This document shows, piece after piece, positions 1 to 57,959 of a stretch of 57,959 nt of DNA. The DNA is from an uncultured Bacteroidales bacterium (GTDB taxonomy: Bacteria; Bacteroidota; Bacteroidia; Bacteroidales; UBA4417). The stretch covers positions 1 through 57,959 of the forward strand of contig CAIWMA010000313.1 in NCBI GenBank assembly GCA_903913645.1, written 5' to 3'. Below the pieces are notes generated by a model. It was not told the DNA's origin. It searched no databases and saw only the letters and a program-made list of their open reading frames with translations. The position numbers and the translations under genes are program-made. Numbering within the stretch: position 1 is the stretch's first letter; the number at the start of each line of letters is the position of its first letter.

Positions 1-81
1 ATTAAACTGATAACGAATCAGAACAATATCTGACAAAATAAGCTTTGGCAGGCATTGCATTTTTGAATACACCCTTTCGGT

Positions 82-1104
82 TTATTCTGCTATTGATATC
101 CTTGCCTGAATTTTTTGCAGGTGCATTTCTAGGTCTTTTCTTTTCTCCATGTCTTCCGGCTTCGACAACAAGCGGGCTTCCTTTTTAAGCTTCTCATTTA
201 ATTCTGAGAATAACTGAATTTCTTTGGCAGAAAATACGTGTTCAGCTAATTTGGGAAAGGAAAGCGGGTAGCCTAATTTTTCGAGTGTATCCCCGGCAAT
301 CTGCTCAAACAAAATGATTTCAGCAGGGGTTAGTTCTTTTTTAAACTTATTGAAGTTATCTGAAATAACAGGTTTTTCAACATTTTCCCACATTACACCC
401 GAATGTGCCGTTTTATGCGACTCTTCCGAATGATAATAATCCATAGCTATTGAATTGTATTCAGTACCTATAAATCTGCATATTTTTTGAAGTTCAATTT
501 CAGGATTATGAAGTAAGTCCTCATACCGGACTTTAAGAACACGATTTTCACCAATTTTTTCAGCTAACTGCAGCGATGCTTCCTGCTCTGCTTTCCACTG
601 ATTAGCTATATGATATATGTGTTTCTCGCCGACAATTGCTTTTTTAAACGATAATGCAACATCCCTTCCATCCCTGTATAAATGAATATAGAGTGGGGTA
701 ACTCCATTATTTTCAAGCTGATCGGCAAACCGGATGTTTACAAGGCTTTTGCATATCCAGATACTGGCGTTTTCGCTTTCAGCTCTCATCTCATAAATAA
801 CCCGAAAAATTTCGGTAAGCAACGGCTTCTTGCAACGGGCAATTATAGCAAAAGGCTCAAGATTTACACCCGACCATGGAACAGGGTTAAATTCAATAAG
901 TTTGCAGATATCGCGGACCAATTGTGAAAAATTTTCCGGATTTGACAAGTCATTGTATGCAGGAAGCAAAGGGAAAAACCTTTCCAGTATATGTGGAGGA
1001 TGTGGCGCTGAAACCCCATCGAGCTGGTTTAGCATCAGCCGAAGGAGATTTGAGCCTGAACGCTGGGTTCCGATCATCTGAACCGGAGTAAAATGCATAT
1101 TCAT
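82..1104 (-). CDS. PAPS-dependent sulfotransferase family protein
   Basis: A 340-residue soluble protein of the sulfotransferase fold, expected to move a sulfuryl group from PAPS to an acceptor. The N-terminal GTQRSGSNLLRLML (about residues 12-25) is the 5'-phosphosulfate binding loop. YRDGRDVALSF near residue 143 is the 3'-phosphate binding motif. No signal peptide is seen, so it is probably cytoplasmic. The ATG lies 4 bp after the ChrA stop codon, which implies co-transcription with chrA. The acceptor cannot be read from sequence. A charged tail (KKEARLLSKPEDMEKRKDLE) follows the catalytic fold. The family call is firm and the substrate unknown. Confidence 0.85.
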   Translation of the reverse strand: MNMHFTPVQMIGTQRSGSNLLRLMLNQLDGVSAPHPPHILERFFPLLPAYNDLSNPENFSQLVRDICKLIEFNPVPWSGVNLEPFAIIARCKKPLLTEIFRVIYEMRAESENASIWICKSLVNIRFADQLENNGVTPLYIHLYRDGRDVALSFKKAIVGEKHIYHIANQWKAEQEASLQLAEKIGENRVLKVRYEDLLHNPEIELQKICRFIGTEYNSIAMDYYHSEESHKTAHSGVMWENVEKPVISDNFNKFKKELTPAEIILFEQIAGDTLEKLGYPLSFPKLAEHVFSAKEIQLFSELNEKLKKEARLLSKPEDMEKRKDLEMHLQKIQARISIAE

Positions 1105-1108
1105 TAAT

Positions 1109-2323
1109 TTAGAAAATGAGTAACCCGATTATTCCGGCTCCGGGAATCAGAAAAACCGGGTCAGTTTTATACTTTATCGACAGGAGCAGGAACACACACA
1201 CTAACAATCCCGATTTTATCGAAAGCTCATTGCTTAATATGATTGTAACAGCAGCCGCTGCGATCATTCCTATGATAGCTGGACGTAATCCTTTGAACAC
1301 TGCTGAAACTACAGATGAATTCCTGATCTGGTTGAAAAACCTGGCGCAAGCAATCATCAGGAGTCCGGGTGGCAAAAAGATTGAAATTGTGGCATTCAGT
1401 GCGCCCCAAAAACCGGCGACTTTATATCCGATAAAAGTGGCGCTTATAAAAATTGGCCCGGGCGTAACCTGTCCCATCGCAATGGCATCGGCAAATTCCT
1501 TGTTTGTGAGCCATTTCATCGAATTAACAACTACTTGCTGCATAGCCGGAATCACAACATATCCGCCGCCAAAAAGGCTGAGACTCATTCCTGAAAAAGC
1601 AAGCATAAGCTTTTGATGCATGAGTGCAATTGAACTTGAATCTTCAGGCAAAACTGAAGGTAAAACCAATACAAGCGGAACAAGAACAACCAACAATGAT
1701 GCAATTATGAACCCTGATTCCCTACTTGGCAGGTTGAAACTTTTGTTCGTGATTTCATTCGGAATACTGGCAGAAGGCTTATAATAAATCAGATAACCTA
1801 GTGCTGCACTTATCAACATAACTGATAAAGTTGCAATATATGCTTTTGAAAATGCTATTATAATTGCTGCTGCAATTGCGATCATGATCTGAGGTGTATC
1901 TGATATGTTTTTTTTAGCCATACCTTTAGCTACACTTATTATTATAGCAGCGACTGCTGGCAAAACACCTGCAAAGAAATGAGTAAATGAAGGTACATCC
2001 CCATATTTAGTATACAAAAATGAAAGTATCAGCATCATTAAAAAAGAAGGTAGCACTATACCTGCCATACTGACTAATGCTCCTCGAACGCCTTTGAGCT
2101 TATAGCCAACAAAAGTAACAACATTAAATGCTATGGGGCCAGGTAAAACAGAGGCCAGCGATATTCCTTCAAGGAGTGTCTCGTTTTCAATTCTTTTATC
2201 TTTCTCCACTAGCTGTTTTTGCACTACCGAAATCAACGCCATAAAACCACCCCAGGAAGTTGATCCTATTTTCAAAAAAGTGAAAAACAAGTATTTAAGG
2301 GAAGATTTGCTGGTTATGGCCAC
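1109..2323 (-). CDS. chrA: ChrA-type chromate/anion transporter
   Basis: A 404-residue polytopic inner-membrane protein with two homologous CHR halves, the long-chain form of the chromate ion transporter family. Each half starts with the family signature: GGFMALISVVQKQLVEKD near residue 20 and FGGGYVVIPAMQQ near residue 252. Each also contains a PGP motif (SVLPGPIAFN and GQVTPGPIFIS). Family members export chromate and may carry sulfate-like anions. A sulfotransferase gene starts 4 bp downstream and an arylsulfate sulfotransferase lies upstream, so a sulfate-related role is possible here, though that is inference. Family assignment is strong; chromate as the true substrate is not shown. Confidence 0.88.
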   Translation of the reverse strand: MAITSKSSLKYLFFTFLKIGSTSWGGFMALISVVQKQLVEKDKRIENETLLEGISLASVLPGPIAFNVVTFVGYKLKGVRGALVSMAGIVLPSFLMMLILSFLYTKYGDVPSFTHFFAGVLPAVAAIIISVAKGMAKKNISDTPQIMIAIAAAIIIAFSKAYIATLSVMLISAALGYLIYYKPSASIPNEITNKSFNLPSRESGFIIASLLVVLVPLVLVLPSVLPEDSSSIALMHQKLMLAFSGMSLSLFGGGYVVIPAMQQVVVNSMKWLTNKEFADAIAMGQVTPGPIFISATFIGYKVAGFWGALNATISIFLPPGLLMIACARFFNQIRNSSVVSAVFKGLRPAIIGMIAAAAVTIILSNELSIKSGLLVCVFLLLSIKYKTDPVFLIPGAGIIGLLIF

Positions 2324-2391
2324 GTTATAGATATTGTGCTATTTATTATTACGAGCGGGTTACTTTAATTTGTGGATTAGGATAACACCAA

Positions 2392-2712
2392 TTAATTTCC
2401 CTCAAAATAGAGATCTAAAGTAGCTTTACCACCTTCCAACGAGGTGTTAAACGTAATCAGTTTATTAAGATTATAGAATCTCGTACCAACCTGAATAAAC
2501 TGACCATCAATGATAAATGTCTCCTGGTAAGAATCATTGTATCCGGTAGGCATAAAGTAAACAGAAGCCACTGAGATTAATTGTGACTGAACTACTTCTT
2601 TTAACCGTTCTCCTGTCAACTCGCCTTCAGTTTTATAATCTGACTCCTTCTTACAGCCCATTAATATAACAAGGAAGAGTATAAAAGTTAATTTTTGAAT
2701 GTTTGTTTTCAT
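2392..2712 (-). CDS. small lipoprotein of unknown function
   Basis: A 106-residue protein with a lipoprotein signal: a hydrophobic stretch and lipobox ending ILMGC, placing Cys20 as the lipidated residue, followed by KKESDYKTEGELTGER. The mature part is about 86 residues and predicted mostly beta. I do not recognise the family. It lies between the arylsulfotransferase and chrA on the same strand, 138 and 68 bp away, so it may share their transcript. Probably anchored to the periplasmic face of a membrane. Confidence 0.65.
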   Translation of the reverse strand: MKTNIQKLTFILFLVILMGCKKESDYKTEGELTGERLKEVVQSQLISVASVYFMPTGYNDSYQETFIIDGQFIQVGTRFYNLNKLITFNTSLEGGKATLDLYFEGN

Positions 2713-2850
2713 AAAATCAATTTCAGCAATGTTTAAAATAAAAAAAAGATAGTATGATTATTTTAATTTAGTAATTGAAAATTATTTAATGTTAAAACTG
2801 ATAAAGACCAATTATACTATGCAGCATTCATGCAGGCTGGTTTCAATCTG

Positions 2851-4350
2851 CTAATCTCTGGAAAAATAAGGATTCCAGAAAGAAGCAGGAACATATTCCG
2901 AACGGTAAGGCACAAAATAAGCATTGAGTTCCCACAGGATTTTCCCCGATTTATCCGTTACCATAACTGTCCCGGTTTTCGAGCTCGTCTGCAGCAGGTT
3001 TCCGTTTGGCAAAAGGTAGGCACTCCCCATTCGTGATGTGTATTTTGAGGGAGGCAAAGTGGCTTTTATTACTGTTTTGGCCGTCATATTCACAGTATCC
3101 AGTTTAAACGAAACAGCGCCGGAGACTTTCTTCCATAAGGAATTATCGAAAACCATCAGATCTCCGTCTGAATTAATGTTAACAGAATGTTGAAAGGAGA
3201 AATAGCTGGTTGTATCCATTTTAAAATCCCCGTCTTTTCCCAGTTTCCACATTATTTTCCCTGTTTTGGCATTGATCTTCCATACCTGATCTTCGATGGC
3301 TACCGAAACCAGGTAATTGCCGTCCTTATCGAAATTAAGCGAATTTACATGGAACCTGTCGTAAGCAAATCGTTTGATATACGGATCTTTTGCAATATCC
3401 CACACATCCCATACCGACCATGTCCAAAGTTCCTTACCAGTTGTATCCATTACCAGGATGCCATCTCCGCCAAGAGTATCAATTCCTGCACCACCATAAG
3501 GCGTCATGTCTAGAATTTTCGAATTCCTGATTAAAGTAACGATATGTCCGTATTTATCCATTTTCACGTCGTGGTGAATGATCTTGTGCCTGCCACCAGC
3601 TGCTTTACTCATATCAAGGCGCCAAAGCATTTTACCGGAAGCATCAATTTCGGCTATCCCCGTTCCTCCAGCAAAACCCATTTCGCCACGGCGTATAGGT
3701 TTTTCGATATCTCGAAGTATATCGGCCTGCGCTTTTGGCGTATCATCAATAACATCTTTCATGGGTGGCCTCAGCATAGCCAGGATGGTTCCTCTTGGTG
3801 TAAAGGTTGCAGCACGAACGCCAATATCGTCAACCTGCCAGTACCAGCGGATCGTTCCTTTGCCATCAACCATGGCCATGTAGCCTGGAAGGCGTGCATT
3901 GCAGATTAATACCAGTCCGCCGTCAAGCGAATTTATATCATGAGGTAATTCATTACTCACCCAGTTATGTTCGAGCCACGATGACTGCTTCCTGGTTTGA
4001 AAGCTCAATTCCTTTGAATATATATTCAATAACCTTTTTACTACGACCTGAAATTTATAAGTTGAATTTGTTTCGAGAAGTAAAAGATGAACTCTATGAC
4101 TAAGTCCTTTGGCAGTGGTTACGCTACGGAACTTTTCGGGAGATCCGTCCTTCCAGTATTTCACTTCGATGGATGCTTCTTTGTCCAGATCAACAATGAT
4201 ATCCTCCTGGAAGGCATAGTTGTAAGGCGATTCAAGCTTAATACTTTTAATAGTAATAGAATGTGTGTAGAACCAGTAAAATCCAAATCCCAAAAGAATT
4301 ATACCTACCGAAATACCGGATACCCGAAATAAAGCAACTTTTTTTGTCAT
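2851..4350 (-). CDS. arylsulfate sulfotransferase (ASST-like)
   Basis: A 499-residue protein with an N-terminal membrane anchor (residues 8-28), then a beta-propeller of the arylsulfotransferase family. These enzymes move sulfate from an aryl sulfate donor to a phenolic acceptor through a histidine intermediate, without PAPS. Repeated blade motifs such as DGKGTIRWYWQ, DASGKMLWRLDM and NAKTGKIMWKLG are visible. Candidate active-site histidines sit in IIHHDVKMD (259-260), RFHVNSLNF (334) and FQHSVNINSDG (388). No DsbA/DsbI partners are adjacent. It follows the susCD terminator by about 50 bp, so it may be a separate unit. Fold call is strong; donor and acceptor are unknown. Confidence 0.82.
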   Translation of the reverse strand: MTKKVALFRVSGISVGIILLGFGFYWFYTHSITIKSIKLESPYNYAFQEDIIVDLDKEASIEVKYWKDGSPEKFRSVTTAKGLSHRVHLLLLETNSTYKFQVVVKRLLNIYSKELSFQTRKQSSWLEHNWVSNELPHDINSLDGGLVLICNARLPGYMAMVDGKGTIRWYWQVDDIGVRAATFTPRGTILAMLRPPMKDVIDDTPKAQADILRDIEKPIRRGEMGFAGGTGIAEIDASGKMLWRLDMSKAAGGRHKIIHHDVKMDKYGHIVTLIRNSKILDMTPYGGAGIDTLGGDGILVMDTTGKELWTWSVWDVWDIAKDPYIKRFAYDRFHVNSLNFDKDGNYLVSVAIEDQVWKINAKTGKIMWKLGKDGDFKMDTTSYFSFQHSVNINSDGDLMVFDNSLWKKVSGAVSFKLDTVNMTAKTVIKATLPPSKYTSRMGSAYLLPNGNLLQTSSKTGTVMVTDKSGKILWELNAYFVPYRSEYVPASFWNPYFSRD

Positions 4351-4400
4351 TGATTTTACTTTTCAATTATAAATAAAGGTCAGCGCACTGCATTGTTAAA

Positions 4401-4440
4401 TTTAAAAACTGCCGGTAAAAATAAACTTTCTACCGGCAGT
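4401..4440 (-). terminator. rho-independent terminator after susD
   Basis: Perfect 10-bp inverted repeat ACTGCCGGTA / TACCGGCAGT at 4408-4417 and 4431-4440 with a 13-nt loop. Read on the minus strand, the stem is followed directly by TTTTTAAATTT. It lies 55 nt past the susD stop, so it probably ends the susCD transcript and separates it from the arylsulfotransferase gene. Confidence 0.75.
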
Positions 4441-4494
4441 AATGTAAAAACAAGTCCTGTTTAATTTTAGTTTTTTTGAGTTTACCGAAATATA

Positions 4495-6003
4495 TTATGG
4501 AAGCCTGGTTAAATTTTCAGTTGCCATATAAGTGTTTTGCTGAGCATCAACCAAAGGATAAGGTAACAATTCCATAGAAGCCTTAACAGATGGCGCAAGT
4601 CCGCGCGAAACCAGGTAATCATTACATGTGCTTTCGTATTTGCCAAAACGAATAAGGTCGGGACGGCGTTTGTATTCGAATACCAATTCATACCCACGCT
4701 CATCAAGGATTTTCTGTGCCATAGCTTCTTTTGTAGCAGGGACAGGGAATCCAGGATCACCATAAACAGGGGCTCCGGCACGGCCACGAATTTCATTCAG
4801 GTATGGTAAAGCTGCTGAAGGCCCTGAAAGTTCATTTTCGATTTCAGCCTTACATAAGATAATATCCTCCAGGCGTAATACCGGAATGGTACGACCATCG
4901 TAGTATGAGTTGTCAGTCATTTCATACGAATACTTCTTGGTAGATACATTTCTGAGCAACAGATCATTTGGATTATTAGGGGTAGTTTGACCTGGTGCAG
5001 GCATTTCATAAATTCTGCCATCAACACTCTGACTGGCATAATCGTAATAGAAAAACTGCTTTCTTGGGTCCTGGTCACTGTATTTTCTCCAGAACTCTAA
5101 TGATACTGCGTAGTATCCCCATCTGTCTGGTACTTCGGCACAGTCAGCCGGGCCAAAATGGTTTGTAATTTCACCACCGTTAAATCCGGGTTCATGCATA
5201 ATACAGAATATCATCCCTTTATCAAACTTATTACTTTCGGACCATACATTTTTAAAATCTGCATTTAGCTGGTACACCCCTGCGGTTCTTTGAGCTAAAA
5301 CCATATCAATATAGGTTTTGGCATTGGCATAATCATGTGACCTAAGGTATACCTGTCCTAATAAAGCTGTTGCAGCTCCTTTGGTAGCACGTGACAAACC
5401 GTCGGCAGCGCTCCAGGTTTCAGGCAAATTGGCAATTCCATATTTCAGGTCTTCGATAATCACCTTATCAACTTCAGTTACAGGCGATAGGATCATATCC
5501 TTTGTTTCGACCGGAGCAATTACTGTAGTAATTAATGGAACAGGGCCCCAGGCGTCGGTAAGATCGCGGTATGCTAATGCCCTTAAAAAACGGGCCTGGC
5601 CAATGATCTGAGTTTTCTTCTTAGCTTCCATTTCAACAGCATCAATCTTCGAAAGCAGCATATTGGCATTGCTGATTACCTCATACATGTATTGCCAGTT
5701 GTACCTGATATACCGGCTGTTGGCATCGTATGTAAAATTGCTGTGTTTCGTTGGGTCGCCTGCTGCAGTTGAAAATCCCATGTCAGTTGTATAATCAGTG
5801 GTCATCACAAGATAACCGTTGTAATACATCCAGCCATCGCCGGCGTATGGTGCAATATCAGCATATATCCCTGTAAGTGCAGCACTGATGTCGCTCTCAG
5901 TTGAATATGCGTTTGCTGTTGTCAGGTCGCTGTACAATTTGGGTTCTAATTTAGTACACCCAACTGCTAAGGCCAGAACTATGATTAATGATATATATCT
6001 CAT
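4495..6003 (-). CDS. SusD/RagB-family outer-membrane glycan-binding lipoprotein
   Basis: SusD-like surface lipoprotein that captures glycan and caps the partner SusC channel. The frame is open to 6027, but the ATG at 6003 gives a better lipoprotein signal (MRYISLIIVLALAVGC, then TKLEPKLYSDLT). A SusD N-terminal TPR-like region (ITTVIAPVETKDMILSPVTEV, RATKGAATALLGQVYLRS) and the C-terminal RagB region (LRLEDIILCKAEIENEL, ILDERGYELVFEYKRRPDLIRFG) are clear. Length is usual for the family. It starts 37 bp after susC and is followed by a strong hairpin terminator, so susCD form a unit. The ligand is inferred to be a mucin-type glycan from neighbouring GH101 and GH31 genes. Confidence 0.93.
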   Translation of the reverse strand: MRYISLIIVLALAVGCTKLEPKLYSDLTTANAYSTESDISAALTGIYADIAPYAGDGWMYYNGYLVMTTDYTTDMGFSTAAGDPTKHSNFTYDANSRYIRYNWQYMYEVISNANMLLSKIDAVEMEAKKKTQIIGQARFLRALAYRDLTDAWGPVPLITTVIAPVETKDMILSPVTEVDKVIIEDLKYGIANLPETWSAADGLSRATKGAATALLGQVYLRSHDYANAKTYIDMVLAQRTAGVYQLNADFKNVWSESNKFDKGMIFCIMHEPGFNGGEITNHFGPADCAEVPDRWGYYAVSLEFWRKYSDQDPRKQFFYYDYASQSVDGRIYEMPAPGQTTPNNPNDLLLRNVSTKKYSYEMTDNSYYDGRTIPVLRLEDIILCKAEIENELSGPSAALPYLNEIRGRAGAPVYGDPGFPVPATKEAMAQKILDERGYELVFEYKRRPDLIRFGKYESTCNDYLVSRGLAPSVKASMELLPYPLVDAQQNTYMATENLTRLP

Positions 6004-6040
6004 GTTTTGATTTTTTTTATTTAACACAATTAGTTTCTGC

Positions 6041-9000
6041 TTAGAAATTGAGGTTTAGTCCAAAAGTAAATGATTTCATACTCGGATATGAATTGAAATC
6101 AAGGCCTGCACCTGCATTTGCTGCTGTTCCCGTACCACCTGATTCATAGGCTTTGGTATCCACTTCGGGATCCCAGCCGGAGTACTTAGTAATAACAATC
6201 AGGTTTTCAGCCATGAAGTAAACCCTGAGTGACTGCATGTATTTGGATTTTGTAGGCAGTGTATAACCCAAAGTCAGGGACTTCATACGTAAAAATGATG
6301 CCTTCTCGATAAAATGCGAGTTGGTATAGCCACCATATTTTGAGTAATAGAAACCGTTACGCGGAATATCGGTACTGGTATTGCTTGAAGTCCAGCGGTC
6401 GAGTGCTTCGGCAGTACGGTTCCATTCCAGGTTCATACGGTTCATGTTTAACATATCCTGTCCCAAAGCGGCATACCAGAAATTGGTGAGATCGAAATTT
6501 TTATACGAGAAAGTATTCGTAATGCCAAGAACTGCTTTAGGATAAGCATGACCGATAATAGTACGGTCAGCAGAAGTGATTTTTCCATCAGGAACACCTT
6601 CAGGACCTGAAATATCAGCAAACTTTGGATCGCCCGGCTTTGAATTGGGTTGTGGTGCGTAGGTTTCACCTGTCTGCAGAACGCCTATATATTGATATCC
6701 GAAAAGTGATCCTAAAGATTCGCCCTGGCGGATTACTGCAAATGATTCTTCTGACACATTACCCATTGGCTTTGAAGTACCAAGGTAAATGTCCTTAGCA
6801 TCTGGTAAAGTAAGAATCTTATTTTTATTCATTGAATAACTCACCTTGGTATCCCATTTAAATGCCCCGATAAAGTTCCTGGAGGTGAGTTCAATCTCAA
6901 ACCCTTTATTTTCAAGATCTCCCACATTACTTATCCCGGAAGTAAATCCAGAATATGATGGAAGAGAACTGCTGAGCAACAAGTCGGTGGTTTTCTTGTA
7001 ATACAGGTCCATGGTTGCCATTAAGCGTGAATTAAAGAATCCCATATCAAAGCCCATATTAAATTGAGAGGTCGATTCCCATTTCAGTAAAGGATTTTCT
7101 GGTGTTCCCTGGTTTAAATGGGTTCCGCCGCTATTGACTGATCCATCATAGGTTAAATGCGTAGCCGACACCAGAGCTAAAGATGCATAAGGTGAAACCT
7201 GGTCGTTTCCAAGTGCACCATAGCCTACCCTGAATTTAAGATTTGAGAACACATTCAGGTTCCTGATAAAATCTTCCTGGTCTAAACGCCATGCTATAGA
7301 GCCCGACGGGAACAAACCTACCTGTTTATCAGCACCAAAACGTGATGAAGCATCAGAACGTAAAGTGAAAGTTGCAAGGTACTTGTCGTTGTAAGAGTAG
7401 TTCAACCTGCCGAAATAGGATCTGAGCATGGTCTCTGATTTGTACGAAGCACGGTTGGTAATTGTAGAAGCAGCTCCAATGTTATTGTAGAGGTATGCAT
7501 CTGTCGAAAATCCTTTTACCCCGATATTAGTATAGGATCCAAATGATTTCTCATAAGCAAGTCCACCCATAATACTAAAGGAATGTACTTCCTGAAGTAC
7601 TTTTGAATAAGTTACAGTAGCATCAAAAAGCTGCCGTGTGGATTTGGAATCTGACGTACTGGCAACTCCATTATCGATCCCGCCCTGGTAAGTAGATTTG
7701 GGCAAGTATGTACCGACAAAGCCATTCCTCATTTCAGCACCTCCGTTAAACCTTGCGGTAAGACCTTTAATCGGCTCTATTTCCAAATAAACATTACCGT
7801 TATACTTATCACTTATCTGATCATTTGTGCGGGAAACTAAATTCGCCAGCGGGTTATCGCCTCTTCCTCCGGGAGGACGCCCGAATGTGCCATCCGCATT
7901 GTACACCGGAACTGTAGGATCGTAAGTTAAAATACCCAAAAGAACATTCGATTGCAGGATATTTCCATCATAAACCTGGTAATTCGAATTTCCTCTTTGT
8001 CCAAACATAGTGACACCGGCTTTAACATAATCGTTAATTTTCTGGTCCACATTTACGCGGGCTGAAACACGGGTATAACTTGTATTTTTTAAGGTTCCAT
8101 CCTGGTTAAAATAACCAACACTTGCCAGCATCCTGGTTTTATCGTTTCCACCCTGGAACTGAAGATTATAATCCTGAATTTTACCTGTTCTTGTGGTTTC
8201 GGCTATCCAGTCGGTATTGACTGCTGATTGCAATTGCGTTTGGCTGTATACACCATATTGCTGATCCTGCTGTCCGTCAATTTCGCGGTACAAACTGTTT
8301 GCCAGGGTCATATAGTCAGTGCCATTCAACATACTGAACGGATTCTTTATTGTTTGCATGGTAGTGGTACCACTGAATGAAATATGGCTGTCACCCTGTT
8401 TTCCACGTTTCGTAGTAATGAGAATAACCCCATTTGCACCACGGGCACCATAAATAGCCGAAGCAGAAGCATCCTTCAGAATCTGCATGGATTCAATATC
8501 ATTTGGATTAATATCTGATCCTGAAGTTGTTGGAAAACCATCAACCACATATAAAGGCTCATTGGAACTGCTGATTGAATTCAAACCGCGGATCCTGACG
8601 GTTGCGCCCTGACCTGGTGCATTGGAACTCTGTGTTACTACAACCCCGGCGGTCTTGCCTTGCAGAGCCTGCGCGGCATTGGTTACCGTTCCACCTAAAT
8701 TGAGCTGTTTACTATTAACTGATGCAATAGCTCCTGTTAAATCTTTCTTTTTTGTAGTGCCATACCCGACAACAATTACCTCATCAAGGAGTTCGGCTGC
8801 CTGTACTAAAGCTACATTAATTACAGACTGACTGCCAACAGCAATTTCCTGTGTATTGTAGCCGACAAAAGAGAATAACAAAACCTGATTGTCAGAAACT
8901 TTCACTGAAAATTTTCCGGATATATCAGATAATGTACCTACAGTGGTGCCTTTAACCACTATACTAACACCAGGCAGTGTTGAGCCATCTTTGGCGTCAG

Positions 9001-9088
9001 TAACCGTCCCGGTGATGGTTTTCTGGGCAAATACAAACTGCCAGGAGCAGAAAAGTATTAACGCCATAAAAAGTGTAATTTTTTTCAT
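6041..9088 (-). CDS. SusC/RagA-family TonB-dependent outer-membrane transporter
   Basis: TonB-dependent importer of about 1015 residues for oligosaccharides or glycopeptides. The frame is open from 9130, but the ATG at 9088 starts a typical signal peptide (MKKITLFMALILFCSWQFVFA). It contains a carboxypeptidase-regulatory-like domain (KTITGTVTDAKDGSTLPGVS), a TonB-box-like stretch (LDEVIVVGYGTTKKKDLTGA), a plug domain (VRIRGLNSISSSNEPLYVVD; DASASAIYGARGANGVI) and a 22-strand-type barrel ending FGLNLNF. It pairs with the adjacent SusD. No SusR, hybrid two-component or ECF/anti-sigma regulator lies beside it, so its control is unclear. Confidence 0.95.
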   Translation of the reverse strand: MKKITLFMALILFCSWQFVFAQKTITGTVTDAKDGSTLPGVSIVVKGTTVGTLSDISGKFSVKVSDNQVLLFSFVGYNTQEIAVGSQSVINVALVQAAELLDEVIVVGYGTTKKKDLTGAIASVNSKQLNLGGTVTNAAQALQGKTAGVVVTQSSNAPGQGATVRIRGLNSISSSNEPLYVVDGFPTTSGSDINPNDIESMQILKDASASAIYGARGANGVILITTKRGKQGDSHISFSGTTTMQTIKNPFSMLNGTDYMTLANSLYREIDGQQDQQYGVYSQTQLQSAVNTDWIAETTRTGKIQDYNLQFQGGNDKTRMLASVGYFNQDGTLKNTSYTRVSARVNVDQKINDYVKAGVTMFGQRGNSNYQVYDGNILQSNVLLGILTYDPTVPVYNADGTFGRPPGGRGDNPLANLVSRTNDQISDKYNGNVYLEIEPIKGLTARFNGGAEMRNGFVGTYLPKSTYQGGIDNGVASTSDSKSTRQLFDATVTYSKVLQEVHSFSIMGGLAYEKSFGSYTNIGVKGFSTDAYLYNNIGAASTITNRASYKSETMLRSYFGRLNYSYNDKYLATFTLRSDASSRFGADKQVGLFPSGSIAWRLDQEDFIRNLNVFSNLKFRVGYGALGNDQVSPYASLALVSATHLTYDGSVNSGGTHLNQGTPENPLLKWESTSQFNMGFDMGFFNSRLMATMDLYYKKTTDLLLSSSLPSYSGFTSGISNVGDLENKGFEIELTSRNFIGAFKWDTKVSYSMNKNKILTLPDAKDIYLGTSKPMGNVSEESFAVIRQGESLGSLFGYQYIGVLQTGETYAPQPNSKPGDPKFADISGPEGVPDGKITSADRTIIGHAYPKAVLGITNTFSYKNFDLTNFWYAALGQDMLNMNRMNLEWNRTAEALDRWTSSNTSTDIPRNGFYYSKYGGYTNSHFIEKASFLRMKSLTLGYTLPTKSKYMQSLRVYFMAENLIVITKYSGWDPEVDTKAYESGGTGTAANAGAGLDFNSYPSMKSFTFGLNLNF

Positions 9089-9130
9089 AAGCACTAGAGT
9101 TAAATTTTTGGTTGTTTGGGTTGTTTTCAA

Positions 9131-9441
9131 AGAGCATAAAGATATTATGCAATATTATGCTGTAAATATAAAATATATTTTAGAAAGTAGTACATCATTG
9201 TAATTTTTTTATATATCTAAGAAAAAAACATATCCAGGATATCTGAAGGCTAGGAATATCAACATAAGCGGACAAATTAACTGAGTTGGAAAAGAGTAAA
9301 ACTATCATTTATATGGTACTAAGTAGCCTCCTGGATTCAAAAAAAATGCAAAATGAAAGCAATCAAGCCCTCATTTTTACCAAATCAAAAATATTTTTCG
9401 CCAGGAATTAGCAAGCTGTTTTGTTGACTCTGTTTTTAAAA
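9131..9441. other. intergenic region between GH101 and susC
   Basis: About 310 bp of AT-rich DNA. Apart from the direct repeat at 9142-9160 I find no ORF, RNA gene or convincing terminator. It must hold the susC leader if susCD have their own promoter. I could not find a clean TAnnTTTG element on the minus strand. Confidence 0.5.
9142..9160. promoter_or_regulatory. direct repeat upstream of susC
   Basis: ATATTATGC occurs twice, at 9142-9150 and 9152-9160, giving a 10-bp (one helical turn) phase. It lies 54-73 bp upstream of the preferred susC start. This layout suits binding of a regulator, but no factor is known and the region is AT-rich, so chance is possible. Confidence 0.3.
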
Positions 9442-12400
9442 CTAAGGATGAATGGCAATTTCTGTTATGATTAAATCATCCAGAACAAAATCAGTTTCCT
9501 TATCATTAAGTTTTTCAATACCAATCCACGAATTGCCGGTTTCAGCTGCCATAAAAGTAAAAGTGCTAGTTGCTGGCGTATTAACGCTATTTAAACAAAC
9601 TGACATTTTTTTTGCAGTTCCGTCTCCAATTACAAGCGCATAATCTGAACCGCTGGCTTCATATTTAAAAGAAACCGTATAGGTTCTTCCAGCAGCAAAA
9701 CGGATGGTCTGAGGCAAGGTCTGCAGCAACAAACCAACTGGTTCACCATGCGCTTTCAGCGACCAATTTCCATTAATTACATCGTCGACAGGCTTTCCAT
9801 TCCATCCTTTTTGGGTAAAAGGTGCATGAAGTTCCGAAAGATGAGTACGCGGATCATTAACTCCTCCTGCTGGTCCTTTAACAAACGGATACAAACCATC
9901 TGTCTTATTTTCGAAATCCTCCATAAAAAACACGCTATCAGGTTTTGATGGCCGGGTTGTACGTGCAATCCGAATATCATCAAAAACAACAGTTGATGAT
10001 CCCGCTTCGGCACGCAGAAACAAGTTTGCCGTTGCTTGTCCTTCAGGAATATTGAAAAATACATACATCCGCTGCATATTTGTATCTCTCTTTGAATCAG
10101 CTGCTATATAATTTTTCCATAAAGAATTATCTGCATAAACCATTACTTCAGGTCCACCATAATTGCCGACTCCAAGGTAAGCTTTTCGACCTCCACCAGT
10201 TGAAACATATACAGACGCATAATAATTCCCAGGCACAAGAGAATTAATTGTCTGGCTTACAGTAACTGGTGTATTTCCAGCTATAACAAGCTCATATTGT
10301 CCTGGTTTATTGCGCTTTACAGAAGCTCCTGTTCCATCCACATTCCAGCTTCTGAGATCGCCATTATCAAACCCGGGATCGTTAACCGGAGTTCCTTCAC
10401 CCCAAATCATGACAGGTTTCTGGGGTGCTTTCTTTTTGTAAAGAACATATGGTTTACTGGCATCAGCCGAAATGGATATACTCCCATTTGTAACTTTCAG
10501 GCTTTGCACAAATTGCCGGCCCTGATCGGTAAGCATATAGAGTTCAATGGTTTTCAGGTTTTTCCAGCCCGCGGGTAATTCCCAGGATGTAGTCCCGCCT
10601 TGTTGGTTCCAATGGTATAATTTATCTTCCGAGAGCGGATTCCAGGGCAACAAATAAGTATCTCCAGCTAAAATAGTTTTATCATTTTTAGTGATAATAT
10701 GTGTCCCGTTTATGAGGTTCGACTTTACATTTCCACTAAAACTGATTTCAGTTTCACTCCATTTTAAAATCGGGAAATGTTGAAGGTATTTTGTTGGAAG
10801 ATCCGTTTGAAATGTCATCCATATACAGCTATCGTAATCATTTCGGCCTTGCCATCCTTCGTAATCCTTCATTTCGGCTCCGCCAAGCAGCGGATTTCGT
10901 CCAATCCAAGTGTCTTTCTGATGGTTGCGTATAAAACGGGCAATCTGGCTGCCATATCCTTTTAAATCATCACCACCATAATTATAATCAACCGCCCAGT
11001 GGTTCCAAACTGCATCATACTCATGATCCTGGGGGAATTCGGTGGCCATAGTTAATCCTAACGAATGAATTTCACGCGCTGCTTTACGGCTATCCCAACT
11101 TCCTTTTGCATACCAAACATCTACATAAATAAACTGCAAATCGGGAACCTGATCTTTCAGTGATTTGAACCGCATCATCCGGTTGTTGGAGGTTGCATCG
11201 TATCGTTTATTTATGAAATAGGATGCATCCAGCCAATCCCATCCGGGTTTGGATTTATTTACCAGCGAATCGCTGAAAGCAACTGCTTCGGGATAGGATT
11301 CCGTTCCATTAACATGCACTCCCATGAAGGCATTGTATTTAAGTGCCTGTTTGCAAAGCAGCTCCATATCTTTGGCCCCGCCCTGCCGTTTGCCAATATC
11401 TCCATAATCAGGATGTTTGGAATCATGGCCTTCGGAACCATACCCTTTCAAAATTACAAACTGACCAAGTCCGTCCGTGTTCAGGTAAATCCTTTTTGTT
11501 TCGTCAAGTGTTTTTGTAAACGGATTGGTAGCCTGGCTGGCAAAATTCATTGGAATTCGTTGCACTACAAGATCCGGAATCTTTTCACATCCCTGAGGGT
11601 TGTTCATAATACTTCTATAGGCTATAGCACCATCCTGCCAGTCAATAGTGTTATCATCATTGGCATCACTTGTTATCACAACTTTGGCCGAAGGCAAAGG
11701 ATCGGTTGAAGTCATGCCTTGCGCACGGTAAATCCAGGAACCGCTCCAGATGCCGGTTCTAAAATACCCGTTTTTTTGAACGGTTTGTTTTTGGATCCGG
11801 CTGTTATCTGATTTTTCAGTTACCGAATTGCTCCAGATACTTGCAGCAAGTTGTGCTGTATTAACAATTCCATATAAAAAATCTTTGGGAATGCTGTCGA
11901 TGATCAAAGTGCTGTAAAGCGGGATAAAAACATCGCCACTGCCTTTTATGGCAGTATACATTTTTGAACCGGCGAATGTTGCTCCAGGTTGGGAGCTTCG
12001 AACAGAAAGTAGATTCTGATCCGGTATTTCGAAGGTACTTACTCTGAATGTTCCAGTTTCAGCAATATGGGTAACATTGAATTCGACAATATTATTAATA
12101 ACTGCGATATGTATTTTAACAATCACCTTAATCTCTGCAATATCGAGTTGATAATCGGCGGAATTCCGGGTAGTAGAGCAGGAAACTACAGGAGTATACA
12201 GATTACCATTTATTTTTACCTGTGTGAGCTTATCTTCCTGCCCAAAAAATGCATTGCCATCTGCAATCCAGCGGTATTCAATAATTGCAGGAAAGCTTTT
12301 ATCAAGAGTTACTTTAAGTATTTTCGATTGAATACTAAGGACTTCATTTACCGTACGAGCAAATCCAATATTTCCGGCTAATGATAAATGCCAGGTAAAT

Positions 12401-12450
12401 AATATAATCATCATCAAAGCCAAGACTACGGGTGGTTGTTTTATTTTCAT
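9442..12450 (-). CDS. GH101 endo-alpha-N-acetylgalactosaminidase
   Basis: A 1002-residue secreted enzyme matching GH101, which releases the core-1 disaccharide Gal-beta-1,3-GalNAc from Ser/Thr of mucin-type O-glycoproteins. After a signal peptide comes a beta-sandwich, then the catalytic barrel: LNTDGLGQFVILKGYGSEGH (about 323-342), LQFIYVDVWYAKGSWDSR (438-455) and LTMATEFPQDHEYDAVWNHW (466-485). By family analogy Asp444 is the likely nucleophile and Glu471 the acid/base; both are assignments by eye. Two C-terminal galactose-binding-like modules follow (about 690-830 and 840-1000, ending VLDDLIITE). No lipobox is seen. It lies between the GH123-like gene and susC, all on one strand. Confidence 0.85.
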   Translation of the reverse strand: MKIKQPPVVLALMMIILFTWHLSLAGNIGFARTVNEVLSIQSKILKVTLDKSFPAIIEYRWIADGNAFFGQEDKLTQVKINGNLYTPVVSCSTTRNSADYQLDIAEIKVIVKIHIAVINNIVEFNVTHIAETGTFRVSTFEIPDQNLLSVRSSQPGATFAGSKMYTAIKGSGDVFIPLYSTLIIDSIPKDFLYGIVNTAQLAASIWSNSVTEKSDNSRIQKQTVQKNGYFRTGIWSGSWIYRAQGMTSTDPLPSAKVVITSDANDDNTIDWQDGAIAYRSIMNNPQGCEKIPDLVVQRIPMNFASQATNPFTKTLDETKRIYLNTDGLGQFVILKGYGSEGHDSKHPDYGDIGKRQGGAKDMELLCKQALKYNAFMGVHVNGTESYPEAVAFSDSLVNKSKPGWDWLDASYFINKRYDATSNNRMMRFKSLKDQVPDLQFIYVDVWYAKGSWDSRKAAREIHSLGLTMATEFPQDHEYDAVWNHWAVDYNYGGDDLKGYGSQIARFIRNHQKDTWIGRNPLLGGAEMKDYEGWQGRNDYDSCIWMTFQTDLPTKYLQHFPILKWSETEISFSGNVKSNLINGTHIITKNDKTILAGDTYLLPWNPLSEDKLYHWNQQGGTTSWELPAGWKNLKTIELYMLTDQGRQFVQSLKVTNGSISISADASKPYVLYKKKAPQKPVMIWGEGTPVNDPGFDNGDLRSWNVDGTGASVKRNKPGQYELVIAGNTPVTVSQTINSLVPGNYYASVYVSTGGGRKAYLGVGNYGGPEVMVYADNSLWKNYIAADSKRDTNMQRMYVFFNIPEGQATANLFLRAEAGSSTVVFDDIRIARTTRPSKPDSVFFMEDFENKTDGLYPFVKGPAGGVNDPRTHLSELHAPFTQKGWNGKPVDDVINGNWSLKAHGEPVGLLLQTLPQTIRFAAGRTYTVSFKYEASGSDYALVIGDGTAKKMSVCLNSVNTPATSTFTFMAAETGNSWIGIEKLNDKETDFVLDDLIITEIAIHP

Positions 12451-12464
12451 CTCAATATTGATAA

Positions 12465-12487
12465 TTTAACACAAAGCCGCTAAGTTG
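12465..12487 (-). repeat. degenerate copy of an intergenic CTTAG-TTTGTG motif
   Basis: Read on the minus strand, this spacer gives a CTTAGCGGCTTTGTG string. It resembles the tandem TTAGTGC-TTTGTG elements at 22403-22440. Similar CTTAGTGNCTTTGTGG strings recur between genes in Bacteroidota from memory. The role is unknown and the match is imperfect. Confidence 0.3.
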
Positions 12488-12546
12488 CAGCGGAATGAGC
12501 AATAGAATATTATAAACCACTAATTGATTTGCCTAGGTATCAAATG

Positions 12547-12568
12547 TTCTTCATTTGAGAATGAAGAA
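12547..12568 (-). terminator. hairpin after the GH123-like gene
   Basis: Perfect 9-bp stem TTCTTCATT / AATGAAGAA with the tetraloop TGAG at 12547-12568. It lies 43 nt past the stop of the DUF6067 gene and before the GH101 start. There is no strong T-tract on the minus strand, so it may be an attenuator or an mRNA processing or stability element rather than a full terminator. Confidence 0.45.
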
Positions 12569-12610
12569 TAATGAACTAATAAAACTAAATTCAGACAATT
12601 CTGAAGTAGT

Positions 12611-15600
12611 CTATTTCTCTTCCAGAATAAACATCCAGCCTTTGCCTGGTTCCACAGGTATTTTCTGATCAGGACTGAAGGTGGCAGCAGACTGGAAATC
12701 CTTGGCTTCGATGGCAGTCAATTTTGCTTTTTCAGGCGAAATTCCCAAAGCCGTCCAGTCTATCAGCAGTTTAACATTCGTTTTCTCCTTATCCCAGCTT
12801 GCGATTGATATGAGCGACTTTTTATCTTTCTTATAAACTGTGCAAATCACATTCGGATTATCAGTTTTAACAGGACAATTAGGCACCCAATAACCAATCA
12901 TATGGCTTCCCTGGATTCCAAAGTTATCCATTATTTTCCAAACCGAAGTAGGGTCGCCGGCCCATGGCAAACGGGCTGTCATGCCAAATATCATTCCGCG
13001 CCATGCATTTCCACCATCCTGCAGCATTTCACCCATCAAACCATATGGAATTCCCGAAATTTCGGTAAGCCAATAATCGGGTTCGGAATCATAATTAAAA
13101 TATTCGCCAAACCATAATCGGTTTATATAAGGAAAATGCTCAAGATAAAGGTTTGTGCTGCTGGCAAATCCATCACGGACATTATATTGGTTGGCTGAAT
13201 GAAGGTCGATAATTGCACCCTGGCGATTGCGATCCAGCACTTTCCTTACCCGTTTCATAGTGGTGCGGTCGAAAGCAACATCATCAATGTAAATTCCGTC
13301 AATCCCTTCGTTAATTGCCAGCCAGTTTAAGCCTTCCACATAAAAATTGTGCCAGCGTGAAACACCGCTGTTTACAATCGCGGCATCTTTTAGTTCGGGA
13401 ACAAACCAGGCGGCAATGTAGTTGGTATCAAGATGTTCCTGTAACCATGAAAAGCCATTTCCTTTGCCATGCGAAAGAACTTCATCGCCCAAACTCCGAA
13501 GCATAAACATTTCGGGCGCTTTATTTGTGAGTTCACGAACGGTATAGTAAATCTTAACTTTCAGGTCTTTGGAATGGCCTTCGTCAATGTATTTCTTCAT
13601 TTCTGCCGGACGAAGGAAAGGGTAATTGATGAACGGATTTATAGCATTGGCATGATGCACATTTACAGTATTGGCACCGGTTTTCACAATTTCATCGATG
13701 GGTTTGAATGAATGATAAAAGCGTGTATTCCATTGCCAGTCAGTATTTATCGGCCTGAACGGCGTTACCAGCAACCTGAAATTAAAATGCAATTCTTCAT
13801 ATTTATGCAGGTTCCTTTTTCCTGAAAATGCTTCAACCAGGTAAACATCAAAAACTTTCGAAGCACTAAAACCACCATTTCCATTGTTATACCATGATGG
13901 AGGCATATTTAATGGCTTACTCAGGTAGAAATTGGTATTTAATGGCCTCACATAATTCTCATCTTTCAAACTGGTTTGAATTCCTGCATTCACTTTACCT
14001 ACCCAAAGTGCATCCTGGTTCTTTTGCTGATCCCATTTCCAATCCAGGTTTTCAAGGCGTTTCCCGCCATGAATTCCCAATCCCATCATCATTTCTGCAA
14101 CTTCGTTACGAAATGGTATTTCCAACTTCATATCATTTACTTCGACATCATTTTTTGCAATAAGAGTTACCTGGTATTCAATGCAGCCGTCAAATTCAGC
14201 CTGCGCAGTAAGCAACATGTTGAAATCGCCTGATTCAGCTTCAGAAGTCCAGGTAACAGCACCTTCCGCTTTCTTGGTAAAGGCAAAACTGGTCGGTACA
14301 AATTTTTGTTTGGAATTATCCGGATTCACAACGCTAAACTGAATATGCCCTTTCAACATTTCGAGCGGTTTATCCGTAAGTTTTGTCATTTCTACATCGA
14401 AGAAACTCTGAATTGAAGAAGGAAATCCTAAATCATTTACGGTAATCGTCCTGCCAAGTAACCCGATGGTTCTGTCGGTGACAGTCATGGCTGTATAAGG
14501 AGGAACAATTCCATCATCAAATGCCAGCTTAGAGTTCAACCATTTCAGCCGCGAAAGATTTGAAGGATCATCGACACCTCCGTTTGCAATCAATTTATTC
14601 GCAATTGTGAGTATGAGCTTAAAAGTCTGAGGTTTTTCATTTCCTGCAGTTAAGGTTACATCAGATGTATATTGACCTGGGACAGCATCTACAGGAATCT
14701 GTAGGCCGCACCAGAATGCCTGAACTTTATCCTGCTGAACAGAACAATTCTTCTCAAAATAATTGCCTTCCGAATCAAACCCTTCGGTATTGAAACAGGT
14801 GAAATTTTCGGATTTGATGGTATTCTGAGCATTTTTCAGGTCCGAAAACTTAATTTCGACATGCTGATATGGTTTTGAATATGCCCACACTCCAGCCTGG
14901 AAAGTGTAATATTCGCCTTTTTGAACCGTATCGTTCAGATTTATTTTTGCTCCCTTCAAGGCCCAACGCTGTGGAATATTATCTGTCATCCGGATTGAAT
15001 ATTCCCTGTATTCAGGAAAAACAAGAAATGGTGCGCCCGGATTTTTTTTCAGTAATGAAGCAATTTCTGTTTTCGAAGCGATTACTTCCATGGGGTAGAA
15101 CGAATTAAATACATCAATCGACTGAATTTCAGTAGCAGTAACCTGTTTGTATTTTGCTTTTTGTGCTGAAAGCATTTGATTTCCAGTAAATTTATATTTT
15201 GCAGCCCATGATTTTTCTGCAAGATTGATTGGCTCGTTGTATTTAACCTTCGGGTAATTGCCCTTGCTCATAACATGCGGCATGTAATAGAAATAGTAAG
15301 TTCCTGCATTGAGAGCCTGGAAAATCACTTCGCCAAACTCAGGGTTAATGTTTACGCGATAAACATTATTAACGCGTTTACCGGTTTCAGCGTTAACCAC
15401 TATAACATCGATATTTTCAGGATGGTGGTCGCGCCGGCGCCAGTCGATATGAGCTAAAAGGGCATCAGACTTAGTTTTTACCTGGATAACCGCCCGGTGA
15501 TTGCCTAACGTATCAACATTCCATGTGCCGGTTGAATACGTCAATACCTGTGCTTCGGCAAATTGGCTCAGAAATATCCATGCTAAAGCAATAAAAAAAT

Positions 15601-15619
15601 AAACGCCTAAGTTTTTCAT
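12611..15619 (-). CDS. DUF6067 / GH123-like secreted glycosidase-type protein
   Basis: A 1002-residue secreted protein with a signal peptide ending QFAEAQ. N-terminal beta domains (about 25-350) precede a large glycosidase-like barrel. Visible features are DWQWNTRFYHSFKPIDEI (about 625), INEGIDGIYIDDVAFDRTTM (about 770), the LDRNRQGAIIDLHSANQY strand and WLTEISGIPYGLMGEMLQDG. The layout matches DUF6067 proteins annotated as GH123-type domain proteins. The paired Asp in YIDDVAFD is a candidate catalytic site but is not proven. Its place among GH101 and GH31 genes suggests a role on GalNAc-containing glycans. Activity is uncertain. Confidence 0.68.
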   Translation of the reverse strand: MKNLGVYFFIALAWIFLSQFAEAQVLTYSTGTWNVDTLGNHRAVIQVKTKSDALLAHIDWRRRDHHPENIDVIVVNAETGKRVNNVYRVNINPEFGEVIFQALNAGTYYFYYMPHVMSKGNYPKVKYNEPINLAEKSWAAKYKFTGNQMLSAQKAKYKQVTATEIQSIDVFNSFYPMEVIASKTEIASLLKKNPGAPFLVFPEYREYSIRMTDNIPQRWALKGAKINLNDTVQKGEYYTFQAGVWAYSKPYQHVEIKFSDLKNAQNTIKSENFTCFNTEGFDSEGNYFEKNCSVQQDKVQAFWCGLQIPVDAVPGQYTSDVTLTAGNEKPQTFKLILTIANKLIANGGVDDPSNLSRLKWLNSKLAFDDGIVPPYTAMTVTDRTIGLLGRTITVNDLGFPSSIQSFFDVEMTKLTDKPLEMLKGHIQFSVVNPDNSKQKFVPTSFAFTKKAEGAVTWTSEAESGDFNMLLTAQAEFDGCIEYQVTLIAKNDVEVNDMKLEIPFRNEVAEMMMGLGIHGGKRLENLDWKWDQQKNQDALWVGKVNAGIQTSLKDENYVRPLNTNFYLSKPLNMPPSWYNNGNGGFSASKVFDVYLVEAFSGKRNLHKYEELHFNFRLLVTPFRPINTDWQWNTRFYHSFKPIDEIVKTGANTVNVHHANAINPFINYPFLRPAEMKKYIDEGHSKDLKVKIYYTVRELTNKAPEMFMLRSLGDEVLSHGKGNGFSWLQEHLDTNYIAAWFVPELKDAAIVNSGVSRWHNFYVEGLNWLAINEGIDGIYIDDVAFDRTTMKRVRKVLDRNRQGAIIDLHSANQYNVRDGFASSTNLYLEHFPYINRLWFGEYFNYDSEPDYWLTEISGIPYGLMGEMLQDGGNAWRGMIFGMTARLPWAGDPTSVWKIMDNFGIQGSHMIGYWVPNCPVKTDNPNVICTVYKKDKKSLISIASWDKEKTNVKLLIDWTALGISPEKAKLTAIEAKDFQSAATFSPDQKIPVEPGKGWMFILEEK

Positions 15620-15746
15620 ATTTGTTTGTTATTGGGCAAATGAACACATTATGTTTATTGTGATTTCTTTCAAAAATACTAAACTTTCATTAAAAATCAT
15701 CAGGATGAACTCAGTCATTCCGTGCGAATCTGAATATCATCAGCTT

Positions 15747-18700
15747 TTAAAAATCAAAAATTGATGATAGCTTTATCAATAATGACAAGTCACTTTGAAC
15801 TTCTACAGGGGCATAAGGATCAGATGTTTGTATTTTATCCTCTTCGTTACCGATAGACACAGCAAGGCCTTTATTTCCGGAAAACATTGCATCGACCCAA
15901 CGGGTACTTTTAGTTGCAGGTTTCAGTTTATCAAGGTTTTCAATCAATGATGAAGCGTTTAATTCGTCGCCGCTTTTACGTAACAACCATGCCGAAAGAA
16001 GATCGGTTGACCCTGAAGGCTTATAGTTTTTAGTTTGGGTATAAGACATCACTTTAGTTTCCAGTAAAGCAACATTTTTCTTATTGCCCTTTGCTTTGAA
16101 GCATAAGGATTCTAGAAAATCGGGTAATCTTTCATCAACATCATACGGTTTGCCAACTCCAAGATTTTCCGGCCACGTTCGTGATTGCGCTATAAATATT
16201 AAAGCTTTCTTATAATTTCTTGCTGAATAGGCTTTCATTGCCACCACCAGGTTCGACTCACGCCACAGATGATAACCGGCGGTTGCTCCTTCATTAGGCA
16301 ATACTTTAAGTTTTGCCAAAAGGCTGACGCAAGCTTCAGCTTCGTCATTTAATGATAATTGCTTAGCCAGGTTGAGTCCGAGATAATAGTTCTGTGGTAG
16401 TTTTCCGAAGAAATTTGCAGCAACTTCTTTTGACTTTATGTAATTTTTCTGTTTTTCGTAAAACTTCGACAACCCCAGGCCTGCACGCCACGCATCAGGT
16501 GCCAGTGAAACAGCCTTCTGTAAATCTTTTTCTGTCGCTTTTGCATCCAATGAACCCAATAATTCAACCCTTGCAAGGTAAAAAGGATAAAAATCGGGCG
16601 TGTCGCCGCATTTCAGGAACAGCGCTTTTGCCTTTTCCGTTTTATTGGTATTCCAATAAATTAATCCAAGATAGTACGCTGGCTTCCAACTTGTTGAATT
16701 TTCCATAGCCCATGTTAGGGGTTCAATAGTTTCCTGTAAATATGGGAATACGAGAGAAGGATCACCGGAGTTTGCTTTTTGTAAAAGCGCAGTTGCCAGC
16801 ACTTTATTACTTGATTTATCTGCAAGCCAAGCACGCCAGTATAGTATTTCCGGTTGATCAGGAGCTAGGTTAAGCAAAGATTCCAAGTCTTTTCCGAGTC
16901 CTAGGTTCAGGTACCAGGCAGCAAGTTCGAGGTAAACTTCGTGCGTAAGTTCGGTGCGAATCATGCCGGTAAAAGCATCTGCCGTTGCTTTCGACGGATT
17001 ATTAAGATATTGCTCAAACCTTATTAAATGGTCAAGTGGATCCAAAGCTTCGAGCTGATCAAGAACTTTGGATGCTTCGTCCCTATTCCCTTCGAGCCTG
17101 GCAAGCGTTGCCAGTAATTCATAAGCCGGAACTTCCAGCGGATTTGTTTCAACGGCCTTTAAAGCATAATCCTTAGCCTGTTTATACTGTTTCTGCAACA
17201 TGAAAAGCTTTGAAATCTCAACATACGAAGCAGCCCTGTATTCAATGGATGCAGATGCAATTGAGAATCCATCGACAGCGTCAGTATATTTCTTCAGTCT
17301 TGCATTTGCAACGCCATAAGCAAAGTTCGCTGCGGGATCATACGTATCTATTGATATTGCTTTAAATGTGTACTTCAGTGCATTTTCAAATTCAGCACTG
17401 CGGATGGATAGGTTAGCCATGGCAGTTAATGCCGGAAGGTAGTTAGGGTCTTTTTCAAGGCATTTAGCATAACTAACAGATGCGTCTTTCCATAAGCGTT
17501 GCTTGTCCCATTCTTTACCCTGAAGGTACAATCCATAAATTGAATTCCAGTCGAAATCGGAAGGCATTTCTACTGGCCGGCTCATTTTTAATTCATTACG
17601 ATCGGAATTGTAAAGGATATTGCCTTCGCCCAGAACAACTTTCAGTTTATCTGCGTTCCCATTAAATTGGATTGAATCGGTAAAAAGCTGCATAGGAACT
17701 AGTGAAACCTGTTTTTCCCAAAGAAGCTTATCATCCTGAAAAACCTTGAGTTTTTCGTTGGTTGCTGCCAAAGGGCAATACCATAAATGGATTTTATCGC
17801 CTTTGGTTTCCAGGTTTAATGAGCCATCTGGTGTTCCATATTTTAGTCCCTTAGTACCTTTTACCGGGAACCAGTATTCAGTCCAGCTGTCGGTGCCACC
17901 AGGAATAAAAGAGCGATGCTTGAAAGGAGTCAGTGTACTATTGGTGGCTTCCTGGTTAAAAAGTCGTCCCGACTGGATTTCAGTGTATTGGCCATCAGTA
18001 TCGGTAAGCAAGTTTTCCCATATCATTCCTTGCCTGGATAAGCCCCATATCCATAGTTTTTTGCCCGGCTTTTCGTCGTACGCTGCATAATGGCCTGTTC
18101 CAAATTCATCATCGTGCCAGTATCCGCCGTAAAATCCAGTGTATTCGCCAAAAACATGGTACGATTTGTAACCTTCGAAATTATTGTTTTCATAAAATGA
18201 AAGATCACGGCCTTCCTTATTGATCGGCCACGGACTGTTGGAACCATCATGCCCCAGATAATATTGGCCCGGATATGCATATTCGAGATTTCCTGCCACT
18301 TTTATCCCTGCATTAGTCCAATGATAATACGATTGCTCTAGACTGGTTGGATTATACCAGAACGACCGGGTTGTGAAATAGGCTTTGTCCTTAGGCATAT
18401 TGATTTCCACACGCCAACGAGTACCTGATGGCAAATCGGTACTTCCGACAAAACAACTTATGCTTCCGTCGGCATTTGGACGAGTCAGGTAATCTACCGG
18501 TGAAGAGCATGATGGAGCATGCCCGATAAGCCCAAAGTTAAATTCCACACCTCCTGAAGTCCAGGCTCCACGCATAGCAACATCGCGAAATTTTACCGCA
18601 TGATTAAAATACAGAAATTCCTTGCCGGTACTTTTCTCAATTGCGCCCCAGACTTTCCCTCCCACCTGGGGTGAAACATAAATTTTAATGTATGGATTTT

Positions 18701-18914
18701 CCATCTCTACCATGTTCCAGTCCATTTTTCTACCCTCTGCTGTGTATCCGTCGAATCGGAAATAAGGATATATCCGGCCCGGTGAAGCAACAGGATTAGG
18801 ATCGGAATAGGGATAGGAATTCAAAGATTGAGGCTTCTCCTGAATAATAGCATTTTGGGCGAAAGCGCCGGCAATTAAAATAAAGAAAATGGAGAAAAGG
18901 AGGTTCTTTTTCAT
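15747..18914 (-). CDS. DUF5107 and TPR-repeat secreted protein
   Basis: A 1055-residue secreted protein (signal peptide to FAQ near residue 20). The N-terminal half resembles DUF5107, a beta-sandwich related to aldose-epimerase and glycosidase-associated folds: YIKIYVSPQVGGKVWGAIEK, EFLYFNHAVKFRDVAMRG, GGVEFNFGLIGHAPSC and SYYHWTNAGIKV. From about residue 480 to 800 there are many TPR helices (YAKCLEKDPNYLPALTAMAN, AVETNPLEVPAYELLATLAR). Family members often sit in glycan-degradation loci; whether they bind sugar or catalyse is not settled. Same strand and close to both neighbouring hydrolase genes. Confidence 0.78.
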   Translation of the reverse strand: MKKNLLFSIFFILIAGAFAQNAIIQEKPQSLNSYPYSDPNPVASPGRIYPYFRFDGYTAEGRKMDWNMVEMENPYIKIYVSPQVGGKVWGAIEKSTGKEFLYFNHAVKFRDVAMRGAWTSGGVEFNFGLIGHAPSCSSPVDYLTRPNADGSISCFVGSTDLPSGTRWRVEINMPKDKAYFTTRSFWYNPTSLEQSYYHWTNAGIKVAGNLEYAYPGQYYLGHDGSNSPWPINKEGRDLSFYENNNFEGYKSYHVFGEYTGFYGGYWHDDEFGTGHYAAYDEKPGKKLWIWGLSRQGMIWENLLTDTDGQYTEIQSGRLFNQEATNSTLTPFKHRSFIPGGTDSWTEYWFPVKGTKGLKYGTPDGSLNLETKGDKIHLWYCPLAATNEKLKVFQDDKLLWEKQVSLVPMQLFTDSIQFNGNADKLKVVLGEGNILYNSDRNELKMSRPVEMPSDFDWNSIYGLYLQGKEWDKQRLWKDASVSYAKCLEKDPNYLPALTAMANLSIRSAEFENALKYTFKAISIDTYDPAANFAYGVANARLKKYTDAVDGFSIASASIEYRAASYVEISKLFMLQKQYKQAKDYALKAVETNPLEVPAYELLATLARLEGNRDEASKVLDQLEALDPLDHLIRFEQYLNNPSKATADAFTGMIRTELTHEVYLELAAWYLNLGLGKDLESLLNLAPDQPEILYWRAWLADKSSNKVLATALLQKANSGDPSLVFPYLQETIEPLTWAMENSTSWKPAYYLGLIYWNTNKTEKAKALFLKCGDTPDFYPFYLARVELLGSLDAKATEKDLQKAVSLAPDAWRAGLGLSKFYEKQKNYIKSKEVAANFFGKLPQNYYLGLNLAKQLSLNDEAEACVSLLAKLKVLPNEGATAGYHLWRESNLVVAMKAYSARNYKKALIFIAQSRTWPENLGVGKPYDVDERLPDFLESLCFKAKGNKKNVALLETKVMSYTQTKNYKPSGSTDLLSAWLLRKSGDELNASSLIENLDKLKPATKSTRWVDAMFSGNKGLAVSIGNEEDKIQTSDPYAPVEVQSDLSLLIKLSSIFDF

Positions 18915-19022
18915 CGCTTATTGCTTTTAAAGGGAATTCAAATTTACAAATCAATTAACTTCTCAATCAATGCATTTATTAGATCAAACAAAGAAATGTT
19001 TTTTTGTACCGGTCAATATTCA

Positions 19023-22000
19023 TCAATAGTTCAGTTTAACCGACACTTCTTTATTCGTAGATAATTTTGCAGTCTTAATCAAAATCATTCCCTTCTTTTC
19101 ATCCGGATTAAAATACCATCCTGAAACTGACTTATTAAAATCGTCCACTTTCCTGAATTTCTTAAGTTTAATTCCCTGTACCGTAAGGTTCTTTGGTAAA
19201 ATAGAACCATGAATCTGGAAAATATAAGTACGGTTCAGTATCCGTCCAACAAAATCACCTTTGGCAGCTGAAATGGATATTTCATTGATTTTGGTACCAT
19301 CAATATCCGAAAGTGCTTCAAATTGAGCTTTAGCAAATTTTCCCTGCCTGTAATCGCGGTTTGATCCTTCATCCTCGAACATTTCAAATTTAGCATCTGG
19401 TCCTGGATATATATCGAGGGTAAGCGTATCAGCCGGTTGCTGGTTGTCGTACTTCATTTGCTGGTACATTGGGATAACAGATCCGGCTTTAACGAAAAGC
19501 GGAAGTTTTTCAAGCGGCGCAGCATATCCGTTTAAAGTTGTTTTCCCAGTATAAATAGTGCCATCCCAGTAATCGAACCATTTGCCTGCGGGCAAATAAA
19601 TATTGTCCCTAACATTTGTATCACTATAAACCGGAGCCACCAGTAAATTTTTACCAAGCAAAAATTCATATTGTGTAGCTGTTCCCAGTACAACAGGATC
19701 ATTTGGATATTCGAGTACAAGTGCACGGACAGCTGGCGTCCCGGTTTCGTATGCTTCGTTGCATAAAGTATACATATAAGGTGTAAGCCTCAGTTTCAAA
19801 TCCAGGTATTTACGGTTAATTGAAGTATAGGGTTCGCCGTAAACATAGGGCTGTTTATCTTTTGGTGCCCATCCTGACATCGACATAAATACAGGTGTAA
19901 AACATTTCCATTGCAGGTCGCGGGTAAATGTTTTATCGCTTCCGCCAAAAATGCCATCCACATCGCCTGTCGCACAATTCTGTGCCGAAAGCCCTGAACC
20001 AATTACCGTAGGAATATGCCAGCGGATATAATCCCAGGTTCCTTTCTGATCTCCGGTCCACATCACGGTGTTGCGATGTGATCCTGCCCAGCCGCAAACC
20101 GACCAAACAAAACCCCGTGCATCACTGCTGTTCTCTATCCCGCTGTATGCAGCTTTGCAGCCATCAATAGCAAATTTATATCCTTCGCCGACCCAGGCAA
20201 CATCCAGTTTGCAGAGACGGCTGCCATATTCGCCAACTTCACGTGCTATTTTCTCAACCCCATTTTCGGTCCAAAGGCCGGTATGAAAACCCCTTTTACG
20301 CAATTCAACAACAACTGAATCGAGTTTTGTATAACCACAGCCGTATCCGTCGTTTGGTAAAATCCAGCCGCGGGGTATATTATTTTCAATATATTTATCA
20401 GCAATCAACGAGATAACATCCGGGGTTGTGCCGTTGTAACCGGTGGTATTTTTTCCTTTTGTTGCCCCCCGGTTATAACAGTTCGCATCGCCCATTCCCA
20501 AGGCCCAACGCGGCGGAAGAAATGGCTTTCCGGTAACATCGGTATAAGCATTCAGAATATCCTTCAAGGACTCACCGGCAAAATAATAGCAATCGAAACG
20601 AGCTTCAGAATGTATAAGCTTTATAGTATCGTTAAAGGCATATTCGCCTGGTGAATAGGTATTTCTTAAAGCACCGTATCCATTGGTGCTCATATAAAAA
20701 GGCGCAGGATTAGGAGCACCGCCATCTTCCCAGTTCCAGTCGATGCGCATCAAAATAGTTTTATCCCTGTGAGAAAACCTGCCGTTCTGCATTCCTCCCC
20801 CGTAGAAATATTCATTTGCACCCCGAGCCAGGTATTGAACCGTTTCTTTCCCGTAGGTCAGACTCTTTTTCTCTTCCCATACCAGTGTCTTGTTATCTGG
20901 TTTATACATCGCAAAGCGTAACGGATGCAAATACGCTCTCAGGGCAACTTTTGAGGTTGCCATCAGGTAATATCCACCCTCTTTCGTAAATTTCACATTC
21001 ACGTTTTCGTTTAGAGGATTTATAATTATATCATTACCGGCAGGATTTGTAAATTCTCCGTTGTACGACATCTGAATCCTGAAAATATCATCCCGGCAAA
21101 AATCAACCTCCACTTTAGCATGGTTGCAATCGAAAACAAACTTATTTCCCATGTTCCGGAAACCGGTAACTATTCCAAGTTCATAAGCTTTTGAGTACAA
21201 CTCCATGCGAAGCGTGTCGTTCTGCTTACGGTTATCTTCCTGCAGAGATGTATAAAACCTGATTTTATGAATCCCGTAATCGGTAAGATCGGCCGAGGGA
21301 AAAGCAACAACTACGGTATCTACAATTTGCAGAAAACTTTTCTCGGTGTACGGAACGGTAACTTTCAGAGCCGGCCTATTGTCAATTTCCAGGTAACAAT
21401 CGAATGGCTTTTTAACAGGTCCCGAACCCAGGTTAACAACATTGAATTTAAAAATATCCGCCTTGCTGAAGGCATTTCCGGTTTGGGGATGCGACACCAG
21501 TGCTGATGCTGCCAGATCGACATCAAGCGCTTCTGAAAGTTCGATATCATCAACCATCCAATACCATGCATATATGCCTCTCCAGTGAAAACGGAGGTAA
21601 ACTTTCGGCTGAAAAGCAGCAACTGAGGTGATGTTGAGTTCAACATTCATCGGGTTTGGGCAATCGGCTTCAGAAGCAATGCCATTGCGGACTTCATACT
21701 CTTTCCAATCAAGTCCGTTGGATGAAACGCCGACGAACAACCCACCATCGTTTCGCAGTTTTCCCCAGTCGTTCCACATGAAATTTTGCTGAAACTTAAG
21801 AACTACAGACCCTTTTTTCGAACAATCAATAGCAGAAGTCTGAAAATATGCATCCGGCCATATACCAGCCTTTTCCCATTTGCGATAGGCTTTCTCTACC
21901 CTGACACCGGCGCCGTATTGCATGTGAAATCCTCCGCTTTTGGAAGCCACAGGAGGTGCCTGCTGGTCACGGCCGTAGGATCCGGGGAATGGCTGGTTGG

Positions 22001-22175
22001 TACAATCCCAAAGAATGCTGCTGTCGTTCACTGCTTTGTTTATCCATCCTTCCGGGAGTTTTCCGGAAGAGAAATCTTCTTTCCAGAATAATTTGGAAGG
22101 AACGGAACTGTTGTTTTGTGCTAACACATTGATTGTCAAAATCAATATCGATGTTACCAGAAATATTTTGTTCAT
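19023..22175 (-). CDS. GH31 family glycosidase, alpha-N-acetylgalactosaminidase-like
   Basis: A 1050-residue secreted GH31 enzyme. After the signal peptide comes a jelly-roll module with a WYWMVDDIEL signature (about 30-215), then a GH31 N-domain and barrel: PRWALGMGDANCYNRG (555-570), RGWILPNDGYGCGYT (602-616), GLWTENGVEKIA (633-644), CKLDVAWVGEGYKF (655-668) and NTVMWTGDQKGTWDYIRW (702-719). Asp658 and Asp709 are the expected nucleophile and acid/base. The LDVAWVG motif replaces the usual DMNE of alpha-glucosidases and agrees with my recollection of the GH31 branch active on alpha-GalNAc (Tn antigen). With GH101 next door this fits O-glycan removal. GH31 is certain; GalNAc specificity is inferred. 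Confidence 0.88.
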   Translation of the reverse strand: MNKIFLVTSILILTINVLAQNNSSVPSKLFWKEDFSSGKLPEGWINKAVNDSSILWDCTNQPFPGSYGRDQQAPPVASKSGGFHMQYGAGVRVEKAYRKWEKAGIWPDAYFQTSAIDCSKKGSVVLKFQQNFMWNDWGKLRNDGGLFVGVSSNGLDWKEYEVRNGIASEADCPNPMNVELNITSVAAFQPKVYLRFHWRGIYAWYWMVDDIELSEALDVDLAASALVSHPQTGNAFSKADIFKFNVVNLGSGPVKKPFDCYLEIDNRPALKVTVPYTEKSFLQIVDTVVVAFPSADLTDYGIHKIRFYTSLQEDNRKQNDTLRMELYSKAYELGIVTGFRNMGNKFVFDCNHAKVEVDFCRDDIFRIQMSYNGEFTNPAGNDIIINPLNENVNVKFTKEGGYYLMATSKVALRAYLHPLRFAMYKPDNKTLVWEEKKSLTYGKETVQYLARGANEYFYGGGMQNGRFSHRDKTILMRIDWNWEDGGAPNPAPFYMSTNGYGALRNTYSPGEYAFNDTIKLIHSEARFDCYYFAGESLKDILNAYTDVTGKPFLPPRWALGMGDANCYNRGATKGKNTTGYNGTTPDVISLIADKYIENNIPRGWILPNDGYGCGYTKLDSVVVELRKRGFHTGLWTENGVEKIAREVGEYGSRLCKLDVAWVGEGYKFAIDGCKAAYSGIENSSDARGFVWSVCGWAGSHRNTVMWTGDQKGTWDYIRWHIPTVIGSGLSAQNCATGDVDGIFGGSDKTFTRDLQWKCFTPVFMSMSGWAPKDKQPYVYGEPYTSINRKYLDLKLRLTPYMYTLCNEAYETGTPAVRALVLEYPNDPVVLGTATQYEFLLGKNLLVAPVYSDTNVRDNIYLPAGKWFDYWDGTIYTGKTTLNGYAAPLEKLPLFVKAGSVIPMYQQMKYDNQQPADTLTLDIYPGPDAKFEMFEDEGSNRDYRQGKFAKAQFEALSDIDGTKINEISISAAKGDFVGRILNRTYIFQIHGSILPKNLTVQGIKLKKFRKVDDFNKSVSGWYFNPDEKKGMILIKTAKLSTNKEVSVKLNY

Positions 22176-22649
22176 AATGTGTTTAATTATAACAGTTTGT
22201 AATTCGAAGCCTGTGAATTTACTTTATAAATAATATTTTTTCGTAAGTCTGTGACGCAAATATATATTTTTCGAAAACATAGTATCAAATATTTTTCTGA
22301 CTTCAAAAAAATAAATTTCATGCAGACCAAATACCCTTGAAAATGATGTTTTCTGTTACAGCATTAAACAGGATTGCGGTAGTAAAAAGAGCTGCATAAT
22401 TCACTTAGTGCTTTCTTTGTGTTTTAGTGCCTTTGTGGGTAAATGAAATAGACGATGAGTCTTAAAGCTTTAAAGAATCCTAATTCAGAATGAAACGCTT
22501 TTCTAAACTAAGTTCCATCAGGATGAACATAAAAATCACTAACCAGGTTTATCCCGAGTAATGCTAACAGCCTAAACCCAATTTATGAAAACCATTCGCT
22601 TTCTGAGTTTACGAATTATGGTAATCCTAAAATGCATTTCTGTAAGCTA
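22176..22649. other. 474-bp intergenic region between GH31 and C69 genes
   Basis: No ORF or RNA gene is supported here. It contains the short repeat at 22403-22440. A promoter for the GH31-to-GH101 run may lie in this space, but no clear element could be picked out by eye. Confidence 0.5.
22403..22440 (+). repeat. tandem imperfect TTAGTGC-TTTGTG repeat
   Basis: Two imperfect copies of about 17 bp: TTAGTGCTTTCTTTGTG followed by TTTTAGTGCCTTTGTGG. A related degenerate copy is at 12465-12487. It resembles short intergenic repeats common in Bacteroidota; function unknown. Confidence 0.4.
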
Positions 22650-24386
22650 TTATTTGCCGGGCACAACTAACCGCTCGCCGGTTCCCTGTATCATAATCCG
22701 TTCCCAATCTTTGCCGTAACCCGGTTGTGACGGTGTTTTAGGTATGTTTTTACCATTACCATTATCCAGCAATTTGCGTCCATCTGAATTTTTAACATTG
22801 CCATCAATATACTTCATGAAAAGGTACTGGAAGAATATTTTCCAGTCGCTAACCAGTTTATTCCCGGTAAAAACTGAATAGGAGGTAACATATTCGCGGG
22901 CTTTGGCTGGATCAAGTTTTAAGAGTTCCAAAGCTTGTTTATCAACAACATTAACTTCTGTAGCAAACTGGTTTTCGAGTTGCTGCTGATATTTTTCAAT
23001 TTCAGGATGTATAAGGTTGTAACGAGTGTACGCCCAATTATTCACCATGCTGAATGCCCAGTAAGCGGAAGTTTCGGACCAGGTGATCATGGAGCCATTT
23101 CCAACGGCATAACTTTCCGGAACTTTAGTTATTCCGCAATACATTGGTGCATAAACACATCCATCGGCATCATCGACTCCAAACCAGAAAATACCGCCAA
23201 AAGAATCAGGCAACCAACTTCGCGATTGCGCTACAAAACTATAACCGGTTTGCTGGGTGGCAACAGCTCGTTCGTTCAGATAAATCACACTATCCACAAC
23301 AAATTCCATAGGCCGCCAGCGGTAGGGCAGTTTAAACGGACCGGCACCGGGATCATTGCGCATGTCCAGCGGAGTATCTTCGTAATGATCGCGCATGGCA
23401 TCCTTCACTTGCTGAAGTGTAAGCGGCGAATCGGGTTTTACCCATAATGGCAGCCTGTTCGACACAAAACCGTTGGGGTTTTTATTCCCATCAAGGAAAA
23501 CTAAATTGTGTAAAAACAGTCCCTGTACATAACTTTTGTAATCCGTATTTTCACGAATATCCTTGTTGATTCTTCTGAATAAGGACCATACCCTGGCATC
23601 GCAGAAACGGGCACCACTAAAGTTTAACGGGTTGAAAACATCAGAGAAGCTGAACGATTCATCAGTTCCCTTATAAAAACCATATTTCTTTGCAAAACTT
23701 ATCACATCAGCCGAGTGATAGACTGTTTGTTTGGGATCGGTCCAATTGTTGGTTTTCTGAAAAGGGAAAGTAGTAATTCGTGCCTGGTTGGCATGCCCGC
23801 TCACATATCCATCAGGAATTAATCGGGCAACCCATACGGCACCTTTTTCGTATTTGCCTTTGCCAATTATTTCCATAATCCATGCTTCGTTGGCATCGGA
23901 AATCGAAAATGATTCTCCACCCGAAGCATATCCGTATTTTTCAACCAGGTCGGTAATCACTTTAATCATTTCGCGGGCAGATTTCGAACGCTGCAAGCCG
24001 ATTTTCATCAGCGAGCCATAATCGAGGAAAGCCCCCGGCTGACGGTTTAATGAATCAAGGCCGCCAAAAGTGGTTTCTCCAATTGCAACCTGGTATTCGT
24101 TCATAAACTGAATAACCGAATAAGTATGAGGCACTTCGGGAATTATACCAAGCATTTTGCCGTTTTCGTAATGATAAATTTCGCACAAATCGCCTGGTTT
24201 ATGATCGGCAGCCGGGTAAAAAGCAAGCGCACCATACCGGGTATGCGAATCAGCAGCATAGGTGATCATAACGGAGCGGTCGCTGCTGGCACCTTTGGTA
24301 ATAATAAAATTGGTACAGGCCCATACACTTGTAAAACCAAAAATACTAAAGAGGAAGAATGAAACCAGGAAAATACGTTTTACCAT
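22650..24386 (-). CDS. C69-family dipeptidase
   Basis: A 578-residue peptidase of family C69 (PepD-like, Ntn-hydrolase fold). The signal segment ends SVWA and is followed at once by Cys24 in CTNFIITKGASSDRSVM, the expected N-terminal nucleophile of the mature enzyme. Other family features are TYAADSHTRYGAL, VAIGETTFGG, FLDYGSLMKIGLQRSKSARE and YASGGESFSISDANEAWIME. It is likely periplasmic and hydrolyses short peptides. It is the most upstream gene of the minus-strand glycan locus, 474 bp before GH31, so it may trim peptides left after O-glycan removal. It diverges from guaC. Confidence 0.9.
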   Translation of the reverse strand: MVKRIFLVSFFLFSIFGFTSVWACTNFIITKGASSDRSVMITYAADSHTRYGALAFYPAADHKPGDLCEIYHYENGKMLGIIPEVPHTYSVIQFMNEYQVAIGETTFGGLDSLNRQPGAFLDYGSLMKIGLQRSKSAREMIKVITDLVEKYGYASGGESFSISDANEAWIMEIIGKGKYEKGAVWVARLIPDGYVSGHANQARITTFPFQKTNNWTDPKQTVYHSADVISFAKKYGFYKGTDESFSFSDVFNPLNFSGARFCDARVWSLFRRINKDIRENTDYKSYVQGLFLHNLVFLDGNKNPNGFVSNRLPLWVKPDSPLTLQQVKDAMRDHYEDTPLDMRNDPGAGPFKLPYRWRPMEFVVDSVIYLNERAVATQQTGYSFVAQSRSWLPDSFGGIFWFGVDDADGCVYAPMYCGITKVPESYAVGNGSMITWSETSAYWAFSMVNNWAYTRYNLIHPEIEKYQQQLENQFATEVNVVDKQALELLKLDPAKAREYVTSYSVFTGNKLVSDWKIFFQYLFMKYIDGNVKNSDGRKLLDNGNGKNIPKTPSQPGYGKDWERIMIQGTGERLVVPGK

Positions 24387-24425
24387 AAATATATTTTTGA
24401 GGTAAAAGTAGAAGAAAAAGTCGAC

Positions 24426-24438
24426 ATGGTAGTACCAT
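24426..24438. promoter_or_regulatory. 13-bp palindrome in a divergent promoter region
   Basis: ATGGTA-G-TACCAT is a perfect palindrome 40 bp upstream of the C69 start, in the spacer shared with divergently transcribed guaC. It has an operator-like size and position, but there is no other support. Confidence 0.25.
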
Positions 24439-24644
24439 CAAAAAGATGACAATTTCGTTTTTACCGATAAGGTTACAATTTGGGTTTTGCGTTGGCAAGA
24501 AACTACAAACCCTTACAAACAGCAACCAGAAGGATTTATCGCTGGTAAGCATTTCCCTTACCTATTAAATTTCAACTGTATGTCAGCTATCTTTTCTCCT
24601 CAACATGAAAACGCTTACCTTTACTGCCTAAAATCAATAAGCAA

Positions 24645-25694
24645 ATGCGGATAGAATACGACATAAAATTAGGATTTAAAGACGTAATGTTCAGACCTAA
24701 ACGCTCCACGCTGAGTTCCAGGTCGCAGGTAAGGCTCGAACGCACTTTCAGGTTGAAACACACCAATACCGAATGGACTGGAATCCCGGTGATGGCCGCC
24801 AATATGGATACGGTTGGCACTTTCGAAATGGCACTTGCCTTATACGACAAGAAGTTATTTACCGCAATTCATAAACATTATTCTTTAGAGGAATGGAATA
24901 ATTTTATGGCAATGGCACCAAAGGGAATCGAAAATTTTATCGCTGTCAGTTCCGGAACCGGGTCGCATGATCTGGAAAAAATTGTCGGGGTTATCAGCGC
25001 AAATCCGCAGCTCAGGTTTATTTGCATTGATGTAGCGAATGGATATTCAGAGCATTTTGTTGCTTTTGTGAAGAAAACACGTACTAAATTTCATGATAAA
25101 GTAATCATTGCAGGAAATGTGGTAACCGGCGAAATGGTGGAAGAACTTTTACTTGCTGGTGCTGATATTATTAAAGTAGGAATCGGACCTGGCTCGGTTT
25201 GCACCACTCGTGTAAAAACCGGGGTCGGCTATCCTCAGCTTTCCGCCATTATTGAATGTGCCGATGCTGCCCACGGGCTTGGCGGACAAATTATCAGCGA
25301 CGGAGGTTGTAGTACTCCAGGCGATGTGGCAAAGGCTTTTGGAGCCGGCGCCGACTTTGTAATGCTTGGCGGCATGCTGGCCGGGCACGACGAGAGTGGT
25401 GGCGAACTTATTGAAAAGCAAGGCAAAAAAGTAAAGCAGTTTTATGGAATGAGTTCAACAACAGCCATGGATAAACATGCCGGCGGAGTGGCCGATTACC
25501 GCGCCAGCGAAGGCAAAACCGTAGAAGTACCTTACCGTGGACAGGTTGAAAATACATTACTGGATATTTTGGGTGGCATACGAAGTACCTGCACCTATGT
25601 TGGCGCATCCCAACTGAAAGAACTTACCAAACGAACCACTTTTATACGGGTTGCGGAACAGGAGAACAGGGTTTATACAGATAATGATCAATAG
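24645..25694 (+). CDS. guaC: GMP reductase
   Basis: A 349-residue IMPDH/GMPR-type TIM barrel converting GMP to IMP with NADPH. It shows the family order: [50 protein letters not shown] with catalytic Cys186, [23 protein letters not shown] and the [13 protein letters not shown] flap, then [20 protein letters not shown]. There is no CBS pair, and the length fits GMP reductase rather than IMP dehydrogenase. Cytoplasmic purine salvage. It is flanked downstream by a terminator, so it is probably monocistronic. This is a housekeeping gene, unrelated to the neighbouring glycan locus. Confidence 0.94.
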
Positions 25695-25716
25695 TTTATA
25701 GCTCAGTAAATAGGGA

Positions 25717-25751
25717 AAAGCCCCTGCTACTATATGGTTGCGGGGATTTTT
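25717..25751 (+). terminator. rho-independent terminator of guaC
   Basis: An AAAAGCCCC arm (25717-25725) pairs with GGGGATTTTT (25742-25751) around a loop of about 16 nt, about 22 nt past the guaC stop. A GC-rich core with flanking A and T tracts is typical of an intrinsic terminator. Confidence 0.65.
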
Positions 25752-25828
25752 AGGTTTAAAAGATGTTGAAAATTAATTTGAAAGCATGAAATCTATGAAG
25801 AGAAGTGGGGTATATTTGTTTAAACAAA

Positions 25829-26530
25829 ATGTCAGGAATTAATCTTTATGAAATGACCGAGTTAAAACCCAGGACAGATAAAATTTTGATTTTTTCTTTT
25901 ATTCTTCTCATTTCAGTAGGTTTCATCATTATTATGGCTACGAACCTTTTCAATAGTCCTGAAGACCTGAAGAATCCTCTGGCAATTATTGCTACTTCAA
26001 TTGTTATAATTTTTTCCTTGCCTCCTTTGGTATTATCAATCACTTACTTTTATACTGATTTAACCAAAAAAGTTTTTCTTGATGAAACCCGAAATCAAAT
26101 CTTGATTAGGAAAAATGGGAAAGAAATTAGCATTACACAAGGGGATATAATGGATTCCTTTATTGTTCAGGTTGATAATTTCTGGAGTTACAGGAGGGGA
26201 TATAGATTCCCAATGTACAAATACATATTACTGGTTTTGAAAGAAAGAAAAAGGGAGGTAATTACTAATCTATTGTGTGATCCGGATCTAATAGAATCAA
26301 GCATGAACCTGAATTGCAGGATAATTTATACCAGTGTCCCATTTATTAACAGAACTCTGGGAAGCGGGGTTCTGACAACAAAGGAATATGCAGCAAAGGT
26401 TCTCGAATTTGAGAATAATTTTAGGGAACATTCTAACTCTATGTTAGCCGATATTATTAATCAAAAGAAAGTTTATGCTGATTATGCCAGGGATGCGGCG
26501 ACAAATATTTTAAACAAAAGAAAACACTAA
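25829..26530 (+). CDS. membrane protein of unknown function
   Basis: About 233 residues. The frame opens at a GTG (25805), but ATG 25829 or 25853 is more likely. TATATTTG at 25811-25818 matches the Bacteroidota -7 element TAnnTTTG and would overlap the longer start. Two hydrophobic helices near the N-terminus (ILIFSFILLISVGFIIIMA and LAIIATSIVIIFSLPPLVL) precede a soluble, PH-like mixed domain with KKVFLDETRNQILIRKNGKE. I do not recognise the family. Function unknown. Confidence 0.6.
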   Translation: MSGINLYEMTELKPRTDKILIFSFILLISVGFIIIMATNLFNSPEDLKNPLAIIATSIVIIFSLPPLVLSITYFYTDLTKKVFLDETRNQILIRKNGKEISITQGDIMDSFIVQVDNFWSYRRGYRFPMYKYILLVLKERKREVITNLLCDPDLIESSMNLNCRIIYTSVPFINRTLGSGVLTTKEYAAKVLEFENNFREHSNSMLADIINQKKVYADYARDAATNILNKRKH

Positions 26531-26685
26531 TTTCAACAAAACTCTACAAAAAGCAATTGAATTAATTTATATTTGATCATGGAAGTTAAGCTGATAATCC
26601 ACTACTTCCAATCTTTCACCTGATAGTATTCCATGCTGTAATACTCAGGGAGATGCCAAAAATTATTGACAAAATGCAAACATAT

Positions 26686-27654
26686 ATGAAAATTACTATC
26701 TTTCTCTTTCTATTTCTTTGCCAGTTAAGTGAATTGTATAGCCAAGATAGAAGTCACTTTATTTCAAACCCGATTATTAAGGGTTATTATGCCGATCCCT
26801 CAATTATAAAAGTTGAAAATACTTACTATGTGTACGCAACCATCGATCCCTGGGGCGGCAACGAACTGGCAGTTCTGGTAACAAAAGATTTTAAAACCTG
26901 GGAAACAAAACATATCAACTGGCCCACAAAGCTTGCCTGTACAAGCCCGACATCAAAAGAATCGATGGTTTGGGCACCTTCAGTTGTGAATGCAAAAAAC
27001 GGGAAATTTTATCTGTATGTGTCTGTTGGCAGCGAAGTATGGGTTGGTGTAAGTGAGAAACCTCTTGGTCCATGGAAAAATGCGAAAGCCGATAATACGC
27101 CTTTGATCAAAGCCAATTTATTTCCTGCTTTTCACATGATTGATGCCGAGTGCTTTGTTGAACCAGACGGGCAGGCTTATCTTTACTGGGGTTCGGGTTT
27201 GAATTGGGTTAATGGCCATTGTTTCGTTGTAAAACTTAAACCCGACATGGTAACATTCGAAACTGAACCTAAAGATATAACCCCTCCGAACTATTTTGAA
27301 GCTCCCTTCATGTTCAGGAAAAATGATATTTATTACCTGATGTACTCCGAAGGAAAAGCCATTGATGAGACTTACAAAATCAGGTATTCAGTCGGCAAAA
27401 ATCCTTTCGGGCCGTGGAAGGAAGGCGTTAACAGTCCGATTTTATCAACTTCGAGTGACCGTACAACCACAGGACCAGGTCACCATACCATTTTCAAAGA
27501 AAACGGACAATACTATATTCTCTATCATCGCATTCACCCTCAGGAAAAGGAATACGTATTGAGAGAATTATGTATGGATAGCTTAAACTTTGATACTGAC
27601 AATAATATTAAAAAGATAGTACCTAAAGGAGTGAGTGAGTTTAAAGTGAAATAA
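26686..27654 (+). CDS. GH43-like five-bladed beta-propeller glycosidase
   Basis: About 322 residues from the ATG at 26686, which gives a clean signal peptide (MKITIFLFLFLCQLSELYS). The three GH43 carboxylates are visible: Asp in GYYADPSIIK (base), Asp in HMIDAECFVEPDG (pKa modulator) and Glu in PNYFEAPFMF (acid). The propeller signature TGPGHHTIF also fits the family. Substrates in this family include arabinosides, xylosides and galactosides; this one cannot be fixed. It lies apart from the GH101/GH31 locus and on the opposite strand, so I would not assign it to that pathway. Confidence 0.85.
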   Translation: MKITIFLFLFLCQLSELYSQDRSHFISNPIIKGYYADPSIIKVENTYYVYATIDPWGGNELAVLVTKDFKTWETKHINWPTKLACTSPTSKESMVWAPSVVNAKNGKFYLYVSVGSEVWVGVSEKPLGPWKNAKADNTPLIKANLFPAFHMIDAECFVEPDGQAYLYWGSGLNWVNGHCFVVKLKPDMVTFETEPKDITPPNYFEAPFMFRKNDIYYLMYSEGKAIDETYKIRYSVGKNPFGPWKEGVNSPILSTSSDRTTTGPGHHTIFKENGQYYILYHRIHPQEKEYVLRELCMDSLNFDTDNNIKKIVPKGVSEFKVK

Positions 27655-28184
27655 CGATTGGGCAAATATGGAACTGAGAAGCATTAAAATGTGGATTACA
27701 TTATTAAATAAATCGTGAAAAAATGATTAGAGAAACTACTGAGCGGGATAACGCCAGGCTTCTCGAAAGAAATAAGATGCAGCCTTAATACCGGCTATCA
27801 AGGTAAACTGCACTTTTTAATCAGGTTTATACGAAATGCTTGTTTTAACTGTCTTTTTATTTAGTTAAATCAGGTTAGAAAGTAGTTTTTAACTTTTGAA
27901 AAAAGATTATACAAAGCCAAACATTTTTTATATTTAGCTTGTTGCATATATAACATGATTTTAATGTATATTTGTTACTATATATTTGCTTGTCAATGAG
28001 GCAATGATGCAAAAATAACCTATTTGAATTTATAGTTAAACTATTTAGGAGTCAATCCTTTCGTTAGCGGAATCAATCCCGACACTCAGAAAACGAAAAA
28101 GAAGCTTAAGATATTTCCTGAACAATAATTAAGTATTGCTTCAATACAAACTATTCATTTTCAGTAATTCAAAGGCAAAACAGT
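27655..28184. other. 530-bp intergenic region with a possible gene remnant
   Basis: No full gene. At 27723-27788 a 21-residue ORF starting MIRETTERDNARLLE looks like the first strand and helix of a GNAT acetyltransferase and then stops; it may be a decayed fragment or chance. The 3' half is AT-rich and carries two TATATTTG elements (27967 and 27981) that may serve the AraC gene. Confidence 0.4.
27942..27988 (+). promoter_or_regulatory. possible Bacteroidota-type promoter for the AraC gene
   Basis: TATATTTG at 27967-27974 and again at 27981-27988 matches TAnnTTTG. A TTG at 27942-27944 lies 22 bp before the first copy, close to the expected -33 spacing. The leader would be about 200 nt. Confidence 0.35.
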
Positions 28185-29057
28185 ATGATTTATTCTTCTG
28201 AAGCCGATATTGTATCATTTTTGAAAGGTCTTGTGCAGAGTTTACTGCCTTATGCGCACGCTAACAAGGTTTCTCTCTCATTTTCGTCGGAGATTAAAAA
28301 ACAGGTTGTCCTTTACCAGCCATTTTTACTTTCTCAATCGGTTTTTCAACTGATTTGTAGCATAATCAACCTGGTCCCTCCCAAAAGTAAAATTGAAGTT
28401 CGGTTACTGTATTGTCCTGAAAATAAAAATCTGCACCTGGAAATTGAAAATACCGGTATTAACTTATTCAGGATGAATGAAATCATCGTACAGAATATAT
28501 ATCCTTTTCAAGTGTATCCACAACCGAATGGTACTTTGTACCGCATGGCTTTTCCTCTATATCATCAGTCTTCGGCTTCAGTTTTGGATATGTTAGCTGA
28601 AGATAATACATCTGCAACTAACCTGCCCCAATTTTATAAAGAAATTCAAAAACGCCTGCGTTCGCATTTTACACAGACTGAAAAACTAATCGCAACACTT
28701 GAGCAGAGCAGGCCTAAGGAAGCCGCTTTTATGCAACGGATAAATGCATTGATAAAAGTGAACCTTGATGATGAAAATTTCGATACCGAGACTTTATGCA
28801 AAGCCATGTCGCTAAGCCGCACGCAATTGTTTCGCCGTCTGAAATCACTTATCCAGCAGGCGCCTGCCAATTATATCAAAATCATACGATTGCAAAAAGC
28901 TAAGGAATTGCTCGAAACTACAGATCTTACAGTTGGTGAAGTTGCCTTTAAAACAGGATTTCAAACGCTGAGCCATTTTACACATATTTTTCAGAAACAA
29001 TACGGAATATTGCCCTCGGTTTTTCGCCGAAGCAATAATCCTGCAACAAATGAATAA
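28185..29057 (+). CDS. AraC-family regulator with a degenerate histidine-kinase-like N-terminus
   Basis: 290 residues. The C-terminal 100 residues are a standard AraC double helix-turn-helix: LCKAMSLSRTQLFRRLKSLI, then VGEVAFKTGFQTLSHFTHIF and QKQYGILPSVFRR. The N-terminal 130 residues resemble a GHKL ATPase: LVQSLLPYAHANKVSLSF, QSVFQLICSIINLVPPKSKI and LHLEIENTGINL. The N-box Asn and the DxGxG motif are lost, so it should not hydrolyse ATP. This arrangement recalls the output half of a hybrid two-component regulator after losing its sensor. There is no signal peptide, receiver or membrane helix. Confidence 0.8.
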   Translation: MIYSSEADIVSFLKGLVQSLLPYAHANKVSLSFSSEIKKQVVLYQPFLLSQSVFQLICSIINLVPPKSKIEVRLLYCPENKNLHLEIENTGINLFRMNEIIVQNIYPFQVYPQPNGTLYRMAFPLYHQSSASVLDMLAEDNTSATNLPQFYKEIQKRLRSHFTQTEKLIATLEQSRPKEAAFMQRINALIKVNLDDENFDTETLCKAMSLSRTQLFRRLKSLIQQAPANYIKIIRLQKAKELLETTDLTVGEVAFKTGFQTLSHFTHIFQKQYGILPSVFRRSNNPATNE

Positions 29058-29123
29058 AAGATCGCAACAAACGGACTAACACATCTACATTTCTGCATGT
29101 ATCTTTGTCAAAAAAAAACAATC

Positions 29124-29507
29124 ATGGAACATCAAAGACAAAACAAGGAATTTATCATCCGCTATATCAATGCATTAAGCGGGGTTACTAAAACCAGGGA
29201 ATTGATGGAGCAGTATATGACCGATGAAGAACTGCTGGGGCATATTGCTTTTTTTGACGCAGCCTTTCCCAAATACGAAATGTTTGCCGACGAAATTACG
29301 GCTGAAGGTAACCGGGTAGTAGTAAGAGCAAGAATGAAAGGTTGCCACGAAGGAGAATTTAACGGCATTGTACCTACCTATCGCAAGGTAGAATTCCCAT
29401 TTGTAATTAGTTATGATATCGAAAACGGGAAAATCGTCCACCACTGGCTTATAGCCGATTCGATGGTTTTGATGGAACAATTGGGCGTAGTGAACGCACC
29501 GGCCTAG
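29124..29507 (+). CDS. SnoaL/NTF2-like protein, copy 1
   Basis: 127 residues from ATG 29124; the frame opens at 29097, but the shorter start matches its paralog exactly. A small cone-shaped NTF2-like domain of the SnoaL polyketide-cyclase type: FIIRYINALSG, MTDEELLGHIAFFDAAFP, AEGNRVVVRARMKGCHEGEF and VHHWLIADSMVLMEQLGV. No signal peptide. It is a tandem duplicate of the gene at 29611 with high identity. The family covers isomerases, cyclases and simple binders, so no activity is assigned. Confidence 0.8.
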   Translation: MEHQRQNKEFIIRYINALSGVTKTRELMEQYMTDEELLGHIAFFDAAFPKYEMFADEITAEGNRVVVRARMKGCHEGEFNGIVPTYRKVEFPFVISYDIENGKIVHHWLIADSMVLMEQLGVVNAPA

Positions 29508-29610
29508 GCTTTGAACTAAACAGAAGCGGGCTGTTTTATCTGATTTATCGATTGCTGCATACGAACCAGCACCATTAAATTTCCAAAGTATATTTAGTAA
29601 AAAGAAAATC

Positions 29611-29994
29611 ATGGAACAACATAGACAAAACAAGGAGTTTATCATCCGGTATTTTAATGCCATGGCCGGAGCTACTGTAACACGGGAACTTCTGGAAGAA
29701 TATATTACTGACGAAGAACTTATTGGACATATTCTATTTTTTGAATCAGTGTTTCCCAATTACGAAATTTTCGCAGATGAGATGCTGGCGGAAGGCAATC
29801 GGATAGTTGTTCGCGGACGGATGAAAGGTCAGCATGAAGGAGAATTTAACGGTATTTTACCTACCCATCGTATTGTAGAATTTCCTTTAGTAATCGGCTA
29901 CCAGGTTGAAAATAGTAAAATCGTACATCACTGGATTATGGCCGACCAAATGATTTTGATGGAACAACTGGGGGTAACGAATGCACTTGCCTGA
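29611..29994 (+). CDS. SnoaL/NTF2-like protein, copy 2
   Basis: 127 residues, close paralog of the gene at 29124: the same MEH/MEQ-RQNKEFIIRY opening, the same TDEELIGH and HEGEFNGI motifs, and the same VHHW...DQMILMEQLGV end. It sits about 100 bp downstream in tandem. DNA after its stop resembles DNA after the SnoaL remnant at 30752, which shows that the duplicated unit included 3' flank. Cytoplasmic; function unknown. Confidence 0.8.
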   Translation: MEQHRQNKEFIIRYFNAMAGATVTRELLEEYITDEELIGHILFFESVFPNYEIFADEMLAEGNRIVVRGRMKGQHEGEFNGILPTHRIVEFPLVIGYQVENSKIVHHWIMADQMILMEQLGVTNALA

Positions 29995-30070
29995 ATGAAA
30001 GAAAATTAAAGCTGGATTATTCAGTCTTGCTTAAAATGTAATCAGTATTAGTTTTCATAAATCTAAAATT

Positions 30071-30154
30071 ATGAAAATATGGATTACTTTGCTCATTTTT
30101 ATTTCATTTATCATATGCAAAATAAGCCATGAGTTGAGCGAAACCATTAAATAA
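30071..30154 (+). pseudogene. remnant of a small lipoprotein gene
   Basis: A 27-residue ORF (MKIWITLLIFISFIICKISH...) after SnoaL copy 2. Its position and DNA resemble the start of the lipoprotein gene at 30891 (MKTNLLCCLIAAFIISSC), and both follow a SnoaL 3' end and share upstream flank. It stops soon after the signal-like part, so it is probably a decayed copy. Evidence is short and by eye. Confidence 0.4.
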
Positions 30155-30249
30155 AAAGTACATGGCAGGCGATCCTGAAACTGCTTAACAAGAAGTAAGG
30201 CGAAAAGCCGAAGGCGAAACTGTAGGCATTATCATATAAGTTTTACATC

Positions 30250-30717
30250 ATGAAAAAATCATTTATTCTTATTCTTTGTGGACTACTTTTCTGGGGACAA
30301 ACTTTTTCTCAAACACCAGATCAAAAAGCCATCAAAAAAGTATGTCTTGCTGAGGTCCAAGCCTATGAGGACTTTAATTATGAGACTTGGGCATCGTGTC
30401 ATGTCCAAAGTGCGGACGATCAGCTTGCATGGAATAACCCCGATGGCTCGTTTGGCGCTGAATCTGGCTGGGAAGCGATCAGCAAGGATATGAAAGACTA
30501 TTTTAAAACTGGCAAAAAGGAGAATCTAAAATTATCAAGTGACAATTTCACCTTCGTAATACATGGTGATATGGCTTTTGCCTCTTTTAATAGGAGTGCA
30601 CAAAACATAGAGGGTAAGACTACCCAATTGCAGGAATACCGAACCCTGTTGAAAATAAATGGACTATGGAAAATAATGGCGGTACAAGCTTATGTCAATT
30701 ACCCATCTGGGAAATAA
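30250..30717 (+). CDS. secreted NTF2/DUF4440-like protein
   Basis: 155 residues with a signal peptide ending QTFSQ (about residue 21), then an NTF2-like domain: AIKKVCLAEVQAYEDFNYET, SGWEAISKDMKDYF, DNFTFVIHGDMAFASFNRS and QLQEYRTLLKINGLWKIMAV. This end motif is typical of DUF4440/SnoaL_3 proteins. It is exported, unlike the two SnoaL genes upstream, and only distantly related to them. Probably a periplasmic small-molecule binder or enzyme of unknown role. Confidence 0.75.
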   Translation: MKKSFILILCGLLFWGQTFSQTPDQKAIKKVCLAEVQAYEDFNYETWASCHVQSADDQLAWNNPDGSFGAESGWEAISKDMKDYFKTGKKENLKLSSDNFTFVIHGDMAFASFNRSAQNIEGKTTQLQEYRTLLKINGLWKIMAVQAYVNYPSGK

Positions 30718-30751
30718 ATAGGCTTTTCCACCCTTAAAACTCCTACTATAT

Positions 30752-30814
30752 TGGCTTGTTGCGGATTCAATGTCAACGATGGAACAACTCGGATATATGA
30801 ACGCACCTTCATAG
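30752..30814 (+). pseudogene. 3' remnant of a third SnoaL paralog
   Basis: Reading from 30752 gives WLVADSMSTMEQLGYMNAPS and a stop. This aligns with the ends of the two intact copies (WLIADSMVLMEQLGVVNAPA). The following flank (ATTATTCAGCCTTTCTTAAAAT) also matches the flank after copy 2. The 5' part of the gene is gone; the intact gene at 30250 occupies that place. Confidence 0.8.
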
Positions 30815-30890
30815 GCAAAAAAAAAGAAGAAAGGTTGTATTATTCAGCCTTTCTTAAAATCAAATCAATATAAACTTCAAATATTTAATT

Positions 30891-31331
30891 ATGAAAACAA
30901 ATCTTCTTTGCTGTTTAATAGCAGCATTTATCATCAGCTCTTGCAACCAAAAGAAAAGCCCCACTATTGATGGTACCTGGAAACTCTTTCATTCTCAAAC
31001 TTATACAGGCGATTCATCGGTTGTTAATTTCCCGGGTAAAAACGATATGGAGATGACAAAAATCTGGTCAGGCAATCACTGGATGTTTGCCGGCCGTATA
31101 AAAGCGGATACAACTGTTACAGATGTATACGGTATGGGCACATTCAAACTGGAAGGAAACCGGTATGAGGAAAATGTAGGTATTCTTTTTTATAAGCCAT
31201 GGGAAGGTAAAACGATCAAAATGACATTGGGAATGAAGAATGATACCATAACGCAAACGTATCCGGTTGATGACAAAGGACAGATGGACAAAAAAGAGGC
31301 TATCGTTGAAAAATATGTCAGAGTCAAATAG
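30891..31331 (+). CDS. lipocalin-like small lipoprotein, copy 1
   Basis: 146 residues. The lipobox FIISSC makes Cys18 the lipid site. The mature domain opens with IDGTWKL and has repeated strands (WSGNHWMFAGRIKADTTVTD, YGMGTFKLEGNRYEENVG, YKPWEGKTIKMTLGMKNDT), a lipocalin/fatty-acid-binder-like layout. It is paralogous to the gene at 33134. It probably sits in the outer or inner membrane facing the periplasm. Ligand unknown. Confidence 0.7.
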   Translation: MKTNLLCCLIAAFIISSCNQKKSPTIDGTWKLFHSQTYTGDSSVVNFPGKNDMEMTKIWSGNHWMFAGRIKADTTVTDVYGMGTFKLEGNRYEENVGILFYKPWEGKTIKMTLGMKNDTITQTYPVDDKGQMDKKEAIVEKYVRVK

Positions 31332-31434
31332 GAAGTGACTCCGGACAATCTTCTACTTTTCAAAATTATATGCTAAAAGCAAATAAAATCAATCTGCGAT
31401 TAATTTCGACAGGCTAACCCTAAAAAACAACGAA

Positions 31435-31851
31435 ATGAAAAACAAGAAATTAGTTTTAACCATACTGCTGATAGTAGGAATATTTCTGTCAAAATCAGAA
31501 GCACAGAGCTACTCAGCGAACTACGCAGGCGAATGGTCAAGCCTGGATGGAGATTTTTGGACCTTCAAACTTCATATCGAAAAAGAGAACAGCTTTTTTA
31601 TCTGGTCACATCTCAATCCTCCTTCTGTGCCAGTGACTGTTTCTGGCAAAGAATTTCTAAAATACACAGCAGGTAATACGGCAAAAACGTTCAGGCTCAC
31701 CGGGTTTAAAAAAGAAGATCCAAATAATATCCTGCTTCTCGGTGATTACTATTTACAAGTATCCGAGAATGGCAAACTCATTTATGGAAGCATGAAAAGT
31801 CCTGGCGATGGTAAATTTGATGGCAGCCGGTTGTTTGGTTTGAAAGATTGA
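31435..31851 (+). CDS. secreted protein of unknown function
   Basis: 138 residues with a signal peptide ending SKSEAQ (about residue 24). The mature part is beta-rich: YAGEWSSLDGDFWTFKLHIE, FFIWSHLNPPSVPVTVSGKE and LIYGSMKSPGDGKFDGSRLF. It starts about 100 bp after the lipoprotein gene on the same strand. I do not recognise a family; the layout suggests a small lipocalin-like or immunoglobulin-like barrel. Confidence 0.6.
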   Translation: MKNKKLVLTILLIVGIFLSKSEAQSYSANYAGEWSSLDGDFWTFKLHIEKENSFFIWSHLNPPSVPVTVSGKEFLKYTAGNTAKTFRLTGFKKEDPNNILLLGDYYLQVSENGKLIYGSMKSPGDGKFDGSRLFGLKD

Positions 31852-32055
31852 AAGACGCGTCATTCCCGGGATGACCATGCTGGATCAACTGACCTGAATA
31901 CTTTTAGAACTTCTCACCTTTACTAATACCGTTTTAACCTGCATCCTAACTCTGGTTAAGATCAGTTGAACCGTGACCTCCCGGGCTGGTCATGTAGAGA
32001 AATCGCATAAAACAGAAAATCAATTAATGAGTATATAAAATATAAAACTCAAATC

Positions 32056-32928
32056 ATGAAGATCAAAATTGAGAGATTTATAGGTCCGTTGGCGCTTTTT
32101 GTTACCTTGCTTGTCTCAGACAATGTTTCTGCTCAAAAACCCATAATTGAATGGGCCAGCATCCCGGCAGGCACCTTTACTATGGGGAGCCCGGAAACTG
32201 AAGCTAGCAGGGAAGCTGATGAAACACAACACCAGGTAACGCTGAGCACTTTTAAAATGAGCAAGTACGAGATATCCGTAAAACAGTTTAAAGCATTTGT
32301 CGACGCAACCGGATATGTAACCGATGCCGAAAAAGGAACAGGCGGGGAAGGTGGAAGCGAAATGTGGGGCGATAAAGGCCTTGAGTTCGTAGCAGGCTGG
32401 AACTGGAAATGTGATGCCAAAGGAAACCTTCGGCCCGAAGCGGAATACAACAATCCGGTAATCCATGTGAGCTGGAACGATGCATTTGCCTTTGCCAACT
32501 GGATGGGCTGCCGCCTGCCTACCGAAGCCGAGTGGGAATATGCCTGCCGTGCCGGGACTTCAACTCCGTTCAATACAGGTGATGACCTTTCGGACTCGCA
32601 GGCTAATTACAATGGCAATTATCCATATAAGAATAACGAAAAAGGTCCATTCAGAGAAAGTACAATGCCGGTAGGGAGTTTTTTGCCCAATGCCTGGGGT
32701 TTGTACGATATGCATGGTAACGTATGGGAATGGTGCAGCGACTGGTATGGCGATTATCCATCAGGCGCCCAAAGCAATCCCCAAGGATCCGCAACTGGTT
32801 CATACCGTGTAGGACGGGGAGGTTGCTGGCGCTGGGACGCCAAGTATTGCCGGTCAGCAGCCCGTTTCAATGATAACCCTGACCACCGCTTCTATAACTC
32901 GGGGTTCCGATTGGTCTCCTCTAAATAA
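32056..32928 (+). CDS. SUMF1/FGE-fold protein, probably non-catalytic
   Basis: 290 residues, signal peptide to NVSAQ (about residue 26), then a complete formylglycine-generating-enzyme fold: IPAGTFTMGSPETEASREAD, MSKYEISVKQFKAFVDATG, NPVIHVSWNDAFAFANWM, RLPTEAEWEYACRAG, GLYDMHGNVWEWCSDWYGDY and GFRLVSS. In true FGE two Cys lie five residues apart near the end. Here the first position is Trp (GGCWRWDAKYCRSAAR) and only the second Cys remains. It is therefore more likely a structural or binding paralog than a sulfatase activator. No sulfatase gene lies in the window. Confidence 0.85.
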   Translation: MKIKIERFIGPLALFVTLLVSDNVSAQKPIIEWASIPAGTFTMGSPETEASREADETQHQVTLSTFKMSKYEISVKQFKAFVDATGYVTDAEKGTGGEGGSEMWGDKGLEFVAGWNWKCDAKGNLRPEAEYNNPVIHVSWNDAFAFANWMGCRLPTEAEWEYACRAGTSTPFNTGDDLSDSQANYNGNYPYKNNEKGPFRESTMPVGSFLPNAWGLYDMHGNVWEWCSDWYGDYPSGAQSNPQGSATGSYRVGRGGCWRWDAKYCRSAARFNDNPDHRFYNSGFRLVSSK

Positions 32929-32933
32929 ATAAT

Positions 32934-32965
32934 AAGCCTTTACATTTTAGAGCTCTAAAAGGCTT
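32934..32965. terminator. inverted-repeat hairpin after the FGE-like gene
   Basis: Arms AAGCCTTT (32934-32941) and AAAGGCTT (32958-32965) flank a second, perfect 16-bp palindrome TTTTAGAGCTCTAAAA (32945-32960). It lies about 6 nt past the stop. The two pairings compete because they overlap. There is no T-tract downstream, so the terminator call is moderate. Confidence 0.45.
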
Positions 32966-33133
32966 GGGTGGTAATGCATGGAGGACTTAAAAACTCTTAA
33001 ACCCGATAATTCCCCTTACTTCGCGAATCGTCCTGAGGCGCTATCATGGGCATTTTTCCCCGATATTCACCACTTTATCAAATACATAATCAATTCCAAA
33101 TCAAATAAATAATAACCTCTAAAACCTTAAACC

Positions 33134-33580
33134 ATGAAAACTAAATTTCTTTGCCTCTTAATGATTGCATTTAGCATAAGCGCATATTGCCAGAAGAAAA
33201 GCCCCAATATTGAAGGCGCATGGAAAATGGTTCAGTATCAAACGATTAATGGAGATAAAGCCGTTATCGTTTTTCCTGGAAAAAGCAATGCGGATATAAC
33301 TAAAATCTGGTCAGGCAATACTTGCATGGGTGTTGGCCGGATTAAAGAAGATACAACTGTTACGGATATGTACTTCCTGGGAACCTATAAGTTAACAGGG
33401 AATAAGTATGAAGAAAATGTAAAGTACCTATTTTACAAACCTTGGGAAGGCAAAACGATTAAAATGACTCTTGAGATGAAGAATGATACAGTTATCATTA
33501 CGTATCCTGTGGATGATAAAGGTCAAATGAATAAAGATGAGGCTTGGATTGAAAAATATGTCAGGATTAAAACTCAATAG
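33134..33580 (+). CDS. lipocalin-like small secreted protein, copy 2
   Basis: 148 residues, clear paralog of the gene at 30891 (IEGAWKMVQYQTINGDKAV, KIWSGNTCMGVGRIKEDTTV, YKPWEGKTIKMTLEMKND, VDDKGQMNKDEAWIEKYVRI). The signal peptide ends SAYCQKK; Cys19 could be a lipobox Cys, but the context AYC is weak compared with SSC in copy 1. The two copies are split by two unrelated genes. Function unknown. Confidence 0.7.
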   Translation: MKTKFLCLLMIAFSISAYCQKKSPNIEGAWKMVQYQTINGDKAVIVFPGKSNADITKIWSGNTCMGVGRIKEDTTVTDMYFLGTYKLTGNKYEENVKYLFYKPWEGKTIKMTLEMKNDTVIITYPVDDKGQMNKDEAWIEKYVRIKTQ

Positions 33581-33839
33581 AATTCTTAGCATTTCCTTTT
33601 TCTCCAAATCCTGAGCAACAACTCACGATTATTCCTCTTCCTTGATAACAGTCAATGTTCAGGAACACTTTTTAGTATCAACTAATTTCAGAACGCGTAT
33701 TCTTCAGCTGGTAAAATATACCAGTCTGAACTGCAAATGTTTTGTCTGCATAAACACTTTATCATTAATAAGAGAATAAAATGAAACTTTAGAATAACTC
33801 CAAAATCAAATAAATTAATAACCTTAAAAAAAAATCAAG

Positions 33840-34742
33840 ATGATACTAGTTATTGGATCAACAGGCATGGTTGGCAGCGAGGTTTGCCGGCTGCTAACTT
33901 CAAAAAACCTTCCCGTGAGGGCAATGGTTCGCAGTTCCAGCGATATTTCAAAAAAGAATAATTTGAAAGATCTCGGTGTACAGCTCATGGATGGTGATAT
34001 CCGCGAGAAAACTACCTTTCCAAAAATATTGGAAGGAATCACCACAGTTATCACAACGATTTCGGCTATGCCTTTTTCCTATGTGCCAGGTGAAAACGAT
34101 CTCCGGAAAGTGGATGAAGAAGGAATGTTCAATCTTATTGATGAAGCAAAGAAGGCAGGTGTGAAACATTTTATTTACACTTCCTTCTCGAAAAATTTCG
34201 ACTTTGCATTTCCATTAAGTATTACAAAACGTAAAGTTGAAAAACACCTGCAGAACAGCGGGATGAATTATACCATTTTACGACCAAGTTGTTTTATGGA
34301 AGTCTGGCTTTCGCCTGCTGTAGGTTTTGATGCAATGAATGGCAAAGTTAACCTTTGTGGAGACGGGACCAAACCTATTGCCTATATTTCATTTAAGGAT
34401 GTCGCAAAATTTGCTGTCGAAAGCGTTTCAAACCCTTATGCATTAAATGCTGAACTTGAACTGGGTGGGCCCGAAAACTTGAGCCAGTTGGAAGCAGTAA
34501 AAATCTTTGAAGAGGTATTCCAGAAAAAAATGGAAATACAGCATATACAACTTGAGGCGCTTATGGCACAACTCAACTCTGTAGAAGACGGTATGCAAAA
34601 ATCGTTTACCGGCCTGATGATTTGTGTTGCTGAAGGAGATCTGATCGATATGAAAGAAGTGCTGAGAAAGTTCCAGATCGGACTAACCTCGGTGACAGAA
34701 TATGCAAAATCAGTTGCAGTAGCACAACCAGCCCATGCATAG
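33840..34742 (+). CDS. NmrA-like atypical SDR NAD(P)-binding protein
   Basis: 300 residues with a Rossmann N-terminus MILVIGSTGMVGSEVCRLL (GxxGxxG) and the atypical SDR layout: VRAMVRSSSDI, GVQLMDGDIREKTTFPKIL, HFIYTSFSKNFDF, VEKHLQNSGMNYTILRPSCF and YISFKDVAKFAVESV. Typical of NmrA/HSCARG-like quinone or NAD(P)H-sensing proteins. No signal peptide; cytoplasmic. Substrate unknown. The active-site Tyr-x3-Lys is not clear, as usual in this branch. Confidence 0.85.
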   Translation: MILVIGSTGMVGSEVCRLLTSKNLPVRAMVRSSSDISKKNNLKDLGVQLMDGDIREKTTFPKILEGITTVITTISAMPFSYVPGENDLRKVDEEGMFNLIDEAKKAGVKHFIYTSFSKNFDFAFPLSITKRKVEKHLQNSGMNYTILRPSCFMEVWLSPAVGFDAMNGKVNLCGDGTKPIAYISFKDVAKFAVESVSNPYALNAELELGGPENLSQLEAVKIFEEVFQKKMEIQHIQLEALMAQLNSVEDGMQKSFTGLMICVAEGDLIDMKEVLRKFQIGLTSVTEYAKSVAVAQPAHA

Positions 34743-34859
34743 GCGTTTGATTGACCCTAATGCATTAACTCAACACTTTCATTACAAATTTTATTTTAAG
34801 GAGGACTCCGAAAATCCTTTAACAGAGTAGGAATATTATTAATCCTAAAATTATGTATC

Positions 34860-36050
34860 ATGAAAACAAACACTCTACGATTTATTAAATGGGCTCCCAT
34901 TCTAACTGTATTGCTTTTGAGTAGCAGCATGTTGTATGCACAGTTTAATTATGATATCTATGTATACGACATTAAAAAAGGGAAAACCCGGCAGGTATCA
35001 TCCATCGCCAATCAGGGCGAATACAATTCAAGCTGGTCTCCTAACGGGAAGATGATTACGCACGAAGCAGTTGGATATAATGCAACTGAAGACTTATGGT
35101 ATCAGAATATTTTTGTAACTGATGTTGAAAGCGGTGAAAGCACACCTGTGAAAGGTGGCGAAAATGGGAATGATGCTACCTGGTCGCCCGATGGCAAACG
35201 AATCATGTTCGATGTATGGTGGTGGTATATTTACAGTGTACCTGCCCATGGCGGCGAACCCACTTTATTAAGAGAAGCTGCAATTAGTGGCGATTGGTCG
35301 CCCAATTCGGAGCGGATTGTCTTCGTTGATTTAAATACCTATGGTATTAAAACCATGAACCTTAAAGATAAATCAGAAACTTCGGTGTATTGCTGCGGTG
35401 ATAATCCAGCCTGGTCTCCTAATGGGCAGTATATTGCGTTTATGGATTGGTCACCAGGGTATTACGATGGAATATGGATTATAAAAGTGGATAAAAACGG
35501 GAATCCATTAGGAGCACCAAAACAACTAACAACTTCAGGTTCGCAGCCGTCATGGTCGAATAACAGCAAGACAATCATTTATTCCGACTTTACGGCTAAC
35601 GATCCGGGAAATATTTATTCGGTTTCAATATATGGTGGCTTGCCAGTGAAAGTATGTGGCTTTGATAATCCCGATTTTGGTGATTATGATCCTTGTTACT
35701 CAAACAATGGTCAGTATATAGCTTTTTCGGGTGCTACTTTACCTGATGACGAAAACCATTGTAAAAGCCAGTTAGTTGCTACTCCTGGCAATTTACAAGT
35801 CAAAGACAATTTTAAGATAAATGTGTTGGGGAATCCAAGTAAATCTGACTTTAACCTGAATTTCAACAGCAGCTCCCCCGAAAGCATTTCGCTCCGCATT
35901 ATGGATGTAAAAGGAAAAGTCGTGTTTAACCAGACTGGAATTCAACCCAACAGCGAATTAAAAGTTGGAAACGATTTTAGTAAAGGGTTTTATTTTGTTG
36001 AGGTAAGGCAGGGTAATCAACGAAAAGTGGTTAAATTAATTAAAAACTAA
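34860..36050 (+). CDS. TolB-like beta-propeller protein with T9SS sorting domain
   Basis: 396 residues. Signal peptide to SMLYAQ (about residue 27), then six WD40-like PD40 repeats with the TolB signature: YNSSWSPNGKMITHEAVG, DATWSPDGKRIMFDVW, SGDWSPNSERIVFVD, NPAWSPNGQYIAFMDWS and QPSWSNNSKTIIYSD. The last 75 residues (NFKINVLGNPSKSDFNL to KVVKLIKN) form a type A C-terminal sorting domain, so the product should be exported by type IX secretion to the surface. No TolA/Pal context; it is a stand-alone secreted propeller. Partner unknown. Confidence 0.85.
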   Translation: MKTNTLRFIKWAPILTVLLLSSSMLYAQFNYDIYVYDIKKGKTRQVSSIANQGEYNSSWSPNGKMITHEAVGYNATEDLWYQNIFVTDVESGESTPVKGGENGNDATWSPDGKRIMFDVWWWYIYSVPAHGGEPTLLREAAISGDWSPNSERIVFVDLNTYGIKTMNLKDKSETSVYCCGDNPAWSPNGQYIAFMDWSPGYYDGIWIIKVDKNGNPLGAPKQLTTSGSQPSWSNNSKTIIYSDFTANDPGNIYSVSIYGGLPVKVCGFDNPDFGDYDPCYSNNGQYIAFSGATLPDDENHCKSQLVATPGNLQVKDNFKINVLGNPSKSDFNLNFNSSSPESISLRIMDVKGKVVFNQTGIQPNSELKVGNDFSKGFYFVEVRQGNQRKVVKLIKN

Positions 36051-36107
36051 AAGCAGGAGGACAATTCATTTTATAAGTCAATTTTTAACTATCCATTTTA
36101 AGGAGCC

Positions 36108-36150
36108 TACCCCTGGCATGCATCTTATTTTCTGATGCATGCCAGGGGTA
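36108..36150. terminator. perfect 17-bp stem-loop
   Basis: Arms TACCCCTGGCATGCATC (36108-36124) and GATGCATGCCAGGGGTA (36134-36150) are exact reverse complements around the 9-nt loop TTATTTTCT. It lies 58 nt past the TolB-like gene and ends right before the first possible ATG of the GNAT frame. There is no T-tract, so it may be a bidirectional or factor-assisted terminator, or an RNA stability element. Confidence 0.6.
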
Positions 36151-36184
36151 AATGTTGTCCACACCATTAAAAATAGTATTTTTA

Positions 36185-36697
36185 ATGAGCAAAACAAGCC
36201 AACAAATCATGATCAGACCAATGACCGACCAGGACAGCGTCAGCGTTCTTGAAATCTATAAAATGGGAATTGAAACCCGCAACGCAACATTCGAAACCGA
36301 AGTTCCTGCATGGATGGATTGGGATTTAAAACATTTACAACATTCGAGGTTTGTATATTGTAAGGATGAAAAAATACTGGGTTGGGCAGCCTTGTCTTCA
36401 GTTTCGACAAGGCCAGCTTATAAAGGAGTAGCCGAAATCAGCATTTATATTGATACTGATTTTCGTGCAAAGGGAATTGGTTCGCAGCTTATGGAAAAAG
36501 AAATAGTATCGTCAGAAGAAAATGATATATGGACGTTAAACTCAAGTGTATTCCATGGAAATACAGCCACGCTCAAGCTTCATGAGAAATATGGGTTCAG
36601 GATAATCGGTTTCAAAGAAAAAGTCGCCAGGTTGGATAATAAATGGCGAAATACAATATTACTGGAGAGACGGAGTAAAAACTCAAAATTCGAATAA
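36185..36697 (+). CDS. GNAT acetyltransferase, phosphinothricin-acetyltransferase-like
   Basis: About 170 residues. The frame opens at 36152, right at the foot of the hairpin; ATG 36185 or 36209 (MIRPMTDQDSVSVLEIY) is more plausible. The GNAT fold is clear: EIYKMGIETRNATFETEVP, VAEISIYIDTDFRAKGIGSQ (acetyl-CoA loop) and NTATLKLHEKYGFRIIGF. The early ATFET pattern and the length match the Pat/bar-type branch, whose members acetylate amino-acid-like or herbicide-like amines. Natural substrate unknown. Cytoplasmic. Confidence 0.85.
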   Translation: MSKTSQQIMIRPMTDQDSVSVLEIYKMGIETRNATFETEVPAWMDWDLKHLQHSRFVYCKDEKILGWAALSSVSTRPAYKGVAEISIYIDTDFRAKGIGSQLMEKEIVSSEENDIWTLNSSVFHGNTATLKLHEKYGFRIIGFKEKVARLDNKWRNTILLERRSKNSKFE

Positions 36698-36809
36698 TCA
36701 GAATGCATAGCATTAAATAAGTCTCCGGCTCAATAAATCAATGCATTCAACTCATTTTCTGTTGCATGGAAAAACAAAATTTCCGTAAATTGTACGCCAA
36801 ATCCGATTT

Positions 36810-37976
36810 ATGACCACTACCTTATCCAAATCGCCACGGCTTGAAGTTGTTGATGCCCTGCGCGGTTTTGCTATTATGGCAATTATGTTGCTGCACAATC
36901 TCGAACATTTCGATTTTTATTATTCGCCTGAATATTTACCAGGCTGGATGAAAGTACTGGATATCAGAATTTGGGATACATTATTCTTCTTGTTTTCCGG
37001 AAAAACATACGCCATCTTTGCCCTGCTTTTTGGGCTCACCTTCTACATCATGTTTTCGAACCAGGCTAAGAAAGGAAAAGATTTCAGGGGAAGGTTTCTC
37101 TGGCGCTCCTTTCTGCTTTTTCTCTTTGGACTAATAAACTCTATGTTCTACCAGGGCGATATCCTTTTATTTTACGCTGTGCTTGGAGTTTCGATGGTAG
37201 TGGTTTGCAAATTGAGCAATAAAGTTGTTCTGATTGTAGCCATAATCTTGTTGCTGCAGCCTCTTGAATGGATTAAACTGATTCAGATAATTAACAATCC
37301 TTCGTTTATTGCGACGAATCCGTTATCATGGACTTATTTTGGAAAAATGGAAGGCTATATTACCGGAAGTTCGTTCTTCGATCTGGTAAAAGGAAACCTT
37401 TTAAACGGAAAAACTGCGGTTATTTTGTGGACATACGAAAACGGAAGAATCCTTCAAACCCCTGCCATATTTATGCTAGGTATGATTTTAGGCAGAAACA
37501 ATCTGTTTGCTTCATCCGAAACAAGTAAAAAATTCTGGAAAAAGGTGTTGGTTTTTGCTGTTTCAATCTTTGCAGTTCTTTTTGCCGTTAAAATGATTAT
37601 TCCGAACTTAATTCCAAGGGAAGCTGTTGCCGGAGAACTGGTAATAATTATAACCAGCCTGGCAAATTTTGCATTTATGTTTGTATGGATTTCCGCTTTC
37701 GTTCTTGTATTCCAGAAGAAAATAGCTTATCGAGTCCTTACTAAACTGGAAGTGTTCGGCAAGATGAGCCTTTCCAATTATGTAATGCAATCCATTGTAG
37801 GCTCTTTTATTTATTATGGATTCGGGCTGGGACTTTACAAATATACCGGTGCTACTATGAGCCTGTTCATCGGAATCACGTTGTTTCTACTGCAGCTCTT
37901 TTTTTGCCGCTGGTGGATGAAATCACATACGCACGGACCGTTGGAAGGGATATGGCATAAGCTGACGTGGATTTAG
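36810..37976 (+). CDS. DUF418 family membrane protein
   Basis: 388 residues with about ten membrane helices. The N-terminus RLEVVDALRGFAIMAIMLLH is the usual DUF418/acyltransferase-3-like opening, and FGKMSLSNYVMQSIVGSFIY plus the final FFCRWWMKSHTHGPLEGIWH are the DUF418 C-terminal signature. Inner-membrane protein of unknown function; the family is widespread in Bacteroidota and Firmicutes. The position offers no functional clue. Confidence 0.85.
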   Translation: MTTTLSKSPRLEVVDALRGFAIMAIMLLHNLEHFDFYYSPEYLPGWMKVLDIRIWDTLFFLFSGKTYAIFALLFGLTFYIMFSNQAKKGKDFRGRFLWRSFLLFLFGLINSMFYQGDILLFYAVLGVSMVVVCKLSNKVVLIVAIILLLQPLEWIKLIQIINNPSFIATNPLSWTYFGKMEGYITGSSFFDLVKGNLLNGKTAVILWTYENGRILQTPAIFMLGMILGRNNLFASSETSKKFWKKVLVFAVSIFAVLFAVKMIIPNLIPREAVAGELVIIITSLANFAFMFVWISAFVLVFQKKIAYRVLTKLEVFGKMSLSNYVMQSIVGSFIYYGFGLGLYKYTGATMSLFIGITLFLLQLFFCRWWMKSHTHGPLEGIWHKLTWI

Positions 37977-37984
37977 GAGGACAC

Positions 37985-38135
37985 AGAGAAAGAGGGACAA
38001 ACAGACGAAGGGCCTGAGGGAATGAGAGACTGAGAGACATAGTGATTGAGAGACAGGAATATTAAAAAGATTTAGAAGGGAAATAGTGAAGCTCTATATT
38101 TGAAATTTGTAACCTGGAACCTGAGACCTTGAATT
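37985..38135. repeat. purine-rich degenerate tandem repeats
   Basis: The spacer after the DUF418 gene is low-complexity. GAGAGAC occurs three times between about 38024 and 38054 (GAGAGACTGAGAGACA and TTGAGAGACAGG), followed near 38110-38132 by AACCTGGAACCTGAGACCT. Such short degenerate strings are seen between genes in Bacteroidota. No ORF is supported. Confidence 0.5.
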
Positions 38136-38207
38136 TAATTTTTTAGCTCTTCATTCAGTCTGCAAACATTAATCCCTTGTATTGGTTTATTTAGAAAAAG
38201 AGTCAGG

Positions 38208-38519
38208 ATGCAGAAAAACTGGAAATTCAAAACGGGGATATTTTTAATTATAGTTTCCACTTTACTTTTTACTTCGTTACTGGTGGTACCTTTTCTGGAT
38301 GTCACCGGCAAGAGTAAAATAACAATCAGCACGATAAATGTTATACTGGGTGAAATCACTTTCTGGGCTGGGGGAATATTGCTTGGAAAGGAGCTATTCA
38401 CCAAATACAAAGCGTATTTAAACCCGATGAACTGGTTTAAAAAGAAACCCGTTACTGCAACAGTGAATAATTCCGACACCAATGAAACTACAGGAAACCA
38501 ATCAACTGAATTATACTAA
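38208..38519 (+). CDS. small two-helix membrane protein (transporter-suffix-type)
   Basis: 103 residues. Two membrane helices: FKTGIFLIIVSTLLFTSLLV (about 7-26) and a second around ILGEITFWAGGILLGKE (about 46-62), followed by KYKAYLNPMNWFKKKP and a polar Thr/Asn-rich tail. It resembles the short 'transporter suffix domain' proteins found alone or after MFS transporters. It is 5 bp before the YdeI-like gene, so they are likely translated together. Function unknown. Confidence 0.65.
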   Translation: MQKNWKFKTGIFLIIVSTLLFTSLLVVPFLDVTGKSKITISTINVILGEITFWAGGILLGKELFTKYKAYLNPMNWFKKKPVTATVNNSDTNETTGNQSTELY

Positions 38520-38524
38520 TTTGA

Positions 38525-39127
38525 ATGGATGCCGATAGTAACAACAAATCCAACAAACCTGATCTGCCGGTAATTCCTTTTGCTTCTCAGGCTTTATGGG
38601 AACAATGGCTTGAACAAAATCATTCAATCTCGAAAGGTATCTGGCTGCAGATGTTCAAAAAGGGTTCAGGCATTGCTTCTGTTGTTTATGCCGAAGCATT
38701 GGATGTGGCCTTATGTTACGGATGGATCGACGGGCAACTAAAATCGATTGACGGGCTTTCCTATATGCAGCGTTTTACTCCCAGGCGTAAACGAAGCATA
38801 TGGTCGAAACGGAATATTGAACATATTGCCCGCCTTTATAATGAAGGAAGAATGAAGCTGGCAGGCATAAAAGAAGCTGAAGCTGCAAAAGCTGATGGTC
38901 GTTGGGAAGTTGCCTACGACGGGCGGGGAACAATGAACCTGCCAGACGATTTTCTCGGAAGGCTTATAAAACAAAAAGATGCATTTGATTTTTATGAATC
39001 GCTTAACAAAGCAAATAAATATGCGATTGCCTGGCGTATACAAACAGCCAAAAGGTCGGAAACAAGGGAAAAAAGAATGAAAGAGATTTTGGAAATGCTA
39101 ATTAGAAAAGAGAAATTTCACCAATAA
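38525..39127 (+). CDS. YdeI/OmpD-associated family protein
   Basis: 200 residues matching the YdeI-like family: LPVIPFASQALWEQWLEQNH, SKGIWLQMFKKGSGI, YAEALDVALCYGWIDGQLKS, YMQRFTPRRKRSIWSKRNIE, RLYNEGRMKLAGIKEAEAAK and a basic C-terminus. Members are small cytoplasmic proteins loosely linked to stress or bacteriocin tolerance; the biochemical role is not known. No signal peptide. Coupled to the small membrane protein upstream. Confidence 0.85.
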   Translation: MDADSNNKSNKPDLPVIPFASQALWEQWLEQNHSISKGIWLQMFKKGSGIASVVYAEALDVALCYGWIDGQLKSIDGLSYMQRFTPRRKRSIWSKRNIEHIARLYNEGRMKLAGIKEAEAAKADGRWEVAYDGRGTMNLPDDFLGRLIKQKDAFDFYESLNKANKYAIAWRIQTAKRSETREKRMKEILEMLIRKEKFHQ

Positions 39128-39304
39128 TCAATGAGCATAAGGTTCATGTGGATTTACGCCCCATTATTTTCGAGTAGTTGGAAAATCATCACTTGCAATT
39201 TTATTTAGTACTTCTAATTCCATCCAGATAAAATCCTTGAATCTTTTAAATTTAATTAAATGTTTGGTGTACATTTGGTTGATTTATATATGAAATAACC
39301 GATC

Positions 39305-40003
39305 ATGAAAATCCCAGTTTTAAAGCAACACCTGCTTTTACTATTTATTCTATTATCCTTTGATCCGTATGCTTATTCCCAGAAAGAAAGCTCTCCATGC
39401 AAAGTTCTGTTGAAAGAGATTTCGGGCTCGTACAAAGGCGATTGCAAAAACGGCATGGCCGATGGGAAGGGTACAGCAACCGGGGAAGATTCATTTACCG
39501 GCAACTTTGCAAACGGTTTGCCCGAAGGGAAAGGCGTTTATAAGTACAAAAACGGGAACATGTACTCCGGATATTGGAAAAACGGGCTAAAAAATGGCAA
39601 AGGAGAATTCAAAAGTATTATAAACGGAAAAGCATCAATAGTTAAAGGGTATTGGAAGGACGGTGAATATTCCGGTATCACCGAACCCGACGAAGAATAC
39701 AGGATTACTAACCTCACCGGTATCGAAAACTATTCTATAAAGAATGTAAAAGGTGATCAAAACTTAATTGAAATTTCCTTTGAAAAGGTAAATAAAAAGT
39801 ACATCCCGCTTGACCTGGAAATGACAATATCATCAGGATATAAAATTGAGCAGAACAAAAAAATCATTGTACAGAATTATAATTACCCTGTGAATTGTGA
39901 TATGCATTTCACCATCCCAACAACCGGAGGAGTAAGGCAATGCAATTTTGGTTTTACCATATGCAAACCCGGCAAAATAGAGGTTTTTATTTCGAACAAT
40001 TGA
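39305..40003 (+). CDS. MORN-repeat secreted protein
   Basis: 232 residues with a signal peptide to YAYSQ (about residue 25). Residues 40-120 hold MORN repeats (GSYKGDCKNGMADGKGTA, FTGNFANGLPEGKGVYKYKN, YSGYWKNGLKNGKGEF and VKGYWKDGEYSG). The remainder is an unrecognised beta domain (about 130-232). MORN repeats commonly bind lipids or act as a scaffold; no enzyme domain is attached. Possibly at the periplasmic membrane face. Convergent with the archaemetzincin gene. Confidence 0.8.
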   Translation: MKIPVLKQHLLLLFILLSFDPYAYSQKESSPCKVLLKEISGSYKGDCKNGMADGKGTATGEDSFTGNFANGLPEGKGVYKYKNGNMYSGYWKNGLKNGKGEFKSIINGKASIVKGYWKDGEYSGITEPDEEYRITNLTGIENYSIKNVKGDQNLIEISFEKVNKKYIPLDLEMTISSGYKIEQNKKIIVQNYNYPVNCDMHFTIPTTGGVRQCNFGFTICKPGKIEVFISNN

Positions 40004-40007
40004 AACT

Positions 40008-40036
40008 GCAATTCCTGGCGGGAATTTTGCATCTTT
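40008..40036. terminator. possible bidirectional terminator
   Basis: GCAATTCC (40008-40015) pairs with GGAATT-TT-GC (40021-40030) around a 5-nt loop, and ATCTTT follows. It sits 4 nt past the MORN gene stop and 37 nt from the convergent archaemetzincin stop, where a shared terminator is expected. Confidence 0.4.
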
Positions 40037-40073
40037 AATTCAGATTTGAATTAGAAGCATTCTCTTTATTGGC

Positions 40074-40622
40074 TTACTCTGAAACAGGCGGTTCTTTTTC
40101 CAGTTGTGCACGGCACAGATTACAGATATTCACCTCTTTCTGATCAATATCTTCCACATAGGTGCTCGAACGCATTACACAGGCAGGTGTATGGCAATGA
40201 ATTAAGCCGAAAGTATGCCCAAGTTCGTGAATAACTTCCTTTGTAAATCGCTGAAGTAGCAGGTTTTCATCTGCCGGCATTCCATAGCTCTCGTTACTCA
40301 ACCTGTATTTTGATGCTACAGCCGACTGCCCGCCTAATTGCCCCTGTCCGAAAATAAAAGTAAGGATAGGAATATAGAGGTCAACAATAAATACTCCGAT
40401 GATTTTGGAATTCCCGTATCCAGTCTGGTTATCGACTACTTTCAACAGCTTATTTCCATTGTACTGCCTGCGGATAGGATCGTAAAACTCGCTTATATCA
40501 ACATGAGCTTCTCTAATAATCACTGAACTATTGAATTCATGAATAACAACTTCCGATACCTTTTCAAGAAATGATTTCTCGAAATGGCCAAAAGACAAAA
40601 TTGTTATTGTTTGAGCATTCAT
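40074..40622 (-). CDS. archaemetzincin-type zinc metalloprotease
   Basis: 182 residues, the usual size for the archaemetzincin (AMZ/AmzA) family. The extended zinc motif HELGHTFGLIHC (residues 132-143) is followed by Cys148, Met150 and the pair Cys167/Cys170 in CNLC, matching the family pattern that binds a catalytic and a second, Cys-held zinc. There is no signal peptide, so it is cytoplasmic. The natural substrate of the family is unknown. It is upstream of nothing obvious on its strand, with 194 bp to the regulator gene. Confidence 0.88.
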   Translation of the reverse strand: MNAQTITILSFGHFEKSFLEKVSEVVIHEFNSSVIIREAHVDISEFYDPIRRQYNGNKLLKVVDNQTGYGNSKIIGVFIVDLYIPILTFIFGQGQLGGQSAVASKYRLSNESYGMPADENLLLQRFTKEVIHELGHTFGLIHCHTPACVMRSSTYVEDIDQKEVNICNLCRAQLEKEPPVSE

Positions 40623-40816
40623 TCAGCGCCGGTCTGTGAATTCAGATGGAAATGATATTGTTGCAAATAGATGGCAAAAGATAAATTTTGAAAAGTTTCA
40701 CACACTGAAAGTGCAGATATCGCAGTTTTTTCATTTCAAAATACATTGAACCAACAATCTATATTTTTCTCGTCTTCAAATTCCGACAACCCAAATCTAA
40801 CATCCGAAATCTTACC

Positions 40817-42151
40817 TCAGGCTTTCAGCCCATATTTCCTGATCTTATTGTAGAGGGTTACGCGATCCACTTTTAAAGCATTTGCGGTGCGCGAAATGTT
40901 CCAGCTATATTTGTTCAGAATCTGAAGGATAAATGCTCTTTCGAAATCATCAAGACTCTCGACTGAACTATCAATTGTATCCTTACCAAAAGGCAAATCT
41001 TTCAGTACAATTTTCTTCCCGCTGCCTACCACTATTGCACGCTCTATCATATTCTCCAGTTCACGTATGTTGCCGGGAAACTTGTAGCCGGTGATACGTT
41101 TCAATGCTGCCGGCTCTATTGTAATAAGCGGCTTATTCATTGATGTACAGTACTTTTTGATAAAATATTCGACAAGCAAAGGAATATCTTCAATGCGCTC
41201 GCGCAATGGAGGAACATGAATATTCATTACATTAAGACGGTAGTACAGATCCTCACGAAAAGTTCCTTTTTCGACCATGCCTTTCAGATCGCGGTTGGTT
41301 GCACAGATCACCCTGAAATCGGACGATATCTCCTTGTTCCCTCCTACCCGAATAAATTTCTTTGTTTCCAGAACACGCAACAGTTCCACCTGCATCTTTT
41401 GCGAAATGGTGGCAATTTCATCAAGAAAAATAGTACCGCTGTCGGCCATCTCGAACCGGCCTTTACGGTTGTATAAAGCACCGGTAAATGCTCCTTTTTC
41501 GTGTCCGAAAAGTTCACTCTCAAGCAAACTTTCAGTCAGCGCACCACAATGTACACTAACCAACGGGTAGAATTTCCGAAGTGAATTAGCATGAATGGCC
41601 TTGGCTACCAATTCTTTTCCTGTACCGCTTTCACCTGAAATAATCACAGATGAATTTGTTGGAGCAACGCTTTCCACTTCCTTTAACACCTTTTTAATAG
41701 CATCGCTTTTGCCAATCAGATCTTCAACACTCTCTAAAGAATCAACCCTGTTCTTCAATGTTTCATTTTCATGTGTCAGTAGTACCTGTTTGGTGGCATT
41801 GCGGATGAGATGAGAAAGATCGTCGGGATCAAACGGTTTTGTCACATAATCGAAAGCACCTTCCTTCAAAGCTCTAACAGCTGTATCTACAGTGGCAAAA
41901 GCCGTCATAACAATGATAATAGAATCCTTATTCAGAGTTTTGATCCTTTGTAGAAGTTCCAGCCCGTCCATGCCCGGCATCTTGAGATCAGTAAGAATAA
42001 TATCAAACACATCCGATTCGAGTATTGACAACGCTTGTTTTGCATTCTCGGCACAAGCAACCTGAAATCCGTCTTCTGTGAACCAAAGGTTCAATGATTC
42101 CCTGACGGATTCTTCATCATCGACAATCAGTATCGAAATTTTCTTTTCCAT
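40817..42151 (-). CDS. sigma-54-dependent NtrC-family response regulator
   Basis: 444 residues in three parts. Receiver (1-120) with Asp55 in IILTDLKMPGMDG. AAA+ domain with Walker A GESGTGKELVAKAIH, the sigma-54 contact loop EKGAFTGAL, Walker B GTIFLDEIATIS and the sensor motif FRVICATNRDL. A Fis-type helix-turn-helix at the C-terminus (NKYSWNISRTANALKVDRVT). It begins 11 bp after the histidine kinase gene, so the two are a pair. It should activate sigma-54 promoters; the best target in view is the -24/-12 element at 48822-48838 before the redox operon. Confidence 0.93.
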   Translation of the reverse strand: MEKKISILIVDDEESVRESLNLWFTEDGFQVACAENAKQALSILESDVFDIILTDLKMPGMDGLELLQRIKTLNKDSIIIVMTAFATVDTAVRALKEGAFDYVTKPFDPDDLSHLIRNATKQVLLTHENETLKNRVDSLESVEDLIGKSDAIKKVLKEVESVAPTNSSVIISGESGTGKELVAKAIHANSLRKFYPLVSVHCGALTESLLESELFGHEKGAFTGALYNRKGRFEMADSGTIFLDEIATISQKMQVELLRVLETKKFIRVGGNKEISSDFRVICATNRDLKGMVEKGTFREDLYYRLNVMNIHVPPLRERIEDIPLLVEYFIKKYCTSMNKPLITIEPAALKRITGYKFPGNIRELENMIERAIVVGSGKKIVLKDLPFGKDTIDSSVESLDDFERAFILQILNKYSWNISRTANALKVDRVTLYNKIRKYGLKA

Positions 42152-42162
42152 AAATAGTCTCC

Positions 42163-43833
42163 TTAATTTCTGATTACAGGTAAAAGTATTGAAATTGTAG
42201 TACCATGGCCGGGTTCAGATTTAACCTGTATTTTCCCTTTATGACTTTGTATAATACCATGCACAATGGGCAGGCCTAGTCCAATGCCTCTTGCCTGCTG
42301 TTTTGTGGAGAAGAATGGCTCAAATATATGCGGTATGTCTTCTGCCGAAATCCCTATTCCATTATCGGATATTTCGAGTCTGATTGTATCCTGATCGGGA
42401 TTTGAAGTTTTTATCACGATTTCACCACCTTCAGTAACCGCTTCGGTAGAATTAACAAGCATTGCCACACAGGCTTGTTTTATCTGGTTAGGGCTGCAAT
42501 AAATCAAGTCCGATTTTGCTGTAAAGTCTGTTAAAAAACTGATATTGGCAATTTTAACAGGATGCGACATCAGGTCGTACGTTTCATGTAAAATTTCATG
42601 AAGATGTTTAGGTTCGAAATCTTCCTGGTCTTTTTTTGAAAAATCGAGTAATCCTTTAACTATATCGCCACACCGCTTTGTTTCGGCCTCAATCATTTTA
42701 AGATGTTTGAGCATAACCTCTTTCTTGGCATCCGTTAGGTCTGGATTACTCAGAAGTTTATGGACCAACTTGGTATAAACCAGGATTCCAGATAACGGAT
42801 TATTAATTTCATGTGCAACCGAAGATGACAATTTCCCAAGAGACGCAAGCCTCTCTATATGAATTAATTCAGTCTGAGCAGTCCCTAATTCCTCCGTTTT
42901 TTTCTGAACTTTATATTCAAGCTGCTGCGACCAGTTTTCGAGTTCAGTTGTTGCAGTCTGCAGATTATCAAGCATATCATTAAATGCAACTGAAACCATT
43001 CGCATATCATCCAGTTGGTTTGGCTTTATTTTCAATCTGGTACTTTTATCACCGCTTGATACAGCAATACTCGCTCTTATGAGTTCGCTCAATGGATTTT
43101 TTATTTCTTTTCTGGTAAATAGTACGAGAAATGAAGCAAGCAACAATGTGGTTAAAATAGCCAGCATGTAAAATTCAAGTGACGATTTATTAACAGCAAC
43201 ATCAAGATCTTTTAAGGGCACTTTAATTACCAGTGAACCAAGTATTTTATCCTTTGCTGCATGATAATGGCAGGAACTCTCGTAACAGGATTTTGAATTC
43301 AGAATTGGCGATCTGATTAGCAGATGCCTCTGCCCGCTAGGGCTCTTACTCATCTTGCATTCACTATCTGCATTAATGATTTTATAGGATTTCTCCTTCC
43401 CTGGAAACATAGTAGCCATGTTTTTGTGGCAACTTTTGCAGTTAGGATTAATGTCAGCTGCCGTATCGCTTGAAAACGAGGAATAAATAAGACTGTCATT
43501 GCTATCGTACATATTAACATCGTCAATACCAGGCAATGTATGAATCACATCAAGTGTATTCTGAAGTGCGCCTTCGTCGTTTTCCATCATCGAATGATAC
43601 AATGCTCCTTCAACAAGCGAGCCAACATTATTACCGCTTTGCAGGATAACTGTATTCAGGTACTGCTCGTATACTGATCGGAAAATAATACCAAATGAAA
43701 AAAACAGGAAGACAGATAAGAGAGCGATGATAAGAACTACCCGTCCGTAAATAGAACGCCCGAATCGCAAATACCGTCCAAAAGATTTGCCGTCTATTTT
43801 ATTACTGTCCTTTAATTTATGAAACATTTCCAT
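42163..43833 (-). CDS. membrane histidine kinase with c-type haem sensor motifs
   Basis: About 556 residues from ATG 43833. The frame opens at 43920, but that start is in the loop of a terminator hairpin. Numbering on the long frame: membrane helix 60-80, periplasmic sensor 85-245 with CKSCH (161-165, a CxxCH haem site) and CYESSCH (212-218, Cx4CH), second helix 250-268, HAMP-like 269-320, coiled coil, HisKA with His370 in SSVAHEINNPL, and HATPase with DNGIGI, FEPFFST and GIGLGL. It is likely a redox- or gas-sensing kinase that signals to the NtrC-type regulator downstream. Haem attachment is predicted, not shown. Confidence 0.9.
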   Translation of the reverse strand: MEMFHKLKDSNKIDGKSFGRYLRFGRSIYGRVVLIIALLSVFLFFSFGIIFRSVYEQYLNTVILQSGNNVGSLVEGALYHSMMENDEGALQNTLDVIHTLPGIDDVNMYDSNDSLIYSSFSSDTAADINPNCKSCHKNMATMFPGKEKSYKIINADSECKMSKSPSGQRHLLIRSPILNSKSCYESSCHYHAAKDKILGSLVIKVPLKDLDVAVNKSSLEFYMLAILTTLLLASFLVLFTRKEIKNPLSELIRASIAVSSGDKSTRLKIKPNQLDDMRMVSVAFNDMLDNLQTATTELENWSQQLEYKVQKKTEELGTAQTELIHIERLASLGKLSSSVAHEINNPLSGILVYTKLVHKLLSNPDLTDAKKEVMLKHLKMIEAETKRCGDIVKGLLDFSKKDQEDFEPKHLHEILHETYDLMSHPVKIANISFLTDFTAKSDLIYCSPNQIKQACVAMLVNSTEAVTEGGEIVIKTSNPDQDTIRLEISDNGIGISAEDIPHIFEPFFSTKQQARGIGLGLPIVHGIIQSHKGKIQVKSEPGHGTTISILLPVIRN

Positions 43834-43894
43834 AAGGCAATTTTTAAAGTATCGAATACTTATATGGCTGTTCGTATATATATCAACGCAATAT

Positions 43895-43933
43895 AATAAT
43901 AAAACTGATGAAAAATTCACCAGTTTTATTATT
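43895..43933 (-). terminator. perfect 13-bp hairpin between the gcvH-like and kinase genes
   Basis: Arms AATAATAAAACTG (43895-43907) and CAGTTTTATTATT (43921-43933) with a 13-nt loop. On the minus strand the second arm is itself T-rich, as in an intrinsic terminator. It ends 84 nt past the gcvH-like stop. It would reduce read-through into the kinase gene and rules against the upstream kinase start at 43920. Confidence 0.65.
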
Positions 43934-44017
43934 TTTTATAAATTTTCGACTAATTCGTTGTTTCAATCAAATTCATTAGCCATTTTAGGCTTTTGTCTGC
44001 ATGTTCAGTAGTTCCCT

Positions 44018-44731
44018 TTACGGATTTAAAAACTCTTTCTGGAAATCATACCACATTTCTACGGGTAATTCGGAAAGAGAATTATCTACTAGTTCGCCAC
44101 CATCCTGAAGCACATCTGTAGAATTTCCAGGCAAATGTTTTCCGAGGTTCATTGCCAGGAAATCTTTATACCGGTCCAGCTCTTTTTTTATCCAGATAGT
44201 AGCTTCATCGGCAAGGTACAATGAAGGTATTTCTGCAATCCAGTTTGTGGGTTTTAAACTATAAATCCACCCTTTCCCGTAAGGATCTTCGTTGAGCAAT
44301 GTATAGTTCTCATCCAATGCCGGGTTTGAGTCAATGACCATACCCGAAATAGGAGAAAATATTTGAAGCGTTTTCCCATTTTGATCTACTTCGGCCAATA
44401 ATTCTCCTTTGTTGATGCTTTCGCCGGGATTCTTCAAATGATGGACTTTCACCTCGCCGGTAATATGAAGCAGAAGGTCATCCAATCCAACCTTTGCATT
44501 GCCAGATTTTTCAAGGTAAGCCCAGGTGTGATTCCTGCTGTAAAAGATTCCCTGCTCAATTTTCAATATCCCAAGCGAAAGAATGCCCATGGCTTTTCGC
44601 ATCTGTTCTTTTCTCTTTACCTGCCGGTTCAATGAAATCCAGAAAGGAATGAGAAGCAAAAGGAAGGCTATGATTACCAGGTACTCAATACCCTTCGTTT
44701 CAAAAATATTAGTATAAGTGAATCCGTCCAT
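44018..44731 (-). CDS. membrane-anchored GcvH-like protein
   Basis: 237 residues. N-terminal membrane helix (about 15-34), then a glycine-cleavage-H-like barrel (about 62-165): FYSRNHTWAYLEKSGNAKVG, LLHITGEVKVHHLKNPGE and LNEDPYGKGWIYSLKP. At the lipoyl site the usual ESVKA reads DQNGK, so the Lys (120) is one place later than in GcvH and the normal position is Gly. A C-terminal tail VLQDGGELVDNS...WYDFQKEFL is shared with the fusion protein at 47105. No GcvP or GcvT is nearby. Probably part of the membrane redox module, possibly as a carrier arm; lipoylation is uncertain. Confidence 0.8.
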   Translation of the reverse strand: MDGFTYTNIFETKGIEYLVIIAFLLLLIPFWISLNRQVKRKEQMRKAMGILSLGILKIEQGIFYSRNHTWAYLEKSGNAKVGLDDLLLHITGEVKVHHLKNPGESINKGELLAEVDQNGKTLQIFSPISGMVIDSNPALDENYTLLNEDPYGKGWIYSLKPTNWIAEIPSLYLADEATIWIKKELDRYKDFLAMNLGKHLPGNSTDVLQDGGELVDNSLSELPVEMWYDFQKEFLNP

Positions 44732-44759
44732 GATTTATTAGTTTTTGTAATTAATTATT

Positions 44760-44830
44760 AATCTTGATAAGAATAAGGTATAGAGGCATGAAGGTTCAGT
44801 TTTATTGATGCTATTTACCAATCTTGATAA
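44760..44830. promoter_or_regulatory. 11-bp direct repeats upstream of the gcvH-like gene
   Basis: AATCTTGATAA occurs at 44760-44770 and again at 44820-44830, exactly 60 bp apart, within the 191-bp spacer between the NrfD-like and GcvH-like genes. Spacing in near-integral helical turns could suit a regulator. No other support. Confidence 0.3.
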
Positions 44831-44922
44831 AGGAAAGAAAACATAAACCTGTAACCAGTATTTACACTAATTGATCTGATGTCTGTTTCTATATTTCCTT
44901 TATACCTTTCTACAATTATTTT

Positions 44923-46191
44923 TTAAGCTCTCTGATGTTCCTTTCCAAATGCAGGTTGTTGTTGTTCTTTTTCTTCCTTAACCCAGTTAGGCGATTCACG
45001 CAAAACTGGCATGCGATTAACGACCCAACGGAATATCCAGATTTCAGTAAACAGAACAGTGAAAGTAACTACAAGTTCCATCCACGACGGGACATAACGA
45101 ACTGGCATATCCCACCTGAAACCAATTACTGTAACATTAAGCCTGTTCAACACTACTCCCACCATTGTAAGTATGGATGCCAAACGGATCAGGAAAACAC
45201 TATTTTTCCTGTAGCTGTAAAAATAGAGCATCATCGGCAACAATACAAAACCAATCATTTCCAATAAGTACCAGTGCCCCATTGGTGTATTGAGCAAATC
45301 CCAGTGTTTACCATGAATAAAAACAAGTAATTGCAGGAAAAAGTAAGCGAACATAGTGCCTGTACAAATTTTGGCCAGGCCATGAATAATGCCGTGTTCG
45401 GCCTTTTTGTTTTTATCACTGATTTGATTTGCAAACACTTTACCACTTATGGATCCTTCAAAAATCACCATCGAAAGTCCGGCAAAAATGCTGGAAACAA
45501 AAAACATGATAGGAATAAATTCGGAATACCAAAGCGGATGTATTTTTTCCTTTGCCATCAGAAAAAGTGCTCCTAATCCTGATTGATGAAGCGTGGATAG
45601 TGTAATCCCAAATATAACCGCTGCCAGCGTCATACCGGAAAGGATTTTGCGTGCCCGCCTTGCTCCAAGCCATTCCGCAATGGCAGGTGATATCTCAATT
45701 AGCTGAGCTATCATATAAAGCAGAAAATGCCATGCCACAAGAAACAATACTGAGCTTACGCCAAAATTGTTCCCTATAATAGGATTGATCACATTCCATG
45801 GGCGGCCCAAATCGAGTAGCAAAGCCCCAGCATAAAACAGGTAAGCGAGAAAACCGTTAAGTACCGTAACCCTGACAATGGACTGGTACTTTTTCATATT
45901 AAGGATATAGACCATAAAAGTTACCACGTATGCACCGCCTGCAAATGCAACACCAGTCACTACGTCAAATCCGATCCACAATCCCCAGGGAATTTCCTGC
46001 GAGAGATTGGTAATGGCACCAATGCCTTTCCAGAAACGAATGACTATCAGGAAAATGCCTAAAAGTATGATTGGTGTGGAAATGATATTAAAAGGGGTAA
46101 GCCATTTACCTCTTGGTTTCAATTCCCATAACAAGAATTTCCAGATGGGCTTCCCATCGTTGTCTGCCGAAATTATATGACCGCTATTCAT
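44923..46191 (-). CDS. NrfD/HybB-like quinone-interacting membrane subunit
   Basis: 422 residues with about ten membrane helices, matching the NrfD/PsrC family and closest in feel to HybB: WKFLLWELKPRGKWLTPFN, LSQEIPWGLWIGFDVVTGVA, FAGGAYVVTFMVYILNMKKY, LLDLGRPWNVINPIIGNNFG and the final MPVRYVPSWMELVVTFTVLF. Such subunits pass electrons between the quinone pool and a periplasmic Fe-S partner. Its ATG overlaps the end of the ferredoxin gene by 8 bp, which implies translational coupling and a complex. No catalytic subunit is encoded here. Confidence 0.9.
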   Translation of the reverse strand: MNSGHIISADNDGKPIWKFLLWELKPRGKWLTPFNIISTPIILLGIFLIVIRFWKGIGAITNLSQEIPWGLWIGFDVVTGVAFAGGAYVVTFMVYILNMKKYQSIVRVTVLNGFLAYLFYAGALLLDLGRPWNVINPIIGNNFGVSSVLFLVAWHFLLYMIAQLIEISPAIAEWLGARRARKILSGMTLAAVIFGITLSTLHQSGLGALFLMAKEKIHPLWYSEFIPIMFFVSSIFAGLSMVIFEGSISGKVFANQISDKNKKAEHGIIHGLAKICTGTMFAYFFLQLLVFIHGKHWDLLNTPMGHWYLLEMIGFVLLPMMLYFYSYRKNSVFLIRLASILTMVGVVLNRLNVTVIGFRWDMPVRYVPSWMELVVTFTVLFTEIWIFRWVVNRMPVLRESPNWVKEEKEQQQPAFGKEHQRA

Positions 46192-47053
46192 CGCTACTAT
46201 CGTTTGTATGGTTATCCTTTTTAGTTGACTGCTGAATACCTAATAAAAGCGCTGGAACCAGTACAAAAACACTTGGCACCGTATATAGAAATCCTTTGGT
46301 AAGCGCAGGGTACGATTCCGTTTGAACTTTTGTATTTAATCCAATTTCGTTAAATGGCACAGGTGAAATATATAACCAGGATGTTCCTCCGGCTTCCCGT
46401 TCACCATAAATCTGGTCGTAGTACAGGTCAGGCTTTTCAAACATTCGTCTCCTGGCTTCCTGTATTAATTCCCGGCGGGTCCCAAACATAAGTGCTTCAT
46501 TGGGACAATTATCAACACAGGCAGGAAGTTCCCCTTTTTTTACCCTGGTTTCGTAGCACATGGTGCATTTCTCAATTTTCGGATTTGCGCTGTGGAATTC
46601 AAACTTTGGAATATCGAAAGGACATGAAACCATGCAATAACGACAACCCATACATTTATCACTTCTCCAGATTACTGGCCCATCCTTAGTCTTTGTCATT
46701 GCCTGGGTAAGACAGGCAGCGGCACAGGCAGGTTCATTGCAGTGCATACATTGTGTTTTGGCATACACAATACCTTTCGATGTTTTATACTCATTAACAA
46801 CAGTGCGGTGTTTATCATCAGTTTTCCTCAAACCTTTGATTTCCTTGTTTGGAATTGGTTCGGGTAACCCGTTTGCTTCAGCACAATCGTATTCGCATCC
46901 ACGGCATCCTTTGCATCGGGCAGCATCATACAGAACGCCTCTGAACTCCGAAACACTTTTTGCTTTTGGTGCTGCATTCAGTTCCTTTCCAACTGCCAGT
47001 GTAAGTCCTGTGGCACCAATGAACTTAAAGAAGTCACGACGATGTAAATCCAT
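46184..47053 (-). CDS. Tat-exported four-cluster ferredoxin subunit, HybA-like
   Basis: 289 residues. The N-terminus HRRDFFKFIGATGLTLAVG has a twin-arginine signal, so it folds before export. Four Cys groups are visible: CKGCRGCEYDC, CMHCNEPACAAAC, CMGCRYCMVSC and CTMCYETRVKKGELPACVDNC, enough for four 4Fe-4S clusters. A C-terminal helix (FLYTVPSVFVLVPALLLGI) anchors it to the membrane, as in HybA. It overlaps the NrfD-like gene. It should relay electrons between the membrane quinone site and an unknown periplasmic partner. Confidence 0.92.
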   Translation of the reverse strand: MDLHRRDFFKFIGATGLTLAVGKELNAAPKAKSVSEFRGVLYDAARCKGCRGCEYDCAEANGLPEPIPNKEIKGLRKTDDKHRTVVNEYKTSKGIVYAKTQCMHCNEPACAAACLTQAMTKTKDGPVIWRSDKCMGCRYCMVSCPFDIPKFEFHSANPKIEKCTMCYETRVKKGELPACVDNCPNEALMFGTRRELIQEARRRMFEKPDLYYDQIYGEREAGGTSWLYISPVPFNEIGLNTKVQTESYPALTKGFLYTVPSVFVLVPALLLGIQQSTKKDNHTNDSSDE

Positions 47054-47104
47054 GTCTTATATTTTTAAGGATGAAGGTTTTAATTCGGAAGAGAAGAGTA
47101 GTTG

Positions 47105-48787
47105 CTATTTATAAATTTCGAGGAAGTTGGTTTGAAAATCGTCCCATACTTCTGGTCCGAAATCAGCCAGGACACCATCCTTAACAATACCGCCATCCTG
47201 CAGCACAACATGCGAGTATTCAAGACTATCGGGTTTAAGAGTAGCAGCGAGAAAATCTTTCATTCTGGAGAATTCAGTATTTATCCACTTTTTATACTTT
47301 TCTGCCATATCCATAAACTTTATTTCCTCGAACCAGTTTGAAGGCTCGATCCTGTAAATCCATCCTTCGGAATATGGCGAAGCATTGATCCTTGAGCCAT
47401 CCTCAGTAAGCGCTGAATTTTGTTGTTTTATAATTCCGGAAATAGGTGAGTATAAACTCAAACGCTTACCAAACTGAACTATAGAAAACAAGAGTTCCCC
47501 TTTTTTGACTTTTTCTCCTGGATTTCTCATTTCGACCCGAGTTAAGGGACCAGTAACATGTTGCAGGAAATCGTCAATTCCAATAGAAATATTTCCGTCC
47601 TTTTCCATAAAAGCCCAGCTATGGGATCTGTTAAAATATACGCCTTTTGGAACTTCTACAGAATTCTCGTTAAAACCAGTTAATGAATCATTAAAATCAG
47701 GGACAGCTATCGCTTGCTTTCTGTACTTTCTTACACCTGCACTCACAATCAAACCTAAGGTTATGAACATTGCAACTACCAACAACACTATTCCTGCATT
47801 GGAGGACTTTTCTACAGGCTGAATACTTATTGCAGCCACATTGAACTTTTCCAGTTGCGACTGACTTTCACTATTTGTTAAATTACAATACCCATTTGCA
47901 TTCAGATATTGTTGTCCCTCCGTAAGCACCCATGATAAAAATGCAATTTCAGATTCATTCGTAGGTTGAATTTTGCTTATTGCATATATATTACTATACA
48001 ACGATTTGGGATACTTCCCAATCCAAACTCCCCGAAGGAGTGTATTAGGATCACTATAAATATCTTCCATATAATCTATGGTACCATTCTCGTTTTTATC
48101 AATTGGCAACATTTTTATATCGGCAATAAAAGCCTGATTTCCCTGATTATACAAACTAACGACATTACAAAAACCAATAGCAAGTGGATCATTCTGTATC
48201 GCAAAAACCACCTCATCTTTAGTTCCAAAAGTAATTCCTGTTGCTGGAATCTGAACAGACTGCAAAAAATTTGCCACTCCTGATTTTACAGTTTCATCGT
48301 TAACAACATAAATATGTGCAGCTTTATTTTGATTATCTCCAAGTAAAGTTCCCCAATTCTGTTTTTCAGGACAATTTAAAAGCCGGGTAAACTTTTTCTG
48401 TGATACACCTTGACTCATCAATTGAGTCATGTAAGGATTTCCAGAATTAATAACCGGAACTATAACATCCCGGCCAATCACCATTTTCCAATTTGTTTTA
48501 TTAGTAATTGCTGCCTGTGATTGGCTTGAGATGAAACTTACGTTTTCGCCATCTCCCAGGTTAGCGCTTTTATCACTTGCACTAATAACTTTTATTTTTA
48601 CCTCAGGATTAAGGCTCGTATATTCATTGGCCCATTGCAAAGCCAATGAGTGCAGGTCGGGAGTGCAGGAAATTGCTATTGAACCCTTTTTCGGACCAGC
48701 ATTATTGTATGTAACATCCTGACTATTAGCTGAATTTAAAATCAACAGCATCAGAATTCCGGCGATTAAATAAATTGTTGTTTTCAT
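47105..48787 (-). CDS. PstS-like binding domain fused to a membrane helix and GcvH-like domain
   Basis: 560 residues and an unusual fusion. Signal peptide 1-22; periplasmic solute-binding domain of PstS type about 35-310 (KGSIAISCTPDLHSLALQWA, INSGNPYMTQLMSQGVS, LRGVWIGKYPKSLYSNIYAI); membrane helix 330-352; cytoplasmic-side GcvH-like barrel about 383-482 (YFNRSHSWAFMEKDGNISIG, YSEGWIYRIEPSNW) and tail VLQDGGIVKDG...WDDFQTNFL. The lipoyl-site segment reads VQFGKRLSLYSPISG, again with Lys (441) shifted by one and Gly at the usual site. First gene of the redox operon. No PstA, PstB or PstC gene is nearby, so phosphate uptake is unlikely. Which side each domain faces is inferred from the signal peptide and single helix. 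Confidence 0.85.
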   Translation of the reverse strand: MKTTIYLIAGILMLLILNSANSQDVTYNNAGPKKGSIAISCTPDLHSLALQWANEYTSLNPEVKIKVISASDKSANLGDGENVSFISSQSQAAITNKTNWKMVIGRDVIVPVINSGNPYMTQLMSQGVSQKKFTRLLNCPEKQNWGTLLGDNQNKAAHIYVVNDETVKSGVANFLQSVQIPATGITFGTKDEVVFAIQNDPLAIGFCNVVSLYNQGNQAFIADIKMLPIDKNENGTIDYMEDIYSDPNTLLRGVWIGKYPKSLYSNIYAISKIQPTNESEIAFLSWVLTEGQQYLNANGYCNLTNSESQSQLEKFNVAAISIQPVEKSSNAGIVLLVVAMFITLGLIVSAGVRKYRKQAIAVPDFNDSLTGFNENSVEVPKGVYFNRSHSWAFMEKDGNISIGIDDFLQHVTGPLTRVEMRNPGEKVKKGELLFSIVQFGKRLSLYSPISGIIKQQNSALTEDGSRINASPYSEGWIYRIEPSNWFEEIKFMDMAEKYKKWINTEFSRMKDFLAATLKPDSLEYSHVVLQDGGIVKDGVLADFGPEVWDDFQTNFLEIYK

Positions 48788-48821
48788 AATTGAGAAAGTT
48801 TAAATCTTTATAAAATACCTA

Positions 48822-48838
48822 TCCAATTACAATGCCAA
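48822..48838 (-). promoter_or_regulatory. candidate sigma-54 (-24/-12) promoter of the redox operon
   Basis: On the minus strand TTGGCATTGTAATTGGA fits the sigma-54 consensus YTGGCACGRNNNTTGCW at the -24 TGGCA block, the spacing and the TTG of the -12 block. The key C of the -12 GC is G here, and the CG after TGGCA is TT. It lies 35-51 bp before the first ATG. Support comes from the sigma-54 activator encoded in the same cluster. Confidence 0.5.
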
Positions 48839-49203
48839 AGTTTTATCTTTCTGTATATCATATACTTACAATTATATCTGTATCTATTTTAAACATGGAT
48901 AGTGTTGAATATACTTACACTTCATTTATTAATCAACTACAGTATGCTATATATCAAATTGTTAAATAGTATTGTATATTTTATTTACACCTGTTGCATT
49001 TATCAACACTAATTAACTATTGGCTCTACTTTATAGTACTATAATAAATTAAAAAGTTAGTATAAAAAGTCAATACTCTTTGTATACTATTATGGAAAAG
49101 TTAAAAACTGCTTAACTTTTCTTTCACTAGTTTTAAATACTATCCAATAATTGCAGACAGTTACTACTATTAAGGGTTAATTAAGTTTGTTTTTTAGATG
49201 CTT
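48839..49203. other. AT-rich upstream region of the redox operon
   Basis: About 365 bp with no ORF. It is rich in TAGTAT/ATACTA words (for example TATAGTACTATA near 49033). It holds a perfect inverted repeat at 49095-49121. It could contain enhancer sites for the NtrC-type regulator, which usually bind 100-300 bp upstream. Confidence 0.45.
49095..49121. promoter_or_regulatory. perfect 10-bp inverted repeat, possible enhancer site
   Basis: GAAAAGTTAA (49095-49104) and TTAACTTTTC (49112-49121) around AAACTGC. It lies about 260 bp before the candidate sigma-54 promoter, a suitable distance for an activator binding site. Alternatively it is a terminator for the decayed gene at 49204, since that gene would be transcribed toward it. 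Confidence 0.4.
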
Positions 49204-49550
49204 TTATTCATCGTAAGTTACTAAAATCTTTATAGGTTGCGAAACCAATTAATGGGAATTCCCTATTCTTAGCCCAACAACAACTTGTGTAGAATTAATA
49301 TAATACTAACATCCATAGCCTGAATCAATTATGTATATTGGAGGAATATCAGCTTCACCTACATTCATCGCGACCTGAATATGAACTGGCAATATCTTAG
49401 AAATATCCAAACCATAATAAATACTTACAACTGCATCTTAGGCACTCCCGAGAGTTCCTGTAAGCTTTTTCATTTTAATAGCTTGGCATCGATTCCTTTT
49501 TCAGGGTACATTTACTTCCAGTTTGGTCGCGATGGTTGTGGTTAAACATA
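49204..49550 (-). pseudogene. decayed C-terminal part of a tail-fibre-like gene
   Basis: Minus-strand reading aligns in one frame with the last about 110 codons of the intact gene at 51683: TKLEVN, then AIKMKKL, GLDISKILPVHIQVAMN (intact GLNSAKILAVNVLVQYA) and VSQPIKILVTYDE (intact VSKPFKILVTYEE). Four in-frame stops interrupt it, including TAA where the intact gene has the Glu codon in TGSEQG. Nothing recognisable of the N-terminal part remains upstream. It is a relic of a third family member next to the two living ones. Confidence 0.85.
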
Positions 49551-49803
49551 TGTTTTGTGATGCGACGCCAAAACAGCAAATGATTAAAAATGGAACTGAT
49601 GATAACAATTTATTCATGACTGATCGTTGTAAGTATAAACATTCAATTATAAATAGAATATTATAATTCGCGAAAAACAGGATTTAGTCTTTACTTAAAC
49701 TTTTTAAGAGAAAAACAATTATTGATTTACAAGAGGCTAAATCTGTCTCGTAAAAAATATCCTTTGGAATATCATTGTTTGTATTGAAATATTGCCTGCT
49801 GTT

Positions 49804-51459
49804 TTATTGAGGCACTACTATGATCTGCATAAAAGTGCCATAAGGACCGCCCGCGCTTAACAACACATCAGCACCAGTAGTTGATCTGAATACTTTCATC
49901 TTGAAATTATAATTGCCCGGTCCAAGAGTCAAAATCCTTATACCGCTGTCGAAATCAAAAAATGTCAAATTGCCGTTCTCTGACAAAGTCTGCTTAGCAT
50001 ATACGGCAATGTTGTTTAATTCAATACTAAAGGTAAGGCCCACATTAGGACATGCGAAGCAACCGCTGTTTAGGCCGGATCCATGCATGGAGAGTATTAC
50101 TTTTGAAGATTGACTTAATACGATATTCTGATCCAGCCCGGGAAGATAAAAAATATTTGTGCCGGATGTGAGGGTGATATTGTTCGACATATCAAAACTG
50201 TAGATATTATTAAAAAGCTGATTAGTAGCTGAAGCCCAGGCAGGAACAGCTGTACTTCCATTACTCTGCAATACCTGGCCTGTAGTGCCGCTATTGCCGC
50301 TTAGGGTTACCGGAGTATTGATACCTATACGGCTGTTAACAGCATCGTAAGTAAAACCCCAGCCCGCAGGCCCACCATAAAAACCAATGTTTTGATTATT
50401 TTGTGCGCCAACAAAACCAAGCAAGGCGCTGTTATCTGCCTTGTATAACCACACACCTGAACCTCCACCTACCATATCAGTACTCCCGTTTTTTAATATA
50501 AGCCTTCCATTCAAACTCATTCCATCATAATTACCATTATTCAGGATACGCATCCGTTCAGTAAAACTGGCACTTGATCCGTACCCGAATGCAATATTGG
50601 CTGCTAATGCATCGCTATGTATTTGCAGCAATGCGTTTTGCACGCCAAAACCATAATGGTTGCCAGTGTTCCCATAAAGCGAAATCTTATCGCCTAATGC
50701 GTTAGCGAAGTTTAACGGGAAACCTGGTGTAGCCATGCCAATGCCCACAGAACCGCCATTATTAAAAATATTGCTGCTGTTTGTTATCCAGGCCGTTCCG
50801 TTCCAGAATGGAGTATTCCCCGCAGCAGTTCCTGGCGAGAGTAGGCCTGTTGCACCTGCAGCACCAGTTGCTCCTGTAGCACCTGTAGCACCAATCTTGC
50901 CTGTTGCGCCTGTGGCACCCATTGGGCCAGCCGGGCCGGCTAATCCTGTTGCCCCGGTTGGGCCGGTTAATCCGGTTGCACCAGTAGCTCCTTTGGTACC
51001 AGCAGGACCAGTTAATCCTATTGGGCCAGCAGGGCCAGTTAATCCTTGCGGCCCTGCCGGGCCTTGAGGGCCATTTGCTGAAAATAAGGCATAAGGAACA
51101 CTTAATAATTTACTTACTCCAGTAATATTATAGTTGGTTCCTCCGACAGGATCGGTTTCAGTTTTTATGGAATAGGTTCCGTTTGCCCAATTAATTGTCG
51201 AAAAAGTGCCCGAAACAATAGTGCCGGAACCAATTTCAAATGTTACAAGTCCATTGGCGTTTGTGGATGTTGTTTGCGTTTCTACATATACAGGAGTTGT
51301 TCCCTGTAAAATACTTATTTTCATTCCGACAGAATGATTTTTAACAAGAGTATTTCCGGCATCCCTTATCACTGCCTGGTAACTCATCTTTTGAGGTGCC
51401 TGGGCGAAAGTACTACATGCCAACAAAAGGACAGCAAGCATTGCAATTAACTTTTTCAT
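49804..51459 (-). CDS. collagen-like repeat surface protein
   Basis: 551 residues. Signal peptide to CSTFAQ (about 19). Residues 20-125 hold the Bacteroidota module [20 protein letters not shown], shared with the gene at 51683. Residues 130-207 are an uninterrupted Gly-X-Y tract ([19 protein letters not shown] then many GATGATG units). The rest resembles tail-fibre and T4-gp-like heads ([37 protein letters not shown]) with a C-terminal beta domain ending FMQIIVVPQ. Probably a trimeric secreted fibre. The collagen tract may vary in length between strains. Confidence 0.8.
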
Positions 51460-51682
51460 GATGGTTAATTTAAATAATTATGATTTTTAAAATTCTGGTT
51501 AAGAAAAATTAAGCTGTACCAAAGTTGACGAGAAGTGAGATACCTTCACTAAATTGTTTTAATAAATATTTTGAAGAAAGAGCTGCTAAATTGATACATT
51601 CAGCAGCTCTTAAAACTTATCCAGATTAAAGCGGATCAATCTCTATTACAATCGATTATCATAGAATCAATCTGATAGCTAT

Positions 51683-52972
51683 TTATTCTTCATAAGTTAC
51701 AAGTATTTTAAATGGTTTCGAAACAATAGTTGCAGAATTTCCACTTTTTAGCCAAATCCATATATCAGTAGACGTAACATAATATGTAAATTCATACCCG
51801 GGATTAAACGTATATGATGAAGGGACATCATATCCTTCAGAAGCATATTGAACCAGGACATTCACCGCTAAAATTTTAGCACTGTTTAATCCATGTGCAA
51901 TATTTATTTGTGCTCCTTGTTCAGAACCGGTTGTTCCCATTAGCTTTTTCATTTTAATTGCCGGGGCATCAGTACCCAATTTGGTTGCTCCATTCACTTC
52001 CAGTTTCGTGGTCGGAGTGGTAGTACCTATTCCCACATTGCCATTGTTGACTACTGTTAATTTAGGGCCTGTATTCGTAGTTAAATGAACTGATCCTGTG
52101 GCATTAGCACCACCGGTACCGAAATCAACATCATCAGGATTTCCGGCAAAGCTCCCAATATACCCTTTAGCAACTCCGTTTTCGGAAAAGTAAATCCAAC
52201 TTCCATCTGGCCCATCAAAATTGGCAATTTTTCCCGCTGATGATTTAACGTGTAAAGTAGCGTCAGGAGTTGTTGTTCCAATACCAACATTGCCATTGTT
52301 GATTACTGTTAATTTAGGTGAATCATTTGTTGTTAAATGAACTGCACCTGAATTGCCTGAATAAGTCCCAAAATCAACATCTTCAGGATTTCCGGCATAG
52401 CTTCCAATATATCCTCTTTGAACTCCATTTTCAGAAAACGTTACCCACAAACTATTCCCACCATCAAAAGTGGCAATATTAGCATCCGCCGATGTAACAT
52501 TTAATTTAGTGTATGGAGTAAGTGTTCCGATTCCAACATTTCCTGAATTATTATTTATACCATACCCATTAGCCGACCATTGATTGTCGCCGCTGCTCAA
52601 TGCATAGGGTACGCTAAGCAACTGGCTTGTTCCACTAATAGTATAACTGGTTCCTCCGGTCGGATCGGTCTCGGTTTCTACATTATACGTTCCACTTGAC
52701 CAATTGATTGTTGAAAAACTGCCGGAAACAACAGTTCCACCGCCTATTTCGAGGGTTACAAGCCCATTGGCATTGGTTGTTATGGATTGGGTTTCTACAT
52801 AAACAGGTGTTACTCCCTGCAAAATACTTATTTTCATTCCTACTGCATGATTTTTAACAAGTGCATTTGCTGCATCCCTGATCACAGCCTGGTAACTCAT
52901 TTTTTGTGGTGCCTGGGCGAAAACACAAACAGTTAGTAATATAGCAACTAAAACAGTAAATATCTTTCTCAT
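51683..52972 (-). CDS. tail-fibre-like repeat surface protein
   Basis: 429 residues. Signal peptide to VCVFAQ, then the module [20 protein letters not shown] (about 22-125). Next come repeated units of about 75 residues starting NVGIGT(L/T)TPYTKL or TPDATLH, each with FDGGNSLWVTFSENGVQRGY or FDGPDGSWIYFSENGVAKGY and a DVDFGT...VHLTTN strand. The C-terminal head is AIKMKKLMGTTGSEQGAQ to KPFKILVTYEE. It starts 4 bp after the T9SS gene stop, so they form an operon. The layout is that of a trimeric fibre. Its C-terminus has a decayed paralog at 49204. Confidence 0.75.
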   Translation of the reverse strand: MRKIFTVLVAILLTVCVFAQAPQKMSYQAVIRDAANALVKNHAVGMKISILQGVTPVYVETQSITTNANGLVTLEIGGGTVVSGSFSTINWSSGTYNVETETDPTGGTSYTISGTSQLLSVPYALSSGDNQWSANGYGINNNSGNVGIGTLTPYTKLNVTSADANIATFDGGNSLWVTFSENGVQRGYIGSYAGNPEDVDFGTYSGNSGAVHLTTNDSPKLTVINNGNVGIGTTTPDATLHVKSSAGKIANFDGPDGSWIYFSENGVAKGYIGSFAGNPDDVDFGTGGANATGSVHLTTNTGPKLTVVNNGNVGIGTTTPTTKLEVNGATKLGTDAPAIKMKKLMGTTGSEQGAQINIAHGLNSAKILAVNVLVQYASEGYDVPSSYTFNPGYEFTYYVTSTDIWIWLKSGNSATIVSKPFKILVTYEE

Positions 52973-52976
52973 TTGT

Positions 52977-53480
52977 TTAGTTTTTAATTATTTTGAATGT
53001 TTTGAGTTCTTGTGAGGATGCTGGATTTTTAGTAGTTAAAATTTTCAGAAAATATGTACCAGTTACCAGGTTACTCATGTCAATACTTGTTTCGTTGGCA
53101 TCAACCTTTATACTTTTCAAAAGTGCGCCATTCGTATTATACAGATATGCAGTATATTGTGTCTTCAATTCATCTTCGATTTTTAGTTTCAGAAAATCGG
53201 TTGCCGGATTAGGATAAACTGAGCAAACCAATTGTATCCCATTGGCATCATTAAGCCCGGTGACAACCGATATTTCATACGGTTGCTGAACACCTGCTGT
53301 CACGGAGCCGTTAGTTCCCGAATTGGAGGTATACACTACCTGTCCGACGGAATAACTAACTGAGCCTCCTGCCCCACTGGCATTACCACCGCTGGCGGGA
53401 ATGGCGTCCTGTGCTTTAAGTTCTGTCAGTCCCAGGGCTAACAGCAGAAATGCACTTAATTTTAATCTTTTGTATTTCAT
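52977..53480 (-). CDS. small T9SS-sorted secreted protein
   Basis: 167 residues. Signal peptide to LTELKAQ (about 23), a short Gly/Ser-rich segment (ASGGNASGAGGSVSYSVGQV) that matches the common Bacteroidota module around SVTAGVQQPYEI, then a type A C-terminal sorting domain (VYPNPATDFLKLKIEDE to LKTFKIIKN). The start is supported by a strong GGAGG Shine-Dalgarno at 53486-53491, unusual for this genome. First gene of a two-gene operon with the tail-fibre-like protein; perhaps its surface partner. Confidence 0.85.
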   Translation of the reverse strand: MKYKRLKLSAFLLLALGLTELKAQDAIPASGGNASGAGGSVSYSVGQVVYTSNSGTNGSVTAGVQQPYEISVVTGLNDANGIQLVCSVYPNPATDFLKLKIEDELKTQYTAYLYNTNGALLKSIKVDANETSIDMSNLVTGTYFLKILTTKNPASSQELKTFKIIKN

Positions 53481-54044
53481 TTTGACCCTCCTTTTTAAAA
53501 TTTACACATTTAATATTTGATTTGTTTTATTTTTCCAGAAGAATTATATGCTTTTGTTATTATGATTTCCCTGGTATACCATCAATCGGTATAGTATTGT
53601 AAGGATTTTTAATTAAAACTTTGATAGCCCTCAGATATTACGGTTTAACCAGTAATAGATTCATTGTTTTATTACACATGCCAAATAGAAAGAAAACAGC
53701 GAAGGTGTTTCAATCAATGGTTCACCATACGTCATATTTAAGGTTTGGGAAACCATTTTGAATCTTTCATATTTCAAGAATATACTGTTCAGTGAGCATG
53801 CCGTTTTTATCCTGTTAGATGTACATAACAATTGTCCTATTACGAAAGAAAAAGAAATTATTTTATTCATTTGCCGTTAGTCGTGTGTAGAATGCAAATA
53901 ACTGAATATTTTATTATATTCTATATCGTGTAAAAACATGATATTTGTTTCCAGGATTAAAATCATGGAAAAAGGGGAGGCAAACTGATTCTTTAATGGT
54001 TTAATTTGCAATCTCGGAATATGGAATTATTTAATAAATGAAAA
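53481..54044. other. 564-bp intergenic region between divergent units
   Basis: The region between the T9SS operon (minus) and the TPR kinase (plus). A 69-codon minus-strand ORF at 53661-53870 lacks family signs and a ribosome site, so I do not call it. A GGTATACC palindrome occurs near 53571. No terminator or RNA gene is clear. Confidence 0.5.
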
Positions 54045-56096
54045 ATGAGAAAAAGTATTTGTCAAAAATCTTCCTTCGTAAAATTAATAACTGAGAATAA
54101 TCCTTACCGGAACTTATTTCCCTTCAGGAAAAATCATATTTACGCGGTATGCCTGCTTTTAATCGCTACCCATAGTGCTGCACTTGGACAAAATTCCTTT
54201 CTGGATAGCCTTAGAACTAAAATTCAGATTGAAAAGAATGATACTGAAAAAGTGCGCATGCTGGTTCAGTTAGGAAACAGGATACGGGTTACGGATACTG
54301 TTGAAAGCTGGAAAAACCAAAAAGAAATAATGCAAATTGCCAAATCAACCGGAAATGAGTTTTTCCTGGGGCAATCCTATTTCCTTGCTGCAACTCTGTT
54401 AATTGACAAGCAACCTATTCAGTCAATTGTTAATTATGAGAAAGCTATTAAAATATTCTCAAAATATCCGGCTAACCGAAGAGCTGCAACCTCACTTGCC
54501 TCGGCATACGTAAACCTCGGCCTGATACATTACAGGAATACCGATTCGGAAAGTGCTATTTATTACTATTTGAAAGCAGAAGAGGATTATCTGAAAAACG
54601 ATCCTTATAACACTGACCTGGCAATACTTTACAGTAATTTATCCATTGTTTACGGTACAATCAATAAATATGACGAAGCTCTGAATTATAGCAAGAAAGG
54701 ACTGGACAGGGCCCGAAAGGGAAAAGACAGGTTAAACCTGATGAATGCCTTATATGCGCATGGAGGCAACCTCGTGAATGCAAAGCGGGGTGATGCCGGA
54801 CTTGCATTACTTGATTCTGCGAAGAAAATGGCCCTGGAGATGAATGAACCTAATATAATCTACGCAACTGATTTTATGAAGGCTATGTATTTCTATAATA
54901 CCAAGCAATTTCGTACAGCTATTGCCTATTACACCAGTTGTCTCGAATTTGCCAGGAAGTACAATTCAACACCTGATATTGGCAACAATTTCCTGAATAT
55001 CGCAGGGAATGAGGCTGAATTGAAATTATCCCGTCAGGCAGCGGCACACCTTGATTCATCGGCCAAATACATTGATTATTCAAAGCCAAGTGTGACAAAA
55101 CAAATGTATTTCGAAAACTATGCTGAAGTATATAAGCAATTGGGAAATTTCACAAAAGCATTTGCATATAAGGATTCAGTAGGTGTTATAAAAGAATTAA
55201 TGTACCAGGCTGATAATATTAAACAACTTGAATTCAGGCAAGCCAGGTATAAATACGAAAAACAACAAAGTGAAATCAACCAGTTGGAAGATGACAAAGA
55301 AATTCAGCTGATGTCAATACATCATAAAAACATGCTCAACTATTTCCTGATAGCCAGTGCAATTACACTGCTTATTATCTCTCTGCTCACGTACCGTAAT
55401 TACAGGCAAAAGCAAAAGTTGCAACAGCAACGAATAATTGAACTCGAAAAAGAAAAACAACTTGAAGCCGCAGAAGCAGTAGTGAAAGGAGAAGAACAGG
55501 AACGAACCCGACTTGCAAAAGATTTACACGATGGTTTGGGTGGAATGCTTAGCGGAATAAAATACTCATTTACTACTATGAAAGGCAATTTGGTAATGAC
55601 GCCTGAAAACCATCAGGCTTTTGAACGCAGCATGGATATGCTTGACAGTTCAATCAGGGAAATGCGCAGGGTGGCTCATAATATGATGCCCGAAGCACTT
55701 ATAAGGTTTGGTTTGGACACGGCTCTGAATGATTTTTGCAACGACATTAATCAAAGCGGTGCTTTAAAAATTAGCTACCAATCAATTGGAATGGAAGGTG
55801 TTACAATAGATCAGACTATCTCTATCACGCTGTACCGGATTGTACAGGAATTGATAAACAACACCATGAAACATGCCGGCGCCACATCCGCCATTGTGCA
55901 AATCACAAAATCGAACGAGCAGCTTTCGGTTACTGTTGAAGATGATGGCAAAGGATTTGACACAAATATTCTGAAGACGAACAAAGGAATCGGATGGATA
56001 AATATTCAAAACCGCGTTGAATTCCTGAAAGGCAAACTGGATATCAGGTCGAAAGCTGGCGAAGGGACTTCGGTTCAGATAGAATTACTCACTTAA
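54045..56096 (+). CDS. TPR-containing NarL-type sensor histidine kinase
   Basis: 683 residues. Signal-anchor-like segment near 32-48, then TPR-type repeats (about 60-390) with YVNLGLIHYRNTDSESAIYY, YSNLSIVYGTINKYDEALNY and YTSCLEFARKY, a membrane helix (about 425-445, FLIASAITLLIISLL), a coiled coil rich in Gln/Glu, HisKA_3 with His495 in RTRLAKDLHDGLGGMLSGI, and HATPase with DDGKGFD and GIGWINIQNRVEFLKG. The TPR sensor is periplasmic in this Bacteroidota type. It is followed about 200 bp later by its probable LuxR-type response regulator. Confidence 0.92.
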   Translation: MRKSICQKSSFVKLITENNPYRNLFPFRKNHIYAVCLLLIATHSAALGQNSFLDSLRTKIQIEKNDTEKVRMLVQLGNRIRVTDTVESWKNQKEIMQIAKSTGNEFFLGQSYFLAATLLIDKQPIQSIVNYEKAIKIFSKYPANRRAATSLASAYVNLGLIHYRNTDSESAIYYYLKAEEDYLKNDPYNTDLAILYSNLSIVYGTINKYDEALNYSKKGLDRARKGKDRLNLMNALYAHGGNLVNAKRGDAGLALLDSAKKMALEMNEPNIIYATDFMKAMYFYNTKQFRTAIAYYTSCLEFARKYNSTPDIGNNFLNIAGNEAELKLSRQAAAHLDSSAKYIDYSKPSVTKQMYFENYAEVYKQLGNFTKAFAYKDSVGVIKELMYQADNIKQLEFRQARYKYEKQQSEINQLEDDKEIQLMSIHHKNMLNYFLIASAITLLIISLLTYRNYRQKQKLQQQRIIELEKEKQLEAAEAVVKGEEQERTRLAKDLHDGLGGMLSGIKYSFTTMKGNLVMTPENHQAFERSMDMLDSSIREMRRVAHNMMPEALIRFGLDTALNDFCNDINQSGALKISYQSIGMEGVTIDQTISITLYRIVQELINNTMKHAGATSAIVQITKSNEQLSVTVEDDGKGFDTNILKTNKGIGWINIQNRVEFLKGKLDIRSKAGEGTSVQIELLT

Positions 56097-56290
56097 TTTG
56101 CGTAATCGTGATGTATGGAACAGCAAAAATGGTCATAATCATTTAATTCCTTTGTTGGAAATAGTAGCTGAAAGACCGCTGATGGAAGTCAGAAGAAGAC
56201 AGAAATCATGAATTAAACAATTCACCTCTCGCCAACCTCCATGTCTCCCCTCTCCCCTCCTGAAAACCTTTAACAGTAAATTAAAGTAAA

Positions 56291-56908
56291 ATGGCTATTA
56301 AAATCTTTATTGCTGACGATCATTATATGGTGGTGGAAGGTATCCGGTCGATGCTGCTCCAGGAGAAAAACATTGAATGGATGGGACACGCGATGACAGC
56401 CTCATCCTGCATGGCATTTTTAAAACAGCAGCAACCGGATGTGTTGCTACTCGATATTAACCTGCCTGATAAAAGCGGTATTGATTTGTGCAAAGAAATC
56501 AAAGAAAAATATCCATCTATTTATATCGTCGGACTAAGTTCCTTTAACCAGCAAAGTTATATTCAAAAAATGATGCTCAACGGGGCTTCGGGATATGTTT
56601 TGAAAAATGCCACGCGTGAAGAGGTTATTAACGCTATAGAAACCGTGATTAAAGGTGAAACGTTTTTGAGCAATGAAGCTTTTGTGACGATGCGGGAAAA
56701 TAAAGATGCGGAAATTCCTGTTATAACCCGAAGGGAAAAGGAGGTTCTGCAGTTAATTGCCGAAGGATTGATAAATAAAGAGATTGCCGAAAAGCTTTTC
56801 ATAAGTACTACAACCGTTGATACACATCGAAATAGCCTGCTTTCGAAATTTGATGTAAAAAATACCGCAAACCTGATTCGCCTGGCGGCTCAATTCCATT
56901 TAATTTAA
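56291..56908 (+). CDS. NarL/LuxR-type response regulator
   Basis: 205 residues. Receiver with the acid pocket IADDH, Asp55 in VLLLDINLPDKSG, and Lys in YVLKNATREEV; then a LuxR helix-turn-helix at the C-terminus: VITRREKEVLQLIAEGLINK, EIAEKLFISTTTVDTHR and NSLLSKFDVKNTANLIRLA. Paired by position with the kinase at 54045. DNA-binding transcription factor with unknown targets; the surface-protein operon diverging upstream of the kinase is a candidate, by inference only. Confidence 0.93.
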   Translation: MAIKIFIADDHYMVVEGIRSMLLQEKNIEWMGHAMTASSCMAFLKQQQPDVLLLDINLPDKSGIDLCKEIKEKYPSIYIVGLSSFNQQSYIQKMMLNGASGYVLKNATREEVINAIETVIKGETFLSNEAFVTMRENKDAEIPVITRREKEVLQLIAEGLINKEIAEKLFISTTTVDTHRNSLLSKFDVKNTANLIRLAAQFHLI

Positions 56909-57108
56909 ATTATAAATTTGCTTTAACAAACTAATATTCAACTATTTAATTTATTAATCATTTATACTAAAAATTTCACTTCATTCTGTCAAGAGTGAAA
57001 AAATATGGTAATTTAGCTGCAGGTTACCACCTTCTCAAAACAGGTAAAGCGATAACCACAAGTATCTTATTATCTGAATAATAGACCCATCAATAATCAC
57101 TATTTTTT

Positions 57109-57959
57109 ATGAAAGCTTTAGTAAAACTTCGCCCCGGAAAGGGAATTTGGATGGAAGAAGTTCCTGTTCCAAAAATCGGAATAAATGATGTATTGATACA
57201 AATCAAAAAAACAGCCATTTGCGGCACCGATTTACATATTTACAAATGGGATGAATGGTCGGCACGAACTATCAAAACACCGATGACCATCGGCCATGAA
57301 TATGTTGGTGTAATTGTAGATAAAGGCCGTGGTGTAAAAAACATTCAGATTGGAGACCGGGTAACCGGTGAAGGCCATATTGCCTGCGGCCATTGCCGTA
57401 ACTGCCGTCGAGGGAAACTCCATGTTTGCGAAAACACAATTGGAATTGGAGTAAACCGTGATGGTTCTTTTGCAGAATTCCTGTCGTTGCCTGCCGAAAA
57501 TGTAGTTCATCTGGATGCACGTATTACCGATGAAATGGCTTCCATCATGGATCCGTTTGGCAATGCAACCCATACAGCTTTATCATTTCCATTGATTGGT
57601 GAAGATGTGCTGATAACCGGTGCAGGATTAATAGGAACAATGGCTACAGCTATTTGTCGCTTCGCCGGTGCCCGAAATATTGTAGTAAGTGATTTGAGCG
57701 ATTACCGCCTGGCAATTGCAAAAAAAATGGGAGCCACACTTTGCATCAATCCGCTTAAAGGTGAAACTATTGAACAGGCTATTAAGGATCTGCATATGCG
57801 AGGATTTGATATCGGTCTGGAAATGTCTGGCTCACCTACTGCCTTCGAAAGCATGATCGAAAACATGTACAATGGTTCCAAAATAGCGCTTTTGGGTATT
57901 TTGCCAAACACAACCACTGTAAAATGGGATAAAATAATTTTCAAAGCATTGACATTGAA
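57109..57959 (+). CDS. tdh: L-threonine 3-dehydrogenase, 3' end outside window
   Basis: Open from ATG 57109 to the window end (283 codons, no stop seen). A zinc-dependent medium-chain dehydrogenase closest to Tdh: catalytic zinc site AICGTDLHIYKWDEWS and TIGHEYVGVI, GDRVTGEGHIACGHCRNCRR with structural-zinc Cys, NTIGIGVNRDGSFAEFLSLP (typical of Tdh), IMDPFGNATHTAL and the Rossmann motif LITGAGLIGTMATAI. It oxidises threonine to 2-amino-3-ketobutyrate with NAD; a Kbl partner would be expected just beyond the window. Cytoplasmic. Confidence 0.9.
   Translation, partial: MKALVKLRPGKGIWMEEVPVPKIGINDVLIQIKKTAICGTDLHIYKWDEWSARTIKTPMTIGHEYVGVIVDKGRGVKNIQIGDRVTGEGHIACGHCRNCRRGKLHVCENTIGIGVNRDGSFAEFLSLPAENVVHLDARITDEMASIMDPFGNATHTALSFPLIGEDVLITGAGLIGTMATAICRFAGARNIVVSDLSDYRLAIAKKMGATLCINPLKGETIEQAIKDLHMRGFDIGLEMSGSPTAFESMIENMYNGSKIALLGILPNTTTVKWDKIIFKALTL

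Follow-up and report, generated by a model that had tools for sequence, protein, structure and literature searches.

A conserved operon joining an HmcB/HmcC-like redox pair, a two-heme-motif histidine kinase and membrane-anchored GcvH-fold proteins

Introduction

What could a membrane redox module do when no catalytic subunit is encoded beside it? The question is raised by a stretch of 57,959 nucleotides (the window) from an uncultured Bacteroidales bacterium, in which the initial annotation had noticed four genes: namely, those for a Tat-exported four-cluster ferredoxin, an NrfD-family protein and two membrane-anchored GcvH-like proteins, one of them fused to a PstS-like domain. The first two were described as a HybA/HybB-like pair linked to quinone, and the GcvH-like arms were proposed to act as dithiol carriers in place of a catalytic subunit. 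Here, we examined at the level of sequence the gene content, conservation and co-occurrence of the locus, its promoter, its two heme motifs, the residues lost from its re-used folds and the membrane side of its GcvH domains.

Results

The four genes are all present on the minus strand, and their coordinates, Pfam matches and an AlphaFold model support the assignments; the 8-bp overlap between the ferredoxin and NrfD genes (46184–46191) was also described correctly. The described extent of the operon was, however, too short, since a two-component system and an M54 peptidase belong to the same unit. The operon thus consists of seven genes (40074–48787, minus strand) in the order of PstS-like–TM–GcvH protein, HmcB-like ferredoxin, HmcC-like NrfD protein, TM–GcvH protein, two-heme-motif histidine kinase, sigma-54 response regulator and M54 metallopeptidase (Table 1). 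The true start of the kinase is probably the ATG at 43833 or one downstream. A canonical gcvH is present in the genome as one copy on a different contig, and no catalytic oxidoreductase was found among the 18 window ORFs scanned.

Table 1. Features of the operon and its upstream region in the window
Feature	Position	Strand	Basis
Putative activator site (TGT-N7-TTCAACA), 5' of operon	48903..48919	-	TTCAACA sites in upstreams of relatives
Sigma-54-type promoter TGGCAT-N5-TTGG	48823..48837	-	35 nt before first ATG; pattern in orthologous upstreams
560-aa protein with a PstS-like domain (periplasmic), TM and a GcvH-fold domain (cytoplasmic)	47105..48787	-	Folds, topology, residue losses
HmcB/HybA-like Tat-exported four-cluster ferredoxin	46184..47053	-	Twin-arginine start; family scores
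HmcC/HybB-like NrfD-family membrane protein, probably quinone-reactive	44923..46191	-	NrfD 2.3e-15; family scores
TM + GcvH-fold cytoplasmic arm, 237 aa	44018..44731	-	GCV_H 6e-22
Histidine kinase whose Cache/PAS-like periplasmic sensor domain carries CX2CH + CX4CH	42163..43920	-	Pfam, motif and fold searches
NtrC-type sigma-54 response regulator	40817..42151	-	GAFTGA and receiver Asp pattern intact
M54 (archaemetzincin-type) metallopeptidase, HExxHxxGxxHCX4CXM-X16-CXXC	40074..40622	-	Pfam; 3' of regulator in relatives too

Relatives of the operon were collected with an HmcC alignment, because that of the sensor domain was too variable for scanning the collection; the 80 loci obtained are therefore the HmcC-nearest ones of 149 and not an unbiased sample, and 78 of them were counted, with L137 and L140 omitted for want of an HmcC gene call. 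The gene order is conserved, and a GcvH-like gene was present in all 45 loci with enough flanking DNA, 40 of which also have the kinase, regulator and M54 genes; in the five exceptions, a two-heme kinase is found at another place in the genome. The first 40 stretches hold 37 HmcB/HmcC loci, five of which have no kinase inside the stretch, and in some genomes the HmcBC and kinase genes are not neighbours. Of 119 related genomes, furthermore, 22 gave a strong match to the two-heme kinase, and all 22 have a PstS–GcvH gene or a GcvH-bearing piece (assigned by hand; G402, G403 and G448 show pieces only), while one other genome has PstS–GcvH with no kinase. Variants are also found: L227, L228, L229 and L235 keep the kinase–regulator–M54 genes and PstS–GcvH with no HmcB/HmcC between them, so that HmcBC is not the sole reason for the system, and L232, L233 and L234 have the trio with no adjacent GcvH gene. 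Of the 20 loci mapped in the phylum of G499, only 4 have GcvH; two-heme kinases thus often lack it. The complete operon was found in Bacteroidota, Neomarinimicrobiota, Calditrichota and deltaproteobacterial records, and the operon is present in the cultured genera Draconibacterium, Sunxiuqinia and Maribellus.

As had been proposed, the ferredoxin and NrfD proteins form a HybA/HybB-like pair with GcvH-like partners, and this arrangement is conserved, but their scores are nearer to HmcB/HmcC (324.5 and 397.8 bits) than to HybA/HybB (227.7 and 239.8 bits), and none of the NCBIfam cut-offs for either pair is passed (420 and 550 for HmcB and HmcC). The folds and pairing are those of HybA/HybB in E. 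coli hydrogenase-2, whereas the operon has no hydrogenase genes. HmcB and HmcC of the Desulfovibrio Hmc complex are the best NCBIfam matches, albeit below the equivalog level. The Hmc complex includes the 16-heme cytochrome HmcA and further subunits, none of which was found among the seven operon products. The suggested quinone link is probable.

No classical catalytic subunit was found in the 78 gene runs, some of which are broken by contig ends, in agreement with the initial annotation. A Pfam scan of all 32 unassigned adjacent genes of at least 250 aa in these runs detected neither Mo nor NiFe enzymes nor anything similar, and 7 of the 32 gave no family match; the neighbour in L138 is an octaheme cytochrome (PF11783) and that in L152 an 11-heme/b561 protein. 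As a positive control, the more distant HmcBC genes in L239 and L240 adjoin a molybdopterin oxidoreductase. Some variant loci have a 4-, 5- or 13-heme cytochrome beside HmcBC and the kinase, and the window genome contains cytochrome c assembly genes as well as multiheme cytochromes, among them a 7-heme + b561 pair.

The GcvH fold of the arms is well supported. The product of 47105–48787 matches PF01597 (GCV_H) at 4.9e-23, and its AlphaFold model (pLDDT 80.3, pTM 0.51) supports both the PstS-like and GcvH folds, the latter superposing on E. coli H-protein (3ab9) with a TM score of 0.95 and 1.2 A. The two arms nonetheless score 63.3 and 71.1 against TIGR00527, the GcvH equivalog with a cut-off of 115.85, and differ from GcvH in the membrane anchor, a C-terminal DGG...W..F..FL tail, the absence of adjacent gcvP/gcvT and the loss of the usual lipoyl lysine. 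Indeed, in 222 arms, a count that includes near-identical loci, the lipoyl position is Lys in 9 and Gly in 141, while it is Lys in all four control proteins (GcvH of the same genome and three other GcvH or GcvH-like proteins). The next position is Lys in 139 and Arg in 35 of the 222, and in the PstS–GcvH fusions this adjacent Lys is conserved without exception (55 of 55), so that modification at a shifted site may still occur. In the membrane-anchored arms, Lys/Arg residues are more numerous after the TM segment than before it in 175 of 185 (equal in 7 and reversed in 3), which places the GcvH domain in the cytoplasm, whereas the Tat ferredoxin is exported. Receiver–GcvH fusions occur in other loci. 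The proposal that the arms replace the catalytic subunit of a HybAB-type module as dithiol carriers would accord with the fold, the shifted Lys of the fusion clade and the gene runs free of a classical catalytic subunit; given a non-Lys residue at the canonical lipoyl position in 213 of 222, however, together with the location of the arms across the membrane from HmcB, the retention of GcvH where HmcBC is absent and the receiver fusions, we consider it very improbable.

The PstS-like domain gave a PBP_like_2 match of 1.2e-4, under the family cut-off, and its PBP fold was matched by Foldseek to the PstS-like protein 4jwo (E 6e-15). It has the fold of PstS and an EF-hand-like loop that is also present in stand-alone Bacteroidales homologues, but has TM and GcvH parts fused on; the GxGxG and R[SA]DxxGA segments of the stand-alone proteins (L297–L300), which we take from PstS to be oxyanion-binding, are lost in the window protein and eight aligned fusions. 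The idea of phosphate sensing by this domain is weakened by that loss. Among the stand-alone proteins, L300 adjoins an ABC permease and ATPase, and L299 two multi-TM genes.

The kinase is the only one of the seven products with heme-c motifs. Its sensor domain lies at 43105–43752 of the window. Both motifs of this domain are invariant in 35 of 35 sequences, and the exact CX2CH + CX4CH arrangement recurs in 56 of 58 further matches, the exceptions being L151 (CX5CH) and L142 (a partial match). A fold search placed WalK-type Cache domains at the top, with eight matches below 0.001 that include the Geobacter heme sensor GSU0935 (3b42). The periplasmic PAS/Cache-like fold with a c-type heme motif is shared with GSU0582/GSU0935 and DUF3365 sensors, but the window sensor has two motifs, and as no Pfam family was matched at E 0.01, it is not PF11845 (DUF3365). 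Binding of NO has been described for heme-c Cache domains attached to signalling modules (PMC12889525), and the operon might accordingly respond to nitrosative stress or denitrification by binding NO at its heme domains. This is a distinctly improbable reading in view of the two motifs, the sensor's separation from PF11845 and the lack of any NO reductase match in the scan of the 32 adjacent genes.

The motifs of kinase and regulator are intact, and the regulator has the features of the NtrC type: the receiver Asp, GAFTGA, a Fis-type HTH and a sigma-54 promoter. The peptidase matches Pfam M54 at 1.4e-22. The archaemetzincin motif is HEXXHXXGXXHCX4CXMX17CXXC (PMC3427221); of 51 M54 proteins, 49 contain HExxHxxGxxH, whereas none has the exact X17 spacing, which is X16 in the window. 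Within the literature partly covered, no match was found for archaemetzincin together with a two-component system.

Upstream of the operon, a sigma-54-type promoter pattern occurs in 42 of 51 orthologous regions (shuffle mean 0.07; 0 at other spacings), a count made on the very sequences from which the TTGA/TTGG pattern had been picked by eye. The -12 element in this group is TTGA/TTGG and not TTGC; the canonical TTGC form alone reaches the top score in 2 of 51 loci with 0.1 expected. The window genome has rpoN, and a separate sigma-54-type promoter precedes the kinase gene in 0 of 58 cases. The 51 upstreams also hold 91 TTCAACA sites, and GTGTTGAA is present in 34 of 51 with 1.5 expected. The window copy deviates from the commonest form of this putative activator site, and the strict pattern therefore misses it: 10 places were hit in the same genome (5 in the backward control), with the operon not among them. 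The activator and promoter patterns combined hit 48 places (10 in the backward control), which are spread over 33 of the 99 genomes, and their single place in the window's own genome is the operon. By coordinates, at least 6 of these places are directly 5' of a PstS–GcvH gene (G000, G401, G405, G416, G426 and G431); no claim of a wider regulon is made.

Discussion

The operon may be a self-inducing, redox-responsive respiratory unit with GcvH-fold adaptors, a functional reading to which we would give an even chance. The periplasmic Cache-type domain of the kinase, if its two c-type motifs carry heme, would sense the redox state of the periplasm or quinone pool, and the kinase would phosphorylate the sigma-54 regulator, which in turn would turn on the operon's own promoter. 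An alternative quinol-oxidising pair would then be made, with HmcC in the membrane and HmcB outside, and electrons would presumably pass to c-type cytochromes whose genes lie at other places in the genome. PstS–TM–GcvH and TM–GcvH, in which both folds are without certain residues used by their namesakes, would not be carriers but transmembrane/cytoplasmic adaptors joining the sensor, the regulator and, where present, HmcBC. The M54 protein would be an associated protease.

Alternatively, HmcC/HmcB might feed quinol electrons directly to the kinase hemes and not serve energy conservation, with the GcvH arms as a cytoplasmic frame; the kinase would then read the quinone pool via a dedicated membrane redox complex. 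That heme-c motifs are confined to the kinase within the window operon, that HmcBC and the kinase appear under one promoter and that variants place a multiheme cytochrome beside both are consistent with such an input, but the kinase is retained in loci lacking HmcBC, the HmcBC module stands apart from it in some genomes, and other multiheme cytochromes of the genome could take the electrons. We regard this alternative as possible but rather unlikely. A broader version, in which the H-protein and PstS folds have been recast as transmembrane signalling adaptors of a new class (PstS outside, GcvH inside, with a two-heme kinase) and HmcC/HmcB supplies electrons to the kinase for signalling and not energy, is still more doubtful.

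The operon has its nearest analogue in a Geobacter-type locus that combines the same two-heme sensors with a sigma-54 regulator and CbcBA-like oxidoreductases. The GSU0591–GSU0599 region of Geobacter sulfurreducens has cbcBA, the 12-heme GSU0592, two-heme sensors and a sigma-54 regulator (GSU0598, which we take to be BccR). L273–L276, which are Geobacter-type by layout only, have homologous two-heme sensors, a sigma-54 regulator and 7-heme c + b561 subunits, while L277 and L278 have HmcB/HmcC in place of the CbcBA-like subunits. Common to L273–L276 and the window is an inner-membrane quinone oxidoreductase in the same locus as the sensors and regulator; the module is, however, 7-heme c + b561 in the Geobacter type and FeS + NrfD in the window, and in L273–L278 the genes lie on both strands and no GcvH or PstS–GcvH proteins were found. 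Two CX2-4CH motifs are present in each of GSU0591 and GSU0599 (PMC8396549), and the window sensor likewise combines two such motifs with a PAS/Cache-like periplasmic domain. CbcBA is induced once better acceptors are absent, at about -0.2 V (PMC12307469).

The membrane-anchored GcvH/PstS-fold proteins seem to be re-used, worn-down folds with a job that has apparently never been described; in the literature, as far as it was covered, no match was found for GcvH-like with NrfD, GcvH with HmcC, or glycine cleavage with histidine kinase, NrfD and multiheme. Beyond a few models, it is still largely open how the state of the respiratory chain is sensed in anaerobes and how they choose between electron pathways in response to redox conditions. 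The operon is widespread, occurs in cultured genera, combines a quinone module with a heme sensor and is apparently self-regulated via a recognisable promoter; it thus offers a testable context for re-used GcvH and PstS domains and for a bacterial M54 peptidase.

Gene content and conservation of the operon

The initial annotation had described a four-gene redox operon with a HybA/HybB-like pair, two GcvH-like proteins and no catalytic subunit. Gene calls and a domain scan bore out the presence and description of all four genes, and the pairing of the two redox subunits also stood, but the pair scored closer to HmcB/HmcC than to HybA/HybB, under every equivalog cut-off. We found three further genes downstream (table), and the kinase alone among the seven products carries heme-c motifs. 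No published account of this cluster was found in a literature search of partial coverage.

Features of the window and of related loci, with their positions
Feature	Stretch	Positions	Context
PstS-like–TM–GcvH protein	window	47105-48787	minus strand
HmcB-like ferredoxin	window	46184-47053	minus strand
HmcC-like NrfD-type protein	window	44923-46191	minus strand
TM–GcvH protein (237 aa)	window	44018-44731	minus strand
Histidine kinase, two-heme	window	42163-43920	same strand as the four genes, downstream of them
NtrC-type regulator	window	40817-42151	same strand, downstream of the kinase
M54 peptidase	window	40074-40622	same strand, downstream of the regulator
Polysaccharide/mucin-type utilisation cluster (SusD-like, TonB receptor, GH101 endo-alpha-N-acetylgalactosaminidase, GH123, DUF5107/TPR, GH31)	window	4495-22175	unrelated to the operon
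Protein with collagen-like repeat stretch	window	49804-51459	operon's strand, upstream of it across an AT-rich gap of ~1 kb
Similar-looking secreted protein	window	51683-52972	adjoins the preceding gene
Soluble GcvH, motif N-terminal (CIWxxAGxxxYKLCDxxFxCxxC)	L037	6549-7361	27 other such proteins
Receiver-GcvH fusion	L283	10966-11826	adjoins 16-, 11- and 9-heme cytochrome genes
Receiver-GcvH fusion	L051	8667-10653	adjoins a 13-heme cytochrome gene
Tandem two-heme kinase genes	L238 (genome G431)	10512-13851	inside a single operon copy, then two M54 genes
CbcBA-like pair (7-heme cytochrome, cytochrome b561)	L303 (own genome, contig C380)	8082-9682	then two 6-heme proteins, the first of NapC/NirT type

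When the 237-aa GcvH protein was used as a query against 395 genomes of the phylum, 40 stretches picked by their GcvH match were mapped, and 37 of them contained HmcB or HmcC; the kinase was present in 32 of these 37 and the sigma-54 regulator in 21, the five without a kinase being so within the mapped stretch. A gene of ~180 aa is frequently located 3' of the regulator and was assigned to Peptidase M54 by Pfam in one locus (L034). Scanning an HmcC alignment against a collection of 84,980 species gave 149 relatives, 80 of which were kept; Bacteroidales/Prolixibacteraceae predominate, and Neomarinimicrobiota, Calditrichota, Ignavibacteria, Schekmanbacteria, Acidobacteria, Syntrophaceae, Desulfobulbaceae and others are represented. 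Of the 78 loci with an HmcC gene call, 75 have GcvH no more than 7.5 kb away and 57 have the kinase; the three without nearby GcvH (L131, L139 and L146) are all Acidobacteria records. For 45 loci, flanks of 3.5 kb or more on the upstream side and 5.5 kb or more on the downstream side were available: all 45 have GcvH, and 40 also have the kinase, the regulator and M54. The genomes of the five exceptions (L083, L117, L132, L133 and L153) have a two-heme kinase elsewhere, which for L153 is longer and lacks such neighbours (L236).

Among 119 related genomes, the kinase was found at a strong score in 22 (a weak match in G485 excluded) and HmcC of the operon type in 18 (distant G456 and G503 excluded), 17 of them together with the kinase. 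None of the 22 kinase genomes lacks a PstS-GcvH gene or GcvH-bearing piece (assigned by hand; pieces only in G402, G403 and G448), and the kinase-less G426 (70% complete) has one too; Fisher tests of co-occurrence, which ignore shared ancestry, gave p = 1e-15 to 1e-23. In four loci (L227 from the window's genus, L228, L229 and L235), the kinase, regulator and M54 genes come directly after the PstS-GcvH gene, and HmcB/HmcC are absent from between them; the genomes of the first three yielded no HmcC, and that of L235 has its HmcBC module elsewhere (L133). Kinase, regulator and M54 without an adjoining GcvH gene are seen in L232, L233 and L234, whose genomes hold the PstS-GcvH/HmcBC module elsewhere (L083, L117 and L132). 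The modules can therefore be unlinked, although they occur together in genomes.

Promoter and two-heme sensor

Of 51 loci, 42 have the pattern TGGCAY-N5-TTG[AGC] no more than 150 nt from the first ATG, against a mean of 0.07 in 100 shuffles, and none has it at spacings 3, 4, 6 and 7; this test was not fully blind, because the variant -12 base had been spotted in the same sequences. The canonical sigma-54 form scored at least 10 in 8 of 34 operons from other lineages (0.07 expected), and no sigma-54-type pattern was found upstream of the kinase (0/58). A putative activator half-site, GTGTTGAA, occurs in 34 of the 51 upstreams (1.5 expected), and rpoN is present in the window's genome.

The heme motifs CX2CH and CX4CH show no variation among 35 kinases, and both occur in 56 of 58 further ones. 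The sensor domain matched no Pfam family and, by sequence, no solved chain; its model, of moderate quality (pLDDT 76.5, pTM 0.63), matched Cache/PAS-type sensor domains, with WalK at the top and GSU0935 (3b42, E 1.1e-4) among 8 matches below 0.001. PMC8396549 gives two CX2-4CH motifs each for GSU0591 and GSU0599 and potentials of -156/-251 mV for GSU0582/GSU0935, and PMC3831638 the same second motif for Anaeromyxobacter sensors. NO-binding Cache domains with a single heme are described in PMC12889525, the accessible part of which makes no mention of GcvH, NrfD or diheme.

Search for a catalytic subunit

No molybdenum, nickel-iron or comparable oxidoreductase was found by Pfam among the 32 unassigned genes of at least 250 aa in 78 gene runs (350-base gap rule); the proposed lack of a catalytic subunit thus holds for classical types across these runs, some of which stop at contig ends. 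Seven of the 32 genes matched no Pfam family; the L138 run contains an octaheme cytochrome (PF11783 family), and in L152 a downstream gene encodes an 11-heme/b561 protein. The more distant HmcBC pairs of L239 and L240 served as a positive control: they adjoin molybdopterin oxidoreductase, GcvH being absent from both stretches.

GcvH and PstS-like domains

The aligned lipoyl position is Lys in the own-genome GcvH and three controls; in the arms, which had been proposed as dithiol or other carriers, it is Lys in 9 of 222 and Gly in 141. One residue further on, 139 of the 222 have Lys and 35 have Arg, and all 55 PstS fusions have Lys there; modification at this shifted site is accordingly possible but unlikely. 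K/R residues are richer after the membrane helix in 175 of 185 anchored arms (7 equal, 3 reversed), and a receiver domain is joined to GcvH in 24 proteins, with the phospho-acceptor Asp pattern in 23 and the fusion confirmed by Pfam in three. The asymmetry and the fusions together place GcvH in the cytoplasm, whereas the Tat-exported ferredoxin lies on the other side of the membrane. The receiver-GcvH fusions of L283 and L051 are response regulators with GcvH as the output domain. Outside the window's group, many loci have an extra soluble GcvH with a C-x12-C-x5-C-x2-C motif, possibly a metal or Fe-S site (28 proteins).

Modelling of the 560-residue protein (mean pLDDT 80.3, pTM 0.51) gave a PstS-like domain (4jwo, E 6e-15), followed by a membrane helix and then an H-protein domain (3ab9, TM 0.95). 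Stand-alone homologues of the PstS-like domain have GxGxG and R[SA]DxxGA segments that are missing from it; an EF-hand-like loop, DxNxNGxxDxxE, is retained in 43 of 50. One stand-alone homologue (L300) adjoins an ABC permease and ATPase, and another (L299) two multi-TM genes.

Analogous loci and proposed role

The Desulfobulbaceae locus L153 belongs to genome G499; in the phylum of this genome, the sensor domain was found in 104 of 297 genomes searched, and GcvH in 4 of 20 mapped loci (L280, L283, L284 and L289). Four loci of Geobacter-type layout (L273-L276) combine a two-heme kinase and a sigma-54 regulator with a 7-heme cytochrome and cytochrome b561. Three of the four also have calls for a 12-heme cytochrome and for a two-heme sensor that lacks a kinase; in L274, a 274-aa sensor protein missed by gene calling was located by the sensor-domain search. 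The GSU0591-like kinase-less sensor adjoins CbcBA-like genes in L273, L275 and L276, and a role as partner or decoy of the kinase is possible. In L277 and L278, HmcB/HmcC occupy the expected place of CbcBA, which is used for respiration at around -0.2 V and induced in the absence of better acceptors (PMC12307469, PMC10553843). HmcBC and CbcBA thus look interchangeable beside this sensor type, and this swap is the main ground for the mechanism chosen here. In type-B loci (L049, L051, L055, L057, L063, L065-L067 and L073), the kinase is accompanied by HmcBC, a 13-CXXCH cytochrome and REC-GcvH proteins, and several of these loci adjoin multiheme conduits.

In the window's own genome, the CbcBA-like pair of L303 is a possible second quinone oxidoreductase of the organism, and contigs C325 (L301) and C587 (L302) encode further multiheme cytochromes with 5 to 7 CXXCH.

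In conclusion, the gene set, its conservation, the promoter and the lack of a classical catalytic subunit are established at the level of sequence. By analogy with the loci above, the operon would be a redox-responsive respiratory unit, and lost residues, topology and fusions suggest that the GcvH and PstS shells serve as adaptors. Because kinase and GcvH are not neighbours in L232-L234 and five stretches lack the kinase, we slightly lower our confidence in the two readings that follow. That the PstS/GcvH shells form a new transmembrane signalling adaptor, with HmcC/HmcB as the electron input of the kinase, seems rather improbable. The best explanation as a whole, to which we give an even chance, is that the operon may encode a self-inducing, redox-responsive respiratory module with GcvH-fold adaptors.
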